Under the pieces are notes generated by a model, which did not search any database, was not told where the DNA came from, and was given only the letters and a program-made list of their open reading frames with translations. From the IMG/VR virus record IMGVR_UViG_3300027792_000002, positions 1 to 64,000 of that record: a DNA stretch of 64,000 bases. One strand, 5' to 3'. Of the stretch, positions 1 to 64,000 are shown piece by piece; the first letter of the stretch is position 1; each line of letters opens with the position of its first letter. The position numbers were made by a program, and so were the translations under genes. The stretch comes from a virus.

Positions 1-68
1 AAAAAAAGGGGACAAAAATTGAAACCCAGTAACGCCCTCTGGCGTTATATGGTAGGACGTCCCCTTTT
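1..68 (-). terminator. Nested terminator-like hairpin
   Basis: Outer arms AAAAGGGGAC (4-13) and GTCCCCTTTT (59-68) enclose a second hairpin, AACGCC (31-36) and GGCGTT (41-46). On the minus strand the outer stem is followed by a run of seven T, as in an intrinsic terminator. It overlaps the last codons of the small gene at 45-191 and probably ends that minus-strand transcript. Confidence 0.5.
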
Positions 69-191
69 TAAATGTCTTTTGTGCATATCTAAAACCTTTC
101 GTAATACTTTGCCACCTATATAATAATTGCCGCAATTTTCATAAATAGCTGATTCCAAGATTTCTTTGTATTTATCAAAGTCTGTTTTCAT
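45..191 (-). CDS. Small hypothetical protein (48 aa)
   Basis: A 48-codon frame starts at ATG 189-191 and ends in TAA at 45-47. The product begins MKTDFDKYKEIL and ends in a basic tail (HKRHLKRGRPTI). The last codons lie inside the terminator-like hairpin. No family is recognised. The balanced composition and the downstream terminator favour a real short gene, but its length keeps confidence moderate. Confidence 0.45.
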   Translation of the reverse strand: MKTDFDKYKEILESAIYENCGNYYIGGKVLRKVLDMHKRHLKRGRPTI

Positions 192-316
192 TTTATTATA
201 TTTATTCTATAAAAATTCAAAACATACCTAAAAGGAAGGGGAGGCTCGAAGTTTTCAACGATGATCGGTGCTTGTTAATTCATTAATTACCAAGTGTTGC
301 CCCCCCCAGTATCCTT

Positions 317-381
317 AAAAAAGCAGCAGTAAAACCTAAAACCCAAACAAACGATGAAAACATGAAAACCTGCTGCTTTTT
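317..381. terminator. Bidirectional terminator-like inverted repeat
   Basis: AAAAAGCAGCAG (318-329) and CTGCTGCTTTTT (370-381) are perfectly complementary over 12 bases around a 40-base loop, with A/T runs on the outside. It lies directly downstream of the minus-strand gene 387-569 and would terminate it. The 125 bases to the left (192-316) hold nothing recognisable beyond a run of eight C at 300-307. Confidence 0.55.
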
Positions 382-386
382 ATATC

Positions 387-569
387 TTATTTTGGGACTG
401 CGTATCCAATTATCTTTTTATAAAATCCACTGCAATCAAATACTGGGTAAACGTAGCTCCTTTTTTTCTTTGCCAAAACGTTTGCTTCTGTTTCTTTTTC
501 AAAAAAAAAAGTCATACCAGAATATACCAATTCATTTATTTTAACTCCGTTTTCAGTAAACATATCCAT
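387..569 (-). CDS. Small hypothetical protein (60 aa)
   Basis: The 60-residue frame (MDMFTENGVKINELVYSGMT...) starts at 569 and stops at 387, six bases before the terminator hairpin. Position between the gene at 599-973 and a terminator suggests the last gene of a minus-strand operon. No motif, signal peptide or membrane segment is seen and no function can be proposed. Confidence 0.5.
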   Translation of the reverse strand: MDMFTENGVKINELVYSGMTFFFEKETEANVLAKKKRSYVYPVFDCSGFYKKIIGYAVPK

Positions 570-598
570 ATCTAATATTTTAAAACCAAAATTAATGT

Positions 599-973
599 TT
601 ATATATTTACTAGATTATGATTTTTGTCATGTTTTTTATCGAAAAACATTTCCCATTGCAGATTCCTTAAATTCAATCGGTATAGGTTGCGATCTGTTTT
701 AATAAATACTTTTATGCCTTTTATTTCGGCTAAAATTATTTTTTCGTAGTTCCAATTGCCGACCCGGTAATTTATCCAGTCGAAACCTTTATTGTCTGAA
801 AACGACAAGAACCCGGTTTGCTGGTCGTAAGCTAAAATCCAATAGCTCCCCTTTGATTCGATAGTAGTATTCAGGTTTACCCAATCCGGGATAGCCCTTG
901 TTTTGTCAATTTGCCCGTTTGCATATATGCAAATTATTAGGCAAAAATGCAATATTAAAAATAGTTTTTTCAT
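599..973 (-). CDS. Secreted hypothetical protein with signal peptide
   Basis: The 124-aa product starts MKKLFLILHFCLIICIYANG, a typical Sec signal peptide with probable cleavage near residue 20. The remainder is beta-strand rich with several aromatic residues (DWVNLN, SYWILAYDQQTG, GFDWINYRVGNWNYE) and no catalytic motif. Its start overlaps the stop of the upstream gene 970-1197 by four bases, so the two are translationally coupled. It would be exported to the periplasm or beyond. Exported small proteins in a phage early region may alter the host envelope, but that is inference. Confidence 0.7.
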   Translation of the reverse strand: MKKLFLILHFCLIICIYANGQIDKTRAIPDWVNLNTTIESKGSYWILAYDQQTGFLSFSDNKGFDWINYRVGNWNYEKIILAEIKGIKVFIKTDRNLYRLNLRNLQWEMFFDKKHDKNHNLVNI

Positions 974-1197
974 TTTTTGTAATTTATAAGCGGGAATTTA
1001 ACCCCGCCAATTTCTACGAATTTAACTCTTTTCTCAGAAATTGCATAATATACAGCCCGTTTTTTTTTGCCTAATACTTGGCAATACTCTTCAACGGATA
1101 CAGCACCCAAGCAGTTTGCACAAATATGCAGAATCTCAATAAGCGTATCTGTGTCTAGTCTAGCTAGATTCTTTATTTGTTTTGGTGTAATAGGCAT
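970..1197 (-). CDS. Small HTH/excisionase-like DNA-binding protein
   Basis: The 75-aa product contains a helix-turn-helix-like stretch (VSVEEYCQVLGKKKRAVYYA, residues 33-52) followed by a short beta wing (VKFVEIGGVKFPLIN), like MerR/excisionase-type winged domains. It is the first gene left of cassette array 1. Its upstream leader (1198-1250) ends in the 13-base sequence that also borders array 2. It may be a transcriptional regulator or a recombination directionality factor. The assignment rests only on the motif and length. Confidence 0.6.
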   Translation of the reverse strand: MPITPKQIKNLARLDTDTLIEILHICANCLGAVSVEEYCQVLGKKKRAVYYAISEKRVKFVEIGGVKFPLINYKK

Positions 1198-1314
1198 TAT
1201 ATCAATTAATTATAGTATTTGCGCGATTGTGCATTACACATATAAACGAGTTACCGTGCAGTTTGAAAAAAACAGATTAAAATATGATTGTATATAATAC
1301 TAAATAATTAATTT

Positions 1315-1650
1315 ATGAAATATTTTACACCAATAGCATCAAATGATGAGGATGGAGAGAAATGGTGTAATTTTTTTAATGAAAAATCAAACCAAGACAA
1401 TCCAGATAAGTTTAAAAAGAGAGTTTTCTCTGTAAGTCAAATGAATGTTAAATTAGAACTTATTCATTATGACAAAATAGACGGTAATTTCCCAGACAGC
1501 AAAATCCCAATTGTAGCAATTATTGAAACAGACACTACATTTGACATCTATGGACTATCTGTAAGAGAAATTAATGGGAAAGACAACTGTAAATATCATG
1601 TTCATTCTATCCAGAAGAGCTTATTTGTTGTTCCAGAATATTTTGATTAA
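1315..1650 (+). CDS. Cassette-borne hypothetical protein (111 aa)
   Basis: This is the only plus-strand gene in the arrays, inside the cassette bounded by cores at 1250 and 1824. The 111-aa product (MKYFTPIASNDEDGEKWCNF...) is soluble and mixed alpha/beta, with no signal peptide and no known motif. A 65-base leader separates it from the core. Its 3' end overlaps a convergent minus-strand frame (1607-1771). The function is unknown. Confidence 0.65.
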   Translation: MKYFTPIASNDEDGEKWCNFFNEKSNQDNPDKFKKRVFSVSQMNVKLELIHYDKIDGNFPDSKIPIVAIIETDTTFDIYGLSVREINGKDNCKYHVHSIQKSLFVVPEYFD

Positions 1651-1771
1651 CAAATTTATTTCTAAACCTACGCTTAGTTTTATCTGGCATGTTTTTTAAT
1701 AAATCTGCCATTATTTTTGGAACAATGTAAGAACGAACTTCAATGATACATTTTTTATTCGATTTATTCAT
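1607..1771 (-). CDS. Possible small basic protein convergent with 1315-1650
   Basis: A 54-codon frame (MNKSNKKCIIEVRSYIVPKI...) starts at ATG 1769-1771 and stops at 1607, overlapping the end of the plus-strand gene by 44 bases. It is lysine/arginine rich (KTKRRFRNKF). It fills the otherwise empty right half of the cassette and matches the minus-strand orientation of the other cassette genes, which is the main reason to list it. It could be a chance frame. Confidence 0.35.
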   Translation of the reverse strand: MNKSNKKCIIEVRSYIVPKIMADLLKNMPDKTKRRFRNKFVNQNILEQQISSSG

Positions 1772-1815
1772 ATAATAAAATTAAAATGATTAATAATAAA
1801 AAAAATAAAAACCGA

Positions 1816-1949
1816 CACGGTAACAAAGTGCAAATTTCATCCCTGCTATGGCGGTAAATTCATGTATTTCATATCGCTAAATATTTTATATTTAATTGAA
1901 AAATCAAAGTACGTATCCGGGTCGAAAATTTGCACTTGCCCGTTAGCGG
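1816..1949 (-). repeat. attC-like site 1.1
   Basis: The left core CACGGTAAC (1816-1824) is followed by the arm AAGTGCAAATTT. The matching arm AAATTTGCACTT (about 1926-1937) precedes the right core GTTAGCGG (1942-1949). The arms are perfect complements over 12 bases and enclose about 90 bases. Confidence 0.75.
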
Positions 1950-2179
1950 TTATTAAAACGACCAAACGCATCCAAACATTCCTGAACTGAGTTATGTGTT
2001 TCAGAAAATTCAGAATACCATCGTTTATCCATTCTTGGTTCTTCAACTGATGCAAGGAATGTTTTGCCTCCATCCATTGTAAAAATTGAGTACTTTCTAC
2101 TATCTGTTTTCTTTTCATAAGCATAGCAGAAATCAGGTCTTTGTTTGTTTTTTACGAGTTTAAATTCTTTTAAGTTCAT
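1943..2179 (-). CDS. Cassette-borne hypothetical protein (78 aa)
   Basis: The start ATG at 2177-2179 (MNLKEFKLVKNKQRPDFCYA...) was chosen because the longer frame begins in an AT-rich leader. The stop TAA lies inside the core GTTAGCGG (TTA at 1943-1945), so the frame ends exactly at the cassette boundary. The middle is strand rich (KYSIFTMDGGKTFLASVEEP). The cassette spans 1942-2204 with perfectly complementary ends. Its function is unknown. Confidence 0.65.
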   Translation of the reverse strand: MNLKEFKLVKNKQRPDFCYAYEKKTDSRKYSIFTMDGGKTFLASVEEPRMDKRWYSEFSETHNSVQECLDAFGRFNNR

Positions 2180-2196
2180 AATGATAAGATTAACAA

Positions 2197-2328
2197 CCGC
2201 TAACACACAATAAAAAATATATGGGTATTAGTGGTAAATTGTGCGGTCTGCTTCTAATTTAATTCAATGCGTGGGATAAGTAACCGCTTCGAAATCCCAT
2301 ACATTTCTTATTGTAAAACGTTGTGTTT
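2197..2328 (-). repeat. attC-like site 1.2
   Basis: Core CCGCTAAC (2197-2204), arm ACAATAAAAAATATATGGG, return arm CCCATACATTTCTTATTGT and core GTTGTGTTT (2320-2328). The arms match at 17 of 19 positions. The same arm family recurs at 47437-47569 in array 2. Confidence 0.8.
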
Positions 2329-2390
2329 CATTGCGCTTGAAAATTTAGGTTTAAATGAAGTGTTTCCGCAAGCGCAACGGAAAACACAAC
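2320..2390. repeat. Gene-less 71-bp palindromic mini-unit
   Basis: The unit starts GTTGTGTTTCATTGCGCTTG and ends CAAGCGCAACGGAAAACACAAC-like, so it is palindromic over about 20 bases at each end. It has cassette-type complementary cores and no room for a gene. It lies between two attC-like sites and could be a non-coding cassette or the remnant of one. Confidence 0.55.
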
Positions 2391-2760
2391 ACATTATATA
2401 GGTAATGCAACGTGCATTTAATCGGCATTTGTGCAAGTTTTATTTTTGCCTACGCTCAATTTTAGCCTTACCAATCATAAATTCAATCCCTGTTATTTTA
2501 CCTTTAAGTTCCCCTAATTTGCTATCGCTTAAAGCACTCCCAAAATTATTTAAATCTTGTTTTAGTTCTAATAATAATTTTTCTGCTGTTATGTCGCTTA
2601 GTTGTCTTTCTGGTACTGCAACATATACAATTTTTTTCTTTCCAAACATTCTATTTAGTTTTATGCCCACGCTCAAAAATAAAACGCGAGCGGTTATACA
2701 TTTAATCAACTTTCGTGAAGTTTCGAGGGTTGCACTACCCATATAATTTAACGTTGTGCG
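2382..2760 (-). repeat. attC-like site 1.3 with an unusually long loop
   Basis: Core AAACACAAC (2382-2390), arm ACATTATATAGGTAATGCAA, return arm TTGCACTACCCATATAATTT and core GTTGTGCG (2753-2760). The arms pair well, but they are about 310 bases apart and enclose a whole gene (2440-2649). Ordinary attC loops here are 40-90 bases. Confidence 0.55.
2440..2649 (-). CDS. Small hypothetical protein nested between attC arms
   Basis: A 69-aa frame from ATG 2647-2649 (MFGKKKIVYVAVPERQLSDI...) ends in KAKIERRQK. It is probably helical after a short beta start, with no membrane segment. A longer upstream extension would run through the attC arm and is less likely. Its position inside a palindrome rather than between two cores suggests that a unit lost its boundary or that a gene moved into the loop. 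The function is unknown. Confidence 0.5.
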   Translation of the reverse strand: MFGKKKIVYVAVPERQLSDITAEKLLLELKQDLNNFGSALSDSKLGELKGKITGIEFMIGKAKIERRQK

Positions 2761-2765
2761 TAATG

Positions 2766-2981
2766 CTAAGATTCGCACTTCGGATGCCGTTTTTTGTCTT
2801 TAACCCACTCTTTAAATTCTTTTCTATAATGAGCAAACTCGACAATTATCCACATAGTTTTAAATCTATGACCCAATTCATCAAGTAACAATTTACCTAA
2901 ATATCCAATTACTAATATGCTTCCAATTGTTGCAGAAAGCCAAAAAACTATTAATCCAATCCAGTAATAAATTTGTTCCAT
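2766..2981 (-). CDS. Small membrane protein in cassette
   Basis: The 71-aa product starts MEQIYYWIGLIVFWLSATIG and has one or two membrane segments (residues 4-30), then a charged tail (FAHYRKEFKEWVKDKKRHPK). The start at 2981 was preferred over a frame that runs through the core. The cassette is bounded by GTTGTGCG (2753) and CGCACAAC (3004), which are complementary. It probably sits in the inner membrane with the tail in the cytoplasm. The role is unknown. Confidence 0.6.
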   Translation of the reverse strand: MEQIYYWIGLIVFWLSATIGSILVIGYLGKLLLDELGHRFKTMWIIVEFAHYRKEFKEWVKDKKRHPKCES

Positions 2982-3003
2982 TGTTTTGATTATTAAAGCA
3001 CTA

Positions 3004-3137
3004 CGCACAACACGCAATATAAAACATGCTGGGCTTCGTGTGGTTATTGAATATTTGTTCTCGTTTCAAAATTGTAGCGGTTTGACAAGTCCGTGCTTCG
3101 TAATCCAGCACGATTTCATATTGCCATCGTTAGAGCG
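3004..3137 (-). repeat. attC-like site 1.4
   Basis: Core CGCACAAC (3004-3011), arm GCAATATAAAACATGCTGG, return arm CCAGCACGATTTCATATTGC and core GTTAGAGCG (3129-3137). The same outer arms (GCAATATA / CATATTGC) are seen at 4063-4160 and 52033-52129. Confidence 0.8.
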
Positions 3138-3210
3138 AAAGCCCGAAGGGATTTCGCTCTAACGGCTCCGTGCTTTGCGCGAGTCCAGCCCTCCGGGACT
3201 GTCCTCTAAC
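3129..3210. repeat. Mini-cassette copy A (no gene)
   Basis: The unit runs from GTTAGAGCG (3129) to CTCTAAC (3204-3210) and contains only hairpins. The first 35 bases fold on themselves, GTTAGAGCG to CGCTCTAAC (3155-3163). A second left half-site (CTCTAACGGCTCCGTGC) can pair with the right arm of the following attC. Copy B, about 95% identical by eye, is at 47053-47134 in array 2. Confidence 0.7.
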
Positions 3211-3264
3211 ACGGGCTTTGCGCACGGGCTTGCGCCTGGCGCAAAGCACGGAGCAGTTATGGGT
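3204..3264 (-). repeat. Short attC-like site 1.5
   Basis: Core CTCTAAC (3204), stem GCTTTGCGC with GCGCAAAGC, then core GTTATGGGT (3256-3264). At about 60 bases it has classical short attC size. The 15-base loop at 3224-3238 is the exact reverse complement of the loop in copy B (47148-47162). Confidence 0.8.
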
Positions 3265-3297
3265 AAGCATATTGCAGCCTACCCATTTGATAAAGAA

Positions 3298-3519
3298 TTA
3301 AGAAGTTGGCTTCGGGTCTAAATTTGACAGAACTTCGACAGGAGTAATATCTGAATAGTGTTTCCAGAATTTATTCCCGTTCATATTCTGTATTTTAATC
3401 CATGTGCCACTTGGAGAGATTTCAAGTATTTTTATCTCTTCAACTTTTGACGAAGACGAATAACCTCGTTCTTTTTCTGTGACAAGTACTCTTTTGTGCA
3501 ATAATTCAGTTACGTTCAT
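3298..3519 (-). CDS. Cassette-borne small beta-rich protein
   Basis: The 73-aa product (MNVTELLHKRVLVTEKERGY...) looks like a small beta barrel: alternating hydrophobic strands (VEEIKILEISPSGTWIKIQN) and a final VEVL strand. The cassette ends at GTTATGGGT (3256) and ACCCATAAC (3572) are perfectly complementary, and this is its only gene. No catalytic residues are recognisable. It could be an RNA- or protein-binding fold, but that is inference. Confidence 0.65.
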   Translation of the reverse strand: MNVTELLHKRVLVTEKERGYSSSSKVEEIKILEISPSGTWIKIQNMNGNKFWKHYSDITPVEVLSNLDPKPTS

Positions 3520-3571
3520 AATTTTGAAAATTTAATGATTAATGTATAAATATTTGATTAATAAATGCCTA

Positions 3572-3704
3572 ACCCATAACTTCAGCTACCCGTCAAGTGC
3601 GGCAGCAGTGGTTTTAGGTGTGTATCTTTCCGCTCAAACCGTCTTTCGGCTTGACAGGAAATCGCCCGCAGTCCGCATCTGCGTGTAGCTTCCTACGTTG
3701 TGCG
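3572..3704 (-). repeat. attC-like site 1.6
   Basis: Core ACCCATAAC (3572-3580), arm CAGCTACCCGTCAAGTGCGG, return arm CCGCATCTGCGTGTAGCT and core GTTGTGCG (3697-3704). The site at 56515-56647 in array 3 belongs to the same arm family (AGCTA...GCGTGTAGC). Confidence 0.75.
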
Positions 3705-3834
3705 TCATTTAAGACGGACACAGCACGCATCGGAAATCGTCTAAAATCATTGCAATTAAAAGTTGCCTAAAATCTGCAAGCATATCAGACCAGTTAACGC
3801 AGTGCATAGCTGAATAAACTTTCATTCGTTCAGT

Positions 3835-4023
3835 TTAAGACAGCTCAATCTCATTACCTGTGCGAGGATGGATTTTGATTAAATCAGAATCACCATCAGA
3901 ATATTTATTGATGTTTAATTTACCATCAACAGATTCAGATAATCTAAACCTCTCTTCACCAATATAGATAGTAATTATTTTTACTTCAATTGGTTCTTCG
4001 TCTCTTTCTTTTTTGAATTTCAT
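3835..4023 (-). CDS. Cassette-borne hypothetical protein (62 aa)
   Basis: A 62-aa acidic/basic mixed protein (MKFKKERDEEPIEVKIITIY...) with strands around residues 12-32. Its unit lies between GTTGTGCG (3697) and GCGATAAC (4063), which are not complementary. This suggests a fusion of two former cassettes; the roughly 130 bases right of 3704 carry no gene. The function is unknown. Confidence 0.55.
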   Translation of the reverse strand: MKFKKERDEEPIEVKIITIYIGEERFRLSESVDGKLNINKYSDGDSDLIKIHPRTGNEIELS

Positions 4024-4062
4024 AATATATTGTTTTAAAATTAGTTACTAATAAAAACCGAA

Positions 4063-4160
4063 GCGATAACACGCAATATAGCACAAAAGCCAAGTTAAGG
4101 CGGTGCTTCGTGGTGTGGTTCGGTGGTTGGCTTTAGATGCCATATTGCCAACGTTATAGA
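4063..4160 (-). repeat. attC-like site 1.7, right end of array 1
   Basis: Core GCGATAAC (4063-4070), arm CAATATAGCACAAAAGCCAA, return arm TTGGCTTTAGATGCCATATTG and core GTTATAG (4153-4159). The stop codon of the next gene (TTA at 4154-4156) lies inside this core. Confidence 0.8.
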
Positions 4161-4450
4161 TAATGACCACCACATCTTAAGCATCTACCACTTGCACCTA
4201 TTTTCCATACCGTTCTGCCTTTTTGTTCACAATTGCAAATGTCACTATCTATAACGTCCGCAGGTATATACAAGCGTTGGTGATCCATTACAAAACCATA
4301 TATTTTTTCGTATGTTTTGGTCAGTATATCTGTTTTCCCCCTCAAGTAGTTTGACAGGGAACTTTGGGTTATTTTTGTACCTGCTGATATTTCGCAGTTT
4401 TTTAGCCCGGAGTTTTTTATTTTTTCGATTAATTCTTTTCGTAAATCCAT
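4154..4450 (-). CDS. HTH regulator with C-terminal zinc ribbon
   Basis: In the 98-aa product, residues 1-60 look like an XRE-type helix-turn-helix (ISAGTKITQSSLSNYLRGKT). The C-terminus has two cysteine pairs (CNCEQ near 73 and CLRCGGHYL near 90) that could bind zinc. It is the right-most gene of array 1 and its TAA sits in the terminal core, with no second core on its 5' side. It may be the resident phage gene at which the cassettes accumulated. It is probably a DNA-binding regulator. Confidence 0.65.
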   Translation of the reverse strand: MDLRKELIEKIKNSGLKNCEISAGTKITQSSLSNYLRGKTDILTKTYEKIYGFVMDHQRLYIPADVIDSDICNCEQKGRTVWKIGASGRCLRCGGHYL

Positions 4451-4477
4451 GTTTTTTTATAATCGGTGTCCATAATG

Positions 4478-4636
4478 TTATTTTTTCCATTGGTTATTGA
4501 ATATTTTTCTCACATAGGATTGTAATGCCTCCCTGTCCTCTTTGTTTTCTATGCGCCGTATTCTTGGCATGATGTTGTTTTCGAGTTCGTTTAGTGCGTC
4601 AAAATCTTTGTGAATATCAAATTTCCTGTTGTACAT
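4478..4636 (-). CDS. Small charged helical protein (52 aa)
   Basis: The frame from ATG 4634-4636 to TAA 4478-4480 encodes MYNRKFDIHKDFDALNELEN..., ending in NNQWKK. It is highly charged and probably one or two helices. It starts the series of short minus-strand genes running from 7001 down to the array. No function is recognised. Confidence 0.5.
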   Translation of the reverse strand: MYNRKFDIHKDFDALNELENNIMPRIRRIENKEDREALQSYVRKIFNNQWKK

Positions 4637-4698
4637 GGTGTTGTTTTTTACGGTTAATGTTTTAATTTTATGTTTTTTATGATTAACTTAGTGGTATT

Positions 4699-4740
4699 GC
4701 TTGCCCCGCTTCCCGTCAGATCAGCGCGCTTAGGGCAAGC
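4699..4740. other. GC-rich hairpin in an AT-rich spacer
   Basis: GCTTGCCC (4699-4706) and GGGCAAGC (4733-4740) form a perfect 8-bp stem around a GC-rich 26-base loop. It sits in the 136-base gap upstream of the gene 4478-4636. It could be a terminator, a leader structure or a degenerate recombination site, and the sequence does not decide. Confidence 0.4.
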
Positions 4741-4772
4741 CTTTTATGTTCTTTGGAATGTTGTTTTTTGCA

Positions 4773-5009
4773 TCAGCCAATTTCAAGATACTTTTTGAAA
4801 CTGATTTGTTTAAACCCCTGTTTGTCGAGTTCTATGCAAAATGCAGCATAGGCCTCTATTTCCGAATTGTTAGTATTTTGTGAATTGTGGTTTTTTTGTT
4901 GTTCTGCATATTCTTCCATTGCAGCAACTATTACAGCTATTTCATCCATGTTTAAATAAAAAGCTGCTTTTGTAACTTTTTCTTGTAATATTGTAATTGC
5001 TTTTTTCAT
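4773..5009 (-). CDS. Small helical hypothetical protein (78 aa)
   Basis: The start at 5009 (MKKAITILQEKVTKAAFYLN...) gives a 78-aa mostly helical protein. A 105-aa version from 5090 is open but collides with another short gene. Two hydrophobic helices (ILQEKVTKAAFYL, IAVIVAAMEEYA) suggest a small soluble bundle. It belongs to the early minus-strand operon. No family is recognised. Confidence 0.55.
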   Translation of the reverse strand: MKKAITILQEKVTKAAFYLNMDEIAVIVAAMEEYAEQQKNHNSQNTNNSEIEAYAAFCIELDKQGFKQISFKKYLEIG

Positions 5010-5013
5010 TGCT

Positions 5014-5109
5014 TTAGTTATTAAATAAAACAAAATAGTATTTCTCCCCGGCAATCCGGGTGGCATAGTTTTGGGGATAGTAAAAGTCATAAAGTTTTGT
5101 TGTTTTCAT
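5014..5109 (-). CDS. Very small hypothetical protein (31 aa)
   Basis: A 31-codon frame from ATG 5107-5109 to TAA 5014-5016 (MKTTKLYDFYYPQNYATRIA...) fits between its neighbours, starting 11 bases after the stop of 5120-5320. It is aromatic rich. It is listed because spacing is right for the operon; length alone cannot prove it. Confidence 0.35.
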   Translation of the reverse strand: MKTTKLYDFYYPQNYATRIAGEKYYFVLFNN

Positions 5110-5119
5110 AATAGGTTTT

Positions 5120-5320
5120 TTAGGATTCGGTATTGAAATACAATTCAAAGTTATTTATGACTGAAATTATCTGTTTCAATTCGTATTTAGACAATTCCAC
5201 TACTTCACAGGGGATGAAAATCCCATCGTGGTAAACAACCCCCATCGGGTCACCTGAATCAGTCCGCAACTCGATTTTTTGCGGTTCGGATTCGTTTGAT
5301 TGGTGTTTTTTGAGTTTCAT
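5120..5320 (-). CDS. Small hypothetical protein (66 aa)
   Basis: The 66-aa product begins MKLKKHQSNESEPQKIELRT and ends in a helix (LSKYELKQIISVINNFELYF). The N-terminal third is charged and likely disordered. The middle (GVVYHDGIFIPCEVVEL) could be a short beta hairpin. It lies in the minus-strand operon between 5109 and 5346. No function is assigned. Confidence 0.55.
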   Translation of the reverse strand: MKLKKHQSNESEPQKIELRTDSGDPMGVVYHDGIFIPCEVVELSKYELKQIISVINNFELYFNTES

Positions 5321-5345
5321 AATATCGTTTTTTTATGGTTGTTTT

Positions 5346-5504
5346 TTAAGTTTCAATAAATCTTTGTTTTGGTATTGTTGCCCTATAAAAATCTGTGTTT
5401 TTTTCATAAACATCAACAACTATTGTCCCAATAGGATAAACAATAGATGATGTACATTTTCTTTCTTCGTTAAAATAATATTTGTTGGCTGAATATGTTT
5501 TCAT
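5346..5504 (-). CDS. Small hypothetical protein (52 aa)
   Basis: The frame from ATG 5502-5504 to TAA 5346-5348 encodes MKTYSANKYYFNEERKCTSS..., a beta-rich small protein (SIVYPIGTIVVDVYEKN). It keeps the close spacing of the operon (12 bases from 5517-5678). No motif is recognised. Confidence 0.5.
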   Translation of the reverse strand: MKTYSANKYYFNEERKCTSSIVYPIGTIVVDVYEKNTDFYRATIPKQRFIET

Positions 5505-5516
5505 AATTGTTGTTTT

Positions 5517-5678
5517 TTATGGGTTGATTTTAACGCCGATGGCGCAAATAAACGGCACGATAGAGGGGAACAGTGCCACAAAGCCATATAAAGGGCTTAA
5601 AAGGGCTAAAAACACGGTTGCAGCGAATAATACCGCCCCGATTGATAGCAGTACCCTGATTTCTTTCTTTGTTTCCAT
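5517..5678 (-). CDS. Small membrane protein (53 aa)
   Basis: The frame from ATG 5676-5678 to TAA 5517-5519 encodes METKKEIRVLLSIGAVLFAA..., with hydrophobic stretches at about residues 9-27 and 30-48, so probably two membrane segments and a cytoplasmic charged start. It lies directly downstream of 5689-6042 in the operon. It may act on the host membrane; nothing more specific is visible. Confidence 0.55.
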   Translation of the reverse strand: METKKEIRVLLSIGAVLFAATVFLALLSPLYGFVALFPSIVPFICAIGVKINP

Positions 5679-5688
5679 GGTTTTATGG

Positions 5689-6042
5689 TTACAGTTGTTT
5701 TAATTTCAATAGTTCGTTATTAGCTAAATTAATTAGCATTAAAATATTTTCTTTATCGTTTTTTACATCTTCCCATGTTATTTTTTCAAGCTCAAAGCAA
5801 TAGTCCCAAAGACTAGAAAGTCCGAAAATGTTCCTTTTACCGTCAAAATAATGATCAATAACGTACCTATGAGTATTGGTTGCAGTGCATGACTGCCAGT
5901 TCCCGCTTTTTATAGCTTTCCCAAAAGCAATAAAAACAGTCGGAAATTGAATTGGTGAAGCATAATTTTTTGTTGCATCCCTTAGTTTAAATGTACCTTC
6001 AAAATAAGTCGCTTTTTTGTTTGTTTTAAAAATAGTTTCCAT
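5689..6042 (-). CDS. Hypothetical early protein (117 aa)
   Basis: A 117-aa soluble protein (METIFKTNKKATYFEGTFKL...). It has beta-rich and aromatic central segments (ASPIQFPTVFIAFGKAIKSG, THRYVIDHYFDGKRN) and a C-terminal helix (ENILMLINLANNELLKLKQL). It has no signal peptide and no recognisable active site. Balanced codon use and operon position support a real gene of unknown role. Confidence 0.65.
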   Translation of the reverse strand: METIFKTNKKATYFEGTFKLRDATKNYASPIQFPTVFIAFGKAIKSGNWQSCTATNTHRYVIDHYFDGKRNIFGLSSLWDYCFELEKITWEDVKNDKENILMLINLANNELLKLKQL

Positions 6043-6057
6043 TTATAAGACATTTTT

Positions 6058-6312
6058 TTAATTTTTAATTTTTATAAAATTTTGTTTTGTAATTTTATCC
6101 AATGAAACAGAAAAGCGTAAACTATGCCCTAATTTAGAAAAGCATTCTTCTACCTCAAAAATTGCAAAATAAGAAGAACCCCCTAAATTTCTGACTTTAG
6201 GAAGTTTTGTATATGTAACAGTTAATATTTCCCCATTAAATGTACCATCGTAGTATCCAGATAAAATATCTGGATTTGTACATTTAAATTGATCCCCTAA
6301 TTTTATTTTCAT
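6058..6312 (-). CDS. Small beta-rich protein (84 aa)
   Basis: The 84-aa product (MKIKLGDQFKCTNPDILSGY...) has the strand pattern of a small barrel: GEILTVTYTKLP, SYFAIFEVEECF, LRFSVSLDKI. It ends about 15 bases before the neighbouring gene 5689-6042. Such proteins are common in Bacteroidota phage early regions; the function is unknown. Confidence 0.6.
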   Translation of the reverse strand: MKIKLGDQFKCTNPDILSGYYDGTFNGEILTVTYTKLPKVRNLGGSSYFAIFEVEECFSKLGHSLRFSVSLDKITKQNFIKIKN

Positions 6313-6400
6313 TTCGTTTGTTTTTTAGGTTTTAACGTTAATAAATATTTTTGTTTAATTCGCTTGTTTTTAGTAATTTGCAGGATGTTCTTTGACGTAT

Positions 6401-6769
6401 TTAAACTATTTCGACTGGGTTGCCCCAAATCCATCCCTCTGGAAGATGCGTAGTGGGCAATTTATACCCTATTTTTTCGAGTTGGAATTTTTTGGTCGTT
6501 ATAACTCTCTTCCATTTGTTCCTGCCCGAAACTTGCAATACACCGTTTATTTTATCGAATGAATAATTTTTGTTTATCATAGTAAACGGCCTAAACATAT
6601 TGCATGGATAGTTGTTTTGAAAAACAACGTGTCCGGGAGCAATCATAAATCCATCGAATCCAGATTTTATAGTAAAAACGGATTCAATTTCTTTTCCAAT
6701 AAATTTTTCTATTTCTGCAATATTAACAGAAGTGCAAAGATTTGTTTTGGTTAAGTTCTGGGTTTTCAT
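6401..6769 (-). CDS. Hypothetical early protein (122 aa)
   Basis: The 122-aa product starts MKTQNLTKTNLCTSVNIAEI and is beta rich with conserved-looking aromatic positions (MIAPGHVVFQNNYPCNMFRP, LPEGWIWGNPVEIV). Its 5' end overlaps an alternative upstream frame (6723-7001) by 47 bases. No signal peptide or catalytic motif is visible. The function is unknown. Confidence 0.6.
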   Translation of the reverse strand: MKTQNLTKTNLCTSVNIAEIEKFIGKEIESVFTIKSGFDGFMIAPGHVVFQNNYPCNMFRPFTMINKNYSFDKINGVLQVSGRNKWKRVITTKKFQLEKIGYKLPTTHLPEGWIWGNPVEIV

Positions 6770-7001
6770 TTCGTTTGTTTTTAAGGTTTAAATTCAGTGG
6801 GCAGCCCGGTAACGATCCGGCAATCCAAGACAAAGCTTGAAATGTCCATTTTGCCCTATTGAGAGTATTTTCAGAATGTTTTCTTTCGTTTTTGCAATCC
6901 TCGATATGTTGCCGCCTATCGTACGCGCTTCTCGTTTTTTTTTGGTACAGGGTGAGGTCCCTCCGAATCGGGTGAAGCTTCAACTTCGTGAGTAGCATCA
7001 T
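6723..7001 (-). CDS. Possible first gene of the minus-strand operon
   Basis: A 92-codon basic frame (MMLLTKLKLHPIRRDLTLYQ...) starts right after the divergent promoter region. Its 3' end overlaps the next gene by 47 bases in another frame, and its amino-acid composition is uneven, so it may be spurious. A 22-codon frame, MDISSFVLDCRIVTGLPTEF plus two residues, lies within it. One of these should be the first translated product. Confidence 0.35.
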   Translation of the reverse strand: MMLLTKLKLHPIRRDLTLYQKKTRSAYDRRQHIEDCKNERKHSENTLNRAKWTFQALSWIAGSLPGCPLNLNLKNKRNENPELNQNKSLHFC

Positions 7002-7257
7002 TTAAGATGTGAACTTTCAATGATTAAAGATAGCAATTATTTCAATACGATTATCAAAAAAGATAATAAATTTTATATAAAAATATAACAAAATAGCGGT
7101 TTTGTAACAATTGTTACATTTTGGCATATTTGATCCAGTACTGGTGCAATAAAACACCAAACATGACAAATATCATGGTTTATGAAAACCAAAATACACT
7201 GCTAAAAATTTGCAATACCACAAATAATTGCTATATTTGCAGTTGAACATAATAATT
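7002..7257. promoter_or_regulatory. Divergent early promoter/operator region
   Basis: The plus-strand promoter is near-perfect for Bacteroidota: TTTG at 7209-7212, 19 bases, then TATATTTG at 7232-7239, with the first gene at 7258. A perfect 16-base palindrome, TGTAACAATTGTTACA (7103-7118), and a smaller one, CCAGTACTGG (7136-7145), are candidate repressor sites. The minus-strand operon starting near 7001 is read the other way from the same region. This layout resembles a lysis/lysogeny or early/late switch, although no repressor gene is adjacent. Confidence 0.65.
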
Positions 7258-7392
7258 ATGTCAATGGGAGAAGGAACAGAAATAAAAAAACGGGCTAAAA
7301 TCCTGAACCTGATCGAAGCACTCAGGAAACAGTGGCCTATCAGGATCGAATCGAAATTGCTAGGAAAAGAAATAAAGGTATTTTTATCTTAA
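7258..7392 (+). CDS. Small basic protein (44 aa)
   Basis: The first frame after the TATATTTG promoter, from ATG 7258 to TAA 7392. The product (MSMGEGTEIKKRAKILNLIE...) is basic and helical (KQWPIRIESKLLGKEIKVFLS). Its start lies about 19 bases after the -7 element. It could be a small DNA-binding regulator, but no fold can be assigned. Confidence 0.5.
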   Translation: MSMGEGTEIKKRAKILNLIEALRKQWPIRIESKLLGKEIKVFLS

Positions 7393-7395
7393 ATT

Positions 7396-7530
7396 ATGGA
7401 AACAAAGAATAAAACAAAGATCAGGATAAAAAACCCGTTCAAACAAAAAAAGGCAAAGACAGCGACAAAGCCGCCAATCTTCTGCAAAACATCATTCACC
7501 CGCTCAAACGATGAAGTAATATTTACTTAA
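7396..7530 (+). CDS. Small basic protein (44 aa)
   Basis: Begins three bases after the stop of 7258-7392 (ATG 7396-7398) and ends at 7530. The product (METKNKTKIRIKNPFKQKKA...) is very lysine rich in its first 26 residues and probably binds nucleic acid. It is followed 12 bases later by the terminase small subunit gene, so the three form an operon. Confidence 0.5.
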   Translation: METKNKTKIRIKNPFKQKKAKTATKPPIFCKTSFTRSNDEVIFT

Positions 7531-7541
7531 CAAAAAGAGAA

Positions 7542-8078
7542 ATGGTATTTCCCAAAGGCAAAAAAAGACCAGACATGGAAAAAAACAACTATTGGAAGAT
7601 CGCCGTTGAAAATGGGACTATTGGAAACAATAAACTATATACACCAATAGAGCTAGCAAAAAAAATTAATGAATGGGTAGAAATAACATTAAATTCTGTC
7701 TGGGAAAGAGAGGACTTTATTAAATCTGGACAAGAAGCAGGGAAAAAGATTTATTTAGAAACTCCTACTCCATTCTTAATTCAAGACCTGTGTTTGTTTT
7801 TAAAGGTTAACCGCAATTATCTGACAGATTTGAATGATAGCATAAAAAATAAAAATGATCCCGAATCAAAGGAATTTTCACGCATTATTGCACATATAGA
7901 GTTGTTAATCACAAATCAAAAGCTCCAAGGGGCAACGGTTGGAGCTTATAACCCTACGATTGTCAGTATGTTGGAAGGGTTGAGGTATAAGGCGGATGTA
8001 ACCAGTGACGGCGAGCCGTTGTCCATCAACATCAATGTAAGCTCCAACAATGTAAAGGACATCCTGAATAAGGAATGA
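7542..8078 (+). CDS. terS: Terminase small subunit (putative)
   Basis: The 178-aa product resembles the gp3-like DNA-packaging proteins of Bacteroidota phages. It has an N-terminal helical part (IELAKKINEWVEIT), the motif PTPFLIQDLCLFLKVNRNYL, and the stretch LLITNQKLQGATVGAYNPTI followed by a leucine-rich helix. It would recognise phage DNA and regulate the large subunit at 16368. ATG 7575 (MEKNNYWK) is an equally good start. Separation from the large subunit by over 8 kb is unusual, since the two are normally adjacent. Confidence 0.7.
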   Translation: MVFPKGKKRPDMEKNNYWKIAVENGTIGNNKLYTPIELAKKINEWVEITLNSVWEREDFIKSGQEAGKKIYLETPTPFLIQDLCLFLKVNRNYLTDLNDSIKNKNDPESKEFSRIIAHIELLITNQKLQGATVGAYNPTIVSMLEGLRYKADVTSDGEPLSININVSSNNVKDILNKE

Positions 8079-8201
8079 TATACTTTGTTTTGTTTGTTTC
8101 ATAAGTTTTGGGTTTAGATTAGTTGGGAATCCGGGTTAAATTGCCCGGATTCTTTGTTTGAACCGGTGCCGATCCTGCATATAACATAATAAATATTTTG
8201 T

Positions 8202-8209
8202 TATCTTTG
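8202..8209 (+). promoter_or_regulatory. Promoter -7 element TATCTTTG
   Basis: TATCTTTG matches the Bacteroidota TAnnTTTG element and lies 33 bases before ATG 8242. The inverted pair ATAACA (8181) and TGTTAT (8199) overlaps it and may be an operator related to the ATTTAACAT sites at 16334 and 18311. A clear -33 TTTG is missing. Confidence 0.4.
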
Positions 8210-8241
8210 TGCGTTTGTCGAGGGCAAATAAACAAGAATGT

Positions 8242-8454
8242 ATGAAAACAGGTATTTTTGACAAAGGAAGCGGCACGATGCACGTGTTTAACAGCAAACA
8301 GGATGTTGCGAAGTTCCTATCAATCCACCGCAATACGTTATCATATCATCAAGCGAATAAGACCATCGAATATAGAGGCTTTTTGCTTTCGTTTGATGTA
8401 AAAGAACATAAATCAAAGGGTAAAATCAGGCAAACCCAAGCATTTACAGCGTGA
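8242..8454 (+). CDS. NUMOD1-like DNA-binding protein
   Basis: The 70-aa product from ATG 8242 has the pattern of a NUMOD1 modular helix-turn-helix: a short strand (GTMHVFNSKQD), the helix pair VAKFLSIHRNTLSYHQAN, then IEYRGFLLSF. NUMOD1 domains give DNA specificity to phage homing endonucleases; here the module stands alone. A GTG at 8209 would extend the frame into the promoter and was rejected as start. Confidence 0.6.
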   Translation: MKTGIFDKGSGTMHVFNSKQDVAKFLSIHRNTLSYHQANKTIEYRGFLLSFDVKEHKSKGKIRQTQAFTA

Positions 8455-9008
8455 CACCGTGTCATACAGCCACAGGAAGCCGCCACGTGCCACAGGCTGC
8501 ACTCCAATAGCGAGCCTATCTAATGCAAAGGCATCGTATCATAATCCACATACAACCACAAAACAACACGATTACAAGGCATTACTGGTTGATTTACAAA
8601 TAGTTGCCTGATTCCTATTTAACACAATAACAATTATAAGACAAACAGGTGTTTGTGAGTTATGGTGGCGGTTGGGTGCGCTACCATTGCAGGGTCAATC
8701 CTATTTAACATAATGCAGGTACGTGCAGGGCTGGCATGGATACCCCCCCCCGGCAAAAATATTCCGCTTTTATTCCTATTGCCCGCCTATATATAAATAG
8801 TTTAAGGTATTCCCCTCTACCGTACTTTCAGTAGGATTGGGTTTTGGTTTTTTGAGGGGGATATGGGTTTATTTGGTATAAAGTGTTTTTGGGTAAATTG
8901 GGTAAATTGGATTTAGTGATTTGGCAAAATATGCGGGGATATTTTTGGGGTATAGGGTTTTTTATAATTTGATTGGGATAATGGTTAGAATGGGCTTTAA
9001 ATAGGGTT
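8455..9008. other. 554-bp intergenic region between convergent operons
   Basis: No convincing gene is seen. The left half carries two copies of CCTATTTAACA(C/T)AAT (about 8615-8628 and 8701-8714), matching the operator half-sites at the late promoters. A run of nine C is at 8743-8751. The right part (8820-9000) is strongly G/T rich on the plus strand, with TGGGTAAATTGGGTAAATTGG-like tandem repeats around 8889. It could hold a terminator, an origin or a packaging signal, and nothing decides between them. Confidence 0.5.
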
Positions 9009-9233
9009 TTATGGGATAATTTTTATGTTATCGAAGTTTAATTGGTTTTGTGGTTTGTATGTAGGGGTGTATATCCCGGGTTCTGTTTCTGTTATGTCTA
9101 TTATTACATCAGGCAGGATGAAGTCTTGTTTTAGGAGTTTGGTTACGGGTTCTCCTGTTTCTTGCACGGATAGTTTTATAGAAGTATTTCCGAAGTATTT
9201 TCCTTTGTCGAGTATTTCAAATTTCAGTTGCAT
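9009..9233 (-). CDS. Stand-alone Ig-like (tail-tube appendage type) domain
   Basis: The 74-aa product contains IKLSVQETGEPVTKLLKQDF followed by a strand-rich ending. It parallels the protein at 9758-9970 (LSVKETGKPITGLVKEDF) and, more distantly, the C-terminal domain of the tail-tube protein at 25615 (IPITGLVKADF). The pattern suggests a small immunoglobulin-like beta sandwich. It overlaps the next gene upstream (9217-9465) by 17 bases. It may be a decoration domain supplied in trans, or an early protein using the same fold. Confidence 0.55.
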   Translation of the reverse strand: MQLKFEILDKGKYFGNTSIKLSVQETGEPVTKLLKQDFILPDVIIDITETEPGIYTPTYKPQNQLNFDNIKIIP

Positions 9234-9465
9234 TGTATTTCCGTTGTTTCAGGTCTTTTGCTATGTTTTGCAGTCGATTGATTTCGTTTGCCAGTCCCGT
9301 CATGTCTTTTATGAACCCTTTTATTAGCTTTGCGGCAACCCGTGCAGACAAGACGGTGTTTTTGTCGCCGCAATTTTTAATTATTTCCTTTTCAAAATTC
9401 AGTATTGCTTTATAATTATTGATTAATTGCCTTGATTTTTCTATTTTGGTTGGTTTTGTTTCCAT
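9217..9465 (-). CDS. Small helical hypothetical protein (82 aa)
   Basis: The 82-aa product (METKPTKIEKSRQLINNYKA...) is almost entirely helical and probably a coiled coil (FIKDMTGLANEINRLQNIAK). It overlaps the start of 9009-9233 by 17 bases. It might be an oligomerisation or scaffold factor for its Ig-like neighbour; that is inference from context only. Confidence 0.55.
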   Translation of the reverse strand: METKPTKIEKSRQLINNYKAILNFEKEIIKNCGDKNTVLSARVAAKLIKGFIKDMTGLANEINRLQNIAKDLKQRKYNATEI

Positions 9466-9506
9466 TATAGCCGATTTAAAGTTTTATTTTGATAGTATTT
9501 GATGGT

Positions 9507-9761
9507 TCAGCGATTTCGGATAGTATCTCCGATGTTATACGATTCATAATAATACTGGTAAGTCCAAACCTTTTTTACGGTATCTCCTTTTTGGATTTCT
9601 AATGAATACCTGATATAATTGTCTATCACTGGGTTTCCGTATGGTTTTTGTACTACGATCCAATCCGGGTATTTAGTCAGTGGTTCTGGTTTTGTGTTCG
9701 TGCAAGCCATTATGGCGATTATTGGCAAAATGCGGAATATATTGTTTAATTTTGATTTCAT
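9507..9761 (-). CDS. Small lipoprotein-like secreted protein
   Basis: The 84-aa product starts MKSKLNNIFRILPIIAIMAC, a lipoprotein-type signal with cysteine at residue 20. The rest (PLTKYPDWIVVQKPYGNPVI...) has repeated tyrosines (YQYYYESYNIGDT). Its start overlaps the stop of 9758-9970 by four bases. It is probably membrane anchored in the cell envelope, possibly as a superinfection-exclusion factor; that function is only a guess from size and location. Confidence 0.6.
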   Translation of the reverse strand: MKSKLNNIFRILPIIAIMACTNTKPEPLTKYPDWIVVQKPYGNPVIDNYIRYSLEIQKGDTVKKVWTYQYYYESYNIGDTIRNR

Positions 9762-9970
9762 TGTTCGAGTTTTATTTTGCCAACATCATTCGGGTTAATC
9801 AAAATTCCGTTGGGAAAGTAACTATTGGGTTCTATTTCTGTCAGATCTATTATTTCTTCTTGAAAGGAAAAATCTTCTTTTACAAGCCCTGTTATGGGTT
9901 TTCCTGTTTCTTTTACGGACAATTTCATGGGGTATTCATCCGTGTCGAGTATTTCAAATATTATTTCCAT
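9758..9970 (-). CDS. Stand-alone Ig-like domain, paralogue of 9009-9233
   Basis: The 70-aa product (MEIIFEILDTDEYPMKLSVK...) shares the layout of 9009-9233: F-E-I-L-D start, LSV.ETG.P.T.L, a DF, then II-D-TE-EP. These are clearly duplicated genes that have diverged. The motif ITGLVKEDF is close to ITGLVKADF in the tail-tube protein at 25615. It overlaps the terminase-like ATPase gene 9961-10461 by ten bases. Confidence 0.6.
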   Translation of the reverse strand: MEIIFEILDTDEYPMKLSVKETGKPITGLVKEDFSFQEEIIDLTEIEPNSYFPNGILINPNDVGKIKLEQ

Positions 9971-10461
9971 GTGTCGTTAAAATGAATAATAAATAATATG
10001 CTATTTTCGCGTTTTTTTAGTTCCCTTAACCAATGGCCGTGGCTTGGGGGGTTGCAAGTCAATATTATTTGCCCTGTCGTATTTTTGTCAAAAACTTCAA
10101 AAATATCTAGATCAAGGTAATCCGCCCCTTTTATGATTGCTTTATTGTAGTAGGTTATATATGCTAAGTCATCGTATCCAAGGATGTAGATTACAGAGCT
10201 TTTTCCTAAAACGAAGGATGTTGTGGATTTATTATATTTGAATTGTTCCCCTGCTAGTATTTCGGATATAATATCTACTGCATATTGTTTATGCGGGCAA
10301 AATATCCCAAATCGTATGCTTTTTGACAAGCAATCAATGGCTGCTTTTTGGCAGGCCGCATAGAATTTGCCTGTCCTTATTCCACCGCAAAGGATTGTAT
10401 ATTTTTCGTCTGATTTAATAAAGTCAGAATACTCCGGCAATACTTTAATTTTTGTTTCCAT
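9961..10461 (-). CDS. Miniature terminase-like ATPase without nuclease
   Basis: The 166-aa product looks like a shortened terminase large-subunit ATPase. It has a P-loop-like GGIRTGKF (residues 26-33, compare GGARSGKT in the real terminase), a matching LGYDD where the terminase has GGLDD, a strand YLDLDIFEVF at the Walker B position, and NPPSHGHW (137-144) where the terminase has NPPTKAHW. The nuclease domain is absent and the usual Ser/Thr after the P-loop lysine is Phe. It sits among early genes, far from the packaging block. It may modulate packaging or be a repurposed ATPase. Confidence 0.6.
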   Translation of the reverse strand: METKIKVLPEYSDFIKSDEKYTILCGGIRTGKFYAACQKAAIDCLSKSIRFGIFCPHKQYAVDIISEILAGEQFKYNKSTTSFVLGKSSVIYILGYDDLAYITYYNKAIIKGADYLDLDIFEVFDKNTTGQIILTCNPPSHGHWLRELKKRENSILFIIHFNDTWK

Positions 10462-10660
10462 TGTTTTCTATTTTTTTGAATTTTTTCCCATCGCTTGTCA
10501 ATTCATATTGCTTCAATAATTCCCCGGCTATATCGAATAAGGCGATTAATTTATTTTTCAGGTTTTTGTCTTCGATGCACATTGCGGCATGGATTCCATT
10601 GATTATGTCCCCCCTGATTAGATTTATCGCTTCTGCTTCTATCCTTTTTAATTTTTTCAT
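10445..10660 (-). CDS. Small helical protein (71 aa)
   Basis: Starting at ATG 10658-10660 the product is MKKLKRIEAEAINLIRGDII..., mostly helical with an asparagine/lysine tail. A longer frame from 10717 begins with an unlikely cysteine-rich stretch. It overlaps the mini-terminase gene by 17 bases and ends inside it. It has the size of a helical adaptor but no recognisable family. Confidence 0.55.
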   Translation of the reverse strand: MKKLKRIEAEAINLIRGDIINGIHAAMCIEDKNLKNKLIALFDIAGELLKQYELTSDGKKFKKIENNGNKN

Positions 10661-10667
10661 TGCTTTT

Positions 10668-10955
10668 CTATTTTTTGCACAATATCCTAAACATCCATGG
10701 CATAGAAGATTTTGCATTGTTTTTTGTTTGATGTTTCAGGTCAAGACATTCTGATTCGAGTTGGTTTATTCTTTTGTTTTTTTCTTCTATGATTTCCATC
10801 GCTTGCTTTACTGCTTCGTCCCGTGTAATGTAGGATAATTCGTAAAAATTAAGCCCATACCCTATTTTTATCGTATGGTTTTTTTCGATATCGGTTTTGA
10901 AATCCCTTAGCTCGTTGTATTCCTCCAAATTTAATATGACCGTGTTTGCTTCCAT
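10668..10955 (-). CDS. Coiled-coil hypothetical protein (95 aa)
   Basis: From ATG 10953-10955 the product is MEANTVILNLEEYNELRDFK..., with strong coiled-coil potential around EIIEEKNKRINQLESECLDL. The N-terminal VILNLEEYNELRDF resembles small DNA-binding or antitoxin-like starts, but no fold is certain. It lies in the minus-strand operon between 10660 and 11003. Confidence 0.55.
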   Translation of the reverse strand: MEANTVILNLEEYNELRDFKTDIEKNHTIKIGYGLNFYELSYITRDEAVKQAMEIIEEKNKRINQLESECLDLKHQTKNNAKSSMPWMFRILCKK

Positions 10956-11002
10956 GTGTTTGTATATTTTAATTAATTGTTTCCATTTGTTTAACCATTT
11001 TA

Positions 11003-11428
11003 TCAAATGTTATTCCATGGCCAATTTTTTAGTTTTTTTTGAAAGTCTATTCCTCTGTAATAACCAGTCAACCGGATATATTCATAAAGCCCCGGTGCTA
11101 TTGCTTCGCTCTTTTCTTGGAGCATTTCTATAACCGTTATGTCATAAAACAGCCTTATGCCGTCAATTTTGACGTTGGTCATCAGTTCCCCTTCCGGTTT
11201 TCCGGGCAGCCATTCCGGCCATTCCCCAGCGTTGATGAGGCAGCTTGCTACGGCTAGTTTGACAGGGTCTGTTTCCTTCCCTATCCATTCGATCATCTCC
11301 GGTGTCCAGTATTTCAGGGACGCGAATTTATCTCCTAGCCGTTCTTCCTCTTTTTTATTGGAATTGGTACGGTTGTCTGGTGTTGCCAGAGCTTTTATTT
11401 TGTTTAATATTGGATTTAATTTAATCAT
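11003..11428 (-). CDS. Hypothetical early protein (141 aa)
   Basis: The 141-aa product has a charged, flexible N-terminus to about residue 35, then an ordered tryptophan-rich part (YWTPEMIEWIGKETDPVKLA, NAGEWPEWLPGKPEGELM, LKNWPWNNI). Its start overlaps the upstream gene by eight bases. No motif for catalysis, membrane or secretion was found. It looks like a genuine structured protein of unknown function. Confidence 0.6.
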   Translation of the reverse strand: MIKLNPILNKIKALATPDNRTNSNKKEEERLGDKFASLKYWTPEMIEWIGKETDPVKLAVASCLINAGEWPEWLPGKPEGELMTNVKIDGIRLFYDITVIEMLQEKSEAIAPGLYEYIRLTGYYRGIDFQKKLKNWPWNNI

Positions 11429-11813
11429 TGTTGCCTTCGTCTATGATATATACCCTTGCTGTCTTGAAGCTGCTTGCGCGTGGTTCGCAAAACAAGTCTT
11501 TTGCCTTTATTTTTATCTCCACTTTCTTTTCCCTCCTTAAAATCCAGTCAAAAAAAGTAGGTTTCCCAAAATTATGGCAGATAGTTCTTTCTTCTTCTGA
11601 AACAATATAAAAATATGCTTTTAGTTGGGCTGTCAATAAATTGAACACGTAATCGTCTTCGTTTAATTCTAGTTTTGATATGGTTTTTTGTATTTCAGGC
11701 AGTTCTTCCTGTGATATTTTTGCGTGCGTGCTTATTGAATCCCTTTTAAGTTCTACTACGTTAACCGTTTCTTTGCCGTCATCGGTCGTTTTTTTTGATT
11801 TTTTTTGTTTCAT
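11421..11813 (-). CDS. First gene of minus-strand operon 2 (130 aa)
   Basis: The 130-aa product has a lysine-rich, disordered start (MKQKKSKKTTDDGKETV), a helical centre (ISQEELPEIQKTISKLELNE) and a beta-rich end (KVEIKIKAKDLF, ARVYIID). It follows a good promoter at 11839-11870. Family and function are not recognised. Confidence 0.6.
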   Translation of the reverse strand: MKQKKSKKTTDDGKETVNVVELKRDSISTHAKISQEELPEIQKTISKLELNEDDYVFNLLTAQLKAYFYIVSEEERTICHNFGKPTFFDWILRREKKVEIKIKAKDLFCEPRASSFKTARVYIIDEGNND

Positions 11814-11838
11814 GCTTCAATAAGTTTATTGTTTGTTG

Positions 11839-11870
11839 CAAATTTACTAATTTATAGGCATTTATGCAAA
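11839..11870 (-). promoter_or_regulatory. Promoter for the 11813-9009 operon
   Basis: Read on the minus strand, TTTG (11867-11870) is followed after 20 bases by TAAATTTG (11839-11846), the Bacteroidota -33/-7 pair. The ATG at 11813 follows after a 25-base leader. The plus-strand operon starting at 11952 is read divergently from the same gap. Confidence 0.6.
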
Positions 11871-11951
11871 ATAATTGTATGTTTAACAACATGTCTTATT
11901 GTTTTGTTTTCAGCTTTTTGTTTGGTAATTTCGTATTTTAAATTGTAGTTT

Positions 11952-12170
11952 ATGTGTCAAATAGTAATATTGGGGAAAAGCGGCATAAAATGCGAAACTG
12001 TCAGCGAATTGAAACAGGCATTGCCAGATTTGAAATTAGTAAAATGCGATAGTTATGAAACTATTGATGACAATAGTTGCCTTTGCCAAGTCGATTTAGA
12101 GGAAACATTCGACAATGCGGGGTTTGAATGGGAAAGCCGATGTATGGTTTTTACTTTAAGTGATTTGTAA
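11952..12170 (+). CDS. Hypothetical protein (72 aa)
   Basis: First gene of the plus-strand accessory operon. The 72-aa product (MCQIVILGKSGIKCETVSEL...) has an alternating strand/helix start and four cysteines (C2, C14, C35 and C46, roughly), so metal binding or disulfides are possible. It ends 22 bases before 12192. No known family. Confidence 0.55.
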   Translation: MCQIVILGKSGIKCETVSELKQALPDLKLVKCDSYETIDDNSCLCQVDLEETFDNAGFEWESRCMVFTLSDL

Positions 12171-12191
12171 TAAAACATAAAATGACCAATT

Positions 12192-12431
12192 ATGGGATAT
12201 ACAATTGAAAAAAATATTTCGCTCCCTAAAGCAAAATCAGGGGCTGAAAAAAAATACCCATTTGGAGAAATGGGTGTCGGAGATTCATTTATATGCGGGG
12301 AATATTCCCCGGTGAACATGACTAGGATCGGCAACGCTGCGCGAAATTGGGGTAAACTTTCTGGTAGGGATATTAAATTTTGCCTTCGTAAAACCGCAGA
12401 CAACAAAATACGAATTTGGAGGGTTGTGTAA
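12192..12431 (+). CDS. Small hypothetical protein (79 aa)
   Basis: The 79-aa product (MGYTIEKNISLPKAKSGAEK...) has the pattern PFGEMGVGDSFICG followed by NAARNWGKLSGRDIKFCLRK and a short final strand (IRIWRVV). This resembles small phage proteins of about 80 aa with a conserved F..M.VGDSF.. start. The role is unknown. It lies in a tight series of accessory genes. Confidence 0.6.
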   Translation: MGYTIEKNISLPKAKSGAEKKYPFGEMGVGDSFICGEYSPVNMTRIGNAARNWGKLSGRDIKFCLRKTADNKIRIWRVV

Positions 12432-12470
12432 TACATAATATTTATTGAAATATAATTAAGATTAAATAGG

Positions 12471-12755
12471 ATGGATAGTTTAAAAGACTGGTCTGACACT
12501 CTTTGCCGCGAATACGTGGATGAGTTCAGCAAAAAGCAGGGTCTGGCGTTCGATGGCTGGGTAGGTGACGACATAGGCGGGATAGCAAGTTTCATAGAGC
12601 AGTATTTCTTTGATTTCAGGGATATTGTTTATGATATAAATTCAGGGCAGTCAGTAGGTTTGATAATGGAGTGGCAGGACAATACGATCGAAAATGCCCG
12701 CAGCGTGATAAATTATTATAGATATTCCAAAGGGTTAAGGTACGAAGATTTATAG
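12471..12755 (+). CDS. Hypothetical protein (94 aa)
   Basis: A 94-aa acidic protein (MDSLKDWSDTLCREYVDEFS...) with helices and the stretch DGWVGDDIGGIASFIEQYFF, reminiscent of small immunity-type or regulatory helical proteins. No transmembrane segment or signal peptide. The 102 bases that follow hold no gene except a 13-codon frame and are AT rich. Confidence 0.6.
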   Translation: MDSLKDWSDTLCREYVDEFSKKQGLAFDGWVGDDIGGIASFIEQYFFDFRDIVYDINSGQSVGLIMEWQDNTIENARSVINYYRYSKGLRYEDL

Positions 12756-12857
12756 ATATAGACTTTATGAAAAAAATGACATGCGATTCGACAAATAATA
12801 TGTATTGATTTTATTAAACTGAAATTGGATTTTCAAATTTAATAGTTAAATTAAGGT

Positions 12858-13235
12858 ATGTTTGATGATGAAATAAAATGCCCTTATTGTGGCGTAAAAA
12901 ATGAAGTAGCGTGGAGTTTAGATCAATATTATGGTAGTTTTTATATTGAGAAATGTGAATCATGCCAGAAATATTTTAAGGTAAATGTTGACATAGATGT
13001 CAAAATAACGCCAAAAAAATTCGTTTGTGCAAACAATGGATTGCACAAATTTATATTGGTCGAAGGTCATACCCGTGAATATTGGTTACAAGGAGGGGAT
13101 ATAGGAATGAAGAATACTTATTATGAGTTATGTTGCATAAATTGCAATTATAAGAGGATGGCAACCAATGCAGAAAAAAGGTTTTTAAAACAGTCCAATG
13201 AAAAATTTTATAAAAACATAATACCCGAATTATGA
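12858..13235 (+). CDS. Double zinc-ribbon protein
   Basis: The 125-aa product has CPYCG (8-12) and CESCQKYF (33-40) as a first zinc ribbon, and a C-terminal CCINC pair near residue 93 that may bind with an earlier cysteine. It overlaps the next gene by four bases. Zinc ribbons of this sort bind nucleic acid or proteins; the target is unknown. Confidence 0.65.
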   Translation: MFDDEIKCPYCGVKNEVAWSLDQYYGSFYIEKCESCQKYFKVNVDIDVKITPKKFVCANNGLHKFILVEGHTREYWLQGGDIGMKNTYYELCCINCNYKRMATNAEKRFLKQSNEKFYKNIIPEL

Positions 13236-13423
13236 AAAGGAAAGATTTGTTTTTTGTTGTTTACGCATCTGTTTGGGGTGCTGTGGTTGCTGCTGTTTGG
13301 TGCGGGCTTGGTTATGGGTGGGCTTTATTGTTCACCAATATTTTTATGGCATTGTTATTTATAGTGATTTTAATAAAGACGTTTTCCATAAAATTTGACA
13401 AATGGTTGGAAGGAAAAGTTTGA
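13232..13423 (+). CDS. Two-helix membrane protein (63 aa)
   Basis: The 63-aa product (MKRKDLFFVVYASVWGAVVA...) has two membrane segments (about 7-27 and 31-49) and a charged C-terminus (DKWLEGKV). It starts inside the end of the zinc-ribbon gene (ATGA overlap), indicating translational coupling. Size and topology would suit a small holin or membrane modulator, although the lysis genes are elsewhere. Confidence 0.6.
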   Translation: MKRKDLFFVVYASVWGAVVAAVWCGLGYGWALLFTNIFMALLFIVILIKTFSIKFDKWLEGKV

Positions 13424-13454
13424 ATAATTGGATTATATAAAAACAGTGAACGGA

Positions 13455-13610
13455 ATGGATAACAAGATGAAATACACGGCAAACAAACCAATAGACAGGG
13501 TGACAACGGAACTGTTGGATGTGGCGTTGATGGCGGTTGGGATAAAGCTAGACCTGCCTACGATAGACAAAGTGCTGGACGTTGTGGAATTGCTGGAGGA
13601 CAAAGGCTGA
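13455..13610 (+). CDS. Small helical protein (51 aa)
   Basis: ATG 13455 (MDNKMKYTANKPIDRVTTEL...) gives 51 aa, mostly two helices. A TTG at 13428 would add nine residues. The preceding sequence GTTTGAATAATTGGATTAT (near 13418) recurs in slightly altered form before the HNH gene at 13674, so both may share a translation leader. No function recognised. Confidence 0.5.
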   Translation: MDNKMKYTANKPIDRVTTELLDVALMAVGIKLDLPTIDKVLDVVELLEDKG

Positions 13611-13673
13611 AATGCCAATATAAAGGATATTTTAACGCTGTATATGAAATGGGATGTTTGAATAACTTGGATT

Positions 13674-13973
13674 ATGTGCATAAGTGAAGAAGACAGGGAG
13701 TTTATAAGGATGAAGTTCGGCGGCAAATGCGCCTATTCTGGGACTGAGTTAGAGCATGATTGGCAAATAGATCATATCAAGCCAGTGGTTCGCGATTTGG
13801 TTTCTGGGGATATTGTTTTAAAAGATAATGATTGCATAGATAACATGGTCCCCGTCCAAAGGACAATCAACCATTATAAACATTCAATGGATTTGCAAAC
13901 ATTCAGGGTCTGGTTTCTTGGCGGGTTGGATAAAAGGCTGAAAAAATCCAGAAAAGGAAGGAATATTTATTGA
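13674..13973 (+). CDS. HNH endonuclease
   Basis: The 99-aa product has a compact HNH core: GGKCAYSGTELEHDWQIDHI (histidine pair D33-H34), then an Asn-containing loop (DCIDNMVPVQRTINHYKHSM) with the final histidines. HNH enzymes nick or cut DNA using a divalent metal. Next to the terminase region such genes often serve packaging; here it is beside a methylase and may instead act in DNA modification or homing. Length is at the lower end for the family and the domain looks complete. Confidence 0.75.
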   Translation: MCISEEDREFIRMKFGGKCAYSGTELEHDWQIDHIKPVVRDLVSGDIVLKDNDCIDNMVPVQRTINHYKHSMDLQTFRVWFLGGLDKRLKKSRKGRNIY

Positions 13974-14048
13974 AAGTAGCCGGGTATTTCGGGATAACAG
14001 AGGATAAGCCATTTAGCGGCAAATTTTATTTTGAAACATTGAGCCAAA

Positions 14049-14465
14049 ATGAAAAGTAGAAATTTAGAACATTCCGACAATTGGGCTACACCAAAAGAAC
14101 TATACGATAAATTAAATGCAGAGTTCAATTTTGACTTTGATCCGTGTCCATTGCACAGTAATTTTGATGGATTGGTTATTGATTGGGGTAAAAGCAATTA
14201 CATTAACCCACCATACAGCAGACAATTAAAAGAGGCATTTGTAGTTAAAGCGATTGAAGAAAGTAAGAAAGGCAAACTTTGTGTAATGCTTTTGCCCGTG
14301 AGTACAAGCACGAAGTTATTCCATAGGTATATTTTGCCAAACGCTAGATATATTCGGTTTTTAGAAGGCAGGGTTCGTTTTTTGGGAATTAATACAAATG
14401 GCGAATATGTAACAGACAAAACACCGATGCACGATAGCATGGTGGTCGTTTTTGGTTGCAGCTAA
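14049..14465 (+). CDS. Phage Dam-type DNA N6-adenine methyltransferase
   Basis: The 138-aa product has the arrangement of phage N6-adenine methyltransferases: SDNWATPKELYDKLN (9-23), FDFDPCPLHSN (28-38), the catalytic NPPYSRQ (53-59), then VMLLPVSTSTKLFHRYIL and a final VTDKTPMHDSMVVVFG. It probably transfers methyl from SAM to adenine in phage DNA, protecting it from host restriction or marking it for packaging. It lies just downstream of the HNH nuclease. Confidence 0.8.
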   Translation: MKSRNLEHSDNWATPKELYDKLNAEFNFDFDPCPLHSNFDGLVIDWGKSNYINPPYSRQLKEAFVVKAIEESKKGKLCVMLLPVSTSTKLFHRYILPNARYIRFLEGRVRFLGINTNGEYVTDKTPMHDSMVVVFGCS

Positions 14466-14499
14466 TTTTTAGATAAATATATAAATTTAAAACAGTAAT

Positions 14500-14754
14500 A
14501 TGGAAACGATTGAATTTAAGCCGCAATTGTTTATTTGCGATTGCACGAGCAGGGAACACCAGATAATAATGGTGGTTGACGGGGATGAAATATATTGCCA
14601 CATACATTTAGCTGGTGGCGGATTTTTCAAAAGGCTGGTTGGCGGGGCGAGGCATATTTTCGGCTACCATTGCAAGTACGGGCATTTTGACGAGTTTATC
14701 CTCAATAAAAACGGGGCTAAAGATATGGTAAGATTTTTACGGACATTAAAATAA
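14500..14754 (+). CDS. Hypothetical protein with zinc-like Cys/His motif (84 aa)
   Basis: The 84-aa product (METIEFKPQLFICDCTSREH...) contains CDCTSREH near residue 13 and GYHCKYGHFDEF near 65, which could form a metal site, around a strand-rich body (IIMVVDGDEIYCHIHLAGGG). It resembles small phage proteins of unknown role found beside methylase genes. The next gene starts six bases later. Confidence 0.6.
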   Translation: METIEFKPQLFICDCTSREHQIIMVVDGDEIYCHIHLAGGGFFKRLVGGARHIFGYHCKYGHFDEFILNKNGAKDMVRFLRTLK

Positions 14755-14759
14755 CGATT

Positions 14760-15191
14760 ATGAAAAACTTGATTTTTATCTTATTATTCGCCTTTCAAGG
14801 CGTTTGCGGCGCACAAGATATTCAATTTATTGATGCTTGTGGTTTGCCTCCTTTTTCTCCGGTCGATTGGTTTATTTATAAATCTCACCCTGATTCTGTT
14901 GCTGAATTTAGGTATAATGGTAATGTGGCGTTGAGCAATGGTATCCCAAGCGTAAAATTGGATATTCCGATAAAATACGATTTTATCCAATTGATGTTTG
15001 AATACGAGGAGGAATGTTTGAAAGACAGCGTATTTGTCGGCTGCACTATTGAGATGTTAACAGATACACTGCCAGACAATTTAGGCGGATACGTTATTTT
15101 AGGAGAACGGAAGGTGGTTGATGTATATAAACCGAAAGACCCAACGTTTTCAGGGTTTTTGCAGTGGCTGCATAAGAAATTAATCAAATAA
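14760..15191 (+). CDS. Secreted hypothetical protein (143 aa)
   Basis: A signal peptide, MKNLIFILLFAFQGVCGAQD, with likely cleavage near residue 18, starts the 143-aa product. The mature part is strand rich (KYDFIQLMFEYEEECLKDSV, GGYVILGERKVVDVYK) and contains a few cysteines. It should be exported to the periplasm. It is one of several exported small proteins in this genome. Function unknown. Confidence 0.6.
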   Translation: MKNLIFILLFAFQGVCGAQDIQFIDACGLPPFSPVDWFIYKSHPDSVAEFRYNGNVALSNGIPSVKLDIPIKYDFIQLMFEYEEECLKDSVFVGCTIEMLTDTLPDNLGGYVILGERKVVDVYKPKDPTFSGFLQWLHKKLIK

Positions 15192-15194
15192 ATT

Positions 15195-15392
15195 GTGGAA
15201 TTATCAAACGAGAAAATGGAAGAACTGGTAGAATTAAGGGAAATACTCGAAAAGGGGCGCAACGATTCCTTGGAAGATTACGAGTTCACCGAGAACCCGT
15301 TGCAAAGCAGGTACGAACTAGGCAGGGCAAATGCTTTTAGTGAAGCCATAAAACAGATAGACAAGTTATTGGCAAAAAGGCTCAAAAATTGA
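15195..15392 (+). CDS. Small charged helical protein (65 aa)
   Basis: A GTG at 15195 or ATG at 15216 can start this frame; the ATG version is MEELVELREILEKGRNDSLE.... The product is acidic/basic and helical, with a conserved-looking SRYELGRANAFSEAIKQIDK typical of small phage proteins that contain a GR.NA.SE.I helix. Function unknown. Confidence 0.55.
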   Translation: MELSNEKMEELVELREILEKGRNDSLEDYEFTENPLQSRYELGRANAFSEAIKQIDKLLAKRLKN

Positions 15393-15398
15393 CAAATC

Positions 15399-15593
15399 AT
15401 GGGTAAAAAACACAAAAATTGCATAATACCGGATAAAATGTCAAAGACGGTATATCTGACGGATGAAATCAATTTTTTCGACTTGTTGAAGCAGATGGAC
15501 GAAGTTACCGGGTGCGACTTTGACGATTGGGTTATAAGGCCGTTTGGGAATATGATGGAAAATAGTGGAGCAATGTTTTTATTTATAAAATGA
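15399..15593 (+). CDS. Hypothetical protein (64 aa)
   Basis: The 64-aa product (MGKKHKNCIIPDKMSKTVYL...) is followed by helix LLKQMDEVTGCDFDDWVI and a hydrophobic end (SGAMFLFIK). No family is recognised. It is packed between neighbours with spacings of six and seven bases, which supports it being a gene. Confidence 0.5.
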   Translation: MGKKHKNCIIPDKMSKTVYLTDEINFFDLLKQMDEVTGCDFDDWVIRPFGNMMENSGAMFLFIK

Positions 15594-15600
15594 AATTATT

Positions 15601-15849
15601 ATGAATAGAGGGGTTATTAAAATAAGCGATGTGCTTATTCGCAATGATTGGGATGATATATCTGGTTTTATGAAAGATTTCCGTCCAACGCATATAGAAT
15701 TTAGGCACTGGGAAAACGATATTTGGTATTTTTACGGGGTTTCTAAAAAATTCGATCCATTAAAAGAAGGCGATGCCGTACCTGAATACCTCATGTCCTT
15801 TATGTGGGATGAGAACGACATAAGAACGCATGAATTTAAAAGGGTGTAA
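15601..15849 (+). CDS. Hypothetical protein (82 aa)
   Basis: The 82-aa product (MNRGVIKISDVLIRNDWDDI...) has a strand/helix start and an aromatic core (EFRHWENDIWYFYGVSKKFD). It stops two bases before the start of 15852. Nothing recognisable beyond a compact globular composition. Confidence 0.55.
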   Translation: MNRGVIKISDVLIRNDWDDISGFMKDFRPTHIEFRHWENDIWYFYGVSKKFDPLKEGDAVPEYLMSFMWDENDIRTHEFKRV

Positions 15850-15851
15850 TT

Positions 15852-16283
15852 ATGAGAACATCAGAAAATGAAAAATCGGCGTATGAAGTTATTGATTCAA
15901 TTATTTTTGAATTAAATGAAATTAAACAAATTGATAACGAAGAATCTGTTAAAAAACAACTTGATAGGTATTTAGATAAAATTCATCTTATATATCATAA
16001 TAATTCTTTATTATTAGATGTTTTAAGAGCATTAACGATTAATGCAGAAGTTTTTGAATCAACATTACGTCCTAATTATCCGATTACAGAATTATACAGA
16101 AAAAAAATAACTTTGCAATATAAAAAATTTAAATCTTCTGTTTTAAAACTTGCAGGTCGCTTTCACGAATCTCCCCTTTTTGAACATATTCCTCAAGATA
16201 AGGAAGAAGAACTGTTTTTACAGAACGATGTCATTAATGCTATAAAAAAACAATTAAGCGACTATGGTTATAAAACTTTGTAA
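15852..16283 (+). CDS. Helical hypothetical protein (143 aa)
   Basis: The 143-aa product is all-helical and AT rich in its codons, unlike its neighbours (MRTSENEKSAYEVIDSIIFE...). The base composition suggests a more recent arrival. No motif is recognised. It is the last gene before the late promoter. Confidence 0.6.
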   Translation: MRTSENEKSAYEVIDSIIFELNEIKQIDNEESVKKQLDRYLDKIHLIYHNNSLLLDVLRALTINAEVFESTLRPNYPITELYRKKITLQYKKFKSSVLKLAGRFHESPLFEHIPQDKEEELFLQNDVINAIKKQLSDYGYKTL

Positions 16284-16317
16284 TTATATATTAGTTTACC
16301 CCGATTTTATTTGTTTT

Positions 16318-16360
16318 TTTTGCATAATTGTTTATTTAACATAACTTTGTCATGTTAAAT
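16318..16360 (+). promoter_or_regulatory. Late promoter with overlapping palindromic operator
   Basis: TTTG (16319-16322) and TAACTTTG (16342-16349), spaced by 19 bases, form a full Bacteroidota promoter eight bases before the end of the palindrome. ATTTAACAT (16334-16342) and ATGTTAAAT (16352-16360) are perfect 9-base arms covering the -7 element. Binding of a regulator here would block or activate the packaging/structural operon that begins at 16368. Confidence 0.7.
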
Positions 16361-16367
16361 AATATTT

Positions 16368-18203
16368 ATGTTTTCGTTATCAAAAAAACAGGAATCAGGG
16401 TTAGAGGTTTTATCCAACCATAAATATATACTTTTTTATGGTGGTGCAAGGAGCGGAAAAACAGTTTTGATAATTTTCTATATACTTTATAGGGCTACTA
16501 AACGCAAATCCCGCCATGCCATACTCCGGTATAGGCTTTCCCACTTGGAACAATCAATAATCCACGATACGTTCCCCAAAGTAGCAGAAATGATGGGGGT
16601 AAGCTATAAAATGAACTACCAGAAGTATTTTGCCGTATTGCCCAATGGTTCGGAGATATGGTTCGGGGGGTTGGACGATAAGGAAAGGACTGAAAAAGTA
16701 TTGGGAAACGAATACAACACCATATTTTTAAACGAAGCATCGCAGATAAGCTATTCTGCGTATAATACGGTGCTGACGAGGCTTTCACAAAAGGTTTTGA
16801 TGCTGGATAAAAAAGGCAACCCTGTCATTGGCGACAATGGTTTGCCGATAGAAATAGAAAACAAACTGATAATCGACGAAAACCCGCCTACTAAGGCACA
16901 CTGGACATATAAAGTATTCCACCTTAAAATAGAACCCAAAGAAAATGTTTTATTGAGCAGCCCTGAAAAATACGGGCATTTGCAATTAAATGCTTCCGAT
17001 AATTTAGAATATATAGGCAAAGACTACCTTGAAACATACAATGACCGACCAAGGGAATACAAATTAAGGTATTTGGAGGGCGAATTTGCAGACGAGGTAA
17101 AAGGTGCTTATTTTACGGAAGCAAATTTCAATAAATACAGGGTAACGCAACAAGGGTTGCCCGAAATGAAAGAAATAGTTGTGGCTATAGACCCGGCTGG
17201 GACTACCGGGGCAGGGTCTGATGAAACAGGGATAATCGCAGTTGGCAAATCTTTTGATGGGCATGGGTATTTATTGGAAGATGCAAGCGGCAAATACAGC
17301 CCTGCCGAATGGGCAAAGGTCGCCTGTAATTTATATGATAGGCTAGGCGCAAGGTACATCATCGCAGAGGTTAACCAAGGGTGGGACATGGTAAAGCATA
17401 CGATTCAAACGGAATCTGAATCCGCAAGGGTATTGGAAGTACGAGCCACAAAGGGCAAATTAGTGAGGGCAGAGCCAGTATCCGCGCTTTACGACAACGG
17501 GAAAATACACCATGTGGGCGGATTCCCTGACTTAGAAACAGAGATGGCTACATATACTGGTGAAAAGGGCGAAAAATCTCCTAATAGGATGGATGCGGCA
17601 GTATATGGCTTTGTCCATTTGTTCCCATCTGGGGTATTGTCCGATTCCGAGAATTTCTCTAAAGGGAGGCTCAATTATTTCGATGAGTATGATTTTACTG
17701 GAAGCGTGGATATTTGCTACATAAAAATAGCCAGTATTGCCGCGAAAGTTTCCCCTTCCTATAATTTTTCAGCTATTTTCGCCAGCATAAAAGACAACAA
17801 GGTATTCGTCAGGGATTGTTTGTTCAATGACTGCCTACCTTCCGAAAATATTGATTCTTTGGCTAATGGCATAACCAAGTTCCAAAGCCAAAAGGTGTTC
17901 TTGGAGTGCAATGTTTCGTTTCTGTCGTTTATGCCAGAATTGAGGCACGCAGCAAACAAGCAGATATGGACTATAAAAGAGTTCAGCAAAGAGGACAACA
18001 GGATAATCACAGAAGTAAACTTCATACGCAACTCGTTTGCCTTCGACAAATCCAATGATTCTATCGGGTATAGGGACTTTATGCGGCAATTGAACTCATA
18101 TACTAATATTTCCGGGGAAAATGAATCTTTTGCCCCTGCCGTGCTTTCCAGCATATCCTATGTTGCCAAAAACATGTACGGCAAATTATTGGCAAAAAAA
18201 TAA
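16368..18203 (+). CDS. terL: Terminase large subunit
   Basis: The 611-aa DNA-packaging motor. Walker A GGARSGKT (25-32), Walker B NTIFLNEA (117-124), coupling motif ENPPTKAHW (171-179). The RNase H-like nuclease has its acidic residues at D275 (VVAIDPAGTTG), E334 (IIAEVNQGWD) and D409 (NRMDAAVYGF). The nuclease block resembles the P22-like branch. Residues 440-600 look like a second RNase H-like unit (FSAIFASIKDNKVFVRDCLF, KVFLECNVSF, KEDNRIITEVNFIRN) without obvious acidic triad. This makes the protein longer than usual. It would bind the portal at 18621. Confidence 0.9.
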   Translation: MFSLSKKQESGLEVLSNHKYILFYGGARSGKTVLIIFYILYRATKRKSRHAILRYRLSHLEQSIIHDTFPKVAEMMGVSYKMNYQKYFAVLPNGSEIWFGGLDDKERTEKVLGNEYNTIFLNEASQISYSAYNTVLTRLSQKVLMLDKKGNPVIGDNGLPIEIENKLIIDENPPTKAHWTYKVFHLKIEPKENVLLSSPEKYGHLQLNASDNLEYIGKDYLETYNDRPREYKLRYLEGEFADEVKGAYFTEANFNKYRVTQQGLPEMKEIVVAIDPAGTTGAGSDETGIIAVGKSFDGHGYLLEDASGKYSPAEWAKVACNLYDRLGARYIIAEVNQGWDMVKHTIQTESESARVLEVRATKGKLVRAEPVSALYDNGKIHHVGGFPDLETEMATYTGEKGEKSPNRMDAAVYGFVHLFPSGVLSDSENFSKGRLNYFDEYDFTGSVDICYIKIASIAAKVSPSYNFSAIFASIKDNKVFVRDCLFNDCLPSENIDSLANGITKFQSQKVFLECNVSFLSFMPELRHAANKQIWTIKEFSKEDNRIITEVNFIRNSFAFDKSNDSIGYRDFMRQLNSYTNISGENESFAPAVLSSISYVAKNMYGKLLAKK

Positions 18204-18306
18204 ATTTATTGTATAATAATATATTTGTTACTTCATCAATATCAACTACTTGCGTTTTATGGTTGCATAATCTTTCATTTTTCGTGCATAAAAAATGGAA
18301 AAATAA

Positions 18307-18362
18307 TTTTATTTAACATAATTATTTAATAGTTTTGTTGTATTATTTTAATTATGTTAAAT
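18307..18362 (+). promoter_or_regulatory. Promoter/operator before the portal operon
   Basis: ATTTAACATAATTA (18311-18324) and TAATTATGTTAAAT (18349-18362) are perfect 14-base arms around a -7-like TAGTTTTG (18330-18337). The right arm overlaps the ATG at 18361, so a bound regulator could block both transcription and translation start. The arms extend the motif seen at 16334-16360. Confidence 0.65.
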
Positions 18363-18624
18363 GGAACATGAAGAAGTAACTTTGTCGCTTGCAAGGTTTT
18401 TGTCCATGAAACAAAAAGAGGATTTCTTTGATAGCGAATATGTCGCCATGAGATGCCCTTTCCTTATCGGGTTCAACCCTGATGCCTCCCAAATGTGGGT
18501 CAAAGACGAAGTTTTGTCTGAATTGGAAAAAGAATACAGGGCGGAAGCAGCAAAGCATAAAAAGCGTTTCCGTTTTATGTTTAAATTCTGGAAGTGGCGG
18601 GTAATCGTAAAATTGTCGAAATGA
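18361..18624 (+). CDS. Small protein upstream of the portal gene
   Basis: The 87-aa product (MEHEEVTLSLARFLSMKQKE...) has a basic C-terminal half (YRAEAAKHKKRFRFMFKFWK). Its TGA overlaps the ATG of the portal gene (ATGA), so they are coupled. The position between terminase and portal suits a packaging accessory factor, but no family is recognised. Confidence 0.6.
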   Translation: MEHEEVTLSLARFLSMKQKEDFFDSEYVAMRCPFLIGFNPDASQMWVKDEVLSELEKEYRAEAAKHKKRFRFMFKFWKWRVIVKLSK

Positions 18625-20021
18625 TACTATCCGACAAAGAAAAATTTGAATTGAGGCTTAAAAACCTGAATGTTGCCGAAAAACAATTCAATATTCAGCA
18701 ACAATACCCGAATATATCTACTATTGTAGGCAAAGATGCGTGGTTCCCTGATTTTGGCAATGCAAAAAATTTAGAAAACGAATACCTTTCCAACCCTGTG
18801 TTAAATGCAGTTATAAATATGAAGGCTTCTTTTGAGGCAAACGTAAAGGTATTCATACGCAACATAAAAAACGGCGAAATAATAACAGCAGAAAAATATA
18901 GGCGTGGGCTTACAAAAGACAAAGACGTAAACAAGCTTTTGCAGTTAATCAACAACCCAAACCCGTTGCAATCCACAAAAGAATTTTTATTAATCAACTC
19001 TATATTAAAATCTGTTTTTGGCAATGCCTATATATACGGCAATTCTGCAAATGGGAAAATAGATTTCAACAACGTATATTACCTGTGGAACGTATGGCCG
19101 CAATATATGAAACCCGATTTAACAGAAAGGGATTATTTCAGTCAAGTTTCTGGGATAGGGATGGTGAAAAGGTGGGTATGGAACGGGCTGAACAATGAAA
19201 AATATTTTAGTACCGACGAGATACTCCACCGGAAAGAACCAAATATACGGTTGAGAAGCAATGTGGATTTGATACTCGGAGAATCTAAGCTTGTTTGTTT
19301 GTCTTACCCATTGTCAAATATAAAAATAGCTTATGAAAGCCGTAATTCCATAGCGCAGAATATGGGCATGATGGGGATAATATCAAGTAACCGGAACGAT
19401 GGGAATATGGGTGCTATGATGTTGGACGATGAAGAACAAAAAGAAGTTCAGAACGACCTTTCTGATTACGGGACTAGGTTTGGGCAGAAAAAATGGCTTG
19501 TCACGAGGCACAATATCAAATACCAGTCTGTTGACCAAGACGTAAGGAAGCTGGGGTTGTTGAATGAAATAGTTTCCGATGCGAAGATAGTATGCCATGA
19601 ATTTAATATCCCCCCGCTATTGCTGCAAATGGAACAAAGAGGGGCTACATTCGAGAACCAAAGGGTGGCAGAAAGGAGCGCATACCAAAATACGGTTATA
19701 CCTGAATCAGAGGATAAATTCGAGGATTTGAACAACTGGTTGCAAACAAGGGAAAAAGGATGGGAATACGTCCCGGATTACAGCCATTTGCCTTCATTGC
19801 AAGAAAATGAAAAAGACCGCTCCGAAACTATAAAAAACACGAGCGCAGTTTATGAACGCCTATTTTTTGCCGGAGGGTGTACTTATAACCATTGGTGGCA
19901 AGCATTGGGCAAAGAGGTTATAAACGAGCCTTGGGCAAATAAAAGGATAGTAGAGATGTCTGACGAAGAAATACAGAAAATCAAAGGCAATTATTCAATA
20001 AGCATACAAAATGAAGGATAA
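18621..20021 (+). CDS. Portal protein
   Basis: ATG 18621 (MILSDKEKFELRL...) overlaps the previous stop by four bases and is preferred over the GTG at 18594. The 466-aa product fits the HK97-type phage portal family in length and order: an N-terminal clip/stem region, SNPVLNAVINMKASFEANVK, YIYGNSANGKI, and the C-terminal REATFENQRVAERSAYQNTV-like helix (GATFENQRVAERSAYQNTVI). It forms the dodecameric ring through which terminase threads DNA. It is followed by the capsid protease and capsid genes. Confidence 0.85.
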   Translation: MILSDKEKFELRLKNLNVAEKQFNIQQQYPNISTIVGKDAWFPDFGNAKNLENEYLSNPVLNAVINMKASFEANVKVFIRNIKNGEIITAEKYRRGLTKDKDVNKLLQLINNPNPLQSTKEFLLINSILKSVFGNAYIYGNSANGKIDFNNVYYLWNVWPQYMKPDLTERDYFSQVSGIGMVKRWVWNGLNNEKYFSTDEILHRKEPNIRLRSNVDLILGESKLVCLSYPLSNIKIAYESRNSIAQNMGMMGIISSNRNDGNMGAMMLDDEEQKEVQNDLSDYGTRFGQKKWLVTRHNIKYQSVDQDVRKLGLLNEIVSDAKIVCHEFNIPPLLLQMEQRGATFENQRVAERSAYQNTVIPESEDKFEDLNNWLQTREKGWEYVPDYSHLPSLQENEKDRSETIKNTSAVYERLFFAGGCTYNHWWQALGKEVINEPWANKRIVEMSDEEIQKIKGNYSISIQNEG

Positions 20022-20103
20022 AAAAATAAATATAGAAGAAGCAAAAAAGAAATTGGCTAAAAAGCTTCTTAAACAAAAAGACGGGAAAGTAATACATAAA
20101 TAA
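20011..20103 (+). CDS. Very small lysine-rich protein (30 aa)
   Basis: A frame from ATG 20011 (overlapping the portal stop) to TAA 20103 encodes MKDKKINIEEAKKKLAKKLL.... It is almost half lysine and helical. Its stop is one base from the protease ATG, which is the spacing of a real coupled gene. It might be a scaffold or a translation link; the length prevents a firm call. Confidence 0.4.
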   Translation: MKDKKINIEEAKKKLAKKLLKQKDGKVIHK

Positions 20104-20104
20104 G

Positions 20105-20965
20105 ATGTACTGCAAAGCATTAAAAAAAGATTTTGCCGATAAAAGCGAGTTATTCCGCGAATTGAAGCAAAACGAGGAAAGGATAATATCATTAAAAAAG
20201 GCGCAGACATATAAAAGCGCAGAAAAAGGGCAATTAAGCATTTTCGGGGCATACCTTAAACCCGACTTAGTGGATAAATCACTAGGCATCAAACAAGGGT
20301 ATGTATATCCAGTCATAAATACCACGCGGTATATGGATTCGCATGACGATGTGCATTTTGACGGGATATGGAAAAAAACATTGAAAGAACAATCAGGCAA
20401 GATATTTTATGCTTCTGGGCATAAATTGGACATAGACAATATAATCGCATGGCCGGAAGACGTAAGGGCTTTTACTGAAACCGTGGATTGGGCAATGGTA
20501 GGCAAAGACTATCCCGGTCAAACAGAAGCGTTGATATTCGAGATAGCAGAAGAAAACATAAAAAAACCGTCTGCATTGGAAGCCATAAGGCAGCGTAGGA
20601 AAGTCCAAGGGTCTGTTTCTATGATTTATGTCAAGATAACCCTTGGCTTGAACAGCGATGAAAAAGATTATGCCGTAAACAAGGCATATTATGATTCTCA
20701 CTTAAATTTAATCGCAAATAAAGAAGAAGTAGAATCGCAGGGGTATTTTTTCGGCGTTGAGGAAGCCAAGATATACAAAGAAGGCAGCCTTGTGATAGCA
20801 GGGTCGAATGATGCGACAGAAATAATCTACCCAGAAGAAGAAGAGGAAGAAGAAAAAAAAATAATTCAGCCGGAGGAATCCACTGAAAAAAATATAGAGC
20901 CGGAAGAATCCACTCAAAGCGAGATTTATAAATATTTGTTGGAAAACATTAAAAAAATACGTTAA
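20105..20965 (+). CDS. Prohead protease
   Basis: The 286-aa product has the HK97-type prohead protease pattern: FGAYLKPDLVDKSLG, NTTRYMDSHDDVHFDG with candidate catalytic histidine, and the Ser-containing QGSVSMIYVKITLG. The C-terminal third (from about residue 240) is a run of glutamates and repeated PEEST segments (IQPEESTEKNIEPEESTQSE), probably a flexible scaffold-like tail. It would cleave the capsid protein's N-terminal part and itself during head maturation. It ends directly at the capsid ATG. Confidence 0.75.
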   Translation: MYCKALKKDFADKSELFRELKQNEERIISLKKAQTYKSAEKGQLSIFGAYLKPDLVDKSLGIKQGYVYPVINTTRYMDSHDDVHFDGIWKKTLKEQSGKIFYASGHKLDIDNIIAWPEDVRAFTETVDWAMVGKDYPGQTEALIFEIAEENIKKPSALEAIRQRRKVQGSVSMIYVKITLGLNSDEKDYAVNKAYYDSHLNLIANKEEVESQGYFFGVEEAKIYKEGSLVIAGSNDATEIIYPEEEEEEEKKIIQPEESTEKNIEPEESTQSEIYKYLLENIKKIR

Positions 20966-22291
20966 ATGGAAGAAAAAGAAGCATTGCTGACCGAAATAAA
21001 AAACCTTATTTCAGATAGCACAAAAGGGGTTGTTAAAGAGGAAGAACTAGACAAGAAAATCGGAGAGGTAAACAAAAAATTGGAAGTCCTCAACAACAAA
21101 GAAAACAACCATAACGAGATCAACGATTTGAAAAAAAGCGTTGACAACCTCGTTGAGCAGTTGAACAAAAACAGCCTTGAATTGAAGGCGTTGCAAGAAA
21201 ATGGCATTAAAGGCAAACAGGAAAACAAAACCTTGCGTGACCTTATGAAAGATGCTATTATGGAAAAACAGGATATTTTCCTGAAAGAAAAGAATGACGA
21301 CTATGGGAAACGGATGTCTATGAAAGAATGGTTTTCTGAAAAAGGCAACCAAAATTCGCCGACATTTGTATTGAAAGATGCCGTAGATATGCTGCAATCA
21401 GCAATCAACGGGAATTATGTAAACTACCACCGCTTGACGGAATTAGATCCGATGAGGGTAGGCATCCCATTGACTATTTACCCGCACGTTTTGGGTGCAA
21501 TGAGGTCAAAAAGGATTTCCAAGCCTTATATGGCTTTATTGGTAGTATATACCTATACTGACGGCACTGGCGTAAAAACAGAGGGTTCTGCATCAAGCAA
21601 ATCAAGTTTCTTGCTGAAGACAGTAAATTTCCCGGCTTTCTATATCGCTACTTATTTTACGTTGTCCGATGAAACAATGGATGATTTAGAAGAAGTATTG
21701 GATGAAATCAATGCCACCGCACCCGACAAAGTACTCGATAAAATTGACGAGTTTGTATTGGGGACTACCGGGGATGATTCGACTGCAATCGCAGGGCTGT
21801 TTACATCTACGAAACATACTGATTTCGATACTACTACTTATGCTAGTTTTGCTGAAAGCGCGACTATTATTGATGTTATCGCTGCTGCAAAAGCACAGGT
21901 AGAGGCTGCAAAATACAAACCAGATGCCGTGTGGATGAACCCGCTTGATTTTGCGAAATGGGGAGCATTGAAAAATTCATTGGAAGATTCATTGAATGAC
22001 CGAAGGGTTGCGTTCAACGCGCTTGGCGAACCTATTAGTGTTTGCGGGTTGCTTGTAAGGAAATCTGCTTATGTTACCGCAGATACATTGGCTGTTGTGG
22101 ACAGCAACCAGCTTTGGATCGGTGTCCGCAAGGATATGACTATGGAAATAGGAAACAACGGCACTGATTTAGTAGAAGGGCAAAAAACAGCCGTCCTGAA
22201 AATCAGGGTTGCTTTTGGTGTCCGCGACAAAGCAGGTGTTGTTTATTCAGATGCTGTCACTGCTAACGCAAATACAATTTCAATTACGTAA
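20966..22291 (+). CDS. Major capsid protein (HK97 fold)
   Basis: The 441-aa product starts with about 110 residues of charged coiled coil (the delta/scaffold domain), followed by the capsid domain: DPMRVGIPLTIYPHVLGAMR, PAFYIATYFTLSDETMDDLE, DAVWMNPLDFAKWGALKN, GLLVRKSAYVTADTLAVVDS and TMEIGNNGTDLVEGQKTAVL. The order and length are those of HK97-type capsid proteins. The scaffold domain is probably removed by the protease encoded just upstream. Confidence 0.85.
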   Translation: MEEKEALLTEIKNLISDSTKGVVKEEELDKKIGEVNKKLEVLNNKENNHNEINDLKKSVDNLVEQLNKNSLELKALQENGIKGKQENKTLRDLMKDAIMEKQDIFLKEKNDDYGKRMSMKEWFSEKGNQNSPTFVLKDAVDMLQSAINGNYVNYHRLTELDPMRVGIPLTIYPHVLGAMRSKRISKPYMALLVVYTYTDGTGVKTEGSASSKSSFLLKTVNFPAFYIATYFTLSDETMDDLEEVLDEINATAPDKVLDKIDEFVLGTTGDDSTAIAGLFTSTKHTDFDTTTYASFAESATIIDVIAAAKAQVEAAKYKPDAVWMNPLDFAKWGALKNSLEDSLNDRRVAFNALGEPISVCGLLVRKSAYVTADTLAVVDSNQLWIGVRKDMTMEIGNNGTDLVEGQKTAVLKIRVAFGVRDKAGVVYSDAVTANANTISIT

Positions 22292-22293
22292 CC

Positions 22294-24207
22294 ATGAGAA
22301 AGCTGATAATTCTATTAGCGTTGATCGTTGTAGCAATGGTCAGCATGGCGGCAGACCGCACGGGTGTTATTCGTACTGGTAAAAATACCATTAATTCGCC
22401 GTTTGCCCTTAATGCAAGCGATACGATAAATGAAAGCGACACTGTTACGTTTACTATTACCAATATCCAGCCATATTCACAAAACCAAGTTTTTACAATT
22501 GGCTTGGATTCTGTTTCTGGCACTCCTGGGGTAACGATTACTGCTTACGGGAAAGTAACGAGTTCAGGGAGTTGGGTCGCTATCGGTTCTGCTATTACGT
22601 GGACTTCGGATTCAAATGATGGGTCTATTACATCTACAAGCCCGATTAATTATAATTATTTAAAAGTCGAATTTATTTCCGATGCCACAGACCAGCAGAC
22701 GTTGATTGATGTATTTCAGGTAAAAACTTCCAATGCGTTCAGCATACCTGCAAGTTCGGGGACGTTGACTGTTTCTCGTTCCGATGCTGGCACTGTTACT
22801 ATTACAAGTGCAGACAATGATGCAAATGCAGCGTTGACTGTTGCGGCAGGAGGGACTGGGGCATTGACTTTAGGGGATGCTGGCTCGACTACTGCGATTA
22901 CTTCAAGCGATTGGGCAATCGGGGCAACTGGTGCAATGACTGGCATAGGCGCAATCACAGCAGATGGTTTGATTACTGCAAACGCAGGGGTTACTTTAGG
23001 CGCTGGGGACGACCTTATAGGTTCGTCCACTTCCGATATTACAATCAATACCGACAAGTTCACCGTAGCAGGTGCTACTGGCAATACATTGATTGCTGGC
23101 ACTTTGGATGCAGACGGCGTTTCGACTTTCAGTTCTGCAACGCCTATCGTATTTGACGGGACTGTAACCAAAGGGCTTAATTTTGCCAGTGTCACCCCGT
23201 CTTTTACCGATGCAGACAATGCGTGGTTTGCCGCAGGGACTTGGAACGATGCAATTGAAATCAGTTCGCAGACTGAACATTTTGTCCCTATACAGGTAAA
23301 CTTAAAGAGTAAATCGAGTATCGCAAAGGATATTGCGGCTGCACGGTTCAGGGTAAATACCGATGCTGTCGGAGGCACTGCCAATACTTTGACAAATGTC
23401 AATGTCTTGGAAATGCGTTCAAAGCTGGAAGTTAATACCGGGAGCCATGCAAACTTGCAAGTATCGACAGAGGTAAGCGAAAACATTACCAATACCGGGG
23501 ATTTGCTCGTTGGCTATTTCAGTTTGCAGGGGGACGGGAATATTACTTCCGGCAACCATGTAAACGTTTTGGAAGCTACCAATACGCATACGGGGACAGG
23601 TGTTGACAACGTTGCACATTTTACTGAAAATGGCACGGGTGGTACTATTACCAATATTTTAAAAGTAGAGGGGATTGCCGGGACTGCTACAAATCTAGCT
23701 GCATTGGTAAATACCGGGGCAACTGTTACAAGCGGGCTGGATATTTCCGGGACATTGACCAATGACATTGTTTTGCAGAATGACGAAACTATCGCAAACA
23801 GCACAGACGGTACTGTCGCTGTAAGCGGGGTACTTTCAGCAAATCTACGTGCCGCAACAATAGTTGTCAATACAGATGAATCAGAAACGTTGACTGCTGC
23901 CCAATCAGGGGCTTTCGTGACTTTTGACGGCGCAGGTACTGCGACTATACCAGATCCGTCTGCTGCAACAATAGGGGTAATCTATTATTTGCTCCAAACT
24001 GCCGATGCAGACCTGATAGTGACTTCTACTACTGCCGACAACAATGCTTTTATTGCCGACAATGTAGCTACATCGGATGCTGTAACCATGACAGGGGCTG
24101 GGCATAAGCTTGGCGGAGGCATGATGGTAGTAGGCGTTTCTGCGACCAAATGGTTTTGCGTTGCATTGAACCCTGAATCAGAATTGACACCAGAAGCAGC
24201 AGACTAA
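22294..24207 (+). CDS. Signal-peptide-bearing head fibre/decoration protein
   Basis: The 637-aa product begins with MRKLIILLALIVVAMVSMAA, a clear Sec signal, although it lies two bases after the capsid gene. The rest is a low-complexity, Gly/Ala/Thr-rich beta repeat region (TAITSSDWAIGATGAMTGIG, ITADGLITANAGVTLGAGDD), as in trimeric fibres. A C-terminal beta domain ends in KLGGGMMVVGVSATKWFCVA. It is probably a head fibre or secreted virion-linked adhesin. How an exported protein joins an intracellular virion is unclear. Confidence 0.65.
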   Translation: MRKLIILLALIVVAMVSMAADRTGVIRTGKNTINSPFALNASDTINESDTVTFTITNIQPYSQNQVFTIGLDSVSGTPGVTITAYGKVTSSGSWVAIGSAITWTSDSNDGSITSTSPINYNYLKVEFISDATDQQTLIDVFQVKTSNAFSIPASSGTLTVSRSDAGTVTITSADNDANAALTVAAGGTGALTLGDAGSTTAITSSDWAIGATGAMTGIGAITADGLITANAGVTLGAGDDLIGSSTSDITINTDKFTVAGATGNTLIAGTLDADGVSTFSSATPIVFDGTVTKGLNFASVTPSFTDADNAWFAAGTWNDAIEISSQTEHFVPIQVNLKSKSSIAKDIAAARFRVNTDAVGGTANTLTNVNVLEMRSKLEVNTGSHANLQVSTEVSENITNTGDLLVGYFSLQGDGNITSGNHVNVLEATNTHTGTGVDNVAHFTENGTGGTITNILKVEGIAGTATNLAALVNTGATVTSGLDISGTLTNDIVLQNDETIANSTDGTVAVSGVLSANLRAATIVVNTDESETLTAAQSGAFVTFDGAGTATIPDPSAATIGVIYYLLQTADADLIVTSTTADNNAFIADNVATSDAVTMTGAGHKLGGGMMVVGVSATKWFCVALNPESELTPEAAD

Positions 24208-24428
24208 TGGAAGCAATCCTTAAATCAGGCAAGATAGTCAAAGGCAAAGCAGCAGAGGTATTTGTCAGGATAGGCATAGCAAAAGAGGTATTGAAGCCTA
24301 TGATGCCTATCGAGGCAAAAGAAGTTGCATTGCCAGTAAAAGAAGAAAAAGCAGTATTGGCTACCAAAGAATTTAAGGTAAAAATTGCTGCTAAAATACC
24401 TAAAAAAAGGGGTAGGAAGAAAAAATGA
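24207..24428 (+). CDS. Small basic structural-region protein (73 aa)
   Basis: The 73-aa product starts MEAILKSGKIVKGKAAEVFV and ends with IAAKIPKKRGRKKK. It overlaps neighbours at both ends by a few bases. The start (KSG.IVKG.AAEVFVRIGIAK) resembles the small head-to-tail proteins with a short beta domain. The basic tail may touch DNA at the head vertex. Function is inferred from place only. Confidence 0.55.
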   Translation: MEAILKSGKIVKGKAAEVFVRIGIAKEVLKPMMPIEAKEVALPVKEEKAVLATKEFKVKIAAKIPKKRGRKKK

Positions 24429-25057
24429 GCCAGATAGACTACACATATTTCATCCGGGAGATAAACATCCAATTGAACAGTTTTTCGGCGACAGACCCTG
24501 TTTATGCGGCATTGGTAAATGCTATCAGCAGGTACGAGGACGAGGTATTGAAAAAAGCCCTTGGTTATGCTTTATGGAAAGAATATACAGATGCTTACGC
24601 AGCTTCGATAGCTACGCCGCCGACAGCGTTAGCCCAGAAATGGTCTGACCTGAAAAACGGGGCGGAGTTCTCATTTGATTACTATGGGCATACGATAACC
24701 GAAAAATGGGTAGGGTTTACTAACAGCGACAAAATATCGTTGATAGCGAATTACGTATATTATCAACACAGGATGAATATTGAAACGTCTAATACTGGCA
24801 TAGGAGAAAGGAAGGCAAAGGGCGAAAACTCTGTTGCAGCGGATGCAAAGCCTAAATTGGTAAAAGCATGGAACGGGATGGTAAAATTGTACGGGGAAAC
24901 GCCAAGGGAATACATCTACAAGGATTATTTTTTGGACAATGCCAATTACGAGCATTTTGACACAGAACCGTCATTGTACAATTTCCTCCTTGCTAATCTA
25001 TCCGATTACAGCAATTGGGTTTTTACCCCTTTGAAACTTAAACATAGTATGTGGTAA
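24425..25057 (+). CDS. Head-tail connector (putative)
   Basis: The 210-aa product (MSQIDYTYFIREINIQLNSF...) is mainly helical and has the pattern FIREIN...L..YE.EVLKKALGYALWKEY, ending in tyrosine-rich segments. This resembles the connector proteins (DUF6712-like) found after the capsid gene in Bacteroidota phages. It would attach to the portal ring. The next start overlaps its TAA. Confidence 0.65.
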   Translation: MSQIDYTYFIREINIQLNSFSATDPVYAALVNAISRYEDEVLKKALGYALWKEYTDAYAASIATPPTALAQKWSDLKNGAEFSFDYYGHTITEKWVGFTNSDKISLIANYVYYQHRMNIETSNTGIGERKAKGENSVAADAKPKLVKAWNGMVKLYGETPREYIYKDYFLDNANYEHFDTEPSLYNFLLANLSDYSNWVFTPLKLKHSMW

Positions 25058-25611
25058 TGGCAATAATGAAAGTGATACCAAGTGCGACCATAATAAATAT
25101 CGTTGATGTCATCAGCGATATAGTAACGGCAGTCAGGGCAGAATACGATACTGTAAACAGCCCCGCCGAAACACCTTATTATATGCACGGTGCTTGGATG
25201 GAAATCGAAAATACTTTAAAAGAAAAAACCGAAGCTGGGAATGAATTGAAATTCAAAAAATACCCTGCAATCATACTTTTAGAAGATATAGATTCTAAAG
25301 GGGCAGATGGGATATTTGCTTTTAAAGCAAAACTCAACATTGTCATAGCTACGAACTCTACTGATTACTACAAGGCAGATGATAGATATACGAATACTTT
25401 CGACACGGTTTTGACGCCGTTGTATAAGTTGTTTATGAAACATGCCTTGAGGTCACTGAAACTCCATAAACAAAATGGGGTCATACAGCACGAGCCCATC
25501 AACAGGATGTCTTTGGGCAAGTCTAATATTTATGGCAAAGATGCCACTATCCCAGACGATTATGTCGATGCGATAGAAATAAAAAATTTTGATTGTAAAA
25601 TTTATAGATAA
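25057..25611 (+). CDS. Neck/tail-completion protein (putative)
   Basis: ATG 25057 overlaps the previous stop (TAATG) and is preferred to the GTG at 25051. The 184-aa product has strand-rich middle parts (KYPAIILLEDIDSKGADGIF, AKLNIVIATNSTDYYKADDR) and resembles tail-terminator or neck proteins by size and position, directly before the tail tube gene. No diagnostic motif was found. Confidence 0.6.
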   Translation: MAIMKVIPSATIINIVDVISDIVTAVRAEYDTVNSPAETPYYMHGAWMEIENTLKEKTEAGNELKFKKYPAIILLEDIDSKGADGIFAFKAKLNIVIATNSTDYYKADDRYTNTFDTVLTPLYKLFMKHALRSLKLHKQNGVIQHEPINRMSLGKSNIYGKDATIPDDYVDAIEIKNFDCKIYR

Positions 25612-25614
25612 ACC

Positions 25615-26526
25615 ATGACAGTACAAAAATTAATTTCAAGTTCATTGTCTAACCTCGGGTACGGTGGGGCAACGCGGGAAAATCCATTCGTGGATATTGC
25701 CGGGCTTGTAGCCACCACTACTGCGTTCAACCTTACTTCCCTTGCGCTTGCCGCAACGGAGGCTACGTGGACTGCTGGGGTAAAGGCAAAAACCGTATTC
25801 CCATTCCCTAAAATATGGGATGTAGAGGATGTTTCGGAAGAAATAAAAGTAGCTACTTCCACAAGTGGCAAAAACGTAAAACGCACTGCAAACAGGGTGA
25901 TTAAAAAACGTTTTATGTTTGATGCTACAATGGATGTCAACAAAGCGTTGAAATCGTTTGACAATGCTGCGGTAAGGGTATTTATGTTTGATTCGAGCAA
26001 CAATATCAAATTTTACCTTAATAGCGCAGTCCCTACGGGGTTCTCTGTTTCCAGCATTGTTTTTGAGGGACAGAAAGATGCTCCGCAAGATGGGAGCAAA
26101 CCTTCTTTGGCTTCGGTTCTGATCGCCTTTAAGGACAGCGAAGAATGGGATCAGTACGGGCATTATGTCTGCCCTACATGGCGTATTGCCGATGTCGAGC
26201 CGCTTACCGATGTTTACATCGAACAGGTAGGTACATTTGCTGCGACAGGCGGGACGGTACGGGCTTATTCGTATTCCAACTATACTTCGGCAGGGGCTAT
26301 CAATAAAATCCCGATCACTGGGTTGGTCAAAGCCGATTTTATCGCGCTTACGGCGGCTGGTGCAAGCCAGACTTCTGCTATTACTGGATCGGTTACAGAC
26401 AACGCAGATGGTACTTATACCATGATTTGCACTGGTTTTGCAACCGGGACTATTGATTTGACGACCCCTGCGGCACTCAGCAATGGGTACTTTGACGGGG
26501 TAGCCGGGACTATAACAGTAACCTAA
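25615..26526 (+). CDS. Major tail (tube) protein with C-terminal Ig-like domain
   Basis: The 303-aa product has a strand-rich N-terminal body of about 215 residues (KAKTVFPFPKIWDVEDVSEE, SSNNIKFYLNSAVPTGFSVS) in the place of a tail tube subunit. A C-terminal domain (about 220-303) contains INKIPITGLVKADFIALTAA and DNADGTYTMICTGFATGTID, a bacterial Ig-like fold often appended to tube proteins. That domain resembles the stand-alone early proteins at 9009 and 9758. A terminator-like hairpin follows the gene. Confidence 0.7.
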   Translation: MTVQKLISSSLSNLGYGGATRENPFVDIAGLVATTTAFNLTSLALAATEATWTAGVKAKTVFPFPKIWDVEDVSEEIKVATSTSGKNVKRTANRVIKKRFMFDATMDVNKALKSFDNAAVRVFMFDSSNNIKFYLNSAVPTGFSVSSIVFEGQKDAPQDGSKPSLASVLIAFKDSEEWDQYGHYVCPTWRIADVEPLTDVYIEQVGTFAATGGTVRAYSYSNYTSAGAINKIPITGLVKADFIALTAAGASQTSAITGSVTDNADGTYTMICTGFATGTIDLTTPAALSNGYFDGVAGTITVT

Positions 26527-26527
26527 T

Positions 26528-26552
26528 AAAAGGGGGCTAACGACCCCCTTTT
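26528..26552 (+). terminator. Terminator/attenuator after the tail tube gene
   Basis: AAAAGGGGG (26528-26536) and CCCCCTTTT (26544-26552) form a perfect stem with a seven-base loop. It lies directly between the tail tube gene and the next ATG at 26557. In the middle of an operon it probably reduces, rather than stops, downstream transcription, so the tube protein is made in excess. Confidence 0.7.
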
Positions 26553-26556
26553 AAAA

Positions 26557-27051
26557 ATGGAATTGCAACAATTTGCCACAAATTGCGAAACGCTGAACCC
26601 TTGGGAGGTGCTGATGCCGATATTGGAAAAATATTTACCTGAAATGGTTGAAAAAAATAAAGACAATCTTTGGGATGGCAAAACATCCACTGGATCGAAT
26701 ATTATTCCAACTTATTTAACAGACCCGTATTTTCCACATACAACACCGGGGGGAAGGGTTATAACGGCAAAGGCATATATGGCATGGAAATCCAGCCCCG
26801 GTTACATGCAGGGTTCGTCAAGAAATAAGGAAACTCCGAATTTGTATATTTCGGGCAAGTTTTACAGTGAAATAAGCGCGGTTGTAACAGGGTTGGGGAT
26901 TGAATTTGATGCAGAAACATCATTAGGAAGCGCAATACAGGCAAAATTTGGCAATAAGGTTTTGGGTATTACAGACAAAGATTGGCTTCCTATACAGGAA
27001 AAAGTAATACCTGAATATGTAGAGGCACTAATACAAAAACTATTAACATGA
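26557..27051 (+). CDS. Tail/neck region protein (164 aa)
   Basis: The 164-aa product (MELQQFATNCETLNPWEVLM...) has the segment GGRVITAKAYMAWKSSPGYM and NLYISGKFYSEISAVVTGLG, reminiscent of small virion assembly proteins that resemble phage head completion factors. It follows the attenuator and overlaps the next gene by four bases. No sure family. Confidence 0.55.
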   Translation: MELQQFATNCETLNPWEVLMPILEKYLPEMVEKNKDNLWDGKTSTGSNIIPTYLTDPYFPHTTPGGRVITAKAYMAWKSSPGYMQGSSRNKETPNLYISGKFYSEISAVVTGLGIEFDAETSLGSAIQAKFGNKVLGITDKDWLPIQEKVIPEYVEALIQKLLT

Positions 27052-27314
27052 ATTTATCAGAATTATCTTATTCAGACCTTAATCATTTATTAACCGATTT
27101 AATGGAAAGTCGCCATTCTATTATGGAATATTTATGGAAATTAACGGGCAATTCTTCTAAAAATAATCCATACAAGGAATACCGTAAACTAAAACCAGCA
27201 CCACAAGAAGAAATAGAATTAGCAGACAAAGATGTGGGCGACCACAATTTTAAAATAGCAAAGGTTATTGATAGGATAACGTTTTTGATGAATGATATTG
27301 ATTACGAAAAATAA
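27048..27314 (+). CDS. Small helical tail-region protein (88 aa)
   Basis: The 88-aa product (MNLSELSYSDLNHLLTDLME...) is helical with charged patches and an acidic second half (EEIELADKDVGDHNFKIAKV). It overlaps the preceding gene by four bases and lies in the tail block. It may be an assembly factor; no family is recognised. Confidence 0.55.
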   Translation: MNLSELSYSDLNHLLTDLMESRHSIMEYLWKLTGNSSKNNPYKEYRKLKPAPQEEIELADKDVGDHNFKIAKVIDRITFLMNDIDYEK

Positions 27315-27319
27315 TTGCT

Positions 27320-27544
27320 ATGGAATTAAACGGGCATGAACTCGAAATGGAATACGTGGGCTACAAGACCCAACTTGGGTTGTTCAAAAAAGGGCATTAC
27401 GGGAGGAATATCTGGCATTGGGTAATCCGTCTGTATCTGCGCTTTATGTTGGTAAAACGTTTTTTCAAGTTAAGGAAAGACTTTAAATCCGGGTTTATCG
27501 AACCGGAGGCATACAAGATTTACAAAACAATGTTAATACACTGA
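27320..27544 (+). CDS. Small basic tail-region protein (74 aa)
   Basis: The 74-aa product (MELNGHELEMEYVGYKTQLG...) has a basic, aromatic middle (HYGRNIWHWVIRLYLRFMLV) and ends IYKTMLIH. It is positioned among the tail assembly genes. The pattern hints at an amphipathic helix, but the role is unknown. Confidence 0.5.
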   Translation: MELNGHELEMEYVGYKTQLGLFKKGHYGRNIWHWVIRLYLRFMLVKRFFKLRKDFKSGFIEPEAYKIYKTMLIH

Positions 27545-27546
27545 TT

Positions 27547-27843
27547 ATGATAGGAAAAGAAATATTTAAAAACTTGGGTTATGTCAGGGAAATGGCGAAG
27601 GCACAGGCTCAGAAGCTTGGGGTCGATATGGCAATATATAAAACAAAAATCGGGGGTGACGAAGTTTTCCAAATCACTGAAACAACGAACCCTGCGGCGG
27701 GGACTGTCGAAATTGTACGCTACGCCAAGCCAGTTGATGATAGAGCCGTTCTACGAGATGATGAAAACGTGGGATTTGAGCCTGTTGAAGAAAAACCCAA
27801 AGGCAAAGGTAAGCACAGAGTTGTTGTTGATGACATGGAATAA
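27547..27843 (+). CDS. Tail assembly chaperone-like protein, first frame
   Basis: The 98-aa product (MIGKEIFKNLGYVREMAKAQ...) ends in a lysine-rich, presumably disordered tail (EEKPKGKGKHRVVVDDME). Its end overlaps the start of 27830-28270 by 14 bases in the +1 frame. Two overlapping small genes immediately before the tape measure are the usual place of tail chaperones (lambda gpG/gpGT type), which often use a frameshift. No canonical slippery site was found. Confidence 0.55.
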   Translation: MIGKEIFKNLGYVREMAKAQAQKLGVDMAIYKTKIGGDEVFQITETTNPAAGTVEIVRYAKPVDDRAVLRDDENVGFEPVEEKPKGKGKHRVVVDDME

Positions 27844-28270
27844 CCTGCGGGAGTATTATTTTTTGAATACCAATAAGCAAAATTGGGAAACTTTTATCGA
27901 CAACTTGAAAAAAATTGCCGCCATAGAAAACGAAATTACTTCGTGCAAGGCAGGTGCTATTTTAGTTAAATATGGGCATGAATCAGGGAAAGATGTTTTG
28001 GGGTATTGGGGCATAAATACGACAGACGAAAGTTTGATTAGGAGCGCAATATTGCAACGGGAAACAAAGAAGAGGTTGATTGAGGCCCGGATGAATAAAA
28101 ACGATAAACAAGAGAGATTCGATTTTTACGAGATGTTGGCAAATATCGAAATGAGCTTGCCACACCAAATAGACATTAAAAATACAAGTTTAGAGAGATG
28201 GTGCGGGATATTAAAAGGCATAAATTCAAAGAACAAGATAGAAAAAGCGGCATACAATAAAAAGAAATGA
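27830..28270 (+). CDS. Tail assembly chaperone-like protein, second frame
   Basis: ATG 27830 (MTWNNLREYYFLNTNKQNWE...) opens a 146-aa helical protein in the +1 frame relative to its neighbour; the frame is also open far upstream. It ends four bases inside the tape-measure start. Expected role: keep the tape measure soluble and recruit tube subunits. Whether it is made independently or by frameshift cannot be told from sequence alone. Confidence 0.55.
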   Translation: MTWNNLREYYFLNTNKQNWETFIDNLKKIAAIENEITSCKAGAILVKYGHESGKDVLGYWGINTTDESLIRSAILQRETKKRLIEARMNKNDKQERFDFYEMLANIEMSLPHQIDIKNTSLERWCGILKGINSKNKIEKAAYNKKK

Positions 28271-31200
28271 GCAATTTAATTACCAAAGAAAAACTTATTG
28301 ACGAACCGGGGATAATGAAGTCCCTGAAAAATATTGCCAATGGGATAAAAAAATTAAATACTACCATTGAACAAATTGGCTCGTCTGGGAAAAACGTATC
28401 TTCTTTGGTTAAACTTGCAAAATCCTTGAACGACATAGCCACAGCAACAGAAAGGGTAAAAACAAATAGCGAAAGGTTAGCATCGACAACTGAAAAATTA
28501 ACAAAAGAGGAGAAGAATTTTTTGGAGTTGATGAATAAAATCAACAATGCTGAAAGGATAGCCGCAAACGCACAGGCAGCAAAAACACGGGCAGACATAG
28601 CAGAAACAAATGCCATAAAAGCCAAAACACAGGCTAAAATAACAGATGAAAGGCTGACACAAGCCCAGATACGGACAACAAAGATGTCAACGGATGCAAC
28701 AGCAAAAAAAACATCATCCTTGACCAACCTAATAAAATCAATAGGGGTTTATGCAGCCGCTATGTTCGGTATCAATAGGCTCATCCAATTTTTCTCCCGC
28801 GATTTGTTGAACCTTATAAGGCAACTGGATTCATTGGGTTTTGCAATGAAAACAATTATAAAGGATTCTGGTGAGTTCGCACGGACACAGGCATTCCTTT
28901 CAAAGACTGCCATTGATTACGGTATGGATGTATTGACTTTGACGGAAAGGTATATAAAATTCAGGGCAGCATCTATGCAATCTAATATGTCTGCATCCGA
29001 CACGATGAATATCTTTAATTCGCTTGCAAAGGCAGCAGGGGTATTGGGGCTGAAAACAGACGAAGTAAACGGGGTATTCCTTGCATTGGAACAGATGATT
29101 TCAAAAGGGACGGTTACCACCGAAGAGCTTAGGAGGCAATTGGGCGAACGTCTTCCGGGTGCGTTTGGTATTATGGCAGATGCTTTGGGGGTTTCTGTAA
29201 AAGAACTGAATAAGATGTTAAAGGCTGGGTCGGTATTGTCTTCCGATGCTTTGCCTAAATTTGCTGTTGCCTTAGAAAAAGCTTATGGCATAGAAGCTAT
29301 AAAAAAAATAGACACCCTTGCTGCCGCACAAGGAAGGTTAAAAACAGCATGGGTTCAATTTATAGATTCGCTGAATATTTCCAATTTATATAAAAATATT
29401 ATATCAGGAATAGCAGATACTATTTCAGACTTTGGCGATATAATAAAGTCAAATTCTAAAACATTGGCAGAATATTCAACAGAAATAAATGAATTAGATA
29501 AAAATTTAAACCCGCTTCTTATTACATATAAAGAATTAAGCATAAAGCAATCATTATCTGAATCAGAGCAAAAAAAATTGAATGAAACTATTATGGGCAT
29601 AGGGAATGTAGTACCTTATGCAATAACAAAATTTGATGAATATGGAAATGCTATTGAAATAAATACTGATAAAATAAATGAATACAAAAAAGCCATTAGT
29701 GCTATGTATTTAGAAGAAAATAAAAAAGTAATATCGACTAAAGAAAAAGAATTAAAAAGAGCAAATGAAGAATTAATAAATTTAGAAATAAATTTGAAAA
29801 CAATAGATATAACATCTCCGGCAGTTAAAGCAAATATGAATTGGACGGTAAAAAGAATGGAATTGCTTAATCAAAAAATAGCAACAACAAAAAACTCTAT
29901 ATTAGGATTAGAAACGCTTTTAAAAAAATTAAAAGGAGAACCATTGCTTCCAGATGAAAGCTCTGGGATAAAAATGTTCGATTCGTCAGATGTAGAAAAA
30001 CAGATAGATGCAACAGAAAAAATGTACAAGGAATTTTCTTCTGTCAATAGAAAGGAATTAAATAAAGAATCACTTGACTTATTGATTGAACTTGAAAAAA
30101 ACGGCAAAACATTCAAAGATTATCTGAAAAATAAAATCAAAGAGAAGGATAGCCAAATCAAAGAATCCGATGAACAATATAAAAAAGAAAAAGAGTTATA
30201 TGAAAAATACCGCGATGGAATAGAAAAAGTCGATGATGAAACCCTTGCAAAACAATTTAAACGTTACGAAGATTCTGGCATTGTTGTAGAAGAATATTCT
30301 AAAGCACAATTTGCGTACCAGATTAAACTAAATGAACTTGTAAACAAAGGGGCAAAAAAATCATCACAAGACAAGTTGAAAATAATGCAAGATGAACAGG
30401 CTGCCAAACGGGAAATAATGGAGCAGGGATTTGAGTTGGAATTATCTAAAATGGATACGGAAGGTGAAGCAATGCTACTTAAACAATTTACTTTTGGGCA
30501 AAAATTATTGGAACAAAAGAAGCTCGACTTAGAGGCTCAATTAGAATTAGTAAAAGGGGACAAGGTTTTAGAAGCCGATATTTACCGCCAAATAGAAGCA
30601 ACAAAGACACAAATTGCAATCGATGGCAATAAATACAGGATTGCAGCACAAAAACGTGCAGATAAAGAAGCTTCCGACAAGTTTATGTCCGACTTAGAAC
30701 ATAAAAACAGCGAATACGAAACGGCATTGACCATCCAATTAAACAACGACCTTAAAAAAGTCGCAAGCGCAAAGGATGCACAGCAGAAAATGCTGGATTT
30801 GGAATATGAATACAACCAAGCGGTTTTAAAATACAGGAAGCAGGAATACCAAGCCGCGATTGACGGGGACAAGATTACTGTCGAACAAAAAGAAAAACTG
30901 AAAGAACAGATAGACAAAATAAACCAATCGCTTGCTGAAAACAGCGTAAAATACACAAAGGATTCCGGGAAAACAGAAGTCAAAGACCAAAAGCAGAAAA
31001 TCCGCGACATGGGGGATATGGTCAACGAAGGCTTTAATTTCAGGAACGCCTTATACGAAGGTTTTCTTGAACGCGCACAAGAAGCATACGACCTAGAAAC
31101 AAAGATGGCCGGGGACAACGTAGAAAAACAGATTATAGCCAAACGCAAATTCGAGAAAGAAGACAAAAAAATAAAACGCCAAATGGCTATTTCCGACAAG

Positions 31201-31653
31201 CTACAAGCATTGTTCAATATCGGGCTTACATTGGCAACAGCGAGTGCAAAATTAAATACTTTCCAGATCGCAGCAGCAATTTTGGCTGCTGCAACCGTAA
31301 TTGCTACCCCTATACCTGCTTATGCAAAAGGGGTTGAAAATGCGGAAGATATGTTTTTTGCAGGGGAAGAAGGGAGCGAATTGATACTAAAAGACGGAAA
31401 GGCTACGATAACCCCCAATAAAACGACTTTATTCAAAGGGTTCGGAGGGGCGGAAGTATTGCCCCACGATGAAACGCAAAAGTGGCTGGCGAATTATGCC
31501 ATGAAACAGTCTTACGACATAATAGACATGTCGCAAACGAACAGCTATTTGAAAAGCATCGACAATAAATTAGGGGCAAAAACAGAAACAAGTATTTTGC
31601 CCAACGGGAAAATAAGGATTAAACGGGGTCATGTAATAAGTACGATAGGATGA
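28267..31653 (+). CDS. Tail tape measure protein
   Basis: The 1128-aa product has coiled-coil ends (residues 1-140 and about 560-960). Its central domain is of the TP901-type tape measure: IDYGMDVLTLTERYIKFRAA, LGLKTDEVNGVFLALEQMIS, VTTEELRRQLGERLPGAFGI. Hydrophobic segments (VYAAAMFGINRLIQFF near 160, LNTFQIAAAILAAATVIATP near 1000) may insert into membranes at DNA ejection. By the usual 1.5 angstrom per residue rule the tail would be about 150-170 nm, an inference. The part at 29390-30000 is clearly more AT rich. Confidence 0.85.
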   Translation: MSNLITKEKLIDEPGIMKSLKNIANGIKKLNTTIEQIGSSGKNVSSLVKLAKSLNDIATATERVKTNSERLASTTEKLTKEEKNFLELMNKINNAERIAANAQAAKTRADIAETNAIKAKTQAKITDERLTQAQIRTTKMSTDATAKKTSSLTNLIKSIGVYAAAMFGINRLIQFFSRDLLNLIRQLDSLGFAMKTIIKDSGEFARTQAFLSKTAIDYGMDVLTLTERYIKFRAASMQSNMSASDTMNIFNSLAKAAGVLGLKTDEVNGVFLALEQMISKGTVTTEELRRQLGERLPGAFGIMADALGVSVKELNKMLKAGSVLSSDALPKFAVALEKAYGIEAIKKIDTLAAAQGRLKTAWVQFIDSLNISNLYKNIISGIADTISDFGDIIKSNSKTLAEYSTEINELDKNLNPLLITYKELSIKQSLSESEQKKLNETIMGIGNVVPYAITKFDEYGNAIEINTDKINEYKKAISAMYLEENKKVISTKEKELKRANEELINLEINLKTIDITSPAVKANMNWTVKRMELLNQKIATTKNSILGLETLLKKLKGEPLLPDESSGIKMFDSSDVEKQIDATEKMYKEFSSVNRKELNKESLDLLIELEKNGKTFKDYLKNKIKEKDSQIKESDEQYKKEKELYEKYRDGIEKVDDETLAKQFKRYEDSGIVVEEYSKAQFAYQIKLNELVNKGAKKSSQDKLKIMQDEQAAKREIMEQGFELELSKMDTEGEAMLLKQFTFGQKLLEQKKLDLEAQLELVKGDKVLEADIYRQIEATKTQIAIDGNKYRIAAQKRADKEASDKFMSDLEHKNSEYETALTIQLNNDLKKVASAKDAQQKMLDLEYEYNQAVLKYRKQEYQAAIDGDKITVEQKEKLKEQIDKINQSLAENSVKYTKDSGKTEVKDQKQKIRDMGDMVNEGFNFRNALYEGFLERAQEAYDLETKMAGDNVEKQIIAKRKFEKEDKKIKRQMAISDKLQALFNIGLTLATASAKLNTFQIAAAILAAATVIATPIPAYAKGVENAEDMFFAGEEGSELILKDGKATITPNKTTLFKGFGGAEVLPHDETQKWLANYAMKQSYDIIDMSQTNSYLKSIDNKLGAKTETSILPNGKIRIKRGHVISTIG

Positions 31654-32423
31654 TATTGGCGCAATTGAACATATTAGGGTTTTACTCGGTTAAGGCTTCG
31701 AGGCAATGGGACAATACCGCAAACAAAGAATTGCATATTGTTTTCCTCGAAACGAACCATGTCCCGGCAGTACAATTGGCAGTAAGCGCAGGGACGGCAG
31801 CTACTATACAGCTTTATACATATTTGGACATAGCTGCTGGCGACCCTATAAATATGGTAGTAACAGACCTTACGGATTACGTGAGGCTCAATTATTTGGG
31901 CGAAACATTGACGGGCGGCGATGTCTTGACGGACGGGTATTATTATATGAAAATCACCAATGGGGGATATTCTTATTATTCTGATATGTTCGCATGGACT
32001 TCCGATGTCACGGAATTATTGAAGGTTTCGGCAGTTTCTTCTAATATAAGCCATGGCGGGTATATATTCGATTTGACTAATTTTACTTATTTGTGCTATT
32101 TAAACGCCGAAAAATTAACCCCGCAACCGGAAAATGAAGAGGATGCAGAAACGGACAATGGGGTTGTTTCGCCTTATTATTCCAGTTTATCAATAACTAG
32201 GCAATGGAAGGTCTGGGGGTGCGAACACATATATTTGTTTTTATTGAGGTTGAGGCAATTCGATACAAACGGGACGGTTACAATAACATGGAATTATATT
32301 GCATATACGGCAAACGATATATTGGTAGAGATAGAAACAGACCACGCGGATGGCGACTTATTGGACATATCATTGAAGATAAAGCCGCCTGACGAGGTAA
32401 CGAAAGTAATAAACACTATTTGA
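31650..32423 (+). CDS. Distal tail protein (putative)
   Basis: The 257-aa product follows the tape measure with a four-base overlap and is beta rich throughout (MILAQLNILGFYSVKASRQW...). The position matches the distal tail (Dit-like) protein that caps the tube and binds the tip. Motif evidence is weak, and order in the operon carries the call. Confidence 0.6.
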   Translation: MILAQLNILGFYSVKASRQWDNTANKELHIVFLETNHVPAVQLAVSAGTAATIQLYTYLDIAAGDPINMVVTDLTDYVRLNYLGETLTGGDVLTDGYYYMKITNGGYSYYSDMFAWTSDVTELLKVSAVSSNISHGGYIFDLTNFTYLCYLNAEKLTPQPENEEDAETDNGVVSPYYSSLSITRQWKVWGCEHIYLFLLRLRQFDTNGTVTITWNYIAYTANDILVEIETDHADGDLLDISLKIKPPDEVTKVINTI

Positions 32424-35038
32424 TGGAAGGCAGCGTTTACATAAAATTTGGCATTACAGGGACTTATTTCCAAGTCGATCCTGAAAAAGTGAACCCGTTC
32501 AGCGATGAGTTGATTGACGGGATGCCTATCAAGCGCAAAAAATGGGACAAGGTAATAATCAAGAACAAGCCTTACAATTATAGCAATTTAGACCTTGAAA
32601 CCGCCACAGAAGCAGAAATAAACCGGGAGAAGCTTTATGACGTGATAATGGATACCTCCCCGACTACCGAAATATACATAAAGTACATTGCACCCAATTT
32701 GACAGAAATAGAAGGCTATTTCGGGGTAATAGACTGCGAAATAAACGACTATAAGACATTCATAACCATAACGCCTACCATTTACGACCAATACACTGAT
32801 TTCCTTGAAAACAGGGAAACCAAAGTAAATGTATTCGGCGGCAACGATTTAATTGTAAACGGCAATTTCGACAGTTGGACAAGCGGGTTGCCAGTAGGGT
32901 GGGAATATGAATATAACGAACCTGAATTTAATTCTGTATTAAGTAAAAATTGTGCATCATTATTAGCAAAAACCAGATTTACTGATGTAAAATCAATTAT
33001 ATATCAAAATATTGAAAATATACAAGAAGGCAGTAGTATTTTATTTAGTTTTTATTATGAATTGATCGGAGAAGATGATGTTAAAGAAAATTTAGGGTTG
33101 CGTATTAAATTAACAGATGGCATCAATACCAAATATGCAAGCAGGGATGGCAATTGGGGAGATGATGAAAACAAATTTAATTATGTAACCAATAAAACAG
33201 CAATACCAGAATCAAGTCTTTCTTCTTTTAAATACATACAAATAGTAATCGACCCTGCACCAATAAGCGGTGATTTAGAAATTAAATTTTATCACGAATA
33301 CAATACTACAACATGGTTTGAAAGCAATTTAATTATTTCTAATGTAGAGGCATATTCTTCTGATATACCTTTTATAGACCTTAATCTTCAATTGCTCGCA
33401 GACAACCTTGTAATAAAGCCGCAAAATGAATTGCAAAAAACAGACGGCTCTTATTTCAGCCGCTTTTGGGCTGACCCTGTGGTATGGAGGTTGGTAGGCA
33501 GCGACCCGGAAGTAGATTTATTGGATTATTTCGATGAAAACGGAGTACCCGAAAGCGCATATTTGTCGCATGGGCAATATGGGCCACGGGAAGAGGAAGG
33601 GCTGTATTATACGGATTTGATTACAGAATTTGACACAGATGACGAACATAGCAAATTTTACAAAGGAGAAATTTGCAAATTGACTTTGTATAAAGGGAAA
33701 AGGTATGGCTCTGCGACAAAAAAACATAGGCACATAGAAGCAATCGCAGAATTTGCAAGGGATGAATACAGGAAAGTTGACGAACCGGACGGGGAAGGCG
33801 GGTATGTGCCACCAGAAGAAGATGTTGGCTGGGTGCGGACTGTGGACAAAAACGACAAGGGCAATTTGTGGGTACGCAAACCGTTCAATGGGGTAGTCAC
33901 AGAATGGTCTTTAGGGGAATTGAATACAACAAGTGGCAGGATAGGAAGTTTTGACTATATAGAATCATTGGTATCAACCAAAGTTTACCCATATAATGAA
34001 TCTTCGATAGAACTAAGCGCAGGTGTGGATTTTAAAGAAATTGTAAAAAAGGTTTACAGGAGTACCCATTCCTCTTTAGCAGGGAAAGAAGTATATTCTA
34101 CTTTCTTTTGGGGTGACGAACCAGCAGGGGCTTATACCGATGCTTTGAAAGAACATATCCCTAGGTATTCTTCCGGGATAAATTATTATACGATGGAAGA
34201 CAATTACCTTTCAAAAATTGCCGCTATACATACGTTTCAATTCAAGACAGACAAATCGGAAGATTCTGATGATGCGACTTTGTATTTGAGTTCAAAAGAT
34301 GTCCTTGATAATTTAATGAATTTGCCAGCGCATTTATTTTGGTTTATAGACGCAGACAAAAATTTGCATATAGAACATATTTATTATTTGGACATCATAA
34401 ACGACTTCGTAAACCTCGAATCTTTGCCTGATACTTATAAAGCATGGAAGTACGACAAAGAAAAAATGTTTGCTACAATTGAACACAGGATGGCAAATTC
34501 CGGGTATTCTGATTTTTCGTTTACCAAATTCACGTTCGACAAAATTGTAACGAATAAGAGAAACCAAGATATTAAAAGCAATAAAAAAACAGAATATTTG
34601 ACTACTGACATCCAATATTGCATAGAAAACCCGGATGATTTGGAGAACGGTATCGTATTGGTAAATTATGAAACAATAGGCGGCGAAAACAATGTAAAAT
34701 ACGGCACTGGTTTTATTTCAGGCAAATCTATACCTAACGGGCTATTGTCTTTGTCAAACCTTGCAAAGACATTCGGCGATTATGAAGGTACATGGGAAAA
34801 CGGGAAAATAAACGATGAAGACGTAGAGTTCAAATATACTTTGCGGGTAAAAGAAGGGCTTGAAGAAATAAATTTATCAGGGGTATATGAAGAGGATTAT
34901 TATTTGAACGATTTAGGGATAGGATTTGCAAAAACAAAAACTATCGACTACGAGAAGGGGACTACCACGGTAAACCTTGTTTATAGGTATGTCGATTGGT
35001 ATATAATTGTTGAAACTGACAATATAATTGATATGTAA
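32423..35038 (+). CDS. Tail tip / tail-associated protein with inserted carbohydrate-binding-like domain
   Basis: ATG 32423 overlaps the previous TGA (TGATG). The 871-aa product starts with a tail-hub-like beta region (residues 1-140), then a segment beginning GNDLIVNGNFDSWTSGLPVG (about 145-310) that reads like a CBM4/9-type beta sandwich. A long hub region follows (about 310-870) with AIHTFQFKTDKS. The CBM-like insert is encoded by a markedly more AT-rich stretch (about 32860-33360), which indicates transfer. It probably forms the tip and helps bind surface glycans. Confidence 0.65.
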   Translation: MEGSVYIKFGITGTYFQVDPEKVNPFSDELIDGMPIKRKKWDKVIIKNKPYNYSNLDLETATEAEINREKLYDVIMDTSPTTEIYIKYIAPNLTEIEGYFGVIDCEINDYKTFITITPTIYDQYTDFLENRETKVNVFGGNDLIVNGNFDSWTSGLPVGWEYEYNEPEFNSVLSKNCASLLAKTRFTDVKSIIYQNIENIQEGSSILFSFYYELIGEDDVKENLGLRIKLTDGINTKYASRDGNWGDDENKFNYVTNKTAIPESSLSSFKYIQIVIDPAPISGDLEIKFYHEYNTTTWFESNLIISNVEAYSSDIPFIDLNLQLLADNLVIKPQNELQKTDGSYFSRFWADPVVWRLVGSDPEVDLLDYFDENGVPESAYLSHGQYGPREEEGLYYTDLITEFDTDDEHSKFYKGEICKLTLYKGKRYGSATKKHRHIEAIAEFARDEYRKVDEPDGEGGYVPPEEDVGWVRTVDKNDKGNLWVRKPFNGVVTEWSLGELNTTSGRIGSFDYIESLVSTKVYPYNESSIELSAGVDFKEIVKKVYRSTHSSLAGKEVYSTFFWGDEPAGAYTDALKEHIPRYSSGINYYTMEDNYLSKIAAIHTFQFKTDKSEDSDDATLYLSSKDVLDNLMNLPAHLFWFIDADKNLHIEHIYYLDIINDFVNLESLPDTYKAWKYDKEKMFATIEHRMANSGYSDFSFTKFTFDKIVTNKRNQDIKSNKKTEYLTTDIQYCIENPDDLENGIVLVNYETIGGENNVKYGTGFISGKSIPNGLLSLSNLAKTFGDYEGTWENGKINDEDVEFKYTLRVKEGLEEINLSGVYEEDYYLNDLGIGFAKTKTIDYEKGTTTVNLVYRYVDWYIIVETDNIIDM

Positions 35039-35040
35039 TT

Positions 35041-35448
35041 ATGAGTTTAACGCAGACACGGCCTAAAGATTTGGTTGCATACGACCCTGATGCAGAGGGC
35101 GCACCCGATGTTACGGAATTAGAGTTCGTAGTTGACCACAGCACTTTTGCGAAGCCAAAAAGTTTTAGCCAAATGGCAATGTCGAGTTTGTTGGGGCATA
35201 TAGAAAAAGATAGGTTGACAAATTTATCTAGCGCATCTGTAAGCGTGGTGTTCGGGTCTGCTTTTTCTTCTGTTCCTACTGGCGAAGTGCGAGTTTATAG
35301 GATGGACCCAATGGACGGCGGGTATATAAGGCAAATGGTAAATTGGGTATTTGACGATATAAACCAGCCTTCAACCACTGGGTTTAATTTGACTATTAAT
35401 AGTTCAGAAAGTTTGACTGGGGTTGTTTTAGAATATAATTTTCAATAA
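35041..35448 (+). CDS. Tail tip accessory protein (135 aa)
   Basis: The 135-aa product (MSLTQTRPKDLVAYDPDAEG...) has a flexible start and a beta-rich half (ASVSVVFGSAFSSVPTGEVR, GFNLTINSSESLTGVVLEYN). It lies between the tip and the first fibre and could be a fibre-attachment adaptor. No family recognised. Confidence 0.55.
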   Translation: MSLTQTRPKDLVAYDPDAEGAPDVTELEFVVDHSTFAKPKSFSQMAMSSLLGHIEKDRLTNLSSASVSVVFGSAFSSVPTGEVRVYRMDPMDGGYIRQMVNWVFDDINQPSTTGFNLTINSSESLTGVVLEYNFQ

Positions 35449-35451
35449 AAT

Positions 35452-38217
35452 ATGAAAAAATTAATTATTGCTATATTATTTTTAGCTGCTTCGGTTTTTG
35501 CACAGGCACAAATCAAAGGATATACGGTAAGGGGGACTATATCTGTTACGGCTGATTCATTGTTGGTATTCAACGGCGACACGCTAAAGGGGACTACCCA
35601 GATCGCATTGACGGATACATTGGTGGTCACTGCCGATTATTTGGCGGCGCAATTGGCAGCTTCTGGCATGGATTCGCTTTACTTCAACCCCAATTCAGGG
35701 TATATAAGCGCATACAACAACGGGGCGTTTATTGATTCTGCAAGCATAGACGACAGGTATCTATTATTGTCTGCTTTCGGGGACAGCCTTTCCGTGCATT
35801 TTTTAACGGAACTTGATTCAACTGGTTTCACGTTAGGTGCTTCGCAGGTAACTGATTTCCAAAGTTCGGTAGAGGCTTATTCCATAAACGAGGAAACCTT
35901 GTTTATAGGCGATTCTGCGAACATAGTCCATTGGGGGGACACTGTTTCGGATATTGCGACAAAATACGATATAGATACTATTGCCCGGTTTTCTGGGGAC
36001 TATGGCGATTTGGACAATATCCCTGCAACGTTTGCCCCGGCAGTGCATGGCAATGAGGCGCATACGGATACTTATATATCCGTAGAATTGGACGGCGACC
36101 CGACAAACGAATTGCAGGACTTGACACCTTATGTCCAATATACGGATTCCGGTACTGTATTCCCGACAGTTTACCAATTGGATACGGCAAAGGCGAACAT
36201 CCGGGGGGAAATTCCAGATACTTCCGGGCTTTGGCATTTAAACAGAAGTGTTTTGGATTTGATAGAATCAGCTTATTTAGATGCAGATTCTATAAAATTG
36301 GCTGGCATAGAAGCAGGGGCGACAGGCGACCAAACAGGGAGTGAAATAGAGGGGTTATTAGATACCGAACTTGCAAATACTGATTGGAAAAAAGCCATCG
36401 GGATTGTAGCCGGGACGGTTGCGGCTGGTGATGATTCCCGTTTCCACGATTCTGTCACCGTATCCGGTGAGGATTACGCAGCGATAGCAGGGAATCAAAA
36501 CATTGTTTTTTCAGAGGTCGATACTTCAAATATAAATACAGCGAATTTTATTTCTTTGATTGAGGCAAATTCCGGGAGTGCAAGCAATACGGAGAATGTT
36601 ACACAAACGGCACATGGTCTGTCGGTCGGGGATTGGATAAAGCATGACGGGGTAAGCTATTCGCTTGCACAGGCGGATGCAGCAGCCAATGCAGGGGTTA
36701 TCGGGGTGGTGTCAGACAGTGTTGATGCAGACAATTTCACATACCAGTTCGCTGGGGTTTATTCTGGTGGGACGTGGACATTGGGGGCTAACTATTTCCT
36801 TTCTGTCGATAACGCCGGGGTTGCTGAAACTGGCATAACCTATGTATCCGGGAATATCCGGGTATTCGTGGGGACAGGGGTCGCCGGGGGGCTTCTATTG
36901 GAAATTGACGTAGGTACGGAAATAGCGGCGGTAAACCCGTCAGTGGATTCATTGATAGCGGGGGACTTGGTAGATTTGAACCAAGGTTCTGGCGATGTTA
37001 CAGTAAGCGTTGACTTGTCGGAACTTGTAGGTGATGAAACTGCTGCGTTGACGGATTCTATACCATGGATAGATGCAAGCACCGGGCAAAAAAAGATGCT
37101 TTTAAGCACCCTGAAAACTTTAGTTGCTGATGGTACTGGTACGGATGACCAAACAGCAGCAGAAGTATCAATAGCAGATGCAGGTGGCATAATCACAGCA
37201 ACCGATGTAGAGGGGGCTTTGCAAGAAAATAGGACTGCAATTAATTTGAACACGGCGAAGGTTACCAATGCAACCCACACAGGCGATGCAACCGGGGCGA
37301 CAGCCTTAACGGTTGTCGCTTTAAACGGGACTAATCTTGCAGCACTGGGGACAGGGTTGATAAAGAATACTACAAGTACTGGGATACCTTCGATTGTAAC
37401 CGACAATTCAAGCAACTGGAATACCGCTTATACGGATAGGCTGAAATGGGACGGCGGGGCGACAGACTTAGTGGCTGCAACGGGGAGGACTTCGTTGGGG
37501 GCGACAACGGTTGGTGGTAACCTGTTTACTTTGACAAACCCTTCAGCAATAACATTTTTGCGTGTAAATGCTGACAATACGGTTACCGCCCAGAGTGCGG
37601 CTGACTTCAAAACATCGCTTTCTTTGAATAGCGTGGAAAACACGGCAATATCCACTTGGGCTGGGAGCGCAAATATAACAACTTTAGGGACGGTGACTTC
37701 CGGGACTATCGGGGCAAGCTCGGTACTCGGAGGGGTTACGATGACATTGGGTTCTGATGCAGATGGGGATATTTATTACAGGAGTTCCAATGTTTTGACA
37801 AGATTGGCAAAAGGGACTGCAACCCAAGTGTTGACGATGAACGCAGGTGCAACCGCCCCGGCTTGGTCAACTGTTTCACAGGATAACCATACCACGCAGA
37901 CATTGACTGTCGGCACTGATACTTTGGACTGGGTTTCCGGGGCTGATGGCTACATAAACGAACTTTCGGGCAACGCTACTGTAAAAGTCCACAATGTCCC
38001 GGACGGCAAATCAGGGACTATTCTAGTAATCAGGGATGCGACAAATACCGAAACATTCACGGTAAATGTGTATTCGGATGCTGGGAGTACGGAACTCACC
38101 CAGAAAATCATCGGGGCAAACAACGCTATCACGGGTACTGCAAGCAAAAGCAGCACTATCACATATAAACGGTTTGGCACAAACGTAACATTGGTATATG
38201 GGCATGAATACGAGTAA
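35452..38217 (+). CDS. Large tail fibre-like protein with signal peptide
   Basis: The 921-aa product starts MKKLIIAILFLAASVFAQAQ, a classic Bacteroidota Sec signal. The body is a long beta-repeat fibre with many Asp/Thr/Gly segments (YISVELDGDPTNELQDLTPY, VEGALQENRTAINLNTAKVT) and a C-terminal receptor-type domain (about 850-921) resembling the ends of the proteins at 39626 and 22294. It is probably a receptor-binding fibre. The signal peptide is unexpected for a virion part. Confidence 0.7.
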   Translation: MKKLIIAILFLAASVFAQAQIKGYTVRGTISVTADSLLVFNGDTLKGTTQIALTDTLVVTADYLAAQLAASGMDSLYFNPNSGYISAYNNGAFIDSASIDDRYLLLSAFGDSLSVHFLTELDSTGFTLGASQVTDFQSSVEAYSINEETLFIGDSANIVHWGDTVSDIATKYDIDTIARFSGDYGDLDNIPATFAPAVHGNEAHTDTYISVELDGDPTNELQDLTPYVQYTDSGTVFPTVYQLDTAKANIRGEIPDTSGLWHLNRSVLDLIESAYLDADSIKLAGIEAGATGDQTGSEIEGLLDTELANTDWKKAIGIVAGTVAAGDDSRFHDSVTVSGEDYAAIAGNQNIVFSEVDTSNINTANFISLIEANSGSASNTENVTQTAHGLSVGDWIKHDGVSYSLAQADAAANAGVIGVVSDSVDADNFTYQFAGVYSGGTWTLGANYFLSVDNAGVAETGITYVSGNIRVFVGTGVAGGLLLEIDVGTEIAAVNPSVDSLIAGDLVDLNQGSGDVTVSVDLSELVGDETAALTDSIPWIDASTGQKKMLLSTLKTLVADGTGTDDQTAAEVSIADAGGIITATDVEGALQENRTAINLNTAKVTNATHTGDATGATALTVVALNGTNLAALGTGLIKNTTSTGIPSIVTDNSSNWNTAYTDRLKWDGGATDLVAATGRTSLGATTVGGNLFTLTNPSAITFLRVNADNTVTAQSAADFKTSLSLNSVENTAISTWAGSANITTLGTVTSGTIGASSVLGGVTMTLGSDADGDIYYRSSNVLTRLAKGTATQVLTMNAGATAPAWSTVSQDNHTTQTLTVGTDTLDWVSGADGYINELSGNATVKVHNVPDGKSGTILVIRDATNTETFTVNVYSDAGSTELTQKIIGANNAITGTASKSSTITYKRFGTNVTLVYGHEYE

Positions 38218-39040
38218 GGTTATATTTGGGCTATTGTTGTTCTCTTTCTACTCTTTCGGGCAGGACGACATGTTTTATTTGGCGGGGCAAAGCGGGTTTA
38301 CTTACGACCTAACCGATGGCTTGATCTCCCTTTGGGAGCTTGATGAAACAAGCGGGACAAATGCTGCTGATGCACATGGGAGCAATGACGGGACTTATAC
38401 CAATAGCCCAACTCTGGCTCAAAGTACGGTTGCAAACTTGGGCTATTCCTGTCAGCTTGACGGGACTAATGATTATGTGCAAGTAACTAGCAATGTAACG
38501 GGTTATGCTTCAGCAATAACTATATCAAGTTGGGTTAAGCCAACAGACAATGCAAATAAACATATATTTTTCCTAGTTAAACGCACATCATCAGATGTTG
38601 AATGTTTTCAATTTTACAAATATAAATCTACTTCTGCAATAACGTTTCATCAAAGCGCGGCTAATTATGCTAATTCAACGAGTACGCTAGCAATAACTAA
38701 CAATGTTTGGTATCACATAGCTGTAACATACGATGGAAGTTATGTTAGATTCTATGTGAATGGTTCGCAACATGGCAATGCGGTTGCAAAAACTTGGACG
38801 TTTTCAGAATCGGATTATGATACTTTTATTGGAACTGACAATGCTGGGAATTATACGGCTGGGTATTTTGACCAAACAGCCATTTGGGGGAGGGCTTTGT
38901 CTGCTGATGAAATGACCTTCCTAAACGATAGCCAAAGCGGCCGCCCTTACGTGAACTTCACAGCTTGTACCCATATGTTGTGGGATGACTTGCTAGATAG
39001 GAAATTTGGGTTTAAATCATTATTAAAAATAGCAAGCTAA
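38204..39040 (+). CDS. LamG/concanavalin-like secreted protein
   Basis: ATG 38204 (MNTSKVIFGLLLFSFYSFGQ) opens with a signal peptide. Residues 45-250 form a LamG-like jelly roll: LISLWELDETSGTNAADAHG, CQLDGTNDYVQVTSNVTGYA, ITISSWVKPTDNANKHIFFL, NVWYHIAVTYDGSYVRFYVN, YFDQTAIWGRALSADEMTFL. Such domains bind carbohydrates. It overlaps the fibre gene by 14 bases, so it is likely part of the adsorption apparatus or attached to the fibres. Confidence 0.7.
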   Translation: MNTSKVIFGLLLFSFYSFGQDDMFYLAGQSGFTYDLTDGLISLWELDETSGTNAADAHGSNDGTYTNSPTLAQSTVANLGYSCQLDGTNDYVQVTSNVTGYASAITISSWVKPTDNANKHIFFLVKRTSSDVECFQFYKYKSTSAITFHQSAANYANSTSTLAITNNVWYHIAVTYDGSYVRFYVNGSQHGNAVAKTWTFSESDYDTFIGTDNAGNYTAGYFDQTAIWGRALSADEMTFLNDSQSGRPYVNFTACTHMLWDDLLDRKFGFKSLLKIAS

Positions 39041-39110
39041 AATGAAAACAATAAAACTAAAAATAAAAAGCTTTTTACATGATTTAAAATTAATGCTTAA
39101 ATATTTAGCC

Positions 39111-39629
39111 ATGAAAACACTAGTCGTAATATCAATGATATTCTTAGCCTATAATATACAGGCTCAAACAGTAGAACAGTTAAAAACTTATGTTGACAGC
39201 CAGAAAACAACCGTCAATGAAAAAGTTGGCGAAAAGTGGCAGCCAATTTATTCAGACAGCACGTATTACCGTGCAAAGGCGGGTGATTCGATCTGGTATT
39301 CTCAGGAATCGCAGGATTTGTCATTGAAAGGGAAAGCATTGAAAAATAGTTGGTCGAAAAATGACACTGTCTATGTCCCCCAGATTACCCGGCACTCATT
39401 CCAAGAGGAATGGCTATACAACGGGGTTGTCATATATAAACAAAAAATAGGCATATATGCAAATGTGGTGAAACAAAAACCCCAAAAAGAACAGTTGATA
39501 GACTGGCTTAAATATGCCAAAACAAACGATATAAAAAGCAATAATGTTATATTGATAGGCGACTACATATTAGGTAAAAACCAACCTGTCATACAACAGG
39601 ACAGCATAATTAAAGAAATCAAGAAATGA
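39111..39629 (+). CDS. Secreted accessory protein between fibres (172 aa)
   Basis: ATG 39111 (MKTLVVISMIFLAYNIQAQ) gives a clean signal peptide; the frame is open back to 39042. The mature part has a helix (TVEQLKTYVDSQKTTVNEKV) and strands, ending in a charged tail. It overlaps the next gene by four bases. It may be a fibre chaperone or a decoration; unknown. Confidence 0.6.
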   Translation: MKTLVVISMIFLAYNIQAQTVEQLKTYVDSQKTTVNEKVGEKWQPIYSDSTYYRAKAGDSIWYSQESQDLSLKGKALKNSWSKNDTVYVPQITRHSFQEEWLYNGVVIYKQKIGIYANVVKQKPQKEQLIDWLKYAKTNDIKSNNVILIGDYILGKNQPVIQQDSIIKEIKK

Positions 39630-42580
39630 AAAGGCTATTATTCATATTGTTGTTTGCCCCGGCGTGGCTATTCGCACAAGACCGGGCGACATCGCAGCAG
39701 ATACTTTCCGGTAGCGGCAACGTGGGGACGGTTACCAGCGTAACTAGCGCAAACTCGGATTTGGCGACAGTGGCGAATACTACCTCTACTCCGTTGATTA
39801 CTATAATCACAGGGGCGGTAGTGGATGATGGCACGGGGTTGAGTACGCAAGACCAGATACATGATTATATCGCTTCGCAGATAGCCAATTTCATAACCAA
39901 AGCACAAACCACAGACAGTTTAAATACCCGGTTGGCTAGCTACCTGCCTAAAATAGACGTGGGGGATTCGATAAATGTTTATATAGCAGGAAAGGTAAAC
40001 TATACGGATTCGGTTACAAAATATGTAACCCCTACTCAATTGGAAACTGAACTAAATGCTTTGCCGGGCGGGCATGATGCTGTAACATTAGCCGGGGAGG
40101 ACTACCTTTCTTTGAGTACGCAGCAAATAACAGCAAACGAAATAGATACGGCAAACATAAACATAGCCGAATTTTCTACATTCGTATCCAACCATTCATC
40201 GGTATCAAGCATAACTGGAAATGAAAGCGCGTTTGACGGATGGGACAAAGATTCATCTGATGACTTTGGAGGGGCTTATTCCAGCCTCTCCGGGATACCA
40301 TCGACTTTTGCCCCGGCGGCACATACGTTTGGTTCTCATTCAGACGTTACAATAACATCAATCGCTTCTGGTGAAATATTCAAATGGGATGGGTCAAAAG
40401 TAATAAACAATACCCTTGCAGAAGCAGGTATACAACCAGCAGGGAGCTATTTGACATCAGAAACAGACGGGTCGGTATCGAATGAAGGCTCTTTTACCGT
40501 ATCGGCTGGGGCTTCAAATACATCGGTCTTAAACTCGAATACTTCCGGTTCGACAGCAGTGACTTTACAAGTAGCCGGGATAAATACTATTTCCGAAGCA
40601 GGGAATACTATCACAATAACCGGGACGGAAGTCGATGGAAGCACCACAAACGAAATTGAACTCCCATCGCAGACAGGAAACAACGGGAAATATCTGACCA
40701 CAGACGGCTCTAATTCAAGTTGGGCGACAGTAGCAAGCGGGGTGACAAACCATAGTTTATTATCAAGCTTGGATTATGCAAGCGCAGGTCATACAGGATT
40801 CCAGCCTACCCTTGTATCCGGGACAAGCATAAAAACAGTAGGCGGGGTGACTTTGCTAGGTTCTGGTGATATAGGGATAATAGGTTCTGCTTACGGTGGC
40901 ACGGGCAACGGGTTCACGAAATTTTCAGGTGCAACCACAGCAGAAAAAACATATACATTGCCGGATGCAAGCGCGACATTATTGTATTCAGGCGGGGCTT
41001 TAGGCACTCCATCATCAGGGACTTTGACGAATTGCACTTTCCCAACGTTCAATCAAAATACTTCCGGCTATGCTGAATCATTGAAAAGCGCATCGACAAC
41101 CGGGTTGTTCAAAGTAACAGGGATAGCGGCAGGTGCTACAAGGACGAAAACAACAAGGGATGCAGATGATACGTTTTTAGAATTAGGCGGTTCTTATACA
41201 CCTACTGGGACTTGGTCATGGACAAGCGCATCGGTGACATGGCCTACGTTTAACCAGAATACTTCCGGGACGGCGGCTGGGCTTAGTTCTACATTGGCTA
41301 TCGCAAGCGGGGGGACTGCCAAGACATCGTTTACTGCCTATATGCCTATCACGGGAGGCACGACCACAACAGGGGCGTTGCAATCAGTGGCAACGGGTAC
41401 TCAGTATTACCCATTATGTTATAATACGTCTTCGAGCCTGCCATCTTTCCAATTATTGCCAGTTGCAGGGGGCGGGACAGGCAAAGCAACCGTAACAGCC
41501 AATTCATACCTAAAGGGCAACAATACTTCTGCTCTCGTAGAAAGGACTTATGCAGAAGTAAAAACAGATTTGAGCCTTAACCTTGTCGAAAACACGGCTT
41601 TATCTACTTGGGCTGGGACTACCAACATAACCACGATAGGCACATTGACAAACGACTTGACCGTAAGCGGCAAACTCACACCCTTATTGATAACCCAATC
41701 AAACTCTGCAACATCCGTCAATAGCGGGTTGCTGGTAAAGAAAGCAGCAGGTACAAGCGCAGCTTATTTCAGCTACGATGAAGCAAATGCAGCAGTAGAA
41801 ATAGATAATCAAGCAAACGTAGCCACCAATTTTCAATGGAGCGGTTCTACTAAGATTTCTATCAGCAACCAAGCAGCGATAACCTTAAAACATGTGATTG
41901 ACGAGCCAGCGACCCCTGCATCCGGGTACGGCGTGTTTTTCTCTTATAACGATGCACCATATTGGAAGGACGACAACGGCACTTTGACAAGCCTATTACC
42001 GACAAGCGCAGCACCTACAAATGCTACTTACATAACCCAGACAACAAACGCTACATTAAGTGCAGAACAGGCATTGAGCAGCCTTTCAACTGGGTTATTA
42101 AAGAATACAACCGGGACGGGAGTATTGTCAATAGCAGCAGCAGGTACGGATTATCAAGCGGTACTTGTTTCAGGCACAAATATCAAAACAGTAAATTCCA
42201 CTTCTTTGCTTGGGAGCGGGGATATTGCCATAAGCGGAAGCACAACTTTGACGGTACAAACATTAACATACAATGCTACCAATACGACTATGGACTACAA
42301 TAGCGGTGCAGCAGGTCTGTTGACTTTGACTGGCAATGTAACTACTTTGACACTTTCAAACGTACCGGACGGCGGTTGGGGTGATATTATAATAATACAG
42401 AACGCCACCGGGGGATACGGGGTTTCGGACATTGCCCATTCCGGGTTGACATTAAGGTATAAAGACGGTCTTCACCCGACAGCCGGGAACATCAGTTCTG
42501 CTGCAAGTGGAAGGACAGTATTGAGCTATATACGAAGGGGGAGCTATTTGTACATAACATTCGGGAGGTTCACAGCATGA
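39626..42580 (+). CDS. Giant tail fibre-like protein with signal peptide
   Basis: The 984-aa product starts MKRLLFILLFAPAWLFAQDR (signal peptide). It consists of beta repeats with recurring NTSG and GTG modules (SGTLTNCTFPTFNQNTSGYA and WPTFNQNTSGTAAGLSSTLA, repeated about 60 residues apart). The C-terminal domain matches the layout of the ends of the other fibres. Similarity with the fibre at 35452 suggests duplication. It probably binds the host surface. Confidence 0.7.
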   Translation: MKRLLFILLFAPAWLFAQDRATSQQILSGSGNVGTVTSVTSANSDLATVANTTSTPLITIITGAVVDDGTGLSTQDQIHDYIASQIANFITKAQTTDSLNTRLASYLPKIDVGDSINVYIAGKVNYTDSVTKYVTPTQLETELNALPGGHDAVTLAGEDYLSLSTQQITANEIDTANINIAEFSTFVSNHSSVSSITGNESAFDGWDKDSSDDFGGAYSSLSGIPSTFAPAAHTFGSHSDVTITSIASGEIFKWDGSKVINNTLAEAGIQPAGSYLTSETDGSVSNEGSFTVSAGASNTSVLNSNTSGSTAVTLQVAGINTISEAGNTITITGTEVDGSTTNEIELPSQTGNNGKYLTTDGSNSSWATVASGVTNHSLLSSLDYASAGHTGFQPTLVSGTSIKTVGGVTLLGSGDIGIIGSAYGGTGNGFTKFSGATTAEKTYTLPDASATLLYSGGALGTPSSGTLTNCTFPTFNQNTSGYAESLKSASTTGLFKVTGIAAGATRTKTTRDADDTFLELGGSYTPTGTWSWTSASVTWPTFNQNTSGTAAGLSSTLAIASGGTAKTSFTAYMPITGGTTTTGALQSVATGTQYYPLCYNTSSSLPSFQLLPVAGGGTGKATVTANSYLKGNNTSALVERTYAEVKTDLSLNLVENTALSTWAGTTNITTIGTLTNDLTVSGKLTPLLITQSNSATSVNSGLLVKKAAGTSAAYFSYDEANAAVEIDNQANVATNFQWSGSTKISISNQAAITLKHVIDEPATPASGYGVFFSYNDAPYWKDDNGTLTSLLPTSAAPTNATYITQTTNATLSAEQALSSLSTGLLKNTTGTGVLSIAAAGTDYQAVLVSGTNIKTVNSTSLLGSGDIAISGSTTLTVQTLTYNATNTTMDYNSGAAGLLTLTGNVTTLTLSNVPDGGWGDIIIIQNATGGYGVSDIAHSGLTLRYKDGLHPTAGNISSAASGRTVLSYIRRGSYLYITFGRFTA

Positions 42581-44292
42581 TAAACCAAATATTCATACTA
42601 TTCTTTTTGCTGGATTTTTTCAGCCTTAACAACATCCCGCAACCAGCAGAGATATTGCAGACTAGCGCAACAGGGATATTCAACCAAGCGCACTCGTCTT
42701 GTATCCGGGGGGACAAAATATATTTAGGAGAACGGTCAACAACCCCTAAAGTAGTCCGATTCAACGACCTTGACGATTTGAGCGATTATACGTCGCAGAC
42801 AATATCCGGGACGCAGGATTTGGAATCAATGGTTTACGACCCTGTTACAGACAATATCTATGCAACAGGGTACGACAATACCACAAATTATTACCTTGAC
42901 ATAGTAGAAATTGACCCGGTAACGCTATCAACTTATACGGTTCACCACATAACGAACGGGGGGAGCAGCTACGTTGCTTATTCGGGACCGTCTATTTGCA
43001 CAGATGGTACATATATATACGGCGTGACCTATGAATATGGCGGCAGTTGCGAATTTTTCAAGATAGACATGTCAACGTGGACGATAGTAGATACCCAAGA
43101 ATGGACGAACGCAGACCGGGGACATTCCTGCCAGATAAACATAGCAAGGGGCGAAATGTATGTGACTTCCTTCGGTGACAATATGTTTGCAAAAGTAAGC
43201 CTATCAGACCTTAGTTATTCGGAAGTTGACATGTCGAGCTATGTGACCAATCCGACAGATGATTTCTGCTATTATGATGACGGCACGACTTGCAGGTGCT
43301 ACATCGCAGGGGAAAACTGGACTGCTGGGAATACGGGGGGCGTGGTAGTCACGACTACAAGCTCAAATGCTTTGTCTGCATTGTCGTTTACGAAAAGCTA
43401 TGGTGTTTACAGGTATGGCACTACTGTTTTGAATATGGGTTACAAAGGCGAGTGCGTACAAACGGTGGATGCTACCGATTATGGCACGACTGAAACATAC
43501 CCTGTCGAAACATCGGGCTATGTATTGAATGAAATGGTAGTATTGAACGGGAGGATATTTGCTACGCACTGGCACGCTTCTGCTTCTGTCTTATTAGAAT
43601 TGTTGATAGGGGATATTGGCATAGAGGGGAGTTACCCGGAATTTGCCGATTATAATTGGAATTTTTCAAACACATCTACCACTGGCAACGCATCGACAAC
43701 GTACCCATTGACACAAAACAACGATCTTTTGATAATGTGCTACAATTCAGAAGTCAGCACATTGCCGTCAACACCTTCTGGATGGACGCTAGACGGATAT
43801 ATCCAAGACAACGGCATTTCTGCCGGGTTCTTTTGGAAACGTGCAGATGGCACTGAATCCGGTTCTCAAATCATTAGCGGATTCCCAACCAACAAAATAG
43901 TTATGACAAATATATTAGTATTTAGGAATTGCATAACTACTGGCACTCCTTTTTCTGGATTCGATTTAAATAATGAATATTCCACCCCGACTACAACTGT
44001 AACTGCCACATTGCCGACTTCTGCTTTTACATACCTAAATACAGTAGTCCTTATATATACAGTAAGCCCAACAAATATTTATCAGGACATTGATAATTTA
44101 ACGAATGGGATAACATTGAATTATAGGCTGAATAATGGTTGTACATTGGCTAGCGGCGAACACGGGCAAATAGCAGTACAAGACTTAAATAGGGACGTAG
44201 TTGGGTCAACAGTAGATGTAAGTACTACGTTAGATAACAGCGCATATTACGTGACTTTTAATTTCAATTTATTGTCGCCTTATAGTGAATAA
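42577..44292 (+). CDS. Beta-propeller adhesin-like protein
   Basis: The 571-aa product starts with a hydrophobic signal-like segment (MINQIFILFFLLDFFSLNN). Residues 40-340 contain repeated propeller-like blades (DLESMVYDPVTDNIYATGYD, CQINIARGEMYVTSFGDNMF, VVLNGRIFATHWHASASVLL). The C-terminal 200 residues form another beta domain (LTQNNDLLIMCYNSEVSTLP). It overlaps the fibre gene by four bases. Likely adsorption protein. Confidence 0.6.
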   Translation: MINQIFILFFLLDFFSLNNIPQPAEILQTSATGIFNQAHSSCIRGDKIYLGERSTTPKVVRFNDLDDLSDYTSQTISGTQDLESMVYDPVTDNIYATGYDNTTNYYLDIVEIDPVTLSTYTVHHITNGGSSYVAYSGPSICTDGTYIYGVTYEYGGSCEFFKIDMSTWTIVDTQEWTNADRGHSCQINIARGEMYVTSFGDNMFAKVSLSDLSYSEVDMSSYVTNPTDDFCYYDDGTTCRCYIAGENWTAGNTGGVVVTTTSSNALSALSFTKSYGVYRYGTTVLNMGYKGECVQTVDATDYGTTETYPVETSGYVLNEMVVLNGRIFATHWHASASVLLELLIGDIGIEGSYPEFADYNWNFSNTSTTGNASTTYPLTQNNDLLIMCYNSEVSTLPSTPSGWTLDGYIQDNGISAGFFWKRADGTESGSQIISGFPTNKIVMTNILVFRNCITTGTPFSGFDLNNEYSTPTTTVTATLPTSAFTYLNTVVLIYTVSPTNIYQDIDNLTNGITLNYRLNNGCTLASGEHGQIAVQDLNRDVVGSTVDVSTTLDNSAYYVTFNFNLLSPYSE

Positions 44293-44320
44293 AATTAATA
44301 TAAACTAAAAAATAAAGATT

Positions 44321-44779
44321 ATGCCTAACGAAGAACCAGTATTCATACCCCCGAAGCCGGGGGGCGACAAAAGTGCAAAGCTGCAAGAGCCGCAATTGAT
44401 AAAAAAGTGGATGGTCTATACGGTCATGGGGATTTCCGTGTATTACCTCTTGGTGTATGTATTCATTTCCATCTATTATTATTCTGGGATGGGCAAACTG
44501 AATGAATTGTATGCCATATCCTCTAATCTGTCATTGGCAGGGCTGATGTTCGTATTCTTGCGGCTTTTTGAAAAAGGGAAGATAAATTTACATATAAGGG
44601 CAGTGATTTTAACAAGCGTGATATTCTTTGCTTCGCTTTCGATGATATACCTAGTGCAATGGGTAATCTATGGCAAAAGCTATACTTTGAGCAAACAGGC
44701 ATTGATATTGAGCTTAGTGGCAACCTTTATATACATTGTTTATGATATTGTTAGAACTCATTCAAATCGAGCCAAGTAG
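44321..44779 (+). CDS. Multi-pass membrane protein, holin candidate (152 aa)
   Basis: The 152-aa product has an acidic, proline-rich cytoplasmic start (MPNEEPVFIPPKPGGDKSAK) and four hydrophobic segments (about residues 30-52, 60-80, 88-108, 118-140). It lies directly before the endolysin, the usual location of holins. It overlaps the next gene by 44 bases. Confidence 0.6.
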   Translation: MPNEEPVFIPPKPGGDKSAKLQEPQLIKKWMVYTVMGISVYYLLVYVFISIYYYSGMGKLNELYAISSNLSLAGLMFVFLRLFEKGKINLHIRAVILTSVIFFASLSMIYLVQWVIYGKSYTLSKQALILSLVATFIYIVYDIVRTHSNRAK

Positions 44780-45062
44780 CGTGATTAGTTTTTTAGTCGG
44801 AATATCCGGGTTGATCGGCGTGTTTTATGGCGTAAAATCGTATTACAAGAAACACAAACCAGTCGAAATGGCCGACATAGAGGAAGTAAAAAAAGAAACG
44901 ATGGATCGTGTCAAATTGGTAGAGGCAGACGTAAAGTGCAAGGCAGATAAAACGTATGTCGATGATCGTATAGAATCTATCTATAAACGGTTAGACCGTG
45001 ATGCCGACAATATCGACAAAAAATTGAATATCATAATAGGGTTTTATGAAAGGAAAAAATAA
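44736..45062 (+). CDS. Membrane-anchored coiled-coil protein, lysis accessory
   Basis: The 108-aa product begins with a hydrophobic segment (FLVGISGLIGVFYGVKSYYK at about 17-36) followed by a charged coiled coil (EEVKKETMDRVKLVEADVKC...). The topology suits a spanin or holin-accessory protein that bridges the envelope. It lies between holin candidate and endolysin, overlapping both. Confidence 0.55.
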   Translation: MFMILLELIQIEPSSVISFLVGISGLIGVFYGVKSYYKKHKPVEMADIEEVKKETMDRVKLVEADVKCKADKTYVDDRIESIYKRLDRDADNIDKKLNIIIGFYERKK

Positions 45063-45403
45063 TGAATAATTTGACGTTAAGGCAAAAGCAAAGCATATTC
45101 TTAAAAAATGCAGCTAAATTGATTCTTTGGGCATTTGAAAACGGGTTTGAACTTACTGGGGGAGAACTTTTACGTACCGAATCACAACAAGCAGAATACG
45201 TTAAAACAGGCAAATCAAAGACAATGAATAGCCGACACCTGCAAAAGTTGGCTATCGACATTAATTTGTTTGTCGATGGCAAATATAGGTATGACAAAGA
45301 AGCATACAAACTCCTTGCTGAATATTGGAAAACATTACACCAAGACAATGTTGCGGGGTACGATTGGGGCTGGGATGCAAACCATTTTGAAATGAAACCT
45401 TAA
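45062..45403 (+). CDS. M15-family peptidase endolysin
   Basis: The 113-aa product has the zinc site of M15 peptidases (L-Ala-D-Glu/VanY type): SRHLQKLAIDINLF with H59 and D66, and WGWDANHFEMKP with H108. It would cut peptidoglycan cross-bridges at lysis. It lacks a signal peptide, so it needs the holin. The length is at the short end for the family but all three metal ligands are present. Confidence 0.8.
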   Translation: MNNLTLRQKQSIFLKNAAKLILWAFENGFELTGGELLRTESQQAEYVKTGKSKTMNSRHLQKLAIDINLFVDGKYRYDKEAYKLLAEYWKTLHQDNVAGYDWGWDANHFEMKP

Positions 45404-45413
45404 ATATTAAATT

Positions 45414-45683
45414 ATGAGTTGGTTTAAAAAAACATGGGAATTTTTAAAGAACAAAAAAACCTATTTGACCGTAGGCGGGTTCTTGTCATGGAAAATAGTC
45501 AATGCTTTTATAAATACGGGGGTAACACAAGAACAGGAAACAGTGATCGACCTTGCGTTTGAAACATTGATGGGTTACGGGTTATTCGACAAGTTGAGGC
45601 GGAATGAGAAAGAAAACAATACTATCGGTAAAACAATCGAAAATGCAGGGAAAATTTTTAAACAAAACCGAAAAAGAGATTGA
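45414..45683 (+). CDS. Small protein of the lysis region (89 aa)
   Basis: The 89-aa product (MSWFKKTWEFLKNKKTYLTV...) has one moderately hydrophobic segment (TVGGFLSWKIVNAFINTGVT) and a charged C-terminus. This resembles small holin-like phage proteins (YLTVGG..). It overlaps the frame at 45604. Lysis role is inferred from position. Confidence 0.55.
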   Translation: MSWFKKTWEFLKNKKTYLTVGGFLSWKIVNAFINTGVTQEQETVIDLAFETLMGYGLFDKLRRNEKENNTIGKTIENAGKIFKQNRKRD

Positions 45684-45774
45684 GAGCCTGATAAAATTCA
45701 GGTTCAAAATAAATATAAACATTAATAAATTAATAAAGAAAGCGAGGAAGCTATGGGAGAAATTGAAAAATTAG
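45604..45774 (+). CDS. Small basic overlapping frame (56 aa)
   Basis: A frame from ATG 45604 to TAG 45774 overlaps the 3' end of 45414-45683 and the start of 45753-46109. The product (MRKKTILSVKQSKMQGKFLN...) is about 40% lysine/arginine and asparagine. Rz1-like genes can be nested like this, but it lacks a lipobox. It could be translated or be chance. Confidence 0.35.
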   Translation: MRKKTILSVKQSKMQGKFLNKTEKEIESLIKFRFKINININKLIKKARKLWEKLKN

Positions 45775-46109
45775 GCATTGATGTCTTGGAAAAAGACTTG
45801 GTAGTCTTGGCAAAACTTACCGGGGCAATCGACAAAGCCCTGGAGGACGACAAAATTAGTACCGGGGAATGGATTGGCATCGGCTTTAAAGCCGTTGACT
45901 TGGTAGGCGTTTTCAAAAACATCAAAAAAGCGAAAGCACAATTGATGAATTTGGACTTGGAAGAAAAAGAGCAACTAAAATCGACTTTTGTCAAAGAATT
46001 TGATATTTCAAACGACAAAGTAGAGGAAGTTGTCGAAAGCATTATTGTTATAGCCATTGATTTGGCTGTCGGAATGGAACTTATTGGAGGAAATGCAAAA
46101 GCTGCATAA
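45753..46109 (+). CDS. Last gene of the late operon (118 aa)
   Basis: The 118-aa product (MGEIEKLGIDVLEKDLVVLA...) is helical with an acidic second half (ISNDKVEEVVESIIVIAIDL). It resembles small helical proteins found at the end of late operons. A strong terminator follows at 46147. Function unknown. Confidence 0.55.
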   Translation: MGEIEKLGIDVLEKDLVVLAKLTGAIDKALEDDKISTGEWIGIGFKAVDLVGVFKNIKKAKAQLMNLDLEEKEQLKSTFVKEFDISNDKVEEVVESIIVIAIDLAVGMELIGGNAKAA

Positions 46110-46146
46110 GCTTCCTGTTTTCATAGTTTTAGTTTAGTTTTTGATT

Positions 46147-46169
46147 AACCCCGGAAAATTTTCCGGGGT
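46147..46169. terminator. Intrinsic terminator of the late operon
   Basis: ACCCCGGAAAATTTTCCGGGGT (46147-46168) is a nearly perfect palindrome with A/T flanks. It ends the late plus-strand operon and can also stop the convergent minus-strand gene at 46197-46415. Confidence 0.75.
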
Positions 46170-46196
46170 TTAAAAAACAGAAAATAATGACTGTTT

Positions 46197-46415
46197 TTAA
46201 TTTAGCAACAAAACAATATCCTTAGCGAAAATTCCGGCTACTTGGTCGAGCAGGGCAAAGTCGAGTGTTTTGCCAGCCTCGAAGTCAACATATTTGCGGA
46301 GGCTAACATTTAAGTTTTTAGCCATTTGTGCCTGCGTGCAATTTTTTGCACGTTCTATTTTTAATTGTGCAAGAATTTGCACATAATTGTTGCTTAGTTT
46401 ATCTGAAACCACCAT
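46197..46415 (-). CDS. HTH regulator at the left edge of array 2
   Basis: The 72-aa product has an XRE-type helix-turn-helix (NCTQAQMAKNLNVSLRKYVD, residues 30-49). The gene lies 40 bases from the left edge of array 2, and its leader ends in TATAAACGAGTTA, the same sequence found beside array 1 and the regulator at 970-1197. It may control late or lysogeny functions, or array expression. Confidence 0.65.
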   Translation of the reverse strand: MVVSDKLSNNYVQILAQLKIERAKNCTQAQMAKNLNVSLRKYVDFEAGKTLDFALLDQVAGIFAKDIVLLLN

Positions 46416-46455
46416 AATATCAGTTAGTTATTAAAAATATAGATATATAAACGAG

Positions 46456-46674
46456 TTATGCCTCATTTGTAAGACACAGTAATCTAAATATCACACCATC
46501 TAATTTTTGTGCTGATGCTTCATCGTCTCGATTTCTTGCTTCTACCTTCAATTGTTCTAAATCTGTTATGATTTGATTGTCTCTTTGTAAAACAGCTTTA
46601 CGAGAAAAACGAGGCATAACAGCACCTATACCCAATTGGGCAGTTTCTTGGTTATTCAAATTTTCGTGTATCAT
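46456..46674 (-). CDS. Cassette protein whose start and stop lie in the cores
   Basis: The frame is open from 46674, but an ATG sits inside the core itself (GTTATGCC, ATG at 46615-46617), giving MPRFSRKAVLQRDNQIITDL..., 53 aa. The stop TAA lies in the other core (46456-46458). The gene therefore fills the cassette exactly. The longer version would add residues encoded by the attC arm (TAQLGIGAV). The product is charged and helical, function unknown. Confidence 0.55.
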   Translation of the reverse strand: MIHENLNNQETAQLGIGAVMPRFSRKAVLQRDNQIITDLEQLKVEARNRDDEASAQKLDGVIFRLLCLTNEA

Positions 46675-46748
46675 ATTTACTTTATTTTAAGTTGATAATT
46701 TTCTGTTTCAAATTGCCAAACTGGGCATAGCTGCGAACCGTTAGCGTT
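46613..46748 (-). repeat. attC-like site 2.1
   Basis: Core GGCATAAC (46613-46620), arm CAGCACCTATACCCAATTGG, return arm CCAAACTGGGCATAGCTG and core GTTAGCGTT (46740-46748). The CCTATA / CATAGCTG arm family is shared with sites 54223, 54834 and 55963 of array 3. Confidence 0.8.
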
Positions 46749-47004
46749 CAGTTTGCTGATGTTTGCAAGTTGCTTTATAATAACAAATATGTGTTTTGGG
46801 TGTATGAAAATGGCATTCCATAGCATTGTGATCGCAAACCGTTCGCTTCGAAACGCTAACATTTTGCAAATCCAATATTTTTAACTCACAGACGTATAAA
46901 ATCATGTCTTTTTCTTCCTGTCCGGGGTAATCACTAACGGTTACATCTTTTATAAAATTTTCTAATCGTTTCCAAAATCCTAATTCTTTCGTGTAATCCT
47001 TCAT
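46741..47004 (-). CDS. Cassette-borne hypothetical protein, starts inside an attC loop
   Basis: The 87-aa frame starts in the loop of attC site 2.2, passes through its arm and core, and stops in the next core (TTA at 46741). The product has a charged helical N-terminus (MKDYTKELGFWKRLENFIKD) and a Cys/His-rich C-terminus (ECHFHTPKTHICYYKATCKH) that could bind zinc. The function is unknown. Confidence 0.5.
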   Translation of the reverse strand: MKDYTKELGFWKRLENFIKDVTVSDYPGQEEKDMILYVCELKILDLQNVSVSKRTVCDHNAMECHFHTPKTHICYYKATCKHQQTER

Positions 47005-47061
47005 TTTATTGGTTTTTAAAATTCGTTAAAAATACTGTACTTGCAAGTTGCCGTTAGAGCG
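46852..47061 (-). repeat. attC-like site 2.2
   Basis: Core AACGCTAAC (46852-46860) followed by an arm with TTTGCAAATCC and TATTTTTAAC, return arm GTTAAAAATACTGTACTTGC, core GTTAGAGCG (47053-47061). The arms match closely over about 24 bases. The loop of about 140 bases contains the 5' half of the gene 46741-47004. Confidence 0.7.
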
Positions 47062-47134
47062 GAAGCCCGAAGGGCTTTCGCTCTAACGGCTCCGTGCTTT
47101 GCGCGAGTCCAGCCCTTCGGGACTGTCCTCTAAC
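47053..47134. repeat. Mini-cassette copy B (no gene)
   Basis: The same design as copy A at 3129-3210: inner palindrome GTTAGAGCG to CGCTCTAAC (47053-47087), then a second left half-site ending at CTCTAAC (47128-47134). Only a few single-base differences from copy A were found by eye. It is followed by the attC whose loop is inverted relative to copy A. Confidence 0.7.
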
Positions 47135-47188
47135 ACGTGCTTTGCGCCAGGCGCAAGCCCGTGCGCAAAGCACGAAGCCGTTAGGCAC
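47128..47188 (-). repeat. Short attC-like site 2.3
   Basis: Core CTCTAAC, stem GCTTTGCGC / GCGCAAAGC, core GTTAGGCAC (47180-47188). The loop at 47148-47162 (CAGGCGCAAGCCCGT) is exactly the reverse complement of the loop at 3224-3238. Confidence 0.8.
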
Positions 47189-47192
47189 AATA

Positions 47193-47423
47193 CTAAGACT
47201 GCGCCCGTAACCATTCTGTAAGTTTCTTTTTTGCATCGTATCTTTCGACTTTGCCAATTTGCACATTAAATGAACCCATCCTTTGATAACATTCTCCGTA
47301 ATAATTTGAAAAAGCAACGAAGTTATTATTTCTAACAACCCAATAATTACCCCGAAATGAGTAAACCCCATCTTTTCGTGTCTTTGCCTTATCGTGCAGT
47401 AAAATAGTTTCGTCAATTGTCAT
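47193..47423 (-). CDS. Cassette-borne hypothetical protein (76 aa)
   Basis: The start at 47423 (MTIDETILLHDKAKTRKDGV...) lies 14 bases inside the cassette bounded by GTTAGGCAC (47180) and GTGCCTAAC (47437). The product is beta rich (YSFRGNYWVVRNNNFVAFSN) and ends in a helix (KKKLTEWLRAQS). This looks like a small globular protein of unknown function. Confidence 0.65.
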   Translation of the reverse strand: MTIDETILLHDKAKTRKDGVYSFRGNYWVVRNNNFVAFSNYYGECYQRMGSFNVQIGKVERYDAKKKLTEWLRAQS

Positions 47424-47436
47424 GATAAAAAGTACT

Positions 47437-47569
47437 GTGCCTAACACTAAATATAAAATATACGGGTGTTAGTGCGTATTTGAACGGTACTACCTTTAAT
47501 TAAGTGTTGTGTATCGGGATAGGATACCGCTTTTAATCCCGTACATTTCATATTTTTAACGTTAGGCAC
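47437..47569 (-). repeat. attC-like site 2.4
   Basis: Core GTGCCTAAC (47437-47445), arm AAATATAAAATATACGGG, return arm CCCGTACATTTCATATTTTT and core GTTAGGCAC (47561-47569). Same arm family as site 1.2. Confidence 0.8.
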
Positions 47570-47571
47570 AA

Positions 47572-47853
47572 TTAAACCACCTGCCTACTATGGTCTGAAT
47601 CAACAACCCGCTTAATTGGTGTTTCATATACTTTTACTCCTGTTATAGTATCGCCTTTGTCGTTAAATGTGATATTCGTTACTACTTCGGATGGCTTCTT
47701 GCTTTCTTGTACAATTCCAATCCACCTGTGGTTTTCATTAGAGAAACTTCCGTTTTCCATTTTGAAGCCAGCACTACCAAAAGCGTTTTCTAAAACTTGG
47801 TAAAGTGTTGTTTCTTCTAATTGCCCTTTTGAGTTTTTAATATAAATTTCCAT
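47572..47853 (-). CDS. Cassette-borne hypothetical protein (93 aa)
   Basis: The 93-aa product (MEIYIKNSKGQLEETTLYQV...) fits a cassette bounded by GTTAGGCAC (47561) and GTGCCTAAC (47868). It has a beta-hairpin start, a helix (VLENAFGSAGFKMENG) and strands (TNITFNDKGDTITGVKVYET). No family recognised. Confidence 0.65.
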   Translation of the reverse strand: MEIYIKNSKGQLEETTLYQVLENAFGSAGFKMENGSFSNENHRWIGIVQESKKPSEVVTNITFNDKGDTITGVKVYETPIKRVVDSDHSRQVV

Positions 47854-47867
47854 GATAATAATTAACT

Positions 47868-47958
47868 GTGCCTAACAAGCGGTCATAAAACATGCCGCAA
47901 TTAGGCGGGTTTGCCACGCTTCTACTCAAACACGTCACCGTTAAAGCTATGTTAGCGG
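47868..47958 (-). repeat. Probable attC-like site 2.5, right end of array 2
   Basis: The left core GTGCCTAAC (47868-47876) is clear and is followed by AAGCGG. The right core could be GTTAAAGC (47940) or GTTAGCGG (47951). Arms pair only weakly, so this site may be degenerate. Confidence 0.45.
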
Positions 47959-47962
47959 TAAT

Positions 47963-48184
47963 TTATGACGGACATTCTAATTTGAAGCTGCCTGACAAAT
48001 AACAAGCATCATCCAAATAAGAATAGCTTACATGTTTACCAGCTAATAGCCATTTGCATTTCTTTTCGATGTGCGGGCATTTTATGTATCTTTTTTTTAT
48101 AAAACTACCGTTAACAACGTGTTCAACCAATAAAAGTGTTCCGTTGTAATCCGAAGTTCCAATTACTTTTTCAATGTCTTGCAT
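47963..48184 (-). CDS. Hypothetical protein at the right end of array 2 (73 aa)
   Basis: The 73-aa product (MQDIEKVIGTSDYNGTLLLV...) contains KCPHIEKKCKWLLAGKHV, a possible Cys/His metal site, and a beta start. No second core is present on its 5' side, as with the terminal genes 4154 and 57149. It could be a resident phage gene or a last, incomplete cassette. Confidence 0.55.
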   Translation of the reverse strand: MQDIEKVIGTSDYNGTLLLVEHVVNGSFIKKRYIKCPHIEKKCKWLLAGKHVSYSYLDDACYLSGSFKLECPS

Positions 48185-48196
48185 ATTGATAAAATA

Positions 48197-48343
48197 TTAA
48201 ATTATAATTTTATTTTCGGCTCTCTTTGAACCTGCTTCTTCAACTACCAATATATTGCAACATTCAATGAGCCTTTGCTCCAGCCTTTTTATAGGCAATT
48301 TATTTTCCGTATATTCTTGTATTGTTTTAAAATATGATATATG
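48197..48343 (-). pseudogene. In-frame continuation after TGA, no ATG
   Basis: Downstream of the TGA that ends 48344-48706, the same frame stays open for 48 codons to TAA at 48197 and reads like coding sequence (TENKLPIKRLEQRLIECCNI). No ATG is present. Either the gene is interrupted by a nonsense codon, or TGA is read through, or a non-ATG start is used. Confidence 0.35.
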
Positions 48344-48706
48344 TCATGTTTTATCTGCTTTTTTAATAGACAATGATTTGAACGATACAATGTCCCCTAT
48401 TTGGAAAAACCTTGACCCTACTTTGAATTTAGAAGAAAGTTTGCAAAATTCCTGCTCGTTTAATTTCCTTTTGAATTTATCTTTGTTGTTAAGCAAAAAC
48501 ATTATAAATTCATTTTGTGTCAAAGATGGTAGATAAACCAAAAAGTTGGTATTGAAGGAACAATATTCCTGCAATATATTGAGTTTTGCATTCATAGACC
48601 GTTCTTTGATAATTTTATAAGCCAACTCATCGCTTACCAACTGTAATTCAGAAATAAGTTTACAACTTTTACAATCCTTTTGCATGTTCAAATTGTTTAA
48701 ATTCAA
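48344..48706 (-). CDS. Replication-region hypothetical protein (120 aa)
   Basis: The 120-aa product starts within the 3' end of the helicase gene (38-base overlap). It has a CKSCKL pair, a helical middle (QNEFIMFLLNNKDKFKRKLN) and a beta end (VGSRFFQIGDIVSFKSL). It ends at a TGA after which the same frame remains open. It may be a helicase partner. Confidence 0.55.
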   Translation of the reverse strand: MNLNNLNMQKDCKSCKLISELQLVSDELAYKIIKERSMNAKLNILQEYCSFNTNFLVYLPSLTQNEFIMFLLNNKDKFKRKLNEQEFCKLSSKFKVGSRFFQIGDIVSFKSLSIKKADKT

Positions 48707-49628
48707 GATCAGTATTAGACATCAATAGCCTTAATTTGTCGAATTGATATACAACGTCTATTATATTCCCAGAACCGCGTTTGTTTACAAGCCTCAATGC
48801 CCCATAATTATCATCGTAGCCATCGTTTTTCTCAAATAGGCTTGTTGTGATATAAAAATCAGAATTATCTATTATTTTCTCAGAACTCCTTACCATAGAA
48901 CTTAAATCACGGTCTGTTTTTTTCCCACCTTTAGAAACATGGCACATCAGCAGAACAAGTATGTTCCATTTATTCGCCAAATCTTTTAGTTCCTTTGAGT
49001 GCCTTGAATAAAGTTCTGTTTCGCTTCCTTTACCTCCCATCCCGGCTATCCCATCTACTACCAATATATCAATAAATTTGCCTTGCCCTTTAAATTTTGT
49101 CAACAGTTTATCAAAGCTCTCTGCTTCCACGGATGTATTTTGCGTTATAAATAAATTATTTTTAAATGATGGGGCAAATTCTTCATCAAAAAATTTCTTT
49201 GCATCTATTTCTTTTGTCTTGTTGTTATGGTATTCGAGTTCAAAATGCGGGTTATAGTTGCCTATTGGTTCGCAAAACATATCTATAAGCCTGTTTATTA
49301 TTTCTGTTGCCCCCATTTCCATTGTAGAATACAAACAAGAACCAAACCTATTTATTATATTCTCGTAAGCAATATTTAATGCCAATAAGCTTTTTTTAGT
49401 GCCTCCATACCCAATTATGGGGACTAATTTGCCCCTCAATTTGCCCTTAAACTCTTTGTTCCATTTTTCAAATAAAAGGCTTAACCTGTTGTTTTCTGGA
49501 AGGATTGATTTATACCATTCATCAGACCATTGGCTGACATCCTTGCAGACTATATCGTCTTGGTATGGCTCTAATTTGTTGAACTCCTTGGAATCAATCT
49601 TAAACCCTTCTATAAAATCTTCTATCAT
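48669..49628 (-). CDS. DnaB-like RecA-fold helicase/ATPase
   Basis: The 319-aa product has a RecA-type core: Walker A-like IGYGGTKKSLLALNIA (residues 72-87), Walker B FIDILVVDGIAGMGG (near 184), and the DnaB-like CHVSKGGKKTDRDLSSMVRS then EKIIDNSDFYI. The Walker A has Lys where Gly usually precedes the catalytic Lys (GTKKS). This resembles RepA/DnaB-type replicative helicases. It would unwind DNA at the fork. It overlaps the upstream gene by four bases (ATGA). Confidence 0.75.
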   Translation of the reverse strand: MIEDFIEGFKIDSKEFNKLEPYQDDIVCKDVSQWSDEWYKSILPENNRLSLLFEKWNKEFKGKLRGKLVPIIGYGGTKKSLLALNIAYENIINRFGSCLYSTMEMGATEIINRLIDMFCEPIGNYNPHFELEYHNNKTKEIDAKKFFDEEFAPSFKNNLFITQNTSVEAESFDKLLTKFKGQGKFIDILVVDGIAGMGGKGSETELYSRHSKELKDLANKWNILVLLMCHVSKGGKKTDRDLSSMVRSSEKIIDNSDFYITTSLFEKNDGYDDNYGALRLVNKRGSGNIIDVVYQFDKLRLLMSNTDLEFKQFEHAKGL

Positions 49629-50260
49629 CTATTAATCCAATTATGCAATGTTTTGTTTAGGTTCGTATTTTTTTTATAGTATTTACCGTTTTCTATGTTT
49701 TCAACCATATCAATCAAGGATTTATTTTTTTTAGCTGCTTTATCAAGTAAGACTAAAAATTCATCAAATGTTATTTGTTTCATTGAAAGTACGCCATTCA
49801 ACTTTATCCCTAATGTATTTTCACCAAACAGTGTTTTTATGAATTTAATATAGTTTGGGTCGTTATTTGATTTTTGGATTTCTAAATTATAAAAATCTGA
49901 ATATAAATAATTAGTTTCATTATCATTATCATTATCATTGTCGGGTTTTTTGGGTTTGTCTGGGTTTCCAAATATCCCATTGGGTTTTTTGGGTTTGTCT
50001 GGGTTTTTGGGTCGCCCACCTTTTAACCCATTGGTTTTATTGCGGTTGCATATATTTTCCCATATAACCAAGTCCCTTTTTAATTGTTGCTTTATTGGTT
50101 CAAAAGCAATTTGTATTATCAAATCATCCACAATCGGATTCAAATCATTCACATATTCAAGTATTGTAACAAACAATTCCCCCGATTTTTCTTTTGGCAA
50201 TTTTTTAACTGTATGGATTAAATCAGTATATAAAAGAAATGATTTTTTATTTGTTGCCAT
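49625..50260 (-). CDS. DUF6291-like replication protein
   Basis: The 211-aa product begins with MATNKKSFLLYTDLIHTVKK and LPKEKSGELFVTILEYVNDL, the pattern of DUF6291 proteins that precede helicases in Bacteroidota phages. A low-complexity linker (NPDKPKKP twice, then DNDNDNDNETN) separates it from a C-terminal domain. It is probably a replisome organiser or helicase loader; the family link is good, the role is inference. Confidence 0.7.
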   Translation of the reverse strand: MATNKKSFLLYTDLIHTVKKLPKEKSGELFVTILEYVNDLNPIVDDLIIQIAFEPIKQQLKRDLVIWENICNRNKTNGLKGGRPKNPDKPKKPNGIFGNPDKPKKPDNDNDNDNETNYLYSDFYNLEIQKSNNDPNYIKFIKTLFGENTLGIKLNGVLSMKQITFDEFLVLLDKAAKKNKSLIDMVENIENGKYYKKNTNLNKTLHNWINR

Positions 50261-50290
50261 GTTTACAATGTGTAATTTTTGATAAAAAAA

Positions 50291-50473
50291 TTAATCTTCT
50301 TTAAACCCAAGGCGTTTTATAGCCATCATATCATGGATTGAAAATATGTTTGAATTTAGTTTATTGCTCCATGATTGCCTTGTGATGCCTATTTCTCTTG
50401 AGATTCTCTGCCCAGTTATTTTGTTCCTGTGCATCCAAATTATTATCTTTTCGTTTGTTTTTTCAACCTTCAT
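50291..50473 (-). CDS. Small HTH protein (60 aa)
   Basis: The 60-aa product contains an XRE-like helix-turn-helix: IIWMHRNKITGQRISREIGI followed by TRQSWSNKLNSNIFSIHDMM. It lies upstream of the replication genes, 30 bases before the DUF6291 gene. It is probably a regulator of the replication operon. Confidence 0.65.
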   Translation of the reverse strand: MKVEKTNEKIIIWMHRNKITGQRISREIGITRQSWSNKLNSNIFSIHDMMAIKRLGFKED

Positions 50474-50597
50474 ATTTACAATGTTATTTTTTAGTCCAAA
50501 AATACCCGAATATTCGCATACCCGGATACTTTTTATTTTTATAACAACTTCAACAAATGCAATCCAAAACTAATCAATTAATTTGAATAATTCAATA

Positions 50598-50717
50598 TTA
50601 TTTCCGTTTTTTATTTTTGTCGGTGCATTTTATTTTCGGGTTATCCTTGTAAAAGTATCTCATCAAACAATCTTGCTTCCTGCTGCAATCGCTGCACTGG
50701 TTAAATCTTACCACCAT
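50598..50717 (-). CDS. Very small cysteine-rich protein (39 aa)
   Basis: A frame from ATG 50715-50717 to TAA 50598-50600 encodes MVVRFNQCSDCSRKQDCLMR..., with CSDCSRKQDC and a later cysteine (IKCTDKNKK) forming a possible zinc knuckle. Such small Cys-rich genes are common in phage replication operons. Confidence 0.5.
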   Translation of the reverse strand: MVVRFNQCSDCSRKQDCLMRYFYKDNPKIKCTDKNKKRK

Positions 50718-50744
50718 TTTTTATGTTTTTTCTAAATCAATTGA

Positions 50745-51401
50745 TTATTTCCAAGGATTTTCCCATTTTCGTTCAATCAATAATCCTTCAAATTTATTTT
50801 TCCAGTATTCTTTGTACGTTTCAAAATAAATAGCATCGGCTCGGCAGATGTTGTTTTTCCTGATGTATAATTCATCTATTTGTTCTTTGCCATGCTTTTT
50901 TTCAAGGAATACGCGCATCAAATCTTGGCATCCCCCTTTGTAATTGTTGCACTCCGAACATTGAGGGGCTGCGTTTATAAAATCAAGGGCTACCGAATAA
51001 TGGGTCTTAGTGCCGTCAAAAACCTTTATTAAATGACCGCAATGTGATTTTTTTGATTTGAGCAAAAGAGGCTTCCCGCAGGTGGAACAAAATACCATAA
51101 CCCCGTCTGGGGAATAAAACAATAAAACATACCTTGAAAAGTAATACCATGTTGTCGAGCCATAAAACGTTTCTGATGCTGTTTTTTTGCCTTTTGAGGC
51201 ACTCTTGCCAAAAGTGGCATTATCCCCAGATTTAAACTTATTCTGCTTATTTTGCCCTGCTTGTGCCGATCTAGCGAGTAATTTTTTATTGTCTTTGATT
51301 CTCTTGCACGATGGACACTCTTTGTCCCGGATAGTGGAGTTGAACCTAAGAGGTATTTCCCTGCCGCAATGACAAAATTTATATGTTGTTTCTTTTTTCA
51401 A
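50745..51401 (-). CDS. NinG/Rap-like recombination nuclease
   Basis: The 218-aa product has two zinc pairs at the start (CHCGREIPLRF, CPSCKRIKD), then the NinG-type core: FCSTCGKPLLLKSKKSHCGH, YSVALDFINAAPQCSECNNY, GGCQDLMRVFLEKKHGKEQI. NinG/Rap proteins cut recombination intermediates. It overlaps the upstream gene by four bases. Confidence 0.75.
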   Translation of the reverse strand: MKKETTYKFCHCGREIPLRFNSTIRDKECPSCKRIKDNKKLLARSAQAGQNKQNKFKSGDNATFGKSASKGKKTASETFYGSTTWYYFSRYVLLFYSPDGVMVFCSTCGKPLLLKSKKSHCGHLIKVFDGTKTHYSVALDFINAAPQCSECNNYKGGCQDLMRVFLEKKHGKEQIDELYIRKNNICRADAIYFETYKEYWKNKFEGLLIERKWENPWK

Positions 51402-51625
51402 TTTGCAACCTTCCCTAATACATTAACACAATTTTCTTTTATCCATTTTTTAGTCCTATACTTCCCGTTGCAGAAGTAACAAAAACTGCCCCCTATTAAT
51501 TGTTCCTTTAGTTTTCTTTCTAATAGGGTAAATACCTGATTATCAATAGAAATATAAATATCAAAGCACATAAATTTAACATATTTTTCAGAATTTTCAA
51601 AAATTTCTTTTTTTGTTAATAGCAT
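51398..51625 (-). CDS. Hypothetical replication-region protein (75 aa)
   Basis: The 75-aa product (MLLTKKEIFENSEKYVKFMC...) has paired cysteines (FCYFCNGKYRTKKWI) that could bind zinc, and is AT rich. It overlaps the NinG-like gene by four bases. It lies 49 bases from the left end of array 3. Confidence 0.55.
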   Translation of the reverse strand: MLLTKKEIFENSEKYVKFMCFDIYISIDNQVFTLLERKLKEQLIGGSFCYFCNGKYRTKKWIKENCVNVLGKVAN

Positions 51626-51674
51626 AAATGTTTAATTATTAATTATTTAATCTATAAAGTAAATTTACATATTG

Positions 51675-52016
51675 TTATAGCCAATTAAAAGGAACGTCTA
51701 AATAATTTTGATTGTTATTTAACCAAAATAAATAGTCCTTTGTTATTTCTGTTTCATAAATAGAATCAATAATTTCATTAGCTTCGTAATATTTATACAT
51801 TTTAGGGTCACAAGAATTTCCTCCACAATATTTTACAACAAGAATTTTATTTTTTTCTTGTTTAAATTTTTCATATCTATTCCATAGCATATCTTTAATA
51901 TTATGCTCTGAAACTTCCATAAAACTTAACGCATGATTTATTCTATCTATTTCGTTTTTCAACTTTAATCTTTCAGCGTATAATTCTTCACGTTTTAATT
52001 CATAATAATTTTTCAT
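51675..52016 (-). CDS. Cassette-borne helical protein (113 aa)
   Basis: The 113-aa product (MKNYYELKREELYAERLKLK...) begins with a coiled coil. Its second half (KILVVKYCGGNSCDPKMYKY) carries two cysteines and a YGG-like turn. The TAA lies in the core (TTA 51675-51677). AT-rich codons suggest a low-GC donor. Function unknown. Confidence 0.65.
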   Translation of the reverse strand: MKNYYELKREELYAERLKLKNEIDRINHALSFMEVSEHNIKDMLWNRYEKFKQEKNKILVVKYCGGNSCDPKMYKYYEANEIIDSIYETEITKDYLFWLNNNQNYLDVPFNWL

Positions 52017-52032
52017 AATTGAATAATTAACT

Positions 52033-52129
52033 GGCTATAACAATCAATATAAAACAGTTGCCAGAAAACTGCATCATATTTTGAAACATCTTACAAGGCA
52101 ACCGTTTCATATTGCCGACCGTTAGTAGC
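52033..52129 (-). repeat. attC-like site 3.1
   Basis: Core GGCTATAAC (52033-52041), arm CAATATAAAACAGTTGCC, return arm GGCAACCGTTTCATATTG, core GTTAGTAGC (52121-52129). Arms almost perfect over 18 bases. Confidence 0.85.
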
Positions 52130-52175
52130 AAGGCAAAGACGCTCCGAATGAACGTCCGTGCCAAGCATTAAGATT

Positions 52176-52298
52176 TTAGTCTGTGATAATTGACAATTGT
52201 CCACAGGCTGCACCGTTTTCAATCTCACTTTGAGTTGCTACGGCAACGGCAAAATCATAACCGTTTTCTTCTAATTGACTTTTAATTTGTTCAGTCAT
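52176..52298 (-). CDS. Separate C-terminal segment of an RlmN/Cfr-like enzyme (40 aa)
   Basis: The frame from ATG 52296-52298 to TAA 52176-52178 encodes a 40-aa peptide (MTEQIKSQLEENGYDF...) ending GAACGQLSIITD. NGAACGQL matches the C-terminal methyl-carrying cysteine motif of RlmN/Cfr enzymes (AACGQL), with Cys at residue 32. It begins 11 bases after the stop of the radical SAM gene and in another frame, so it is a separate peptide, not a simple read-on. Both could be one gene split by a frameshift, or a natural two-subunit enzyme. Confidence 0.7.
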   Translation of the reverse strand: MTEQIKSQLEENGYDFAVAVATQSEIENGAACGQLSIITD

Positions 52299-52309
52299 TG
52301 CTTTATGTA

Positions 52310-53092
52310 TTAAATTAAATTAATTCCCTCTACTACTCCACTTCCAAGCCCATTCTTTTCAGAAGTAGTATTCGGGTTTATTGGGCTTATTTTTATGAAA
52401 AATTTATCCTTATCGAAATACTGTTTAATCTTTTCAATATCAAAGTCTTTTTCTTCTACCAAAGTTAAATTTATGGTAGTTTTCAAATTGCTTTCGGTTC
52501 TTACATTTCCAAGTTGCTCAATGGTCATTTTATTTTTGTAAGGTATTAGCCAATTCCTATGCTCTTCATCTAAGCTATGCAAAGAAAGTTGCAGCGTTAC
52601 ATTGTCTTTTATCCAAGTAAAATCGGCATCTTTCAAACCAATAGTTGAAATGTAGTGGTGTGTATTTGGGTAGTGTTGGCTTATTTTTTCAATTGCCTTT
52701 TTAACGTTTTCAATATTTAAAAACGGCTCTCCCATTCGAGTATAGTTTATTTTAAATTCTTTACTATTCAATGGGTTTATGTTGTTTTTAGCAATTATAA
52801 ACTCAACTTGTGTTGTAATTTCTTGCCAAGTCAAATTACGCCAACTTTTCATTTGTCCAGTTGCACAAAACTTGCATCTTACAGGGCAACCACTCATTAC
52901 ACTTACCCCAATCATCCAACGTTCTGAACGGTCGCTTAATTCGTAGTTCTCGAGCATATTTTGTTTTCTACCTATTGCATCTTTTGTATAAAAAGGCAAA
53001 AAGGTATCAGTAGTTTCAATCAACATTCCGTCCTCTAATTCGAGGCAATAAACTCTACCGTTTTTAAAGTTCTTTTGTTTTTTAATTTTCAT
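52310..53092 (-). CDS. RlmN/Cfr-like radical SAM protein lacking its C-terminal cysteine
   Basis: The 260-aa product has the CxxxCxxC cluster (SGCPVRCKFCATG, C69, C73, C76), then YTRMGEPFLNIENVKKAIEK, STIGL, LQLSLHSLDEEHRNWLIPY, as in RlmN/Cfr radical SAM methyltransferases that methylate adenosine in 23S rRNA or tRNA. The usual C-terminal cysteine is absent; it is encoded by the 40-aa frame 52176-52298 next door. RlmN is normally about 350-390 aa; this lacks the N-terminal RNA-binding extension. It lies alone with its partner in one cassette. Substrate unknown. Confidence 0.75.
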   Translation of the reverse strand: MKIKKQKNFKNGRVYCLELEDGMLIETTDTFLPFYTKDAIGRKQNMLENYELSDRSERWMIGVSVMSGCPVRCKFCATGQMKSWRNLTWQEITTQVEFIIAKNNINPLNSKEFKINYTRMGEPFLNIENVKKAIEKISQHYPNTHHYISTIGLKDADFTWIKDNVTLQLSLHSLDEEHRNWLIPYKNKMTIEQLGNVRTESNLKTTINLTLVEEKDFDIEKIKQYFDKDKFFIKISPINPNTTSEKNGLGSGVVEGINLI

Positions 53093-53122
53093 TGTATAAA
53101 TATTTTAAGATTAAAAATGCCC

Positions 53123-53256
53123 AGCTACTAACACCGTATATAAGTAATTGGGGTTTAGCTTGTTAATTAATCATTCTGCCACGTATTTAGGTCTGTATAT
53201 TTTGATAGGTTCGCTCTTCGCATTCCCCAACTACTCATATACGAACCGTTACCGCC
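53123..53256 (-). repeat. attC-like site 3.2
   Basis: Core GCTACTAAC (53123-53131), arm CGTATATAAGTAATTGGGG, return arm CCCCAACTACTCATATACG, core GTTACCGCC (53248-53256). Arms pair at 17 of 19 positions. Confidence 0.85.
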
Positions 53257-53258
53257 AA

Positions 53259-53600
53259 TTAAAACGAAATCTGAAACATTATCCCCTTTTCGTCTTTGAT
53301 TAGGTCAGGTCTATCTGTTGCCCATAAACCAACTGTTGTATCCTTGTGATGTTCAAGTTTTTTGATATATCCAATATCTTTTAAATATTGTAAATATTCT
53401 TCTTTTGAGTTTACATTATCAGGAATATAATATTTCTGGTTTTCATTTTCAATAGGGTCAGGTACAAATACCCATTGCTTTCTGTAATTATTTTCTTTTG
53501 AGTCAGAAAATTCATACATAAATCCACCTTCTACTCTCATTTTTCTAAAAAGAAATTTTCCTGAATCTTCGTGTACATCAATAATTTTGTGTAATTCCAT
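53259..53600 (-). CDS. Cassette-borne hypothetical protein (113 aa)
   Basis: The 113-aa product (MELHKIIDVHEDSGKFLFRK...) has strand-rich aromatic parts (RKQWVFVPDPIENENQKYYI) and a helix (SKEEYLQYLKDIGYIKKLEH). Cassette ends GTTACCGCC (53248) and GGCGGTAAC (53619) are complementary. No family recognised. Confidence 0.65.
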   Translation of the reverse strand: MELHKIIDVHEDSGKFLFRKMRVEGGFMYEFSDSKENNYRKQWVFVPDPIENENQKYYIPDNVNSKEEYLQYLKDIGYIKKLEHHKDTTVGLWATDRPDLIKDEKGIMFQISF

Positions 53601-53618
53601 TTTGATTAAAAATTAACT

Positions 53619-53714
53619 GGCGGTAACAACAGCTATATGTTATTGCCGTCAAAGTTTAGTGTTGTTTTGAAAGTTTATCGTTTGGCAACAACACATAGCC
53701 AAAACGTTAAGTGC
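53619..53714 (-). repeat. attC-like site 3.3
   Basis: Core GGCGGTAAC (53619-53627), arm CAGCTATATGTTATTGCCG, return arm TTGGCAACAACACATAGCC, core GTTAAGTGC (53706-53714). Confidence 0.8.
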
Positions 53715-53789
53715 AACTCCGCTGTCGCTGCGTTGCACTTAACGGACTCCCGGCAAGCCGGTGCCAAGCTCCGCTCCGCTCCACTTAAC
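53706..53789. repeat. Mini-cassette C (no gene)
   Basis: Architecture parallel to the mini-cassettes A and B but a different sequence: inner palindrome GTTAAGTGC to GCACTTAAC (53706-53743), then a second left half-site ending CACTTAAC (53782-53789). Both left half-sites (AACGGACTCCCGG and AACACCCGGTTGG) can pair with the right arm of the following attC (CCGGGAGCCCGTT). Confidence 0.65.
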
Positions 53790-53867
53790 ACCCGGTTGGT
53801 GCAATCCAGCCAAGACTGAGCCGGCTCACGGGGCTGGACAGACACCAACCGGGAGCCCGTTATGCAC
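53782..53867 (-). repeat. attC-like site 3.4
   Basis: Core CACTTAAC (53782-53789), arm ACCCGGTTGGTG, return arm CACCAACCGGGAG, core GTTATGCAC (53859-53867). GC rich, unlike most sites here. Confidence 0.8.
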
Positions 53868-53871
53868 AAGT

Positions 53872-54186
53872 TTAAGAAGCTACCCATATCTGCGATGGTC
53901 TTTCAAATTCTTTGCATCCTACATTTGCATCGGTATGATAATCATTTGTCTTATCGTTGTTCGGTTTATTTTCACATCTAATTGCATAATGAACTTGACA
54001 CCCTGCAATTATTACATGATTATTTTCACTACCAACTTTTGCAAACCAGTTAGAGCTATTCCTATTGGTTTTTAAACCAAGAAATGTATCTTCAATTATT
54101 TCAACTTCACCCCAAACAGCTCTATATTGTTTACCATCGGGGGCTAAAAACCAAGCATCTGTTGTTATTAAATATTTTCCTTTCAT
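53872..54186 (-). CDS. Cassette-borne hypothetical protein (104 aa)
   Basis: The start at 54186 (MKGKYLITTDAWFLAPDGKQ...) is preferred; a longer frame from 54291 runs through the attC arm. The product is a beta-rich small protein (YRAVWGEVEIIEDTFLGLKT, FAKVGSENNHVIIAGCQVHY). This family-like pattern (a protein that begins by describing a Trp-rich barrel) is often found in integron arrays; function unknown. Confidence 0.65.
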   Translation of the reverse strand: MKGKYLITTDAWFLAPDGKQYRAVWGEVEIIEDTFLGLKTNRNSSNWFAKVGSENNHVIIAGCQVHYAIRCENKPNNDKTNDYHTDANVGCKEFERPSQIWVAS

Positions 54187-54222
54187 ATTGTTTATTTTTA
54201 AATGATTACTAAAAAAAACCCT

Positions 54223-54321
54223 GTGCATAACCGCACCTATAAGCAAGTTTGCGGACAGGGTTTCTGTAACTTGACACATGCTGCAACGCAAACCTGCTCA
54301 TAGCTGCAACACGTTAGCGTT
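54223..54321 (-). repeat. attC-like site 3.5
   Basis: Core GTGCATAAC (54223-54231), arm CGCACCTATAAGCAAGTTTG, return arm CGCAAACCTGCTCATAGCTG, core GTTAGCGTT (54313-54321). Same family as sites 2.1 and 3.7. Confidence 0.85.
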
Positions 54322-54325
54322 CATG

Positions 54326-54484
54326 CTAAAGAGACAACCCATTAGATTCTTTGAACGCTTTTTCTTGTTGATAAATTGACTCCCAATATTCGGTTTCCTT
54401 AAAATCGTTTCCCCAAATAAATAGTTTCCATCCCATTGATGCTATTTTCATTTTTAATACTGTAATAATTGATAATTTGCCCAT
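54326..54484 (-). CDS. Small cassette protein (52 aa)
   Basis: From ATG 54482-54484 the product is MGKLSIITVLKMKIASMGWK..., an amphipathic start and a charged helix (YWESIYQQEKAFKESNGLSL). The cassette is bounded by GTTAGCGTT and AACGCTAAC. Function unknown. Confidence 0.55.
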   Translation of the reverse strand: MGKLSIITVLKMKIASMGWKLFIWGNDFKETEYWESIYQQEKAFKESNGLSL

Positions 54485-54528
54485 TTTGTTTCTATTTTTA
54501 AAAGTTATTAATCTGAAATAAAGCACGA

Positions 54529-54662
54529 AACGCTAACAATGTGTATCATCAATAAGGGTTTCAGTGCAATTAGTAAGGTCTGTAATCCGCTCAAACGTTG
54601 GTATAATTCGATTGGAACTGCCACGCAATCCCTTACTGAATGATACACCAACCGTTAGCAGT
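54529..54662 (-). repeat. attC-like site 3.6
   Basis: Core AACGCTAAC (54529-54537), arm GTGTATCATCAATAAGGG, return arm CCCTTACTGAATGATACAC, core GTTAGCAGT (54654-54662). Confidence 0.85.
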
Positions 54663-54665
54663 AAT

Positions 54666-54899
54666 TTAGGATTGTGTTCCAAAATCAAGGCTGTCAACTT
54701 TCTTTTTTAATTCCTCATCTTTACCCATCCAAGCAAAGGCAATATCATAATAGGTATCTAAATCCCAGCCTTTCAACTGTGGGTTTTTAAGTTTAGCGTG
54801 TTCTTCCAATTTGTCGATTAGTGAATAAAAACTACTGCTAACATCACCTATACCAAATTTGGCAGCGTGTGCAGTTCTGATTTTTTTTACCTTATCCAT
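54666..54899 (-). CDS. Cassette protein that starts in an attC loop (77 aa)
   Basis: The only ATG start (54899) lies in the loop of attC site 3.7. The first 20 residues (MDKVKKIRTAHAAKFGIGDV) are encoded by the attC arm and core; the rest (SLIDKLEEHAKLKNPQLKGW...) by the cassette. The product is helical and charged. It illustrates translation across an attC junction. Confidence 0.6.
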   Translation of the reverse strand: MDKVKKIRTAHAAKFGIGDVSSSFYSLIDKLEEHAKLKNPQLKGWDLDTYYDIAFAWMGKDEELKKKVDSLDFGTQS

Positions 54900-54969
54900 A
54901 GTTTTGTATGTATTTGATTATTAATTTCTTTTAAAGCCAAACTTGGCATAGCTGAGTACCGTTGTGTGC
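54834..54969 (-). repeat. attC-like site 3.7
   Basis: Core ACTGCTAAC (54834-54842), arm CACCTATACCAAATTTGGCA, return arm GCCAAACTTGGCATAGCTG, core GTTGTGTGC (54961-54969). It contains the start codon of gene 54666-54899. Confidence 0.8.
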
Positions 54970-55017
54970 AATAGCCTTTCTTCGTAGCAAGGTTAGTGCT
55001 TAATAAATCTTTTTGTT

Positions 55018-55179
55018 TTATTTTTTGCCAACGCTCTTTGGCTTTTTCAAAGCCATTAAGTATGAATCCACCAAATACTCAACGAACGAACTAAACGAAC
55101 GGCGTTCTTTTACCGCCTGTTCTTCCCCTGCTTTTGCAATATCCTCGTCAATTGTAATGCTTTTGTTTATTTTTCCCAT
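55018..55179 (-). CDS. Ribbon-helix-helix-like DNA-binding protein (53 aa)
   Basis: From ATG 55177-55179 the product is MGKINKSITIDEDIAKAGEE..., with the beta strand (NKSITID) and the helix pair (AGEEQAVKERRSFSSFVEYL) of a CopG/Arc-type ribbon-helix-helix. It is one of two such genes in this 1-kb cassette, flanking the tRNA-like elements. Could be an antitoxin or a regulator. Confidence 0.65.
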   Translation of the reverse strand: MGKINKSITIDEDIAKAGEEQAVKERRSFSSFVEYLVDSYLMALKKPKSVGKK

Positions 55180-55375
55180 TTCAGTATATAATAAAAAAGG
55201 CTGCCGATGCAGCCCTGTACAAAACATTGAGTTAATTAACTACCACTCTAAAAACTTTTTCAGGGGTTTAAAAGAACTTTACACTTTGCATTTTAATCTT
55301 TAAAGCGTAAGAACTTTTAATTTTAACCTTTGCACTTTGAACGTTAATCTTTAAACTTTTCGGTTTTTTTACTTT

Positions 55376-55452
55376 TGCTCTAACCAACTGAGCTAACAAA
55401 CCCGAAGATTTGTGAAGGACTTGAACCTCCGACCTCTCGATTAGCAATCGAA
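55376..55452 (-). ncRNA. Circularly permuted tRNA-like element 1 (anticodon GCU)
   Basis: Read on the minus strand, the order is anticodon arm (55452-55436, stem TTCGA/TCGAG, loop TTGCTAA, anticodon GCT), five-base variable loop, T arm (55430-55414, GGAGG-TTCAAGT-CCTTC), 3' acceptor strand ACAAATC (55413-55407), TTCG, 5' acceptor strand GGTTTGT (55402-55396), TA, and D arm (GCTC...GAGC, 55393-55377). All four arms exist, but the 3' half precedes the 5' half, and the acceptor stem is closed by a UUCG tetraloop. Mature length would be 77 nt. Confidence 0.75.
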
Positions 55453-55594
55453 GTAACCCACATTTCGCTACCACCAAGAATTTTGCAAGGGAAAAATGAA
55501 CAATGTGTATTTTCATCCAAAGAAGTAACATTATTCTCGCCACTCGCAATATTTTAAAAAAGCAGAGTAAATTTAACAGGGAGCTTTATTATTT

Positions 55595-55661
55595 TGCTCT
55601 ACCAACTGAGCTACTTTCCGAAGAAAGAAAGGGTTCGAACCTTCGACACAAATATCTGTGA
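55595..55661 (-). ncRNA. Circularly permuted tRNA-like element 2
   Basis: The layout is the same as element 1: anticodon-like hairpin (CACA-GATATT-TGTG), T arm (GAAGG-TTCGAAC-CCTTT, 55644-55628), CTTTC-TTCG-GAAAG as a 5-bp capped acceptor stem (55627-55614), then TA and the D arm (GCTC...GAGC, 55611-55596). Both are preceded by GTAGCGA and GGGTTACTTC. The short acceptor and atypical anticodon loop argue against a decoding tRNA and for a mimic. Confidence 0.65.
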
Positions 55662-55677
55662 AGTAACCCTATTATCG

Positions 55678-55818
55678 CTACTGCTTTTTATTTTTCTCAA
55701 AGAACTTTATTATAATGTACCGCACAAAAGAAGAAATTGTTGTAAACCCGTGAGCCTTCATATCTTTTTTTAGTCTATCGTACCATTCTTGCTCAATAAA
55801 TAAGTGAAATCTTCTCAT
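55678..55818 (-). CDS. Ribbon-helix-helix-like small protein (46 aa)
   Basis: A frame from ATG 55816-55818 to TAG 55678-55680 encodes MRRFHLFIEQEWYDRLKKDM..., with the strand-helix-helix order of ribbon-helix-helix proteins (FHLFIEQEWYDRLKKDMKAH, then TTISSFVRYIIIKF). Its stop codon is the TAG in the conserved GTAGCGA that introduces tRNA-like element 2, so protein and RNA are closely linked. Confidence 0.65.
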   Translation of the reverse strand: MRRFHLFIEQEWYDRLKKDMKAHGFTTISSFVRYIIIKFFEKNKKQ

Positions 55819-55962
55819 ACTGCTTTTGTGTGTCATTCATGGTACAAATATACACATTTATTTTAATATCCAAACAAAAACAAATAAAAAAAATGCCCTC
55901 CCTAAAAAATATTAAAAATTTGTTTCGTACTCGTATCAAATTTGTGGGATAAAAAACAGCCA

Positions 55963-56095
55963 GCGTACAACCCAACCTATAACCAATAAAGGTTTTAGTG
56001 GTTAATCCAAAGTTGCAGCTCGCATCAGCTTTTGTGTATTTTGATAGGCACGAAGCCCGTAATCCTTTACTGGTCATAGCTTCAACGTTGTAACC
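55963..56095 (-). repeat. attC-like site 3.8
   Basis: Core GCGTACAAC (55963-55971), arm CCAACCTATAACCAATAAAG, return arm CTTTACTGGTCATAGCTTC, core GTTGTAACC (56087-56095). The left core differs by two bases from the complement of the unit's other end (GTTGTGTGC, 54961). From 55819 to 56134 no gene is seen apart from this site and the promoter-like AT-rich leader. Confidence 0.75.
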
Positions 56096-56134
56096 AATGC
56101 TAATCGCTTTGTTGAAACGACTAGCACTGAGATT

Positions 56135-56461
56135 TTAGTTAATTTCTATGCAATCAGATTTACGATTAATCATATAATCAGGATCTACTATTTTATCATT
56201 CATGTGTTCATATCTCCATTGCAATGTATTGATCATTTCCGAGTCGTTCTTATGAGTAGATTTATATGTCTGTGTAATTGGGACTTCATGTCCATTTACA
56301 AAAACAGTATAAGCACTTCCGATTGATTTAATTATTATTGAATCGTTCACTATAAATTCATTACAATTTTTTGGATTTACATATCCTGAATTGACCCATT
56401 TTTGACCTTTACTACAGGACAATAGGCATACTACCATTGTTAAAAACATTAATTTTTTCAT
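56135..56461 (-). CDS. Cassette-borne lipoprotein (108 aa)
   Basis: The signal MKKLMFLTMVVCLLSCSKGQ has a lipobox (LLSC, Cys16). The mature part is strand rich (EFIVNDSIIIKSIGSAYTVF) and ends with a cysteine (DCIEIN). It would be anchored in the cell envelope. It is the only clearly exported product in the arrays. The cassette has ends GTTGTAACC and GGTTACAAC. Confidence 0.7.
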   Translation of the reverse strand: MKKLMFLTMVVCLLSCSKGQKWVNSGYVNPKNCNEFIVNDSIIIKSIGSAYTVFVNGHEVPITQTYKSTHKNDSEMINTLQWRYEHMNDKIVDPDYMINRKSDCIEIN

Positions 56462-56514
56462 CTTGTGTAATTTTTAAATATTTGACAATTAATTATTTGA
56501 CTAATAAAGCACTA

Positions 56515-56647
56515 GGTTACAACTTTAGCTAACCCGCAAGTCAGGCAACCGTGGTTTCCGAGCATTGCAGCCCGTATTAACTTTTGCTCTGACAGGAAAG
56601 GTGTGAGCCTCGCACCCTGCCCTGCGTGTAGCCATCAGCGTTGTGCC
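56515..56647 (-). repeat. attC-like site 3.9
   Basis: Core GGTTACAAC (56515-56523), arm TTAGCTAACCCGCAAG followed by TCAGGCA, return arm CCCTGCCCTGCGTGTAGC, core GTTGTGCC (56640-56647). Same arm family as site 1.6. Confidence 0.7.
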
Positions 56648-57073
56648 TCATGCAAGGATAGCACCGTGCATAATGACAAAGTATAGTTTATTTGGTTCTG
56701 CTCCCCATTCAGGGTTGCCTGTTCTGATTTCAATTCCTTTATGTTTAAGTTTTAAAATACGTTCTGAATCGGTTGATTTTGGATAACCTAAAGTCATTAC
56801 GTTTATATCAAACTTTTTACTGTGATTTTTAACTAAGTAATTTTGGTCAATATGTTTTAAAATACCATCAATGGCATCCTGTTCAATCGGATAAATTGCA
56901 TTATATCGCTCTGACATTAGTCTTTTAATCCAATAATGATTAACTTCCCGATAGTCCTCTCTCTTTATTCCTGCTTTTGTCATTTCAAACCATTTAGTTT
57001 TTAAAGATAAATGCAGGCACGAAGGCATAACACTATGTTTATGCAATTGGGGGTTTTGTTCGTTATTCATCAT
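56648..57073 (-). CDS. ASCH-domain protein
   Basis: The product (141 aa; 125 aa if it starts at the ATG inside core GTTATGCC) reads LHLSLKTKWFEMTKAGIKRE, then EDYREVNHYWIKRL, then VMTLGYPK and KHKGIEIRTGNPEWGAEPNK, the pattern of ASCH-family proteins. ASCH domains are thought to bind RNA and are common in phages and mobile elements. The N-terminal 16 residues of the longer form come from the attC arm. Confidence 0.75.
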   Translation of the reverse strand: MMNNEQNPQLHKHSVMPSCLHLSLKTKWFEMTKAGIKREDYREVNHYWIKRLMSERYNAIYPIEQDAIDGILKHIDQNYLVKNHSKKFDINVMTLGYPKSTDSERILKLKHKGIEIRTGNPEWGAEPNKLYFVIMHGAILA

Positions 57074-57155
57074 TGTATCAATTTATTAAGTTACTACTAT
57101 TTTGACAGTGCAGTGGTTTCTACTCCCCAACTGCACAAACATTTAACGTTATAAA
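57024..57155 (-). repeat. attC-like site 3.10, right end of array 3
   Basis: Core GGCATAAC (57024-57031), arm ATGTTTATGCAATTGGGG, return arm CCCCAACTGCACAAACAT, core GTTATAAA (57148-57155). The stop codon of the zinc-ribbon gene 57149-57394 lies in the right core. Confidence 0.8.
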
Positions 57156-57394
57156 ACAGTTTTCCAACCGTTGCCGCAGTTAAGGCAAATCTGTTCGGTT
57201 GTGTTATTATCTGTTTTATGTGGTTTGTTACATTCAGGGCAAACCGATTTCATAATACTTTGTAAATTGTATAATTTTACTATTTCGTCTGCAATTGTTT
57301 CAAACTGTGTTTCATCAACGTTATCAAAATCAGCGTGCATATTCATTGAACATTCAGCTTTTTTCTTTAGTATTTTAATTATTTTTTCTTTCAT
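57149..57394 (-). CDS. Zinc-ribbon protein at the right end of array 3 (81 aa)
   Basis: The 81-aa product has a helical N-terminus (MKEKIIKILKKKAECSMNMH) and a C-terminal zinc ribbon (CPECNKPHKTDNNTTEQICL then NCGNGW). Its TAA sits in the core at 57149-57151 and no second core is visible upstream. It lies between array 3 and the DnaA-like gene. Like 4154-4450, it joins a metal-binding end to a terminal core. Confidence 0.65.
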   Translation of the reverse strand: MKEKIIKILKKKAECSMNMHADFDNVDETQFETIADEIVKLYNLQSIMKSVCPECNKPHKTDNNTTEQICLNCGNGWKTVL

Positions 57395-57414
57395 AAGAAG
57401 TTATTTTAATATGT

Positions 57415-57927
57415 TTAAAAACAACCTATGCCTATTTTTGAATGTATTTTGTTTATAATATTTTCAAATTCTAGCTTGTATTCACGCCTCCACCCGTTTA
57501 ATTTTGAGTTGTTTATTTCTTTGAGCGAATAGGAAACAGTCGAATGGTGTTGGCTAAATTCAGCACCTATTTTTGCAAGCGAATGGGTAGAAAATGTTTT
57601 CATATAATAAAAAACCAGCCACCTTGCAAAAACATATTCTTCTTTTTTTGTTTTTGAATATAACCCCTCTGTGATCGTCATGCAACAATTAGCGGCAATA
57701 CGGACAACCTCTGTTGTTGGCAGTATTTTTTCTTCCTGTTTTTCATTGAAACACCCGAATATTTCCAATGCCTGTTCCCCAGAGAAATCCTCTATTAATA
57801 TATTCTTGTAGAATATCTGCAAAGACCTTTCTTTTTGTTTGAACCGATATGTAAATTCGGATATTCCGGGCATGTTGTGCTGGTGTTCTGTCACCAATAT
57901 TTTTGCCTCGTTGAATGTAAAATCCAT
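57415..57927 (-). CDS. DnaA domain IV-like initiator protein
   Basis: The 170-aa product ends in a DnaA-type DNA-binding domain: FSTHSLAKIGAEFSQHHSTV (HHSTV at 127-131) and SYSLKEINNSK, which matches the DnaA signature (G..F.RDHSTV.YS). The AAA+ domain of DnaA is missing; the first 65 residues look different. It may recognise DnaA boxes or a phage origin. The adjacent intergenic 57928-58097 could be the origin, but no clear DnaA-box cluster was seen. Confidence 0.65.
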   Translation of the reverse strand: MDFTFNEAKILVTEHQHNMPGISEFTYRFKQKERSLQIFYKNILIEDFSGEQALEIFGCFNEKQEEKILPTTEVVRIAANCCMTITEGLYSKTKKEEYVFARWLVFYYMKTFSTHSLAKIGAEFSQHHSTVSYSLKEINNSKLNGWRREYKLEFENIINKIHSKIGIGCF

Positions 57928-58097
57928 TGTTGATAATTTTTATTGAAGTTAGCAAAAATTGTTCACTTTACGAAAAGTTATAAACAATTTTTTATACCTG
58001 TCTGTTGATTATATATTTGTTAAACCAATGGTTAAGGCAGGATTCGATCTCCACCTGAGCCATACCTGAATCCATTTCATCTCTAATACTTTGATTA

Positions 58098-58271
58098 TTA
58101 GTCTATTAATTCACACGAATCGTTATATTGTTCCCATTCCGATTCCATTATGATATATCCGCAATTATTGCATTTATGGATATATGTTGGATAAGGAAAT
58201 GTTCCTTTTATTATTGCCTCTTGGATAGCATAACATTCCGGGCAAATTATTTTTTGAATAATTTCTTCCAT
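58098..58271 (-). CDS. Small zinc-ribbon protein (57 aa)
   Basis: A frame from ATG 58269-58271 to TAA 58098-58100 encodes MEEIIQKIICPECYAIQEAI..., with CPEC and CNNCGYI as a complete zinc ribbon, typical of small phage regulators. It lies in the gap upstream of the DnaA-like gene. Confidence 0.6.
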   Translation of the reverse strand: MEEIIQKIICPECYAIQEAIIKGTFPYPTYIHKCNNCGYIIMESEWEQYNDSCELID

Positions 58272-58282
58272 TTTAATTATTA

Positions 58283-58369
58283 TTATATTATTATCATTAA
58301 AAATATTGTCGCTATAATCAGTATTATGCCGTAGAATACTGCCCTTTCTGAATATTCTTGCTTATTCAT
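58283..58369 (-). CDS. Single-span membrane peptide (28 aa)
   Basis: A 28-codon frame from ATG 58367-58369 encodes MNKQEYSERAVFYGIILIIA..., a short polar start and one membrane helix. It lies 11 bases upstream of the zinc-ribbon gene. Length is borderline for certainty. Confidence 0.4.
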   Translation of the reverse strand: MNKQEYSERAVFYGIILIIATIFLMIII

Positions 58370-58433
58370 GTCTAATACCTTAAATCTGTCCAGTGAACTC
58401 TTGTGAAAATGGTAGTATCATCTTGTTTGTTTT

Positions 58434-58925
58434 TTATTTGAGTTTCGCTAAAAATTTTTCAAACTGGTCTTCGATGGTTTGTATGATAGTATCGTATTTT
58501 TCGCCTTTGTAAAATACACCGACAACATTTTCATAAATCCAAGGCAATTGTTCCCGGATATAATCCTCAAATGATTTTTGGCTCATTTTCCCAAATGCTA
58601 TACTATCATACTCTACCTGTTTTGTCCCATCTTTAAATTCAAATATAACAGCATATTCCCCTTTCAAATGTTTCAACCAATAATAAAATTTGTCTTGGTG
58701 TATCGTATTTTTAAAATTTATAGGCATATATCCCCAAATAAAATTCAACAATAGAAAATAGCACCTGTGGAATTTTATATCCCTATCCGAAATTTCAACC
58801 ATTGGGATAATTTCTCCAATCCCTAATTGATGCGAAAATTCGATAGCATTTTGGTTGTATGGGATAAAGCCGCCGCCTTGGTAGGCAAATTCCATTATTT
58901 TATTGTCGTAGTCTGATTTTTTCAT
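58434..58925 (-). CDS. Hypothetical protein (163 aa)
   Basis: A 163-aa soluble protein (MKKSDYDNKIMEFAYQGGGF...) with helices and aromatic strands (FHRCYFLLLNFIWGYMPINF, GEYAVIFEFKDGTKQVEYDS) and a C-terminal helix (IIQTIEDQFEKFLAKLK). No signal peptide. No family recognised; it sits in the replication operon. Confidence 0.65.
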   Translation of the reverse strand: MKKSDYDNKIMEFAYQGGGFIPYNQNAIEFSHQLGIGEIIPMVEISDRDIKFHRCYFLLLNFIWGYMPINFKNTIHQDKFYYWLKHLKGEYAVIFEFKDGTKQVEYDSIAFGKMSQKSFEDYIREQLPWIYENVVGVFYKGEKYDTIIQTIEDQFEKFLAKLK

Positions 58926-58995
58926 GCTAATTGGGCTTTATTTGACAAGTCATATAGTGACATTATTTTATATGTTTTAAGACCAAAAAAATTAT

Positions 58996-59196
58996 CTAAA
59001 GCGTCTTGTCAACAATTCCCATATATATCATAAACATACCCACTACTGTAACTATAATCCCTATATATATAACGAATCCTCTCATTTCCCACTTCCAATA
59101 AGTTAAGCATCCTATGATTATCAGTGCTGCAAATGCCGTCAATACCCATACTGTCGGGAATTGTGTCGTTGAATCAATATTTAATACATTTTTCAT
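58996..59196 (-). CDS. Two-span membrane protein (66 aa)
   Basis: The 66-aa product has hydrophobic segments at about 17-33 (VWVLTAFAALIIIGCLT) and 40-60 (GFVIYIGIIVTVVGMFMIYM). The downstream stretch 58926-58995 is AT rich and holds nothing else. A small inner membrane protein of unknown role. Confidence 0.6.
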   Translation of the reverse strand: MKNVLNIDSTTQFPTVWVLTAFAALIIIGCLTYWKWEMRGFVIYIGIIVTVVGMFMIYMGIVDKTL

Positions 59197-59207
59197 CGTA
59201 TTCTTTT

Positions 59208-59522
59208 TTAGTTAAATTTGTTAATTTGATTTAGCAATATTTGAACTTCCGGTTCTTCTTCAAAATACATGCTGTCTATTTTATTGACATCAATAAAAAT
59301 TTCATTATTAGAGCAATATTTTATTACTTGTAGCCTATATATTTCCTTTGAAATTGCTTTTTCTTGGAGTATTGTAATTTCATTCGCTTTAATACCAAGG
59401 TAATTGTCTTCTGCTGAATTGCGGGATGGTTTGATTTTAGTGGTTGTATCCAAAACATAACCCAATAAATAGCCTAAAATCACACAAAAAACAAACCATG
59501 CTAAAATTTTAATTGCTTTCAT
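59208..59522 (-). CDS. Membrane-anchored small protein (104 aa)
   Basis: The 104-aa product has a membrane anchor (IKILAWFVFCVILGYLLGYV, residues 3-22) and a polar, helical extracytoplasmic domain (ANEITILQEKAISKEIYRLQ). It is 11 bases upstream of 58996-59196, so the two are cotranscribed. Function unknown. Confidence 0.6.
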   Translation of the reverse strand: MKAIKILAWFVFCVILGYLLGYVLDTTTKIKPSRNSAEDNYLGIKANEITILQEKAISKEIYRLQVIKYCSNNEIFIDVNKIDSMYFEEEPEVQILLNQINKFN

Positions 59523-59600
59523 TTTTTTTTGTTCTTAAAATCTGATATAACTTTTTCTCCCCTGAACCCCTACATTATAATAGGAATCCAGTTTATTAAG

Positions 59601-59813
59601 ATTTACGAGTACATCTCTTAATCAGGCTAAGTATTTAGGAAATAGCCCCTGTACTATATCAAAGCAAATTGCCTTTTGTTCAGTCGCCGGATGTGAAGTT
59701 CCACACATTCCCCGGACTTTATGCAACCCCCTGATGCTTTGATACCTAAAACCGCCACCCATCTTTTAACCCTGCCTGTATGCAAGGAGGCAAAGGACAT
59801 CGAACATAACCTA
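59601..59813 (-). ncRNA. Structured non-coding region
   Basis: No gene is convincing here. On the minus strand TATCAAAGC (59744-59736) pairs with GCTTTGATA (59665-59657), enclosing an inner stem GTCCGG/CCGGCGAC with a second hairpin ATGTG/CACAT. Upstream TGCCT/AGGCA and downstream ATTAAGA/TCTTAAT add two more hairpins. It looks like a folded RNA or long leader and begins right after the terminator of the small RNA at 59814. Confidence 0.45.
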
Positions 59814-59930
59814 TAAAAAAAATACCCGCCAAAATAATTGAACTTTGACGGGCATATATGAGATGTACTATTCTTGCCTCTGCAAGAAAAAACATTATAA
59901 TTAATATTTTTATTTGTTTTGTACATCTCG
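59814..59930 (-). ncRNA. Small RNA gene with own promoter and terminator
   Basis: A minus-strand promoter (TTTG 59965-59962, TATATTTG 59942-59935, 19-base spacer) precedes it. The predicted RNA of about 115 nt opens with GAGATGTAC (59929-59921), which pairs with GTACATCTC (59868-59860); inside is CTTGC-AGAG-GCAAG. It ends in a terminator stem GCCCG.CAAAG/TTTTG.CGGGT with nine T (59853-59814). No convincing gene is enclosed. Confidence 0.65.
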
Positions 59931-59934
59931 ATTG

Positions 59935-59965
59935 CAAATATAGGTATTTGTTTTGAATTATCAAA
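59935..59965 (-). promoter_or_regulatory. Promoter of the small RNA
   Basis: TTTG at -33 and TATATTTG at -7, 19 bases apart, read toward 59930. It overlaps the last codons of the gene ending at 59961. It is among the best Bacteroidota promoter matches in this window. Confidence 0.65.
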
Positions 59966-60746
59966 ATGGTGCGCTGCCACCTCCTAAATAATTTTCAGGT
60001 ATTTCTTCGTTATCGAAAACAAATTGTTCCCTGCTGTTTGGCTTGTCATTGTAGATTACTTGGTTGCCTTCCGGCAATGGCTGCTCTTCTGGTTCTGTTT
60101 GTCTGATTTCTTTGTTAACGTTCAAACCATTGTGGAAATATGCTTTGAAATATTCCTGCAACTCGGCATCAAGCCCTATCGCTTTCTGGTCTGTGGCTTC
60201 GCTGACCTCTGTAAGTACGAATATAGGCATAGTAAATTCCACTTTGCCTTTTTTGTCTGTTTTAAACTCTTTTACAGACACCGCCCCTTTATAGATGTTG
60301 TTTGCTTTTTTAAATTCAAACCATGCCCCAAGTGCTGCTCCTGTAAGTTCTATTTTGCCAATCGTTAATTCTGTACCCTCAAAATAAGCAATATAAACTG
60401 ATTGGCAAAACTTTGCACCTATGCAATCTCTATCTGTTATTATATTTTTATATAATCCAGTTGCACAAGTTTTTATTTTGCCATTTTGCCCTTTAATTTT
60501 TACATTTAATTCTTCTTCGCGTGTATCGCGTATTTCATTCGACCAATAACCTGATTTTTCATTATCGTTGAATCCACGAATACAAATTAATTCATCCAAT
60601 ACTAAGAATTTAAAAGGTAATATATTCTCAATATTTTTACCTTTTTCTTCATTTTCGCCTTTTTCATAATGTATAAAACATTTTTCAGACCACTTAAATG
60701 TTTTTACTGCCGGATTTTTTACATCCGTGTTGTTTGACCTACTCAT
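59961..60746 (-). CDS. Putative single-stranded DNA-binding protein
   Basis: The 261-aa product has a beta-rich core (residues 15-170, with FHYEKGE-like and AYFEGTELTIGKIELTGAAL stretches), then an acidic, disordered tail (ETEPEEQPLPEGNQ-like) ending in GGGSAPF. A tail ending in -PF is typical of SSB proteins and their phage analogues. It lies beside the PD-(D/E)XK nuclease, the usual partner in phage recombination modules. Confidence 0.6.
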   Translation of the reverse strand: MSRSNNTDVKNPAVKTFKWSEKCFIHYEKGENEEKGKNIENILPFKFLVLDELICIRGFNDNEKSGYWSNEIRDTREEELNVKIKGQNGKIKTCATGLYKNIITDRDCIGAKFCQSVYIAYFEGTELTIGKIELTGAALGAWFEFKKANNIYKGAVSVKEFKTDKKGKVEFTMPIFVLTEVSEATDQKAIGLDAELQEYFKAYFHNGLNVNKEIRQTEPEEQPLPEGNQVIYNDKPNSREQFVFDNEEIPENYLGGGSAPF

Positions 60747-60749
60747 ATT

Positions 60750-61568
60750 TTAAATATTTAAAGTTAATTCTGTCGGGTAAATTTCCCTCATGTATTTTAA
60801 ATTTGGGTATTCGATTCTAAACAAAGTATTGCAAGCCTCGAATCCTTTTAGTTTTTCCTCTGTATCGGTTACTTCTGTCAACCTCCATCCTTTTTTTGTT
60901 TGGACGTTTAAAAGCAACAAAAAACATGAAGTCGATTTTATTTTCTCTAATATGCTATCATTTGCCCCGATTTGCCCGTTTAAGTACGATACAAGCCTTT
61001 TAGAGTAATTATCGGGTTTTTCTACCATTTCGACAAGCATGTCCTTATATGCGCTTATTTGCCATAAATAATCCGTGTATGCGGCCGCGCTCCTTTTCAA
61101 GTCTATAAGCGCAAAAACCGGGTTTTTAAGTTCCTTTGGCTGTATGGTGCAGAATAAATCCAATGTCCCGGCGCACCCCATCCGGTTGCTCCAAATAGTC
61201 TGCTCTATCAAAATTGGTTTTATATCCAATTCTTTGTAAGCATCTACGAACCTGCATATAGGCAGCCATTCCCCCCAGAAGTCGTAATCTTCGGAATAGG
61301 ATATTTTTTGCCCCGACATAAGCATCTCTGCGGCGTTATGTACTGCCGAGCCTTCATCCATCATTTTTTGCCCTAATTCTTTAGGGTCTATCCCTGCTTT
61401 GGCTACCTGCGTTTTCCAGTTTTCAAGCCCCTGTTTAGACTTGATTTGGAGTATAGTCGTAACGGAAGGGTAAGCAATACCTGTTTTTTCGTAGTCCCCT
61501 ATTTCGTACCATCTAGAGTTTGGCACGTGTATTTTTTTTGCGTTTAAATCGACAAAAAATTGTTTCAT
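60750..61568 (-). CDS. PD-(D/E)XK nuclease (Cas4/RecB-like)
   Basis: The 272-aa product has the family motifs: GSAVHNAAEM (H77), GCAGTLDLFC (D137), FALIDLKRSAA (D156, K158) and QISAYKDML (Q170, Y174). Such nucleases trim DNA ends for recombination or replication in phages. Spacing of three bases to the putative SSB gene supports a joint recombination module. It would need Mg2+ or Mn2+. Confidence 0.8.
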   Translation of the reverse strand: MKQFFVDLNAKKIHVPNSRWYEIGDYEKTGIAYPSVTTILQIKSKQGLENWKTQVAKAGIDPKELGQKMMDEGSAVHNAAEMLMSGQKISYSEDYDFWGEWLPICRFVDAYKELDIKPILIEQTIWSNRMGCAGTLDLFCTIQPKELKNPVFALIDLKRSAAAYTDYLWQISAYKDMLVEMVEKPDNYSKRLVSYLNGQIGANDSILEKIKSTSCFLLLLNVQTKKGWRLTEVTDTEEKLKGFEACNTLFRIEYPNLKYMREIYPTELTLNI

Positions 61569-61569
61569 A

Positions 61570-61740
61570 TCAATTGTATATTTCAGGTTGAAGATAATTG
61601 TAGCTCCTTAAAAATATTGTGCAATAAGGTTGGCACAATTTCTTGAATTTCCTTATTTCGTTTTTTGCCAAGTGTTCGCCGGGGTAGTATTCCCGGAACT
61701 TGAATAAAACTAGCCATTTTTTAGAGTGTATTAGTTCCAT
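61570..61740 (-). CDS. Small hypothetical protein (56 aa)
   Basis: A frame from ATG 61738-61740 to TGA 61570-61572 encodes MELIHSKKWLVLFKFREYYP..., basic and aromatic, with helix HLAKNEIRKFKKLCQPYC. It ends next to the nuclease start and fits the operon. Function unknown. Confidence 0.5.
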   Translation of the reverse strand: MELIHSKKWLVLFKFREYYPGEHLAKNEIRKFKKLCQPYCTIFLRSYNYLQPEIYN

Positions 61741-61806
61741 TTGTTTTTAGTTTTATTTTTGGTTGTAAAACATTTGCCCACGCACACAAGGTTTTTGCAA
61801 AACCTT

Positions 61807-62736
61807 TTAGATTCTTTCTACAATAAGCGGATTTTCCCACAAACTATTCCTATATCCTCCAACTGGTTTTTTAGTCTTTATCCCTTTTCTTACAGTGCTG
61901 TCTCCAATCATTTTTTGCAATCTTAAGTCTTTTGTATTCTTAAATAAATATACTTCTCCAGTCACAGTATCAGTAACTTTAATATTGCCTTTATTTGTTC
62001 CACTTTTTAAAGAACGGTACTCTTTTTCTGGAATAATGCAATCAATTTCTTTTGCTCCGTCTGATATTCTTTTTTCTGTTGTAGTTGTTGGTATATTATA
62101 ATTTGATTCAACATACCTTGCAAAATCTGCAATAGTTAAAAATTCATTTCCATCTAAAAACAAAATAGGCTTTCTGTTTTCAATAATTTCGTTTCTTAAT
62201 TGCTCCATCACGTCATTAGTAAATTCAGTAATTCCAATTCTTAAACCATATTGTCTAACATAGAAGTCTCCAATTTCATTTTTTTGTTTTTGCAAATATT
62301 CGCCATGCAGTCTATTTGAACATTCATAACAATTATTTGAATATCCCTCATATCCAGTAACGCTTTTTGAATACGCAGTAAGTGGCTTTGTTTCCTTACA
62401 AACGGAACACCGTCTAAACCCTTTTTTAAAAATATCCTTTGCGTATCTTACTTTTCCAATTTCAATTATATCAGCTTCTCTCATTTGGCAGTCACGGCAA
62501 TAACTACATCGCCTTCCTGTTTCTTTATCTTTTACATAAAATTCTTTAATCGGTAGTTCTTTAAAGCACTTGCTGCATGTTTTAGTTTCTTTGTATTTAT
62601 ATATTTTCTGATTATTCCTTATAAATATCTGATATTCGTTAAGTTTTGAAACATCAAAGTCTTTATTTTTTGGATACTGCTCAATAGAATATCTCATTTT
62701 AAAATCCCTCCATTTTTTTATTTTGTTATAATCCAT
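61807..62736 (-). CDS. Zinc-finger protein with NUMOD-like C-terminus
   Basis: The 309-aa product has repeated CxxC pairs (CSKCFKELPIKEFY, CSYCRDCQM, CSVCKETKPLTAYS, NCYECSNRLHGEYL), like the zinc-ribbon region of HNH-type homing enzymes. Its C-terminus (KVTDTVTGEVYLFKNTKDLR ... NSLWENPL) is NUMOD1-like. The catalytic HNH residues are not obvious. Markedly AT rich compared with its neighbours, so probably acquired. Likely a homing-endonuclease relative. Confidence 0.65.
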   Translation of the reverse strand: MDYNKIKKWRDFKMRYSIEQYPKNKDFDVSKLNEYQIFIRNNQKIYKYKETKTCSKCFKELPIKEFYVKDKETGRRCSYCRDCQMREADIIEIGKVRYAKDIFKKGFRRCSVCKETKPLTAYSKSVTGYEGYSNNCYECSNRLHGEYLQKQKNEIGDFYVRQYGLRIGITEFTNDVMEQLRNEIIENRKPILFLDGNEFLTIADFARYVESNYNIPTTTTEKRISDGAKEIDCIIPEKEYRSLKSGTNKGNIKVTDTVTGEVYLFKNTKDLRLQKMIGDSTVRKGIKTKKPVGGYRNSLWENPLIVERI

Positions 62737-63190
62737 ACGTTTTTTCTTTCCATTTGATATAGCCTAAAAATGTTGGTTCTAATTCCATCTTGATTTTTTC
62801 GCACCGTATATAGGCAAGGTTATTGGTATATGGTTTGTGATTATAAGGGTACGTATATCTCATGTATATACTTTCTTGTTCTTGTCTGTTCCATTCCCAT
62901 ATATATTCTTCCTCAAAAGCATAGCCTGATGGGGCATAGGTTATGTGTTCTTTATCTAAAAGCAAATATGTGTATTCGCGGTCAAATATTTCAAAACAAG
63001 AAAACCATTTGCCAAGTTCATTGCCCCCTTCATCTGTTATAAAGCGGAAACCAACCACAACTTTGTTGCTGTCCGCTTTCAAATAATTCAGGTATTCTTT
63101 TTGTAGTTGGCTTTCGCTTTTTTGCCCGAATGAAATAAATGCCATTGATAATATCAAAACAAAGCTTGATATTTTAGATAAAATTTTCAT
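62726..63190 (-). CDS. Secreted hypothetical protein (154 aa)
   Basis: The 154-aa product starts with a signal peptide (MKILSKISSFVLILSMAFIS) and is tyrosine rich (YTYLLLDKEHITYAPSGYAF, YMRYTYPYNHKPYTNN). It overlaps the zinc-finger gene start by 11 bases. It probably reaches the periplasm. Function unknown. Confidence 0.6.
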   Translation of the reverse strand: MKILSKISSFVLILSMAFISFGQKSESQLQKEYLNYLKADSNKVVVGFRFITDEGGNELGKWFSCFEIFDREYTYLLLDKEHITYAPSGYAFEEEYIWEWNRQEQESIYMRYTYPYNHKPYTNNLAYIRCEKIKMELEPTFLGYIKWKEKTYGL

Positions 63191-63251
63191 AATTGTTTTT
63201 TTTGATTACACCAAAATTAAACATTGATTTGCTTTCAAAACATGACGAAAA

Positions 63252-63620
63252 TCATACTAATAGTATTGATTTTTGGAATTTCTCCAATAATTCCGGGCTT
63301 TCCTTTTTCAGGAAGGCGCATAATTTTTGGTATTTTGTAGATTTTTCACGTGGAAACAATTCAGGCTCTAAGTTGAGGTAATATACAGTCACAGGGTTGT
63401 TTTCTTCGATTACAGTGTAAAGAGGCTCGAATAAGTGGCTGTTTGCCTTGTCCGACACCCTGCGGTGTACTGCGTGGTATTCGATGCCCGTCCACCTCGA
63501 TATTTGGCGGCACGTCAATTGCTTCCTTTCTTTTAGGCAGCGGACAATCCTTCCTGTATGACTTTTCCATCTCCGTTGGTTGGATTCGTCAAAATAAGTT
63601 GCCAAACTGTTGTTGTTCAT
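63252..63620 (-). CDS. Winged-helix-like regulator (122 aa)
   Basis: The 122-aa product has a winged-helix-like stretch (VRCLKERKQLTCRQISRWTG, IEYHAVHRRVSDK) followed by a short beta wing (YTVIEENNPVTVYYLNLEPE). It is probably a transcription regulator of the replication/recombination operon. It lies four bases upstream of 63625-63792's end. Confidence 0.6.
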   Translation of the reverse strand: MNNNSLATYFDESNQRRWKSHTGRIVRCLKERKQLTCRQISRWTGIEYHAVHRRVSDKANSHLFEPLYTVIEENNPVTVYYLNLEPELFPREKSTKYQKLCAFLKKESPELLEKFQKSILLV

Positions 63621-63624
63621 AATT

Positions 63625-63792
63625 TTAAGTTTTATCGTGGCTCATATCAGTATCATTTGTTTCATATTGATTGCATAAATGTTCAAATTCTTTATCGTAA
63701 ATCACTATATTAAATATCTTTAAACATTCGTAATATGTTTGTCCACCCAATTTAATTTCTTTAAGGTGTTTGCAATGTCTGCATTTTATCAT
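63625..63792 (-). CDS. Small CxxC protein (55 aa)
   Basis: A frame from ATG 63790-63792 to TAA 63625-63627 encodes MIKCRHCKHLKEIKLGGQTY..., with a CxxC start and two more cysteines, so probably a zinc site. Its ATG overlaps the TGA of the gene to its right. Confidence 0.6.
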   Translation of the reverse strand: MIKCRHCKHLKEIKLGGQTYYECLKIFNIVIYDKEFEHLCNQYETNDTDMSHDKT

Positions 63793-64000
63793 ATCCTTTC
63801 ACTATTTAATATTTGTTGCAAAATGGTTTGATAACGAAGCACTAGCCTTTCGATGCACCTATTTATAGTATCAATATCATTTATATATTTCAGGCGCAAT
63901 TCAGGAAATGTTCCGGCAAATCCATTTATGCTTTCGATCTTGCGTTCCTTTTTTTTCTCGAAATGTTTGATGCCTTCAAGTATTTCGATACACGATTGAT
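63789..64000 (-). CDS. Partial gene running off the right edge
   Basis: The 70 visible codons stop in TGA at 63789-63791, overlapping the next ATG. The product is helical (IEILEGIKHFEKKKERKIES, INRCIERLVLRYQTILQQIL). The start is outside the window. Function cannot be judged. Confidence 0.55.
   Translation of the reverse strand, partial: QSCIEILEGIKHFEKKKERKIESINGFAGTFPELRLKYINDIDTINRCIERLVLRYQTILQQILNSERI

Follow-up and report, generated by a model that had tools for sequence, protein, structure and literature searches.

Integron-type cassette arrays in the phage genome

We asked whether the palindromes at positions 1250-4160 of an IMG/VR phage genome are integron attC sites and how the array that they form could be mobilised. 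The window, that is the whole stretch of DNA analysed, comprises 64,000 nt of a 64,616-bp record carrying a terminal repeat of 127 bp; the phage genome is complete. A first loose arm scan (score >= 12) gave 13 sites against 5, 3, 11, 6 and 2 in five shuffles. Analysis of the whole window with covariance model R1, derived exclusively from 57 bacterial attC, revealed 16 attC at E <= 2.3e-5, all on the plus strand and all within three arrays located at 1250-4160, 46455-47960 and 51674-57155; no match at this threshold was found outside the arrays in the 64,000-nt window. These matches to bacterial attC uphold the claim of the earlier note that the palindromes are integron attC sites forming an array. 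Its count of 22 palindromes was also recovered, as 16 sites found by the model, three GC-rich sites (3156, 47080 and about 53731-53866), one interrupted and two weak sites.

No integrase gene was found in the phage record, and the arrays are therefore CALINs. A CALIN has at least two attC with paired R and L arms and the core GTT/AAC, here present in 16 sites, and no integron integrase lies nearby; the intI in cis of a complete integron is lacking from the phage record. Genes in CALINs usually, although not by strict definition, run along the attC direction. Since the cassette genes of the window oppose it, the arrays were filed as a CALIN variant and not as plain members. All three cassette arrays of this complete phage genome, array 1 among them, are of the integron type (CALINs); CALINs in phages are already known (Qi et al. 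2023, PMC9892861).

Structure of array 1 and its relation to arrays 2 and 3

Seven sites lie in 1250-4160, as had been proposed. Five are attC matching the bacterial-only model (E 6.7e-19 to 7.4e-8), one is interrupted and one is GC-rich. The features of array 1 are as follows.

1250-1257, plus strand: bare core G^TTACCGT, preceded by ATATAAACGA, at the left edge of array 1
1315-1650, plus strand: first cassette ORF, 111 aa, no family; the only array 1 ORF along the attC direction
1817-1949, plus strand: attC, model E 5.1e-9
1943-2179, minus strand: cassette ORF phrog_24135, 57% amino acid identity to phage phi19:3 gp004; stop codon within the core
2197-2327, plus strand: attC, family of 47438-47568, model E 1.6e-16
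2383-2762, plus strand: interrupted attC-like site; arms match, interruption of about 270 nt, right part (2640-2760) E 0.32
2766-2981, minus strand: cassette ORF, no family
3004-3136, plus strand: attC, model E 6.7e-19, 87% DNA identity to a site of phage G023
3156-3263: GC-rich attC-like site from the arm scan, 90% identity to 47080-47187, without a covariance-model match
3298-3519, minus strand: cassette ORF, no family
3573-3704, plus strand: attC, family of 56516-56647, model E 7.4e-8
3835-4023, minus strand: cassette ORF, no family
4063-4160, plus strand: short attC closing array 1 on the right, model E 4.7e-8
4154-4450, minus strand: HTH gene, stop codon = TTA of the core at 4153

Array 1 opens at a bare core (1250) without a hairpin, which the earlier note had missed. 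At the other end the rightmost site is fused to the HTH gene as described there: the R' sequence GTTATAGA occupies 4153-4160 and its TTA (4154-4156) is the stop of 4154-4450 on the minus strand. The unit to the right of attC 3004-3136 is without an evident gene, and the loop of the interrupted site contains an ORF at 2440-2742 (minus strand) or, alternatively, at 2405-2746 (plus strand). The other two arrays are composed as follows.

46455-47960: array 2, with a bare core at 46455, attC at 46613-46747 and 47438-47568, and a GC-rich site at 47080-47187
46853-47062 and 47866-47960: weak sites of array 2
47193-47423, minus strand: cassette ORF of array 2, 80% amino acid identity to a G023 cassette ORF
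51674-57155: array 3, with a bare core at 51674, a GC-rich site at about 53731-53866, and attC at 52034, 53125, 53620, 54224, 54530, 54835, 55964, 56516 and 57024

Alignment against shuffles confirmed that site families are common to the arrays, 28 of 210 pairs having z > 5. Among these are the pairs 3156/47080 (90% identity, z 22), 2197/47438 (72%, z 12), 3004/47438 (72%, z 9.7), 3573/56516 (67%, z 8.4), 3004/52034 (75%, z 5.9) and 4063/52034 (65%, z 5.6). Searches of viral_contigs with a GC-rich 22-mer and with a third attC pattern gave no match.

Folding and family of the attC sites

The hairpin-stability check that had been suggested supported the sites: folding energies of the arms on the minus strand range from -11.9 to -18.0 kcal/mol, compared with -4.3 +/- 2.1 kcal/mol for shuffled arms. 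With the arms joined via a short artificial loop, the minus strand folds better in 16/16 window attC, so that the bottom strand folds better than the top, as in CALINs; in bacterial attC of the same family the gene-antisense strand folds better (118/124). Pair covariation is strong: in an alignment of 18 rows, which includes two weak hits and was fitted to the model, both-side changes occurred in 17 of 20 model pairs, and 92.9% of cells were paired compared with 60.5% when shuffled and 29-37% when slid.

Read in operon direction, every site follows closely on a gene, and its better-folding strand is the coding strand, therefore the mRNA would fold well, as expected if the hairpins served mRNA stability or termination after stop codons and kept their attC likeness for that role. 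However, the invariant core and the conserved 132-nt loop common to bacterial arrays suit recombination, as do an exchange that ends at cores and the array insertions in phage G024 (see below), and the sites are without a T-run terminator design; a main role as RNA elements is very improbable, although they may have it as a second role.

The attC family found in Bacteroidota and related phyla includes the sites of array 1. The CAATAT-family pattern was found in 100 stretches of bacterial genomes, nearly all from Bacteroidota or related FCB phyla. The attC tree (134 columns, many open forks) showed that viral attC are intermixed with bacterial ones yet clustered, with 17 changes against 34.4 when shuffled (0/500). 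Short attC are mostly viral (26/66 viral versus 2/182 bacterial sites).

Direction of attC and polarity of the cassette genes

Among the matches listed, attC point away from a tyrosine recombinase of the A3 type in 17/17 pairs within 10 kb. Only pairs within this distance were counted for direction (in G078, G055 and G058 integrase and attC are more than 100 kb apart); at 10-17 kb the attC of G052, G082, G063 and G086 also point away, among the matches listed. At locus L185, 7/7 attC point away from a canonical IntI. A placement of the arrays on the minus strand, deduced from gene direction and an extra base, was overturned, 39/39 bacterial loci going against that rule.

Relative to this direction, bacterial loci with the same attC type have 113 canonical-only and 3 reversed-only sites out of 182, while phage records have 59 reversed-only and no canonical-only sites out of 79. 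The 16 window attC comprise 10 reversed-only, no canonical-only and 6 with neither; the first cassette (1315-1650) lies along attC, contrary to the rule. The gene polarity against attC in phage arrays is what is new. That genes oppose attC had escaped the earlier note.

Ten contig-end-cut or partial hits were dropped from one set of the polarity count (192 to 182) and five from another (49 to 44), namely L017, which duplicates L016, a pair of hits at contig ends in L133, one overlapping hit in L132 and one antisense hit in L141; L010 and L016 are an identical sequence in two records and both were counted as 'neither'. As to the bacterial exceptions, L054 and L115 resemble single sites or overlapping ORFs and L084 resembles a phage contig. 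A stop codon lies exactly at the core in 17/46 viral genes versus 10/114 bacterial genes. Many viral genes stop 6-13 nt beyond the core and not inside it, a position left unexplained by simple insertion at stop codons.

This polarity bears on whether the arrays are no more than inert remnants, left from a single illegitimate recombination event that brought in pieces of a host's chromosomal integron, and immobile since. The phage record is without an integrase and some sites are degenerate or interrupted (2383-2762, 47866-47960), as such remnants would be. A bacterial fragment would, however, carry genes along attC, so that 0 canonical versus 10 reversed sites disfavours this origin; most stems are intact with compensatory changes, a bare left core is present in each of three separate arrays, and pieces are common to the unrelated phage G023 at 75-89% DNA identity. 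We consider inert remnants quite unlikely.

Candidate integrases

Bacterial arrays of the same attC type come with an A3 tyrosine recombinase that lacks the IntI insert. This recombinase was also identified in three viral records (G024, G027 and G028); related phages carry the integrase gene inside their own array. The A3 recombinases resemble the IntI family (TIGR02249) in that their best PDB match is IntI4 (2a3v; E 3.6e-45 for the one member searched) and that an attC array directed away from their gene lies next to it. Unlike that family, they score below the TIGR02249 cut-off. The spacing from the Box I Arg to HxLR is 84-90 aa in 22/24 A3 recombinases (96 and 101 in the other two) and 131 aa in 28/28 canonical IntI; the A3 spacing being shorter, the IntI-specific insert between Box I and Box II is missing from the bacterial enzymes as well as from those of the three viral records.

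Canonical IntI scores above the TIGR02249 cut-off in 84/296 Bacteroidota genomes. It was rejected as the mobilising enzyme: no R1 attC was found in 20 array-side stretches or in 30 short loci around IntI, and a clear canonical array beside canonical IntI was seen at L185 only.

Cassette sharing among phages

The distant phage G023 has a cassette gene (80% amino acid identity) and attC sites (87-89% DNA identity) in common with the window phage, and the exchange of common pieces ends at cores. The common cassette pool proposed by the earlier note is better supported by this sharing; the three arrays may, as it also proposed, have been loaded independently. The Bacteroidota donor proposed in that note fits as to group, the family pattern being that of Bacteroidota/FCB, but the pool looks largely viral and not that of a bacterial donor. 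Two cassette proteins searched against 395 Bacteroidota genomes gave no match for one and a single match for the other, while four cassette genes match Bacteroidota phage genes. Each cassette gene tested proved to be a full-length relative of a phage gene (57-70% amino acid identity), its end lying within a few residues of the relative's stop.

Two related phages yield empty sites, in the comparison of G019 with G024. The G019 empty site has A instead of G before the stop codon, and consequently the exact target base is not visible; at site A the right edge lies away from any core. Near relatives of the window phage were sought in viral_contigs via the DnaB-like protein (48669-49628) and the exonuclease (60750-61568) and none was found, therefore there is no empty site for the window phage itself. 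No match was obtained for positions 1-25000 against INPHARED (megablast) or for array 1 against plasmids, and blastn of two attC sites against isolated phages gave spurious 38-43-nt matches only.

Shuffling of cassettes by the phage's own homologous recombination between similar attC repeats, with no part for an integrase, would draw on its recombination-type exonuclease (phrog_298) and on the similar repeats within the arrays (the 90% and 72% pairs). Against this, most site pairs are below 75% identity, the arrays start at bare G^TT cores without outside repeat homology, and related phages have the integrase gene inside the array; we regard this route as unlikely.

Comparison with known systems

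The window arrays resemble sedentary chromosomal integrons in attC structure, G^TT core, better-folding bottom strand and tandem units. They differ from them in that the phage has no integrase, its genes oppose attC and short attC are frequent. Cassettes insert at non-classical attG sites. The term attG is used in the PMC12901181 abstract. Insertion at a lone G^TT, with no attI, would fit the bare cores at 1250, 46455 and 51674, while a stop-codon bias, which we infer for the phage arrays, would set them apart from attG insertion.

The passages of Qi et al. (2023, PMC9892861) on phage arrays describe attC clusters without an integrase, like those of the window, in temperate and virulent phages, and recombination with attI1 was seen there for five of the six phage attC tested. 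The arrays of TJE1 and PH101 are called typical in direction and the attC of P12002L divergent; in this Polaribacter phage our model finds 6 attC, 5 of them with reversed genes. Those passages report no consistent gene-against-attC polarity, phage-to-phage cassette sharing or empty sites.

Proposed mechanism and implications

The arrays are probably mobilised via a trans-acting integrase, with cassettes pooled among Bacteroidota phages, as comparison of the sequences suggests. Mobilisation in trans is what we infer, and the enzyme, supplied by the host or by a co-infecting phage, would be an integrase of the Bacteroidota type, namely a tyrosine recombinase that lacks the IntI insert. It would recognise the folded minus strand, cut at G^TT and insert or swap units. 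Where G^TTA complements a TAA stop codon with a C after it, insertion would be tolerated, since tightly packed phage genes stay intact there. A phage gene with a stop-codon site at each end could become a cassette, its gene facing against attC and read from the phage's leftward operon and not from an integron promoter. The units would make up a pool of small accessory genes traded between unrelated Bacteroidota phages.

More tentatively, Bacteroidota phages may run an integron branch of their own, with opposite polarity, short viral attC, a self-encoded insert-less integrase in some, and cassettes derived from phage genes at stop codons; if true, genes would pass as a currency from phage to phage, and new cassettes could arise by this route. 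Where cassettes come from, and what ties each of their genes to an attC, has long been an open question. Phage genes flanked by attC at stop codons resemble nascent cassettes, and the almost complete switch of polarity from bacterial to viral cassettes within a single attC family offers a direct handle on that origin. Mobilisation by a trans-acting integrase would mean that the IntI insert is dispensable for an integrase that serves attC arrays, and that phages share accessory genes by site-specific recombination, beyond random mosaicism.

Phage genome and attC sites

Analysis of the 64,616-base IMG/VR record, of which the window comprises 64,000 bases, revealed a 127-bp repeat at both ends; the record is therefore likely to be a complete phage genome. 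The window matched PHROGs families of large terminase, portal, tape measure, DnaB-like helicase and exonuclease. ARAGORN found no tRNA in it, Rfam at the gathering threshold gave no match, and the phage has no tyrosine recombinase. Three arrays of palindromes lie among its genes:

1250-4160, array 1, among leftward genes
46455-47960, array 2, among leftward genes
51674-57155, array 3, among leftward genes

The palindromes were first picked up by a loose arm scan, only part exceeding shuffled controls, and the list was later refined. A gapped pattern drawn from two window sites, AACANNCAATAT ... ATATTGNCNNCGTTR, found 12 stretches among viral contigs and 100 among bacterial genomes, the latter nearly all from Bacteroidota, Chlorobiota, Ignavibacteria, Marinimicrobia or Cloacimonadota as judged by record titles. 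A covariance model (R1), trained on 57 bacterial sites from this search, returned 16 window sites with E <= 2.3e-5, all 16 within the arrays and on the + strand, the next-best two matches having E values of 0.32 and 0.92. In an alignment of 18 rows, fitted to R1 and including both of these weak matches, 17 of 20 model pairs showed changes in both partners; 92.9% of cells were paired, in comparison with 60.5% after shuffling and 29-37% after sliding. Mean DNA folding energies of the arms were -14.7 kcal/mol for the minus strand, -11.0 for the plus strand and -4.3 for shuffled arms. The window palindromes are attC sites.

Pairwise alignment of 21 sites gave z > 5 in 28 of 210 pairs, the top-scoring being 3156/47080 (90%), 2197/47438, 46613/54835 and 3004/47438, which bears out the earlier proposal that array 1 shares site families with the other arrays. 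GC-rich units that resemble attC and have their left arm doubled occur at 3156-3263, 47080-47187 and about 53731-53866 (90% identity between arrays 1 and 2); R1 gave no match at these units, and the hairpin GTTAGAGC...GCTCTAAC precedes the first two.

Phage cassette genes run against the attC direction

In bacterial arrays, read in gene direction, the R'' end had the short arm spacer and the R' end the long one in 39/39 cassettes, and the better-folding strand was gene-antisense in 118 of 124 sites. On bacterial contigs, the attC pointed away from the neighbouring integrase in all 17 pairs within 10 kb among the matches listed for the array-associated recombinase family A3, as did 7/7 attC from the canonical IntI of locus L185. 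Spacer, fold and R1 agreed that the window attC point in the + direction.

Polarity was scored by which gene's stop codon adjoins the attC site.

Stop codons adjoining attC sites (canonical, gene along attC; reversed, gene against attC)
Bacterial loci, 182 sites: canonical only 113, reversed only 3, both 3, neither 63
Window, 16 sites: canonical 0, reversed 10, neither 6
Other viral records, 44 sites: canonical 0, reversed 33, both 2, neither 9
Polaribacter phage P12002L (isolated), 6 sites: reversed 5, neither 1
Further viral set (L228-L230 from a second pattern, and L223), 13 sites: reversed 11, both 1, neither 1
All viral sites, 79: canonical 0, reversed 59, both 3, neither 17

The viral ratio of 48:0 (without the further viral set) versus the bacterial 3:113 gave a Fisher p of 2.7e-38, with the caveat that attC of a single array are non-independent observations. 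Scored cassettes ran along the attC in 67/68 cases in bacterial loci, whereas they ran against it in 22/22 in the other viral records and 10/11 in the window, the sole exception being ORF 2405-2746 within an interrupted site. Gene strand is secure where cassette genes match annotated phage genes or families. These analyses showed that the window cassette genes are reversed relative to attC.

Other features of the arrays

The attC-like site 2383-2762 holds an entire ORF within its loop, and an 8-nt direct repeat (2416, 2700) borders the extra stretch. At attC 46613-46747 and 54835-54968 the ORF of the next cassette appears to begin within the attC, and related attC would therefore encode similar N-terminal residues. 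At their left edges (1240-1250, 46445-46455), arrays 1 and 2 have ATATAAACGAG in common before the core, immediately upstream of leftward phage genes. An HTH gene owes its Cys-rich tail to an in-frame fusion with the 103-nt piece 4153-4255, which is flanked by inverted cores. Array 3 contains two tandem Y-RNA-like (YrlA, tRNA-mimic) matches, 55354-55454 and 55570-55662 (-), scoring 29.8 and 41 bits, under the Rfam gathering score of 69. The radical SAM cassette gene 52310-53092 (-) has about 70% amino acid identity to a gene of a crAss-like Kehishuvirus.

Exchange and insertion in phages

Besides one 28-nt match, the window and phage G023 resembled each other at the DNA level only in attC and cassette pieces.

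Window pieces similar to G023
2971-3012, 93% DNA
2979-3131, 87% DNA
47189-47423, 75% DNA
57027-57153, 89% DNA

A cassette protein was 80% identical, the other shared proteins at most 41% (terminase 23%), and homology of the common cassette gene ended at the core. Phages G019 and P12002L share a methyltransferase cassette (58% amino acid identity). Phages thus share cassettes and attC.

Comparison of G019 with its relative G024 (31 protein matches, many of 50-86% identity) showed clean insertion: array segments of G024 sit between genes separated by 1-2 bp in G019.

Empty sites
Site A, G019 37148/37151
Site B, G019 40065/40067

The site B insert comprises an A3-type integrase and three attC, the last of which has the neighbour gene's stop codon within its R' core. 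G019 does not conserve the actual target base, and site A has its right edge away from any core.

The candidate recombinase

A3 is a single alignable family, formed by recombinases adjoining five bacterial arrays and one in G024. The best PDB match of the one member searched was IntI4; the integron integrase profile TIGR02249 scored under its cut-off, its middle being skipped. Box I and HxLR are 84-90 aa apart in 22 of 24 A3 proteins (96 and 101 in the remaining two) while the distance is 131 aa in 28/28 canonical IntI of Bacteroidota; A3 lacks the IntI insert. Among 118 Bacteroidota genomes, 63 carried R1 attC, 37 carried A3 (E <= 1e-90) and 33 both (p 8e-8). Arrays of 132-nt attC are accompanied by an insert-less tyrosine recombinase in many Bacteroidota genomes (loci L196-L221 and the 118-genome set). 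L185 of Bacteroidota genome G107, with canonical IntI and seven attC of another type, is a conventional integron. Of the 18 virus or phage records screened, three contained A3 (G024, G027, G028); R1 attC adjoin it in the first two, and none lay near it in the short G028 locus examined.

Qi 2023 (PMC9892861) describes 17 phage CALINs (attC clusters without integrase) and shows phage attC to be active; CALINs of phages were therefore already known. PMC9668308 states that cassette ORFs generally share one orientation. Our literature search, covering openly accessible journal papers, found no account of reversed phage cassettes. Since the window phage has no A3, its arrays would need service in trans, which an integrase may provide. 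Stop codons could offer safe insertion sites, and the cassettes may have arisen from phage genes.

Follow-up and report, generated by a model that had tools for sequence, protein, structure and literature searches.

RlmN (E. coli YfgB; TIGR00048) is a class A radical SAM methylase that acts on A2503 of 23S rRNA and on A37 of tRNA, and Cfr methylates C8 of A2503 in 23S rRNA. Class A radical SAM methylases, as far as the papers cited here describe them, use a cysteine within the catalytic chain itself as methyl carrier and depend on a second cysteine for product release; without this second residue, Cys118 in RlmN and Cys105 in Cfr, the enzyme-RNA crosslink is not broken (PMC9692996, PMC13001441). 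The arginine and serine of Cfr that are equivalent to R344-K345 of RlmN, an equivalence drawn by hand alignment, contact RNA.

Here we describe a conserved, selected and co-diverging pair of phage genes that is homologous to the RlmN core and to the RlmN segment around Cys355. The sequence studied, hereafter called the window, spans 64 kb (positions 1-64,000) of the IMG/VR virus record IMGVR_UViG_3300027792_000002 and encodes terminase, portal and tape-measure proteins. Among open-access papers, none was found that deals with RlmN in split form, with an RlmN-like enzyme of phages or with an mCys carrier acting in trans, and judged from that literature the two-gene arrangement is apparently undescribed.

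Two open reading frames match the RlmN core and its cysteine segment

The first residue of the large subunit corresponds to RlmN residue 80, where the HhH domain ends; the subunit lacks both that domain and the C-terminal cysteine segment, and its C-terminal end is common to all relatives. The small subunit is a homologue of the RlmN C-terminal segment around Cys355, and its GAACGQL motif, found in the context ENGAACGQL, aligns to RlmN C355-G356-Q357. In the window, 11 nt (52299-52309) lie between the two open reading frames, and the frames differ (Table 1). A preliminary description of this DNA had reported a protein with a CxxxCxxC cluster that stops short of the methyl-carrying cysteine, and a short downstream frame with its own ATG, in another frame, that carries GAACGQL; the ORF list confirms both.

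Table 1. Positions of the gene pair, its motifs and surrounding features in the window, and of accessory genes in related loci
Feature	Position	Strand	Basis
Large subunit, 260 aa, RlmN-like radical SAM core	52310..53092	-	ORF; RlmN/Cfr profile matches
Small subunit, 40 aa, own ATG	52176..52298	-	Profile, RlmN alignment, purifying selection
GAACGQL motif, predicted methyl-acceptor Cys32 (codon 52203-52205)	52194..52214	-	A30, A31, C32, G33 and Q34 invariant
CxxxCxxC cluster motif, residues 69-76 (Cys 69/73/76)	52865..52888	-	Family-wide invariance
Gly62 codon, site of RlmN resolving Cys118	52907..52909	-	Gly in 78/78 split-family proteins
Thr118-Arg119 codons, in place of RlmN M176-G177	52736..52741	-	Invariant, 38/38
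Block with both genes, 95% identity to contig L136	52120..53118	-	blastn
Spacer upstream of pair, long imperfect palindrome	53119..53258 (folded as 53093-53265)		Fold, -37.5 kcal/mol
Spacer downstream of pair, palindrome	52017..52175		Fold, -55 kcal/mol
Further spacer between minus-strand genes, long imperfect palindrome	53601-53875		Fold, -118 kcal/mol
Type A radical SAM gene with methyltransferase-like gene, examples	L038:4786-6001; L015, L037, L040, L042, L043, L047, L153, L161, L173, others		
RiPP-precursor-like proteins	L163:8946-9248; L164:7395-7739; L184:9155-9442; L191:8789-9076; L193:8782-9087; L162:8774-9124; L096:9007-9381		

The large subunit scored well below the curated cut-offs of the nearest profiles, with 78.3 bits against RlmN TIGR00048 (cut-off 290), 56.1 bits against Cfr NF000424 (cut-off 530) and 51 bits against TIGR04432 (cut-off 550). 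Profile matches in the PDB were to RlmN (E 1e-19 to 1e-21) and Cfr (E 1.6e-17). The small protein matched no family in NCBIfam, Pfam or PHROGs, and a PDB sequence search with the small peptide alone returned nothing significant; with the small-protein profile, the protein in the window record was recovered at E 6e-27, which is far beyond chance.

A structural comparison was made with an AlphaFold2 test chain from L092, a relative in which both genes are in frame with a single TAA between them, here read as glycine. This read-through chain is artificial, and its covalent join through a short linker favours docking of the small part. The model had a mean pLDDT of 86.7 and a pTM of 0.88, with about 66-69 for the loop of the small part. 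Foldseek returned nine significant PDB matches, all to RlmN or Cfr, and VIA-align superposed model residues 1-308 on residues 80-361 of E. coli RlmN with a Z of 24-25 and an rmsd of 2.4-3.0 A; the best match outside RlmN and Cfr, to unrelated radical SAM families, reached a Z of 14.3. As the superposition includes the C355 loop, the model places the small peptide where the C-terminal Cys355 segment of RlmN lies, helped by the covalent read-through.

The two parts are separate genes throughout the family

Profile searches yielded 203 loci representing 87 independent contig groups; the split family accounts for 83 of these and single-chain relatives for the other 4. All 83 are phage or prophage contig groups. 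Both parts were present in 77 of them, in every case as separate open reading frames and never as a fusion. Among the first 46 relatives (56-97% identity), the C-terminus of the large protein falls at one shared position, and 43 have a distinct downstream AACGQL open reading frame inside the fetched stretch. The large and small genes lie as close as 1 nt and as far apart as 5.6 kb; in two copies the small gene is upstream, and all three relative frames are seen. A Shine-Dalgarno-like site precedes 52 of 75 small open reading frames, as exemplified by AAAAGGAGGTGA on clostridial contigs.

The exceptions fall into three kinds. In two groups (L044 and L154) the small gene is absent and the contig ends soon after the large gene, and in two others (L079 and L114) the contig is cut within or next to the pair. 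The last two (L108, 213 kb, and L122, 101 kb) have the small gene, with no large gene detected in the record; the small peptide may therefore have a different partner at times. In the 354-kb phage record of L111 (record G009, 17122-17515), the large gene is broken up, with matches only to pieces 20-115 and 207-260, and the small gene adjoins it.

In the window, the two frames meet at a short AATTT-type repeat, which at first made a slip look possible. Slippage at this repeat was rejected because the relatives stop at the shared position with other spacings and frames, and a programmed frameshift or read-through fusion was likewise rejected given the three frames, the kilobase gaps and the upstream small genes. 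That the window contig carries a sequencing error, a recent frameshift or a decaying gene is vanishingly improbable, since the same end recurs in every relative, complete phage genomes included. The two open reading frames are separate conserved genes and not one frameshifted gene. The preliminary description had asked whether the parts are always apart in homologues, and the pairs answer that they are; neither one-chain versions nor a frameshift error turned up within the split family, and the single-chain phage relatives that do exist are more distant and lie outside it.

Comparison with RlmN, Cfr and single-chain phage relatives

The pair shares with RlmN the radical SAM fold with its beta-hairpin extension (Z about 25), the CxxxCxxC and MGEP motifs, and an ACGQL acceptor loop with the Cys355 equivalent; C125, C129, C132, G338 and C355-G356-Q357 are all kept. 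A glutamate is also found at the E105 position, by structural offset only (model residue 1 = RlmN 80): because of a family-specific insertion, the MAFFT alignment misplaces RlmN E105, and the match of E26 to E105 rests on this offset. With Cfr (NF000424, PDB 9p0p), the likeness in modelled structure and sequence suggests a common fold and mCys chemistry class.

The differences are equally consistent. Unlike RlmN, the family consists of two polypeptides, is phage-borne and lacks the N-terminal HhH RNA-binding domain; Cys118 is replaced by glycine in all 78 proteins, M176-G177 by Thr-Arg in all 38, and R344-K345, before the cysteine loop, by a hydrophobic residue and alanine. Within the large subunit, no cysteines other than the three cluster ligands are invariant. 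Unlike Cfr, the family is split and has no Cys105 equivalent, and the genes alone do not imply C8 methylation or antibiotic resistance. Of the features that define class A, the radical SAM core with CxxxCxxC and MGEP is present, the methyl-acceptor cysteine in an ACGQ loop is present on a separate polypeptide, and the resolving second cysteine, the HhH domain and the single polypeptide are all missing.

These differences bear on the reading that the pair is an ordinary RNA methylase in two pieces, forming m2A or m8A in tRNA or rRNA with an outside thiol or base in the place of Cys118; such an enzyme may protect phage or host tRNA or may tune translation. The RlmN core fold and mCys loop, a mildly basic large subunit (median pI 8.2) and the phage tRNA genes found near the pair in some carriers are consistent with this reading. 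We hold it only as a tentative possibility, however, in view of the missing HhH domain and Cys118, the replacement of R344/K345, an acidic small subunit (median pI about 4.3) and a window without tRNA.

Single-chain RlmN-like proteins of Stenotrophomonas phage ANB28, Vibrio phage 166E36-1 and Salmonella phage Arash resemble the split family in being phage-encoded, with an RlmN-like core and no HhH domain, but each is a single polypeptide that retains Cys118 and has GGGCGQLW close to its C-terminus. The radical SAM protein of Bacteroides phage Versailles (phrog_24834) has threonine at the Cys118 site and the same arginine before MGEP, and differs from the split family in being a single polypeptide that has TCGNA where the family has ACGQL. 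The Cys118 site of the four single-chain phage relatives is thus cysteine in three and threonine in one. In the phylogenetic tree, the split family forms one group whose nearest neighbours are single-chain phage relatives, with moderate support (85/79), and the Versailles protein, on a long branch, adjoins the split clade with modest support. As the Versailles single chain is also without Cys118, loss of this cysteine alone does not explain the split. The split family is not simply RlmN cut in two.

Selection, mobility and distribution of the pair

In four close pairs of small genes, summed differences amounted to about 32 at 100 synonymous sites versus 6 at 374 nonsynonymous sites. Purifying selection on the small gene is thus strong, which bears out the earlier impression that the small frame is maintained. 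The large and small genes also co-diverge: their protein distances correlate with a Spearman coefficient of 0.70 over 75 pairs and of 0.39 within the close family, and in both cases none of 999 shuffles was as high.

The pair is contained in a block that is 95% identical to contig L136, and almost all of the sequence flanking this block is unrelated between the two, which indicates that the pair moved as one unit. The spacers around the pair look like cassette boundaries, and the region resembles a gene-cassette array. The preliminary description had placed tRNA-like elements in this array, and here it did not hold up: ARAGORN detected no tRNA in the window, Rfam yielded nothing between 49 and 64 kb, and the spacers are long imperfect palindromes. 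The candidate tRNA or tRNA-like elements near the pair were rejected accordingly.

Cultivated carriers include Kehishuvirus 'tikkala', Moorella phage MTATph1, Vibrio phage D479, Pectobacterium phage Arno162 and Yersinia phage P778, and their records annotate the pair members as hypothetical or plain radical SAM proteins. In Vibrio phage D479, the small protein (L050:5800-6081) contains two tandem AACGQ cysteine units. The pair is rare outside phages; among bacterial chromosomes, the small gene was found in 1 of 395 Bacteroidota genomes, namely the centre genome itself, and no copy was present in the PLSDB plasmids.

Genomic context

Only the pair itself was recognised in the fetched stretch of about 34 groups, the window included. 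Elsewhere, genes for both NAMPT and NMNAT/Nudix lay within the fetched flanks, in varying order, often in tight operons and often touching the pair; this was seen in 18 of the 83 groups as a raw count, and the link to NAD salvage is suggestive only. In one 101-kb record without a detected large subunit, an operon (L122:6958-10157) runs NMNAT/Nudix, small AACGQ peptide, NAMPT and macrodomain. In addition, the gene for the single-chain relative in Vibrio phage 166E36-1 adjoins those for NAMPT and PRPP synthetase.

These neighbourhoods, with the L122 operon and the changing gene order among them, and the new invariant Arg119 would fit a pair whose substrate is an NAD-related nucleotide (NAD, NMN, ADP-ribose or a derived signal), with a role in phage NAD salvage or in the evasion of NAD-depleting defences. 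We nevertheless consider this substrate rather unlikely. No NAPRTase-family gene was found in the window or in the crAss-like phage or Moorella phage records, 15 of 50 further records carry one, mostly elsewhere in the genome, and large phages often carry NAD-salvage-type genes in any case.

Other radical SAM genes also recur beside the pair. A type A gene, with a MoaA/viperin-like core of about 263 amino acids, was found in 18 groups together with a methyltransferase-like gene of 147 amino acids, and the two stay together, either between the large and small genes or next to them. Type B, a further radical SAM gene, was found in 15 groups, often with a protein of about 95-125 amino acids that has a leader-like N-terminal part and a C-terminal core, mostly DPC...C; these proteins are possible phage RiPP precursors. 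In one locus (L193:9088-10098, the same site as L029:5109-6101), the reading frame of the small unit matches that of the type B radical SAM protein, to whose C-terminus the unit is apparently fused, with an internal Shine-Dalgarno sequence and ATG present despite the apparent fusion.

The small peptide could itself be read not as an enzyme subunit but as a RiPP-like precursor on which the large radical SAM protein acts. A radical SAM protein paired with a small cysteine peptide would fit, as would the tandem units of D479 and, in some groups, the nearby Cys-terminal precursor-like proteins and other radical SAM genes. We judge this quite improbable, as homology to the RlmN C-terminal segment extends over the whole peptide, the residues around the cysteine are nearly invariant where a RiPP core would be variable, and the partnering large protein is without a SPASM or recognition domain.

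Discussion

Taken with the homology of both parts, we consider it likely that the two open reading frames encode one two-component class A-like radical SAM enzyme that uses its methyl carrier in trans. In such an enzyme, the small peptide would dock at the place of the RlmN C-terminal loop, and its invariant cysteine would take a methyl group from a first SAM, with Glu26 as the base. The large subunit would then cleave a second SAM and abstract a hydrogen from the S-methylcysteine to give a peptide-S-CH2 radical, which would react with an sp2 carbon in the N-heteroaromatic ring of its substrate, most likely an adenine. Finally, an outside group could release the methylated product, or the peptide might leave attached to it.

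The replacement of Cys118 by glycine and the detachable nature of the carrier make it probable that the small peptide is exchanged or consumed as a carrier. The substrate is probably adenine or another N-heterocycle, with RNA and a nucleotide of NAD metabolism as candidates beside others. This outcome keeps one half of the two-subunit RNA methylase that had been proposed for this locus, namely a maintained RlmN-like pair whose small peptide bears the acceptor cysteine; action as a methylase of rRNA or tRNA is not supported, in view of the absent HhH domain, the change of Cys118 to glycine, the lost Arg/Lys pair, the acidity of the small subunit and a genomic context of NAD salvage and further radical SAM genes.

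A more radical version, which we think unlikely, holds that the small peptide donates a methylene group and is consumed in doing so: as there is no resolving cysteine, its Cys-S-CH2 group would become joined to the adenine or nicotinamide ring of a nucleotide or RNA. The product would then be a phage-encoded peptide-nucleotide conjugate of a new kind, the split would let the enzyme turn over while the peptide is spent, and the tandem units of D479 would be extra donors.

In the split family, the methyl carrier is parted from the catalyst and the second cysteine is dropped, an arrangement shared by dozens of diverse phages, some of them cultivated. If the two-component enzyme is confirmed, methyl loading, radical formation and product release could each be studied on its own in a system of two proteins. 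The enzyme may also lead to a new modification that phages make to RNA or to an NAD-type nucleotide, possibly tied to defence against NAD depletion.
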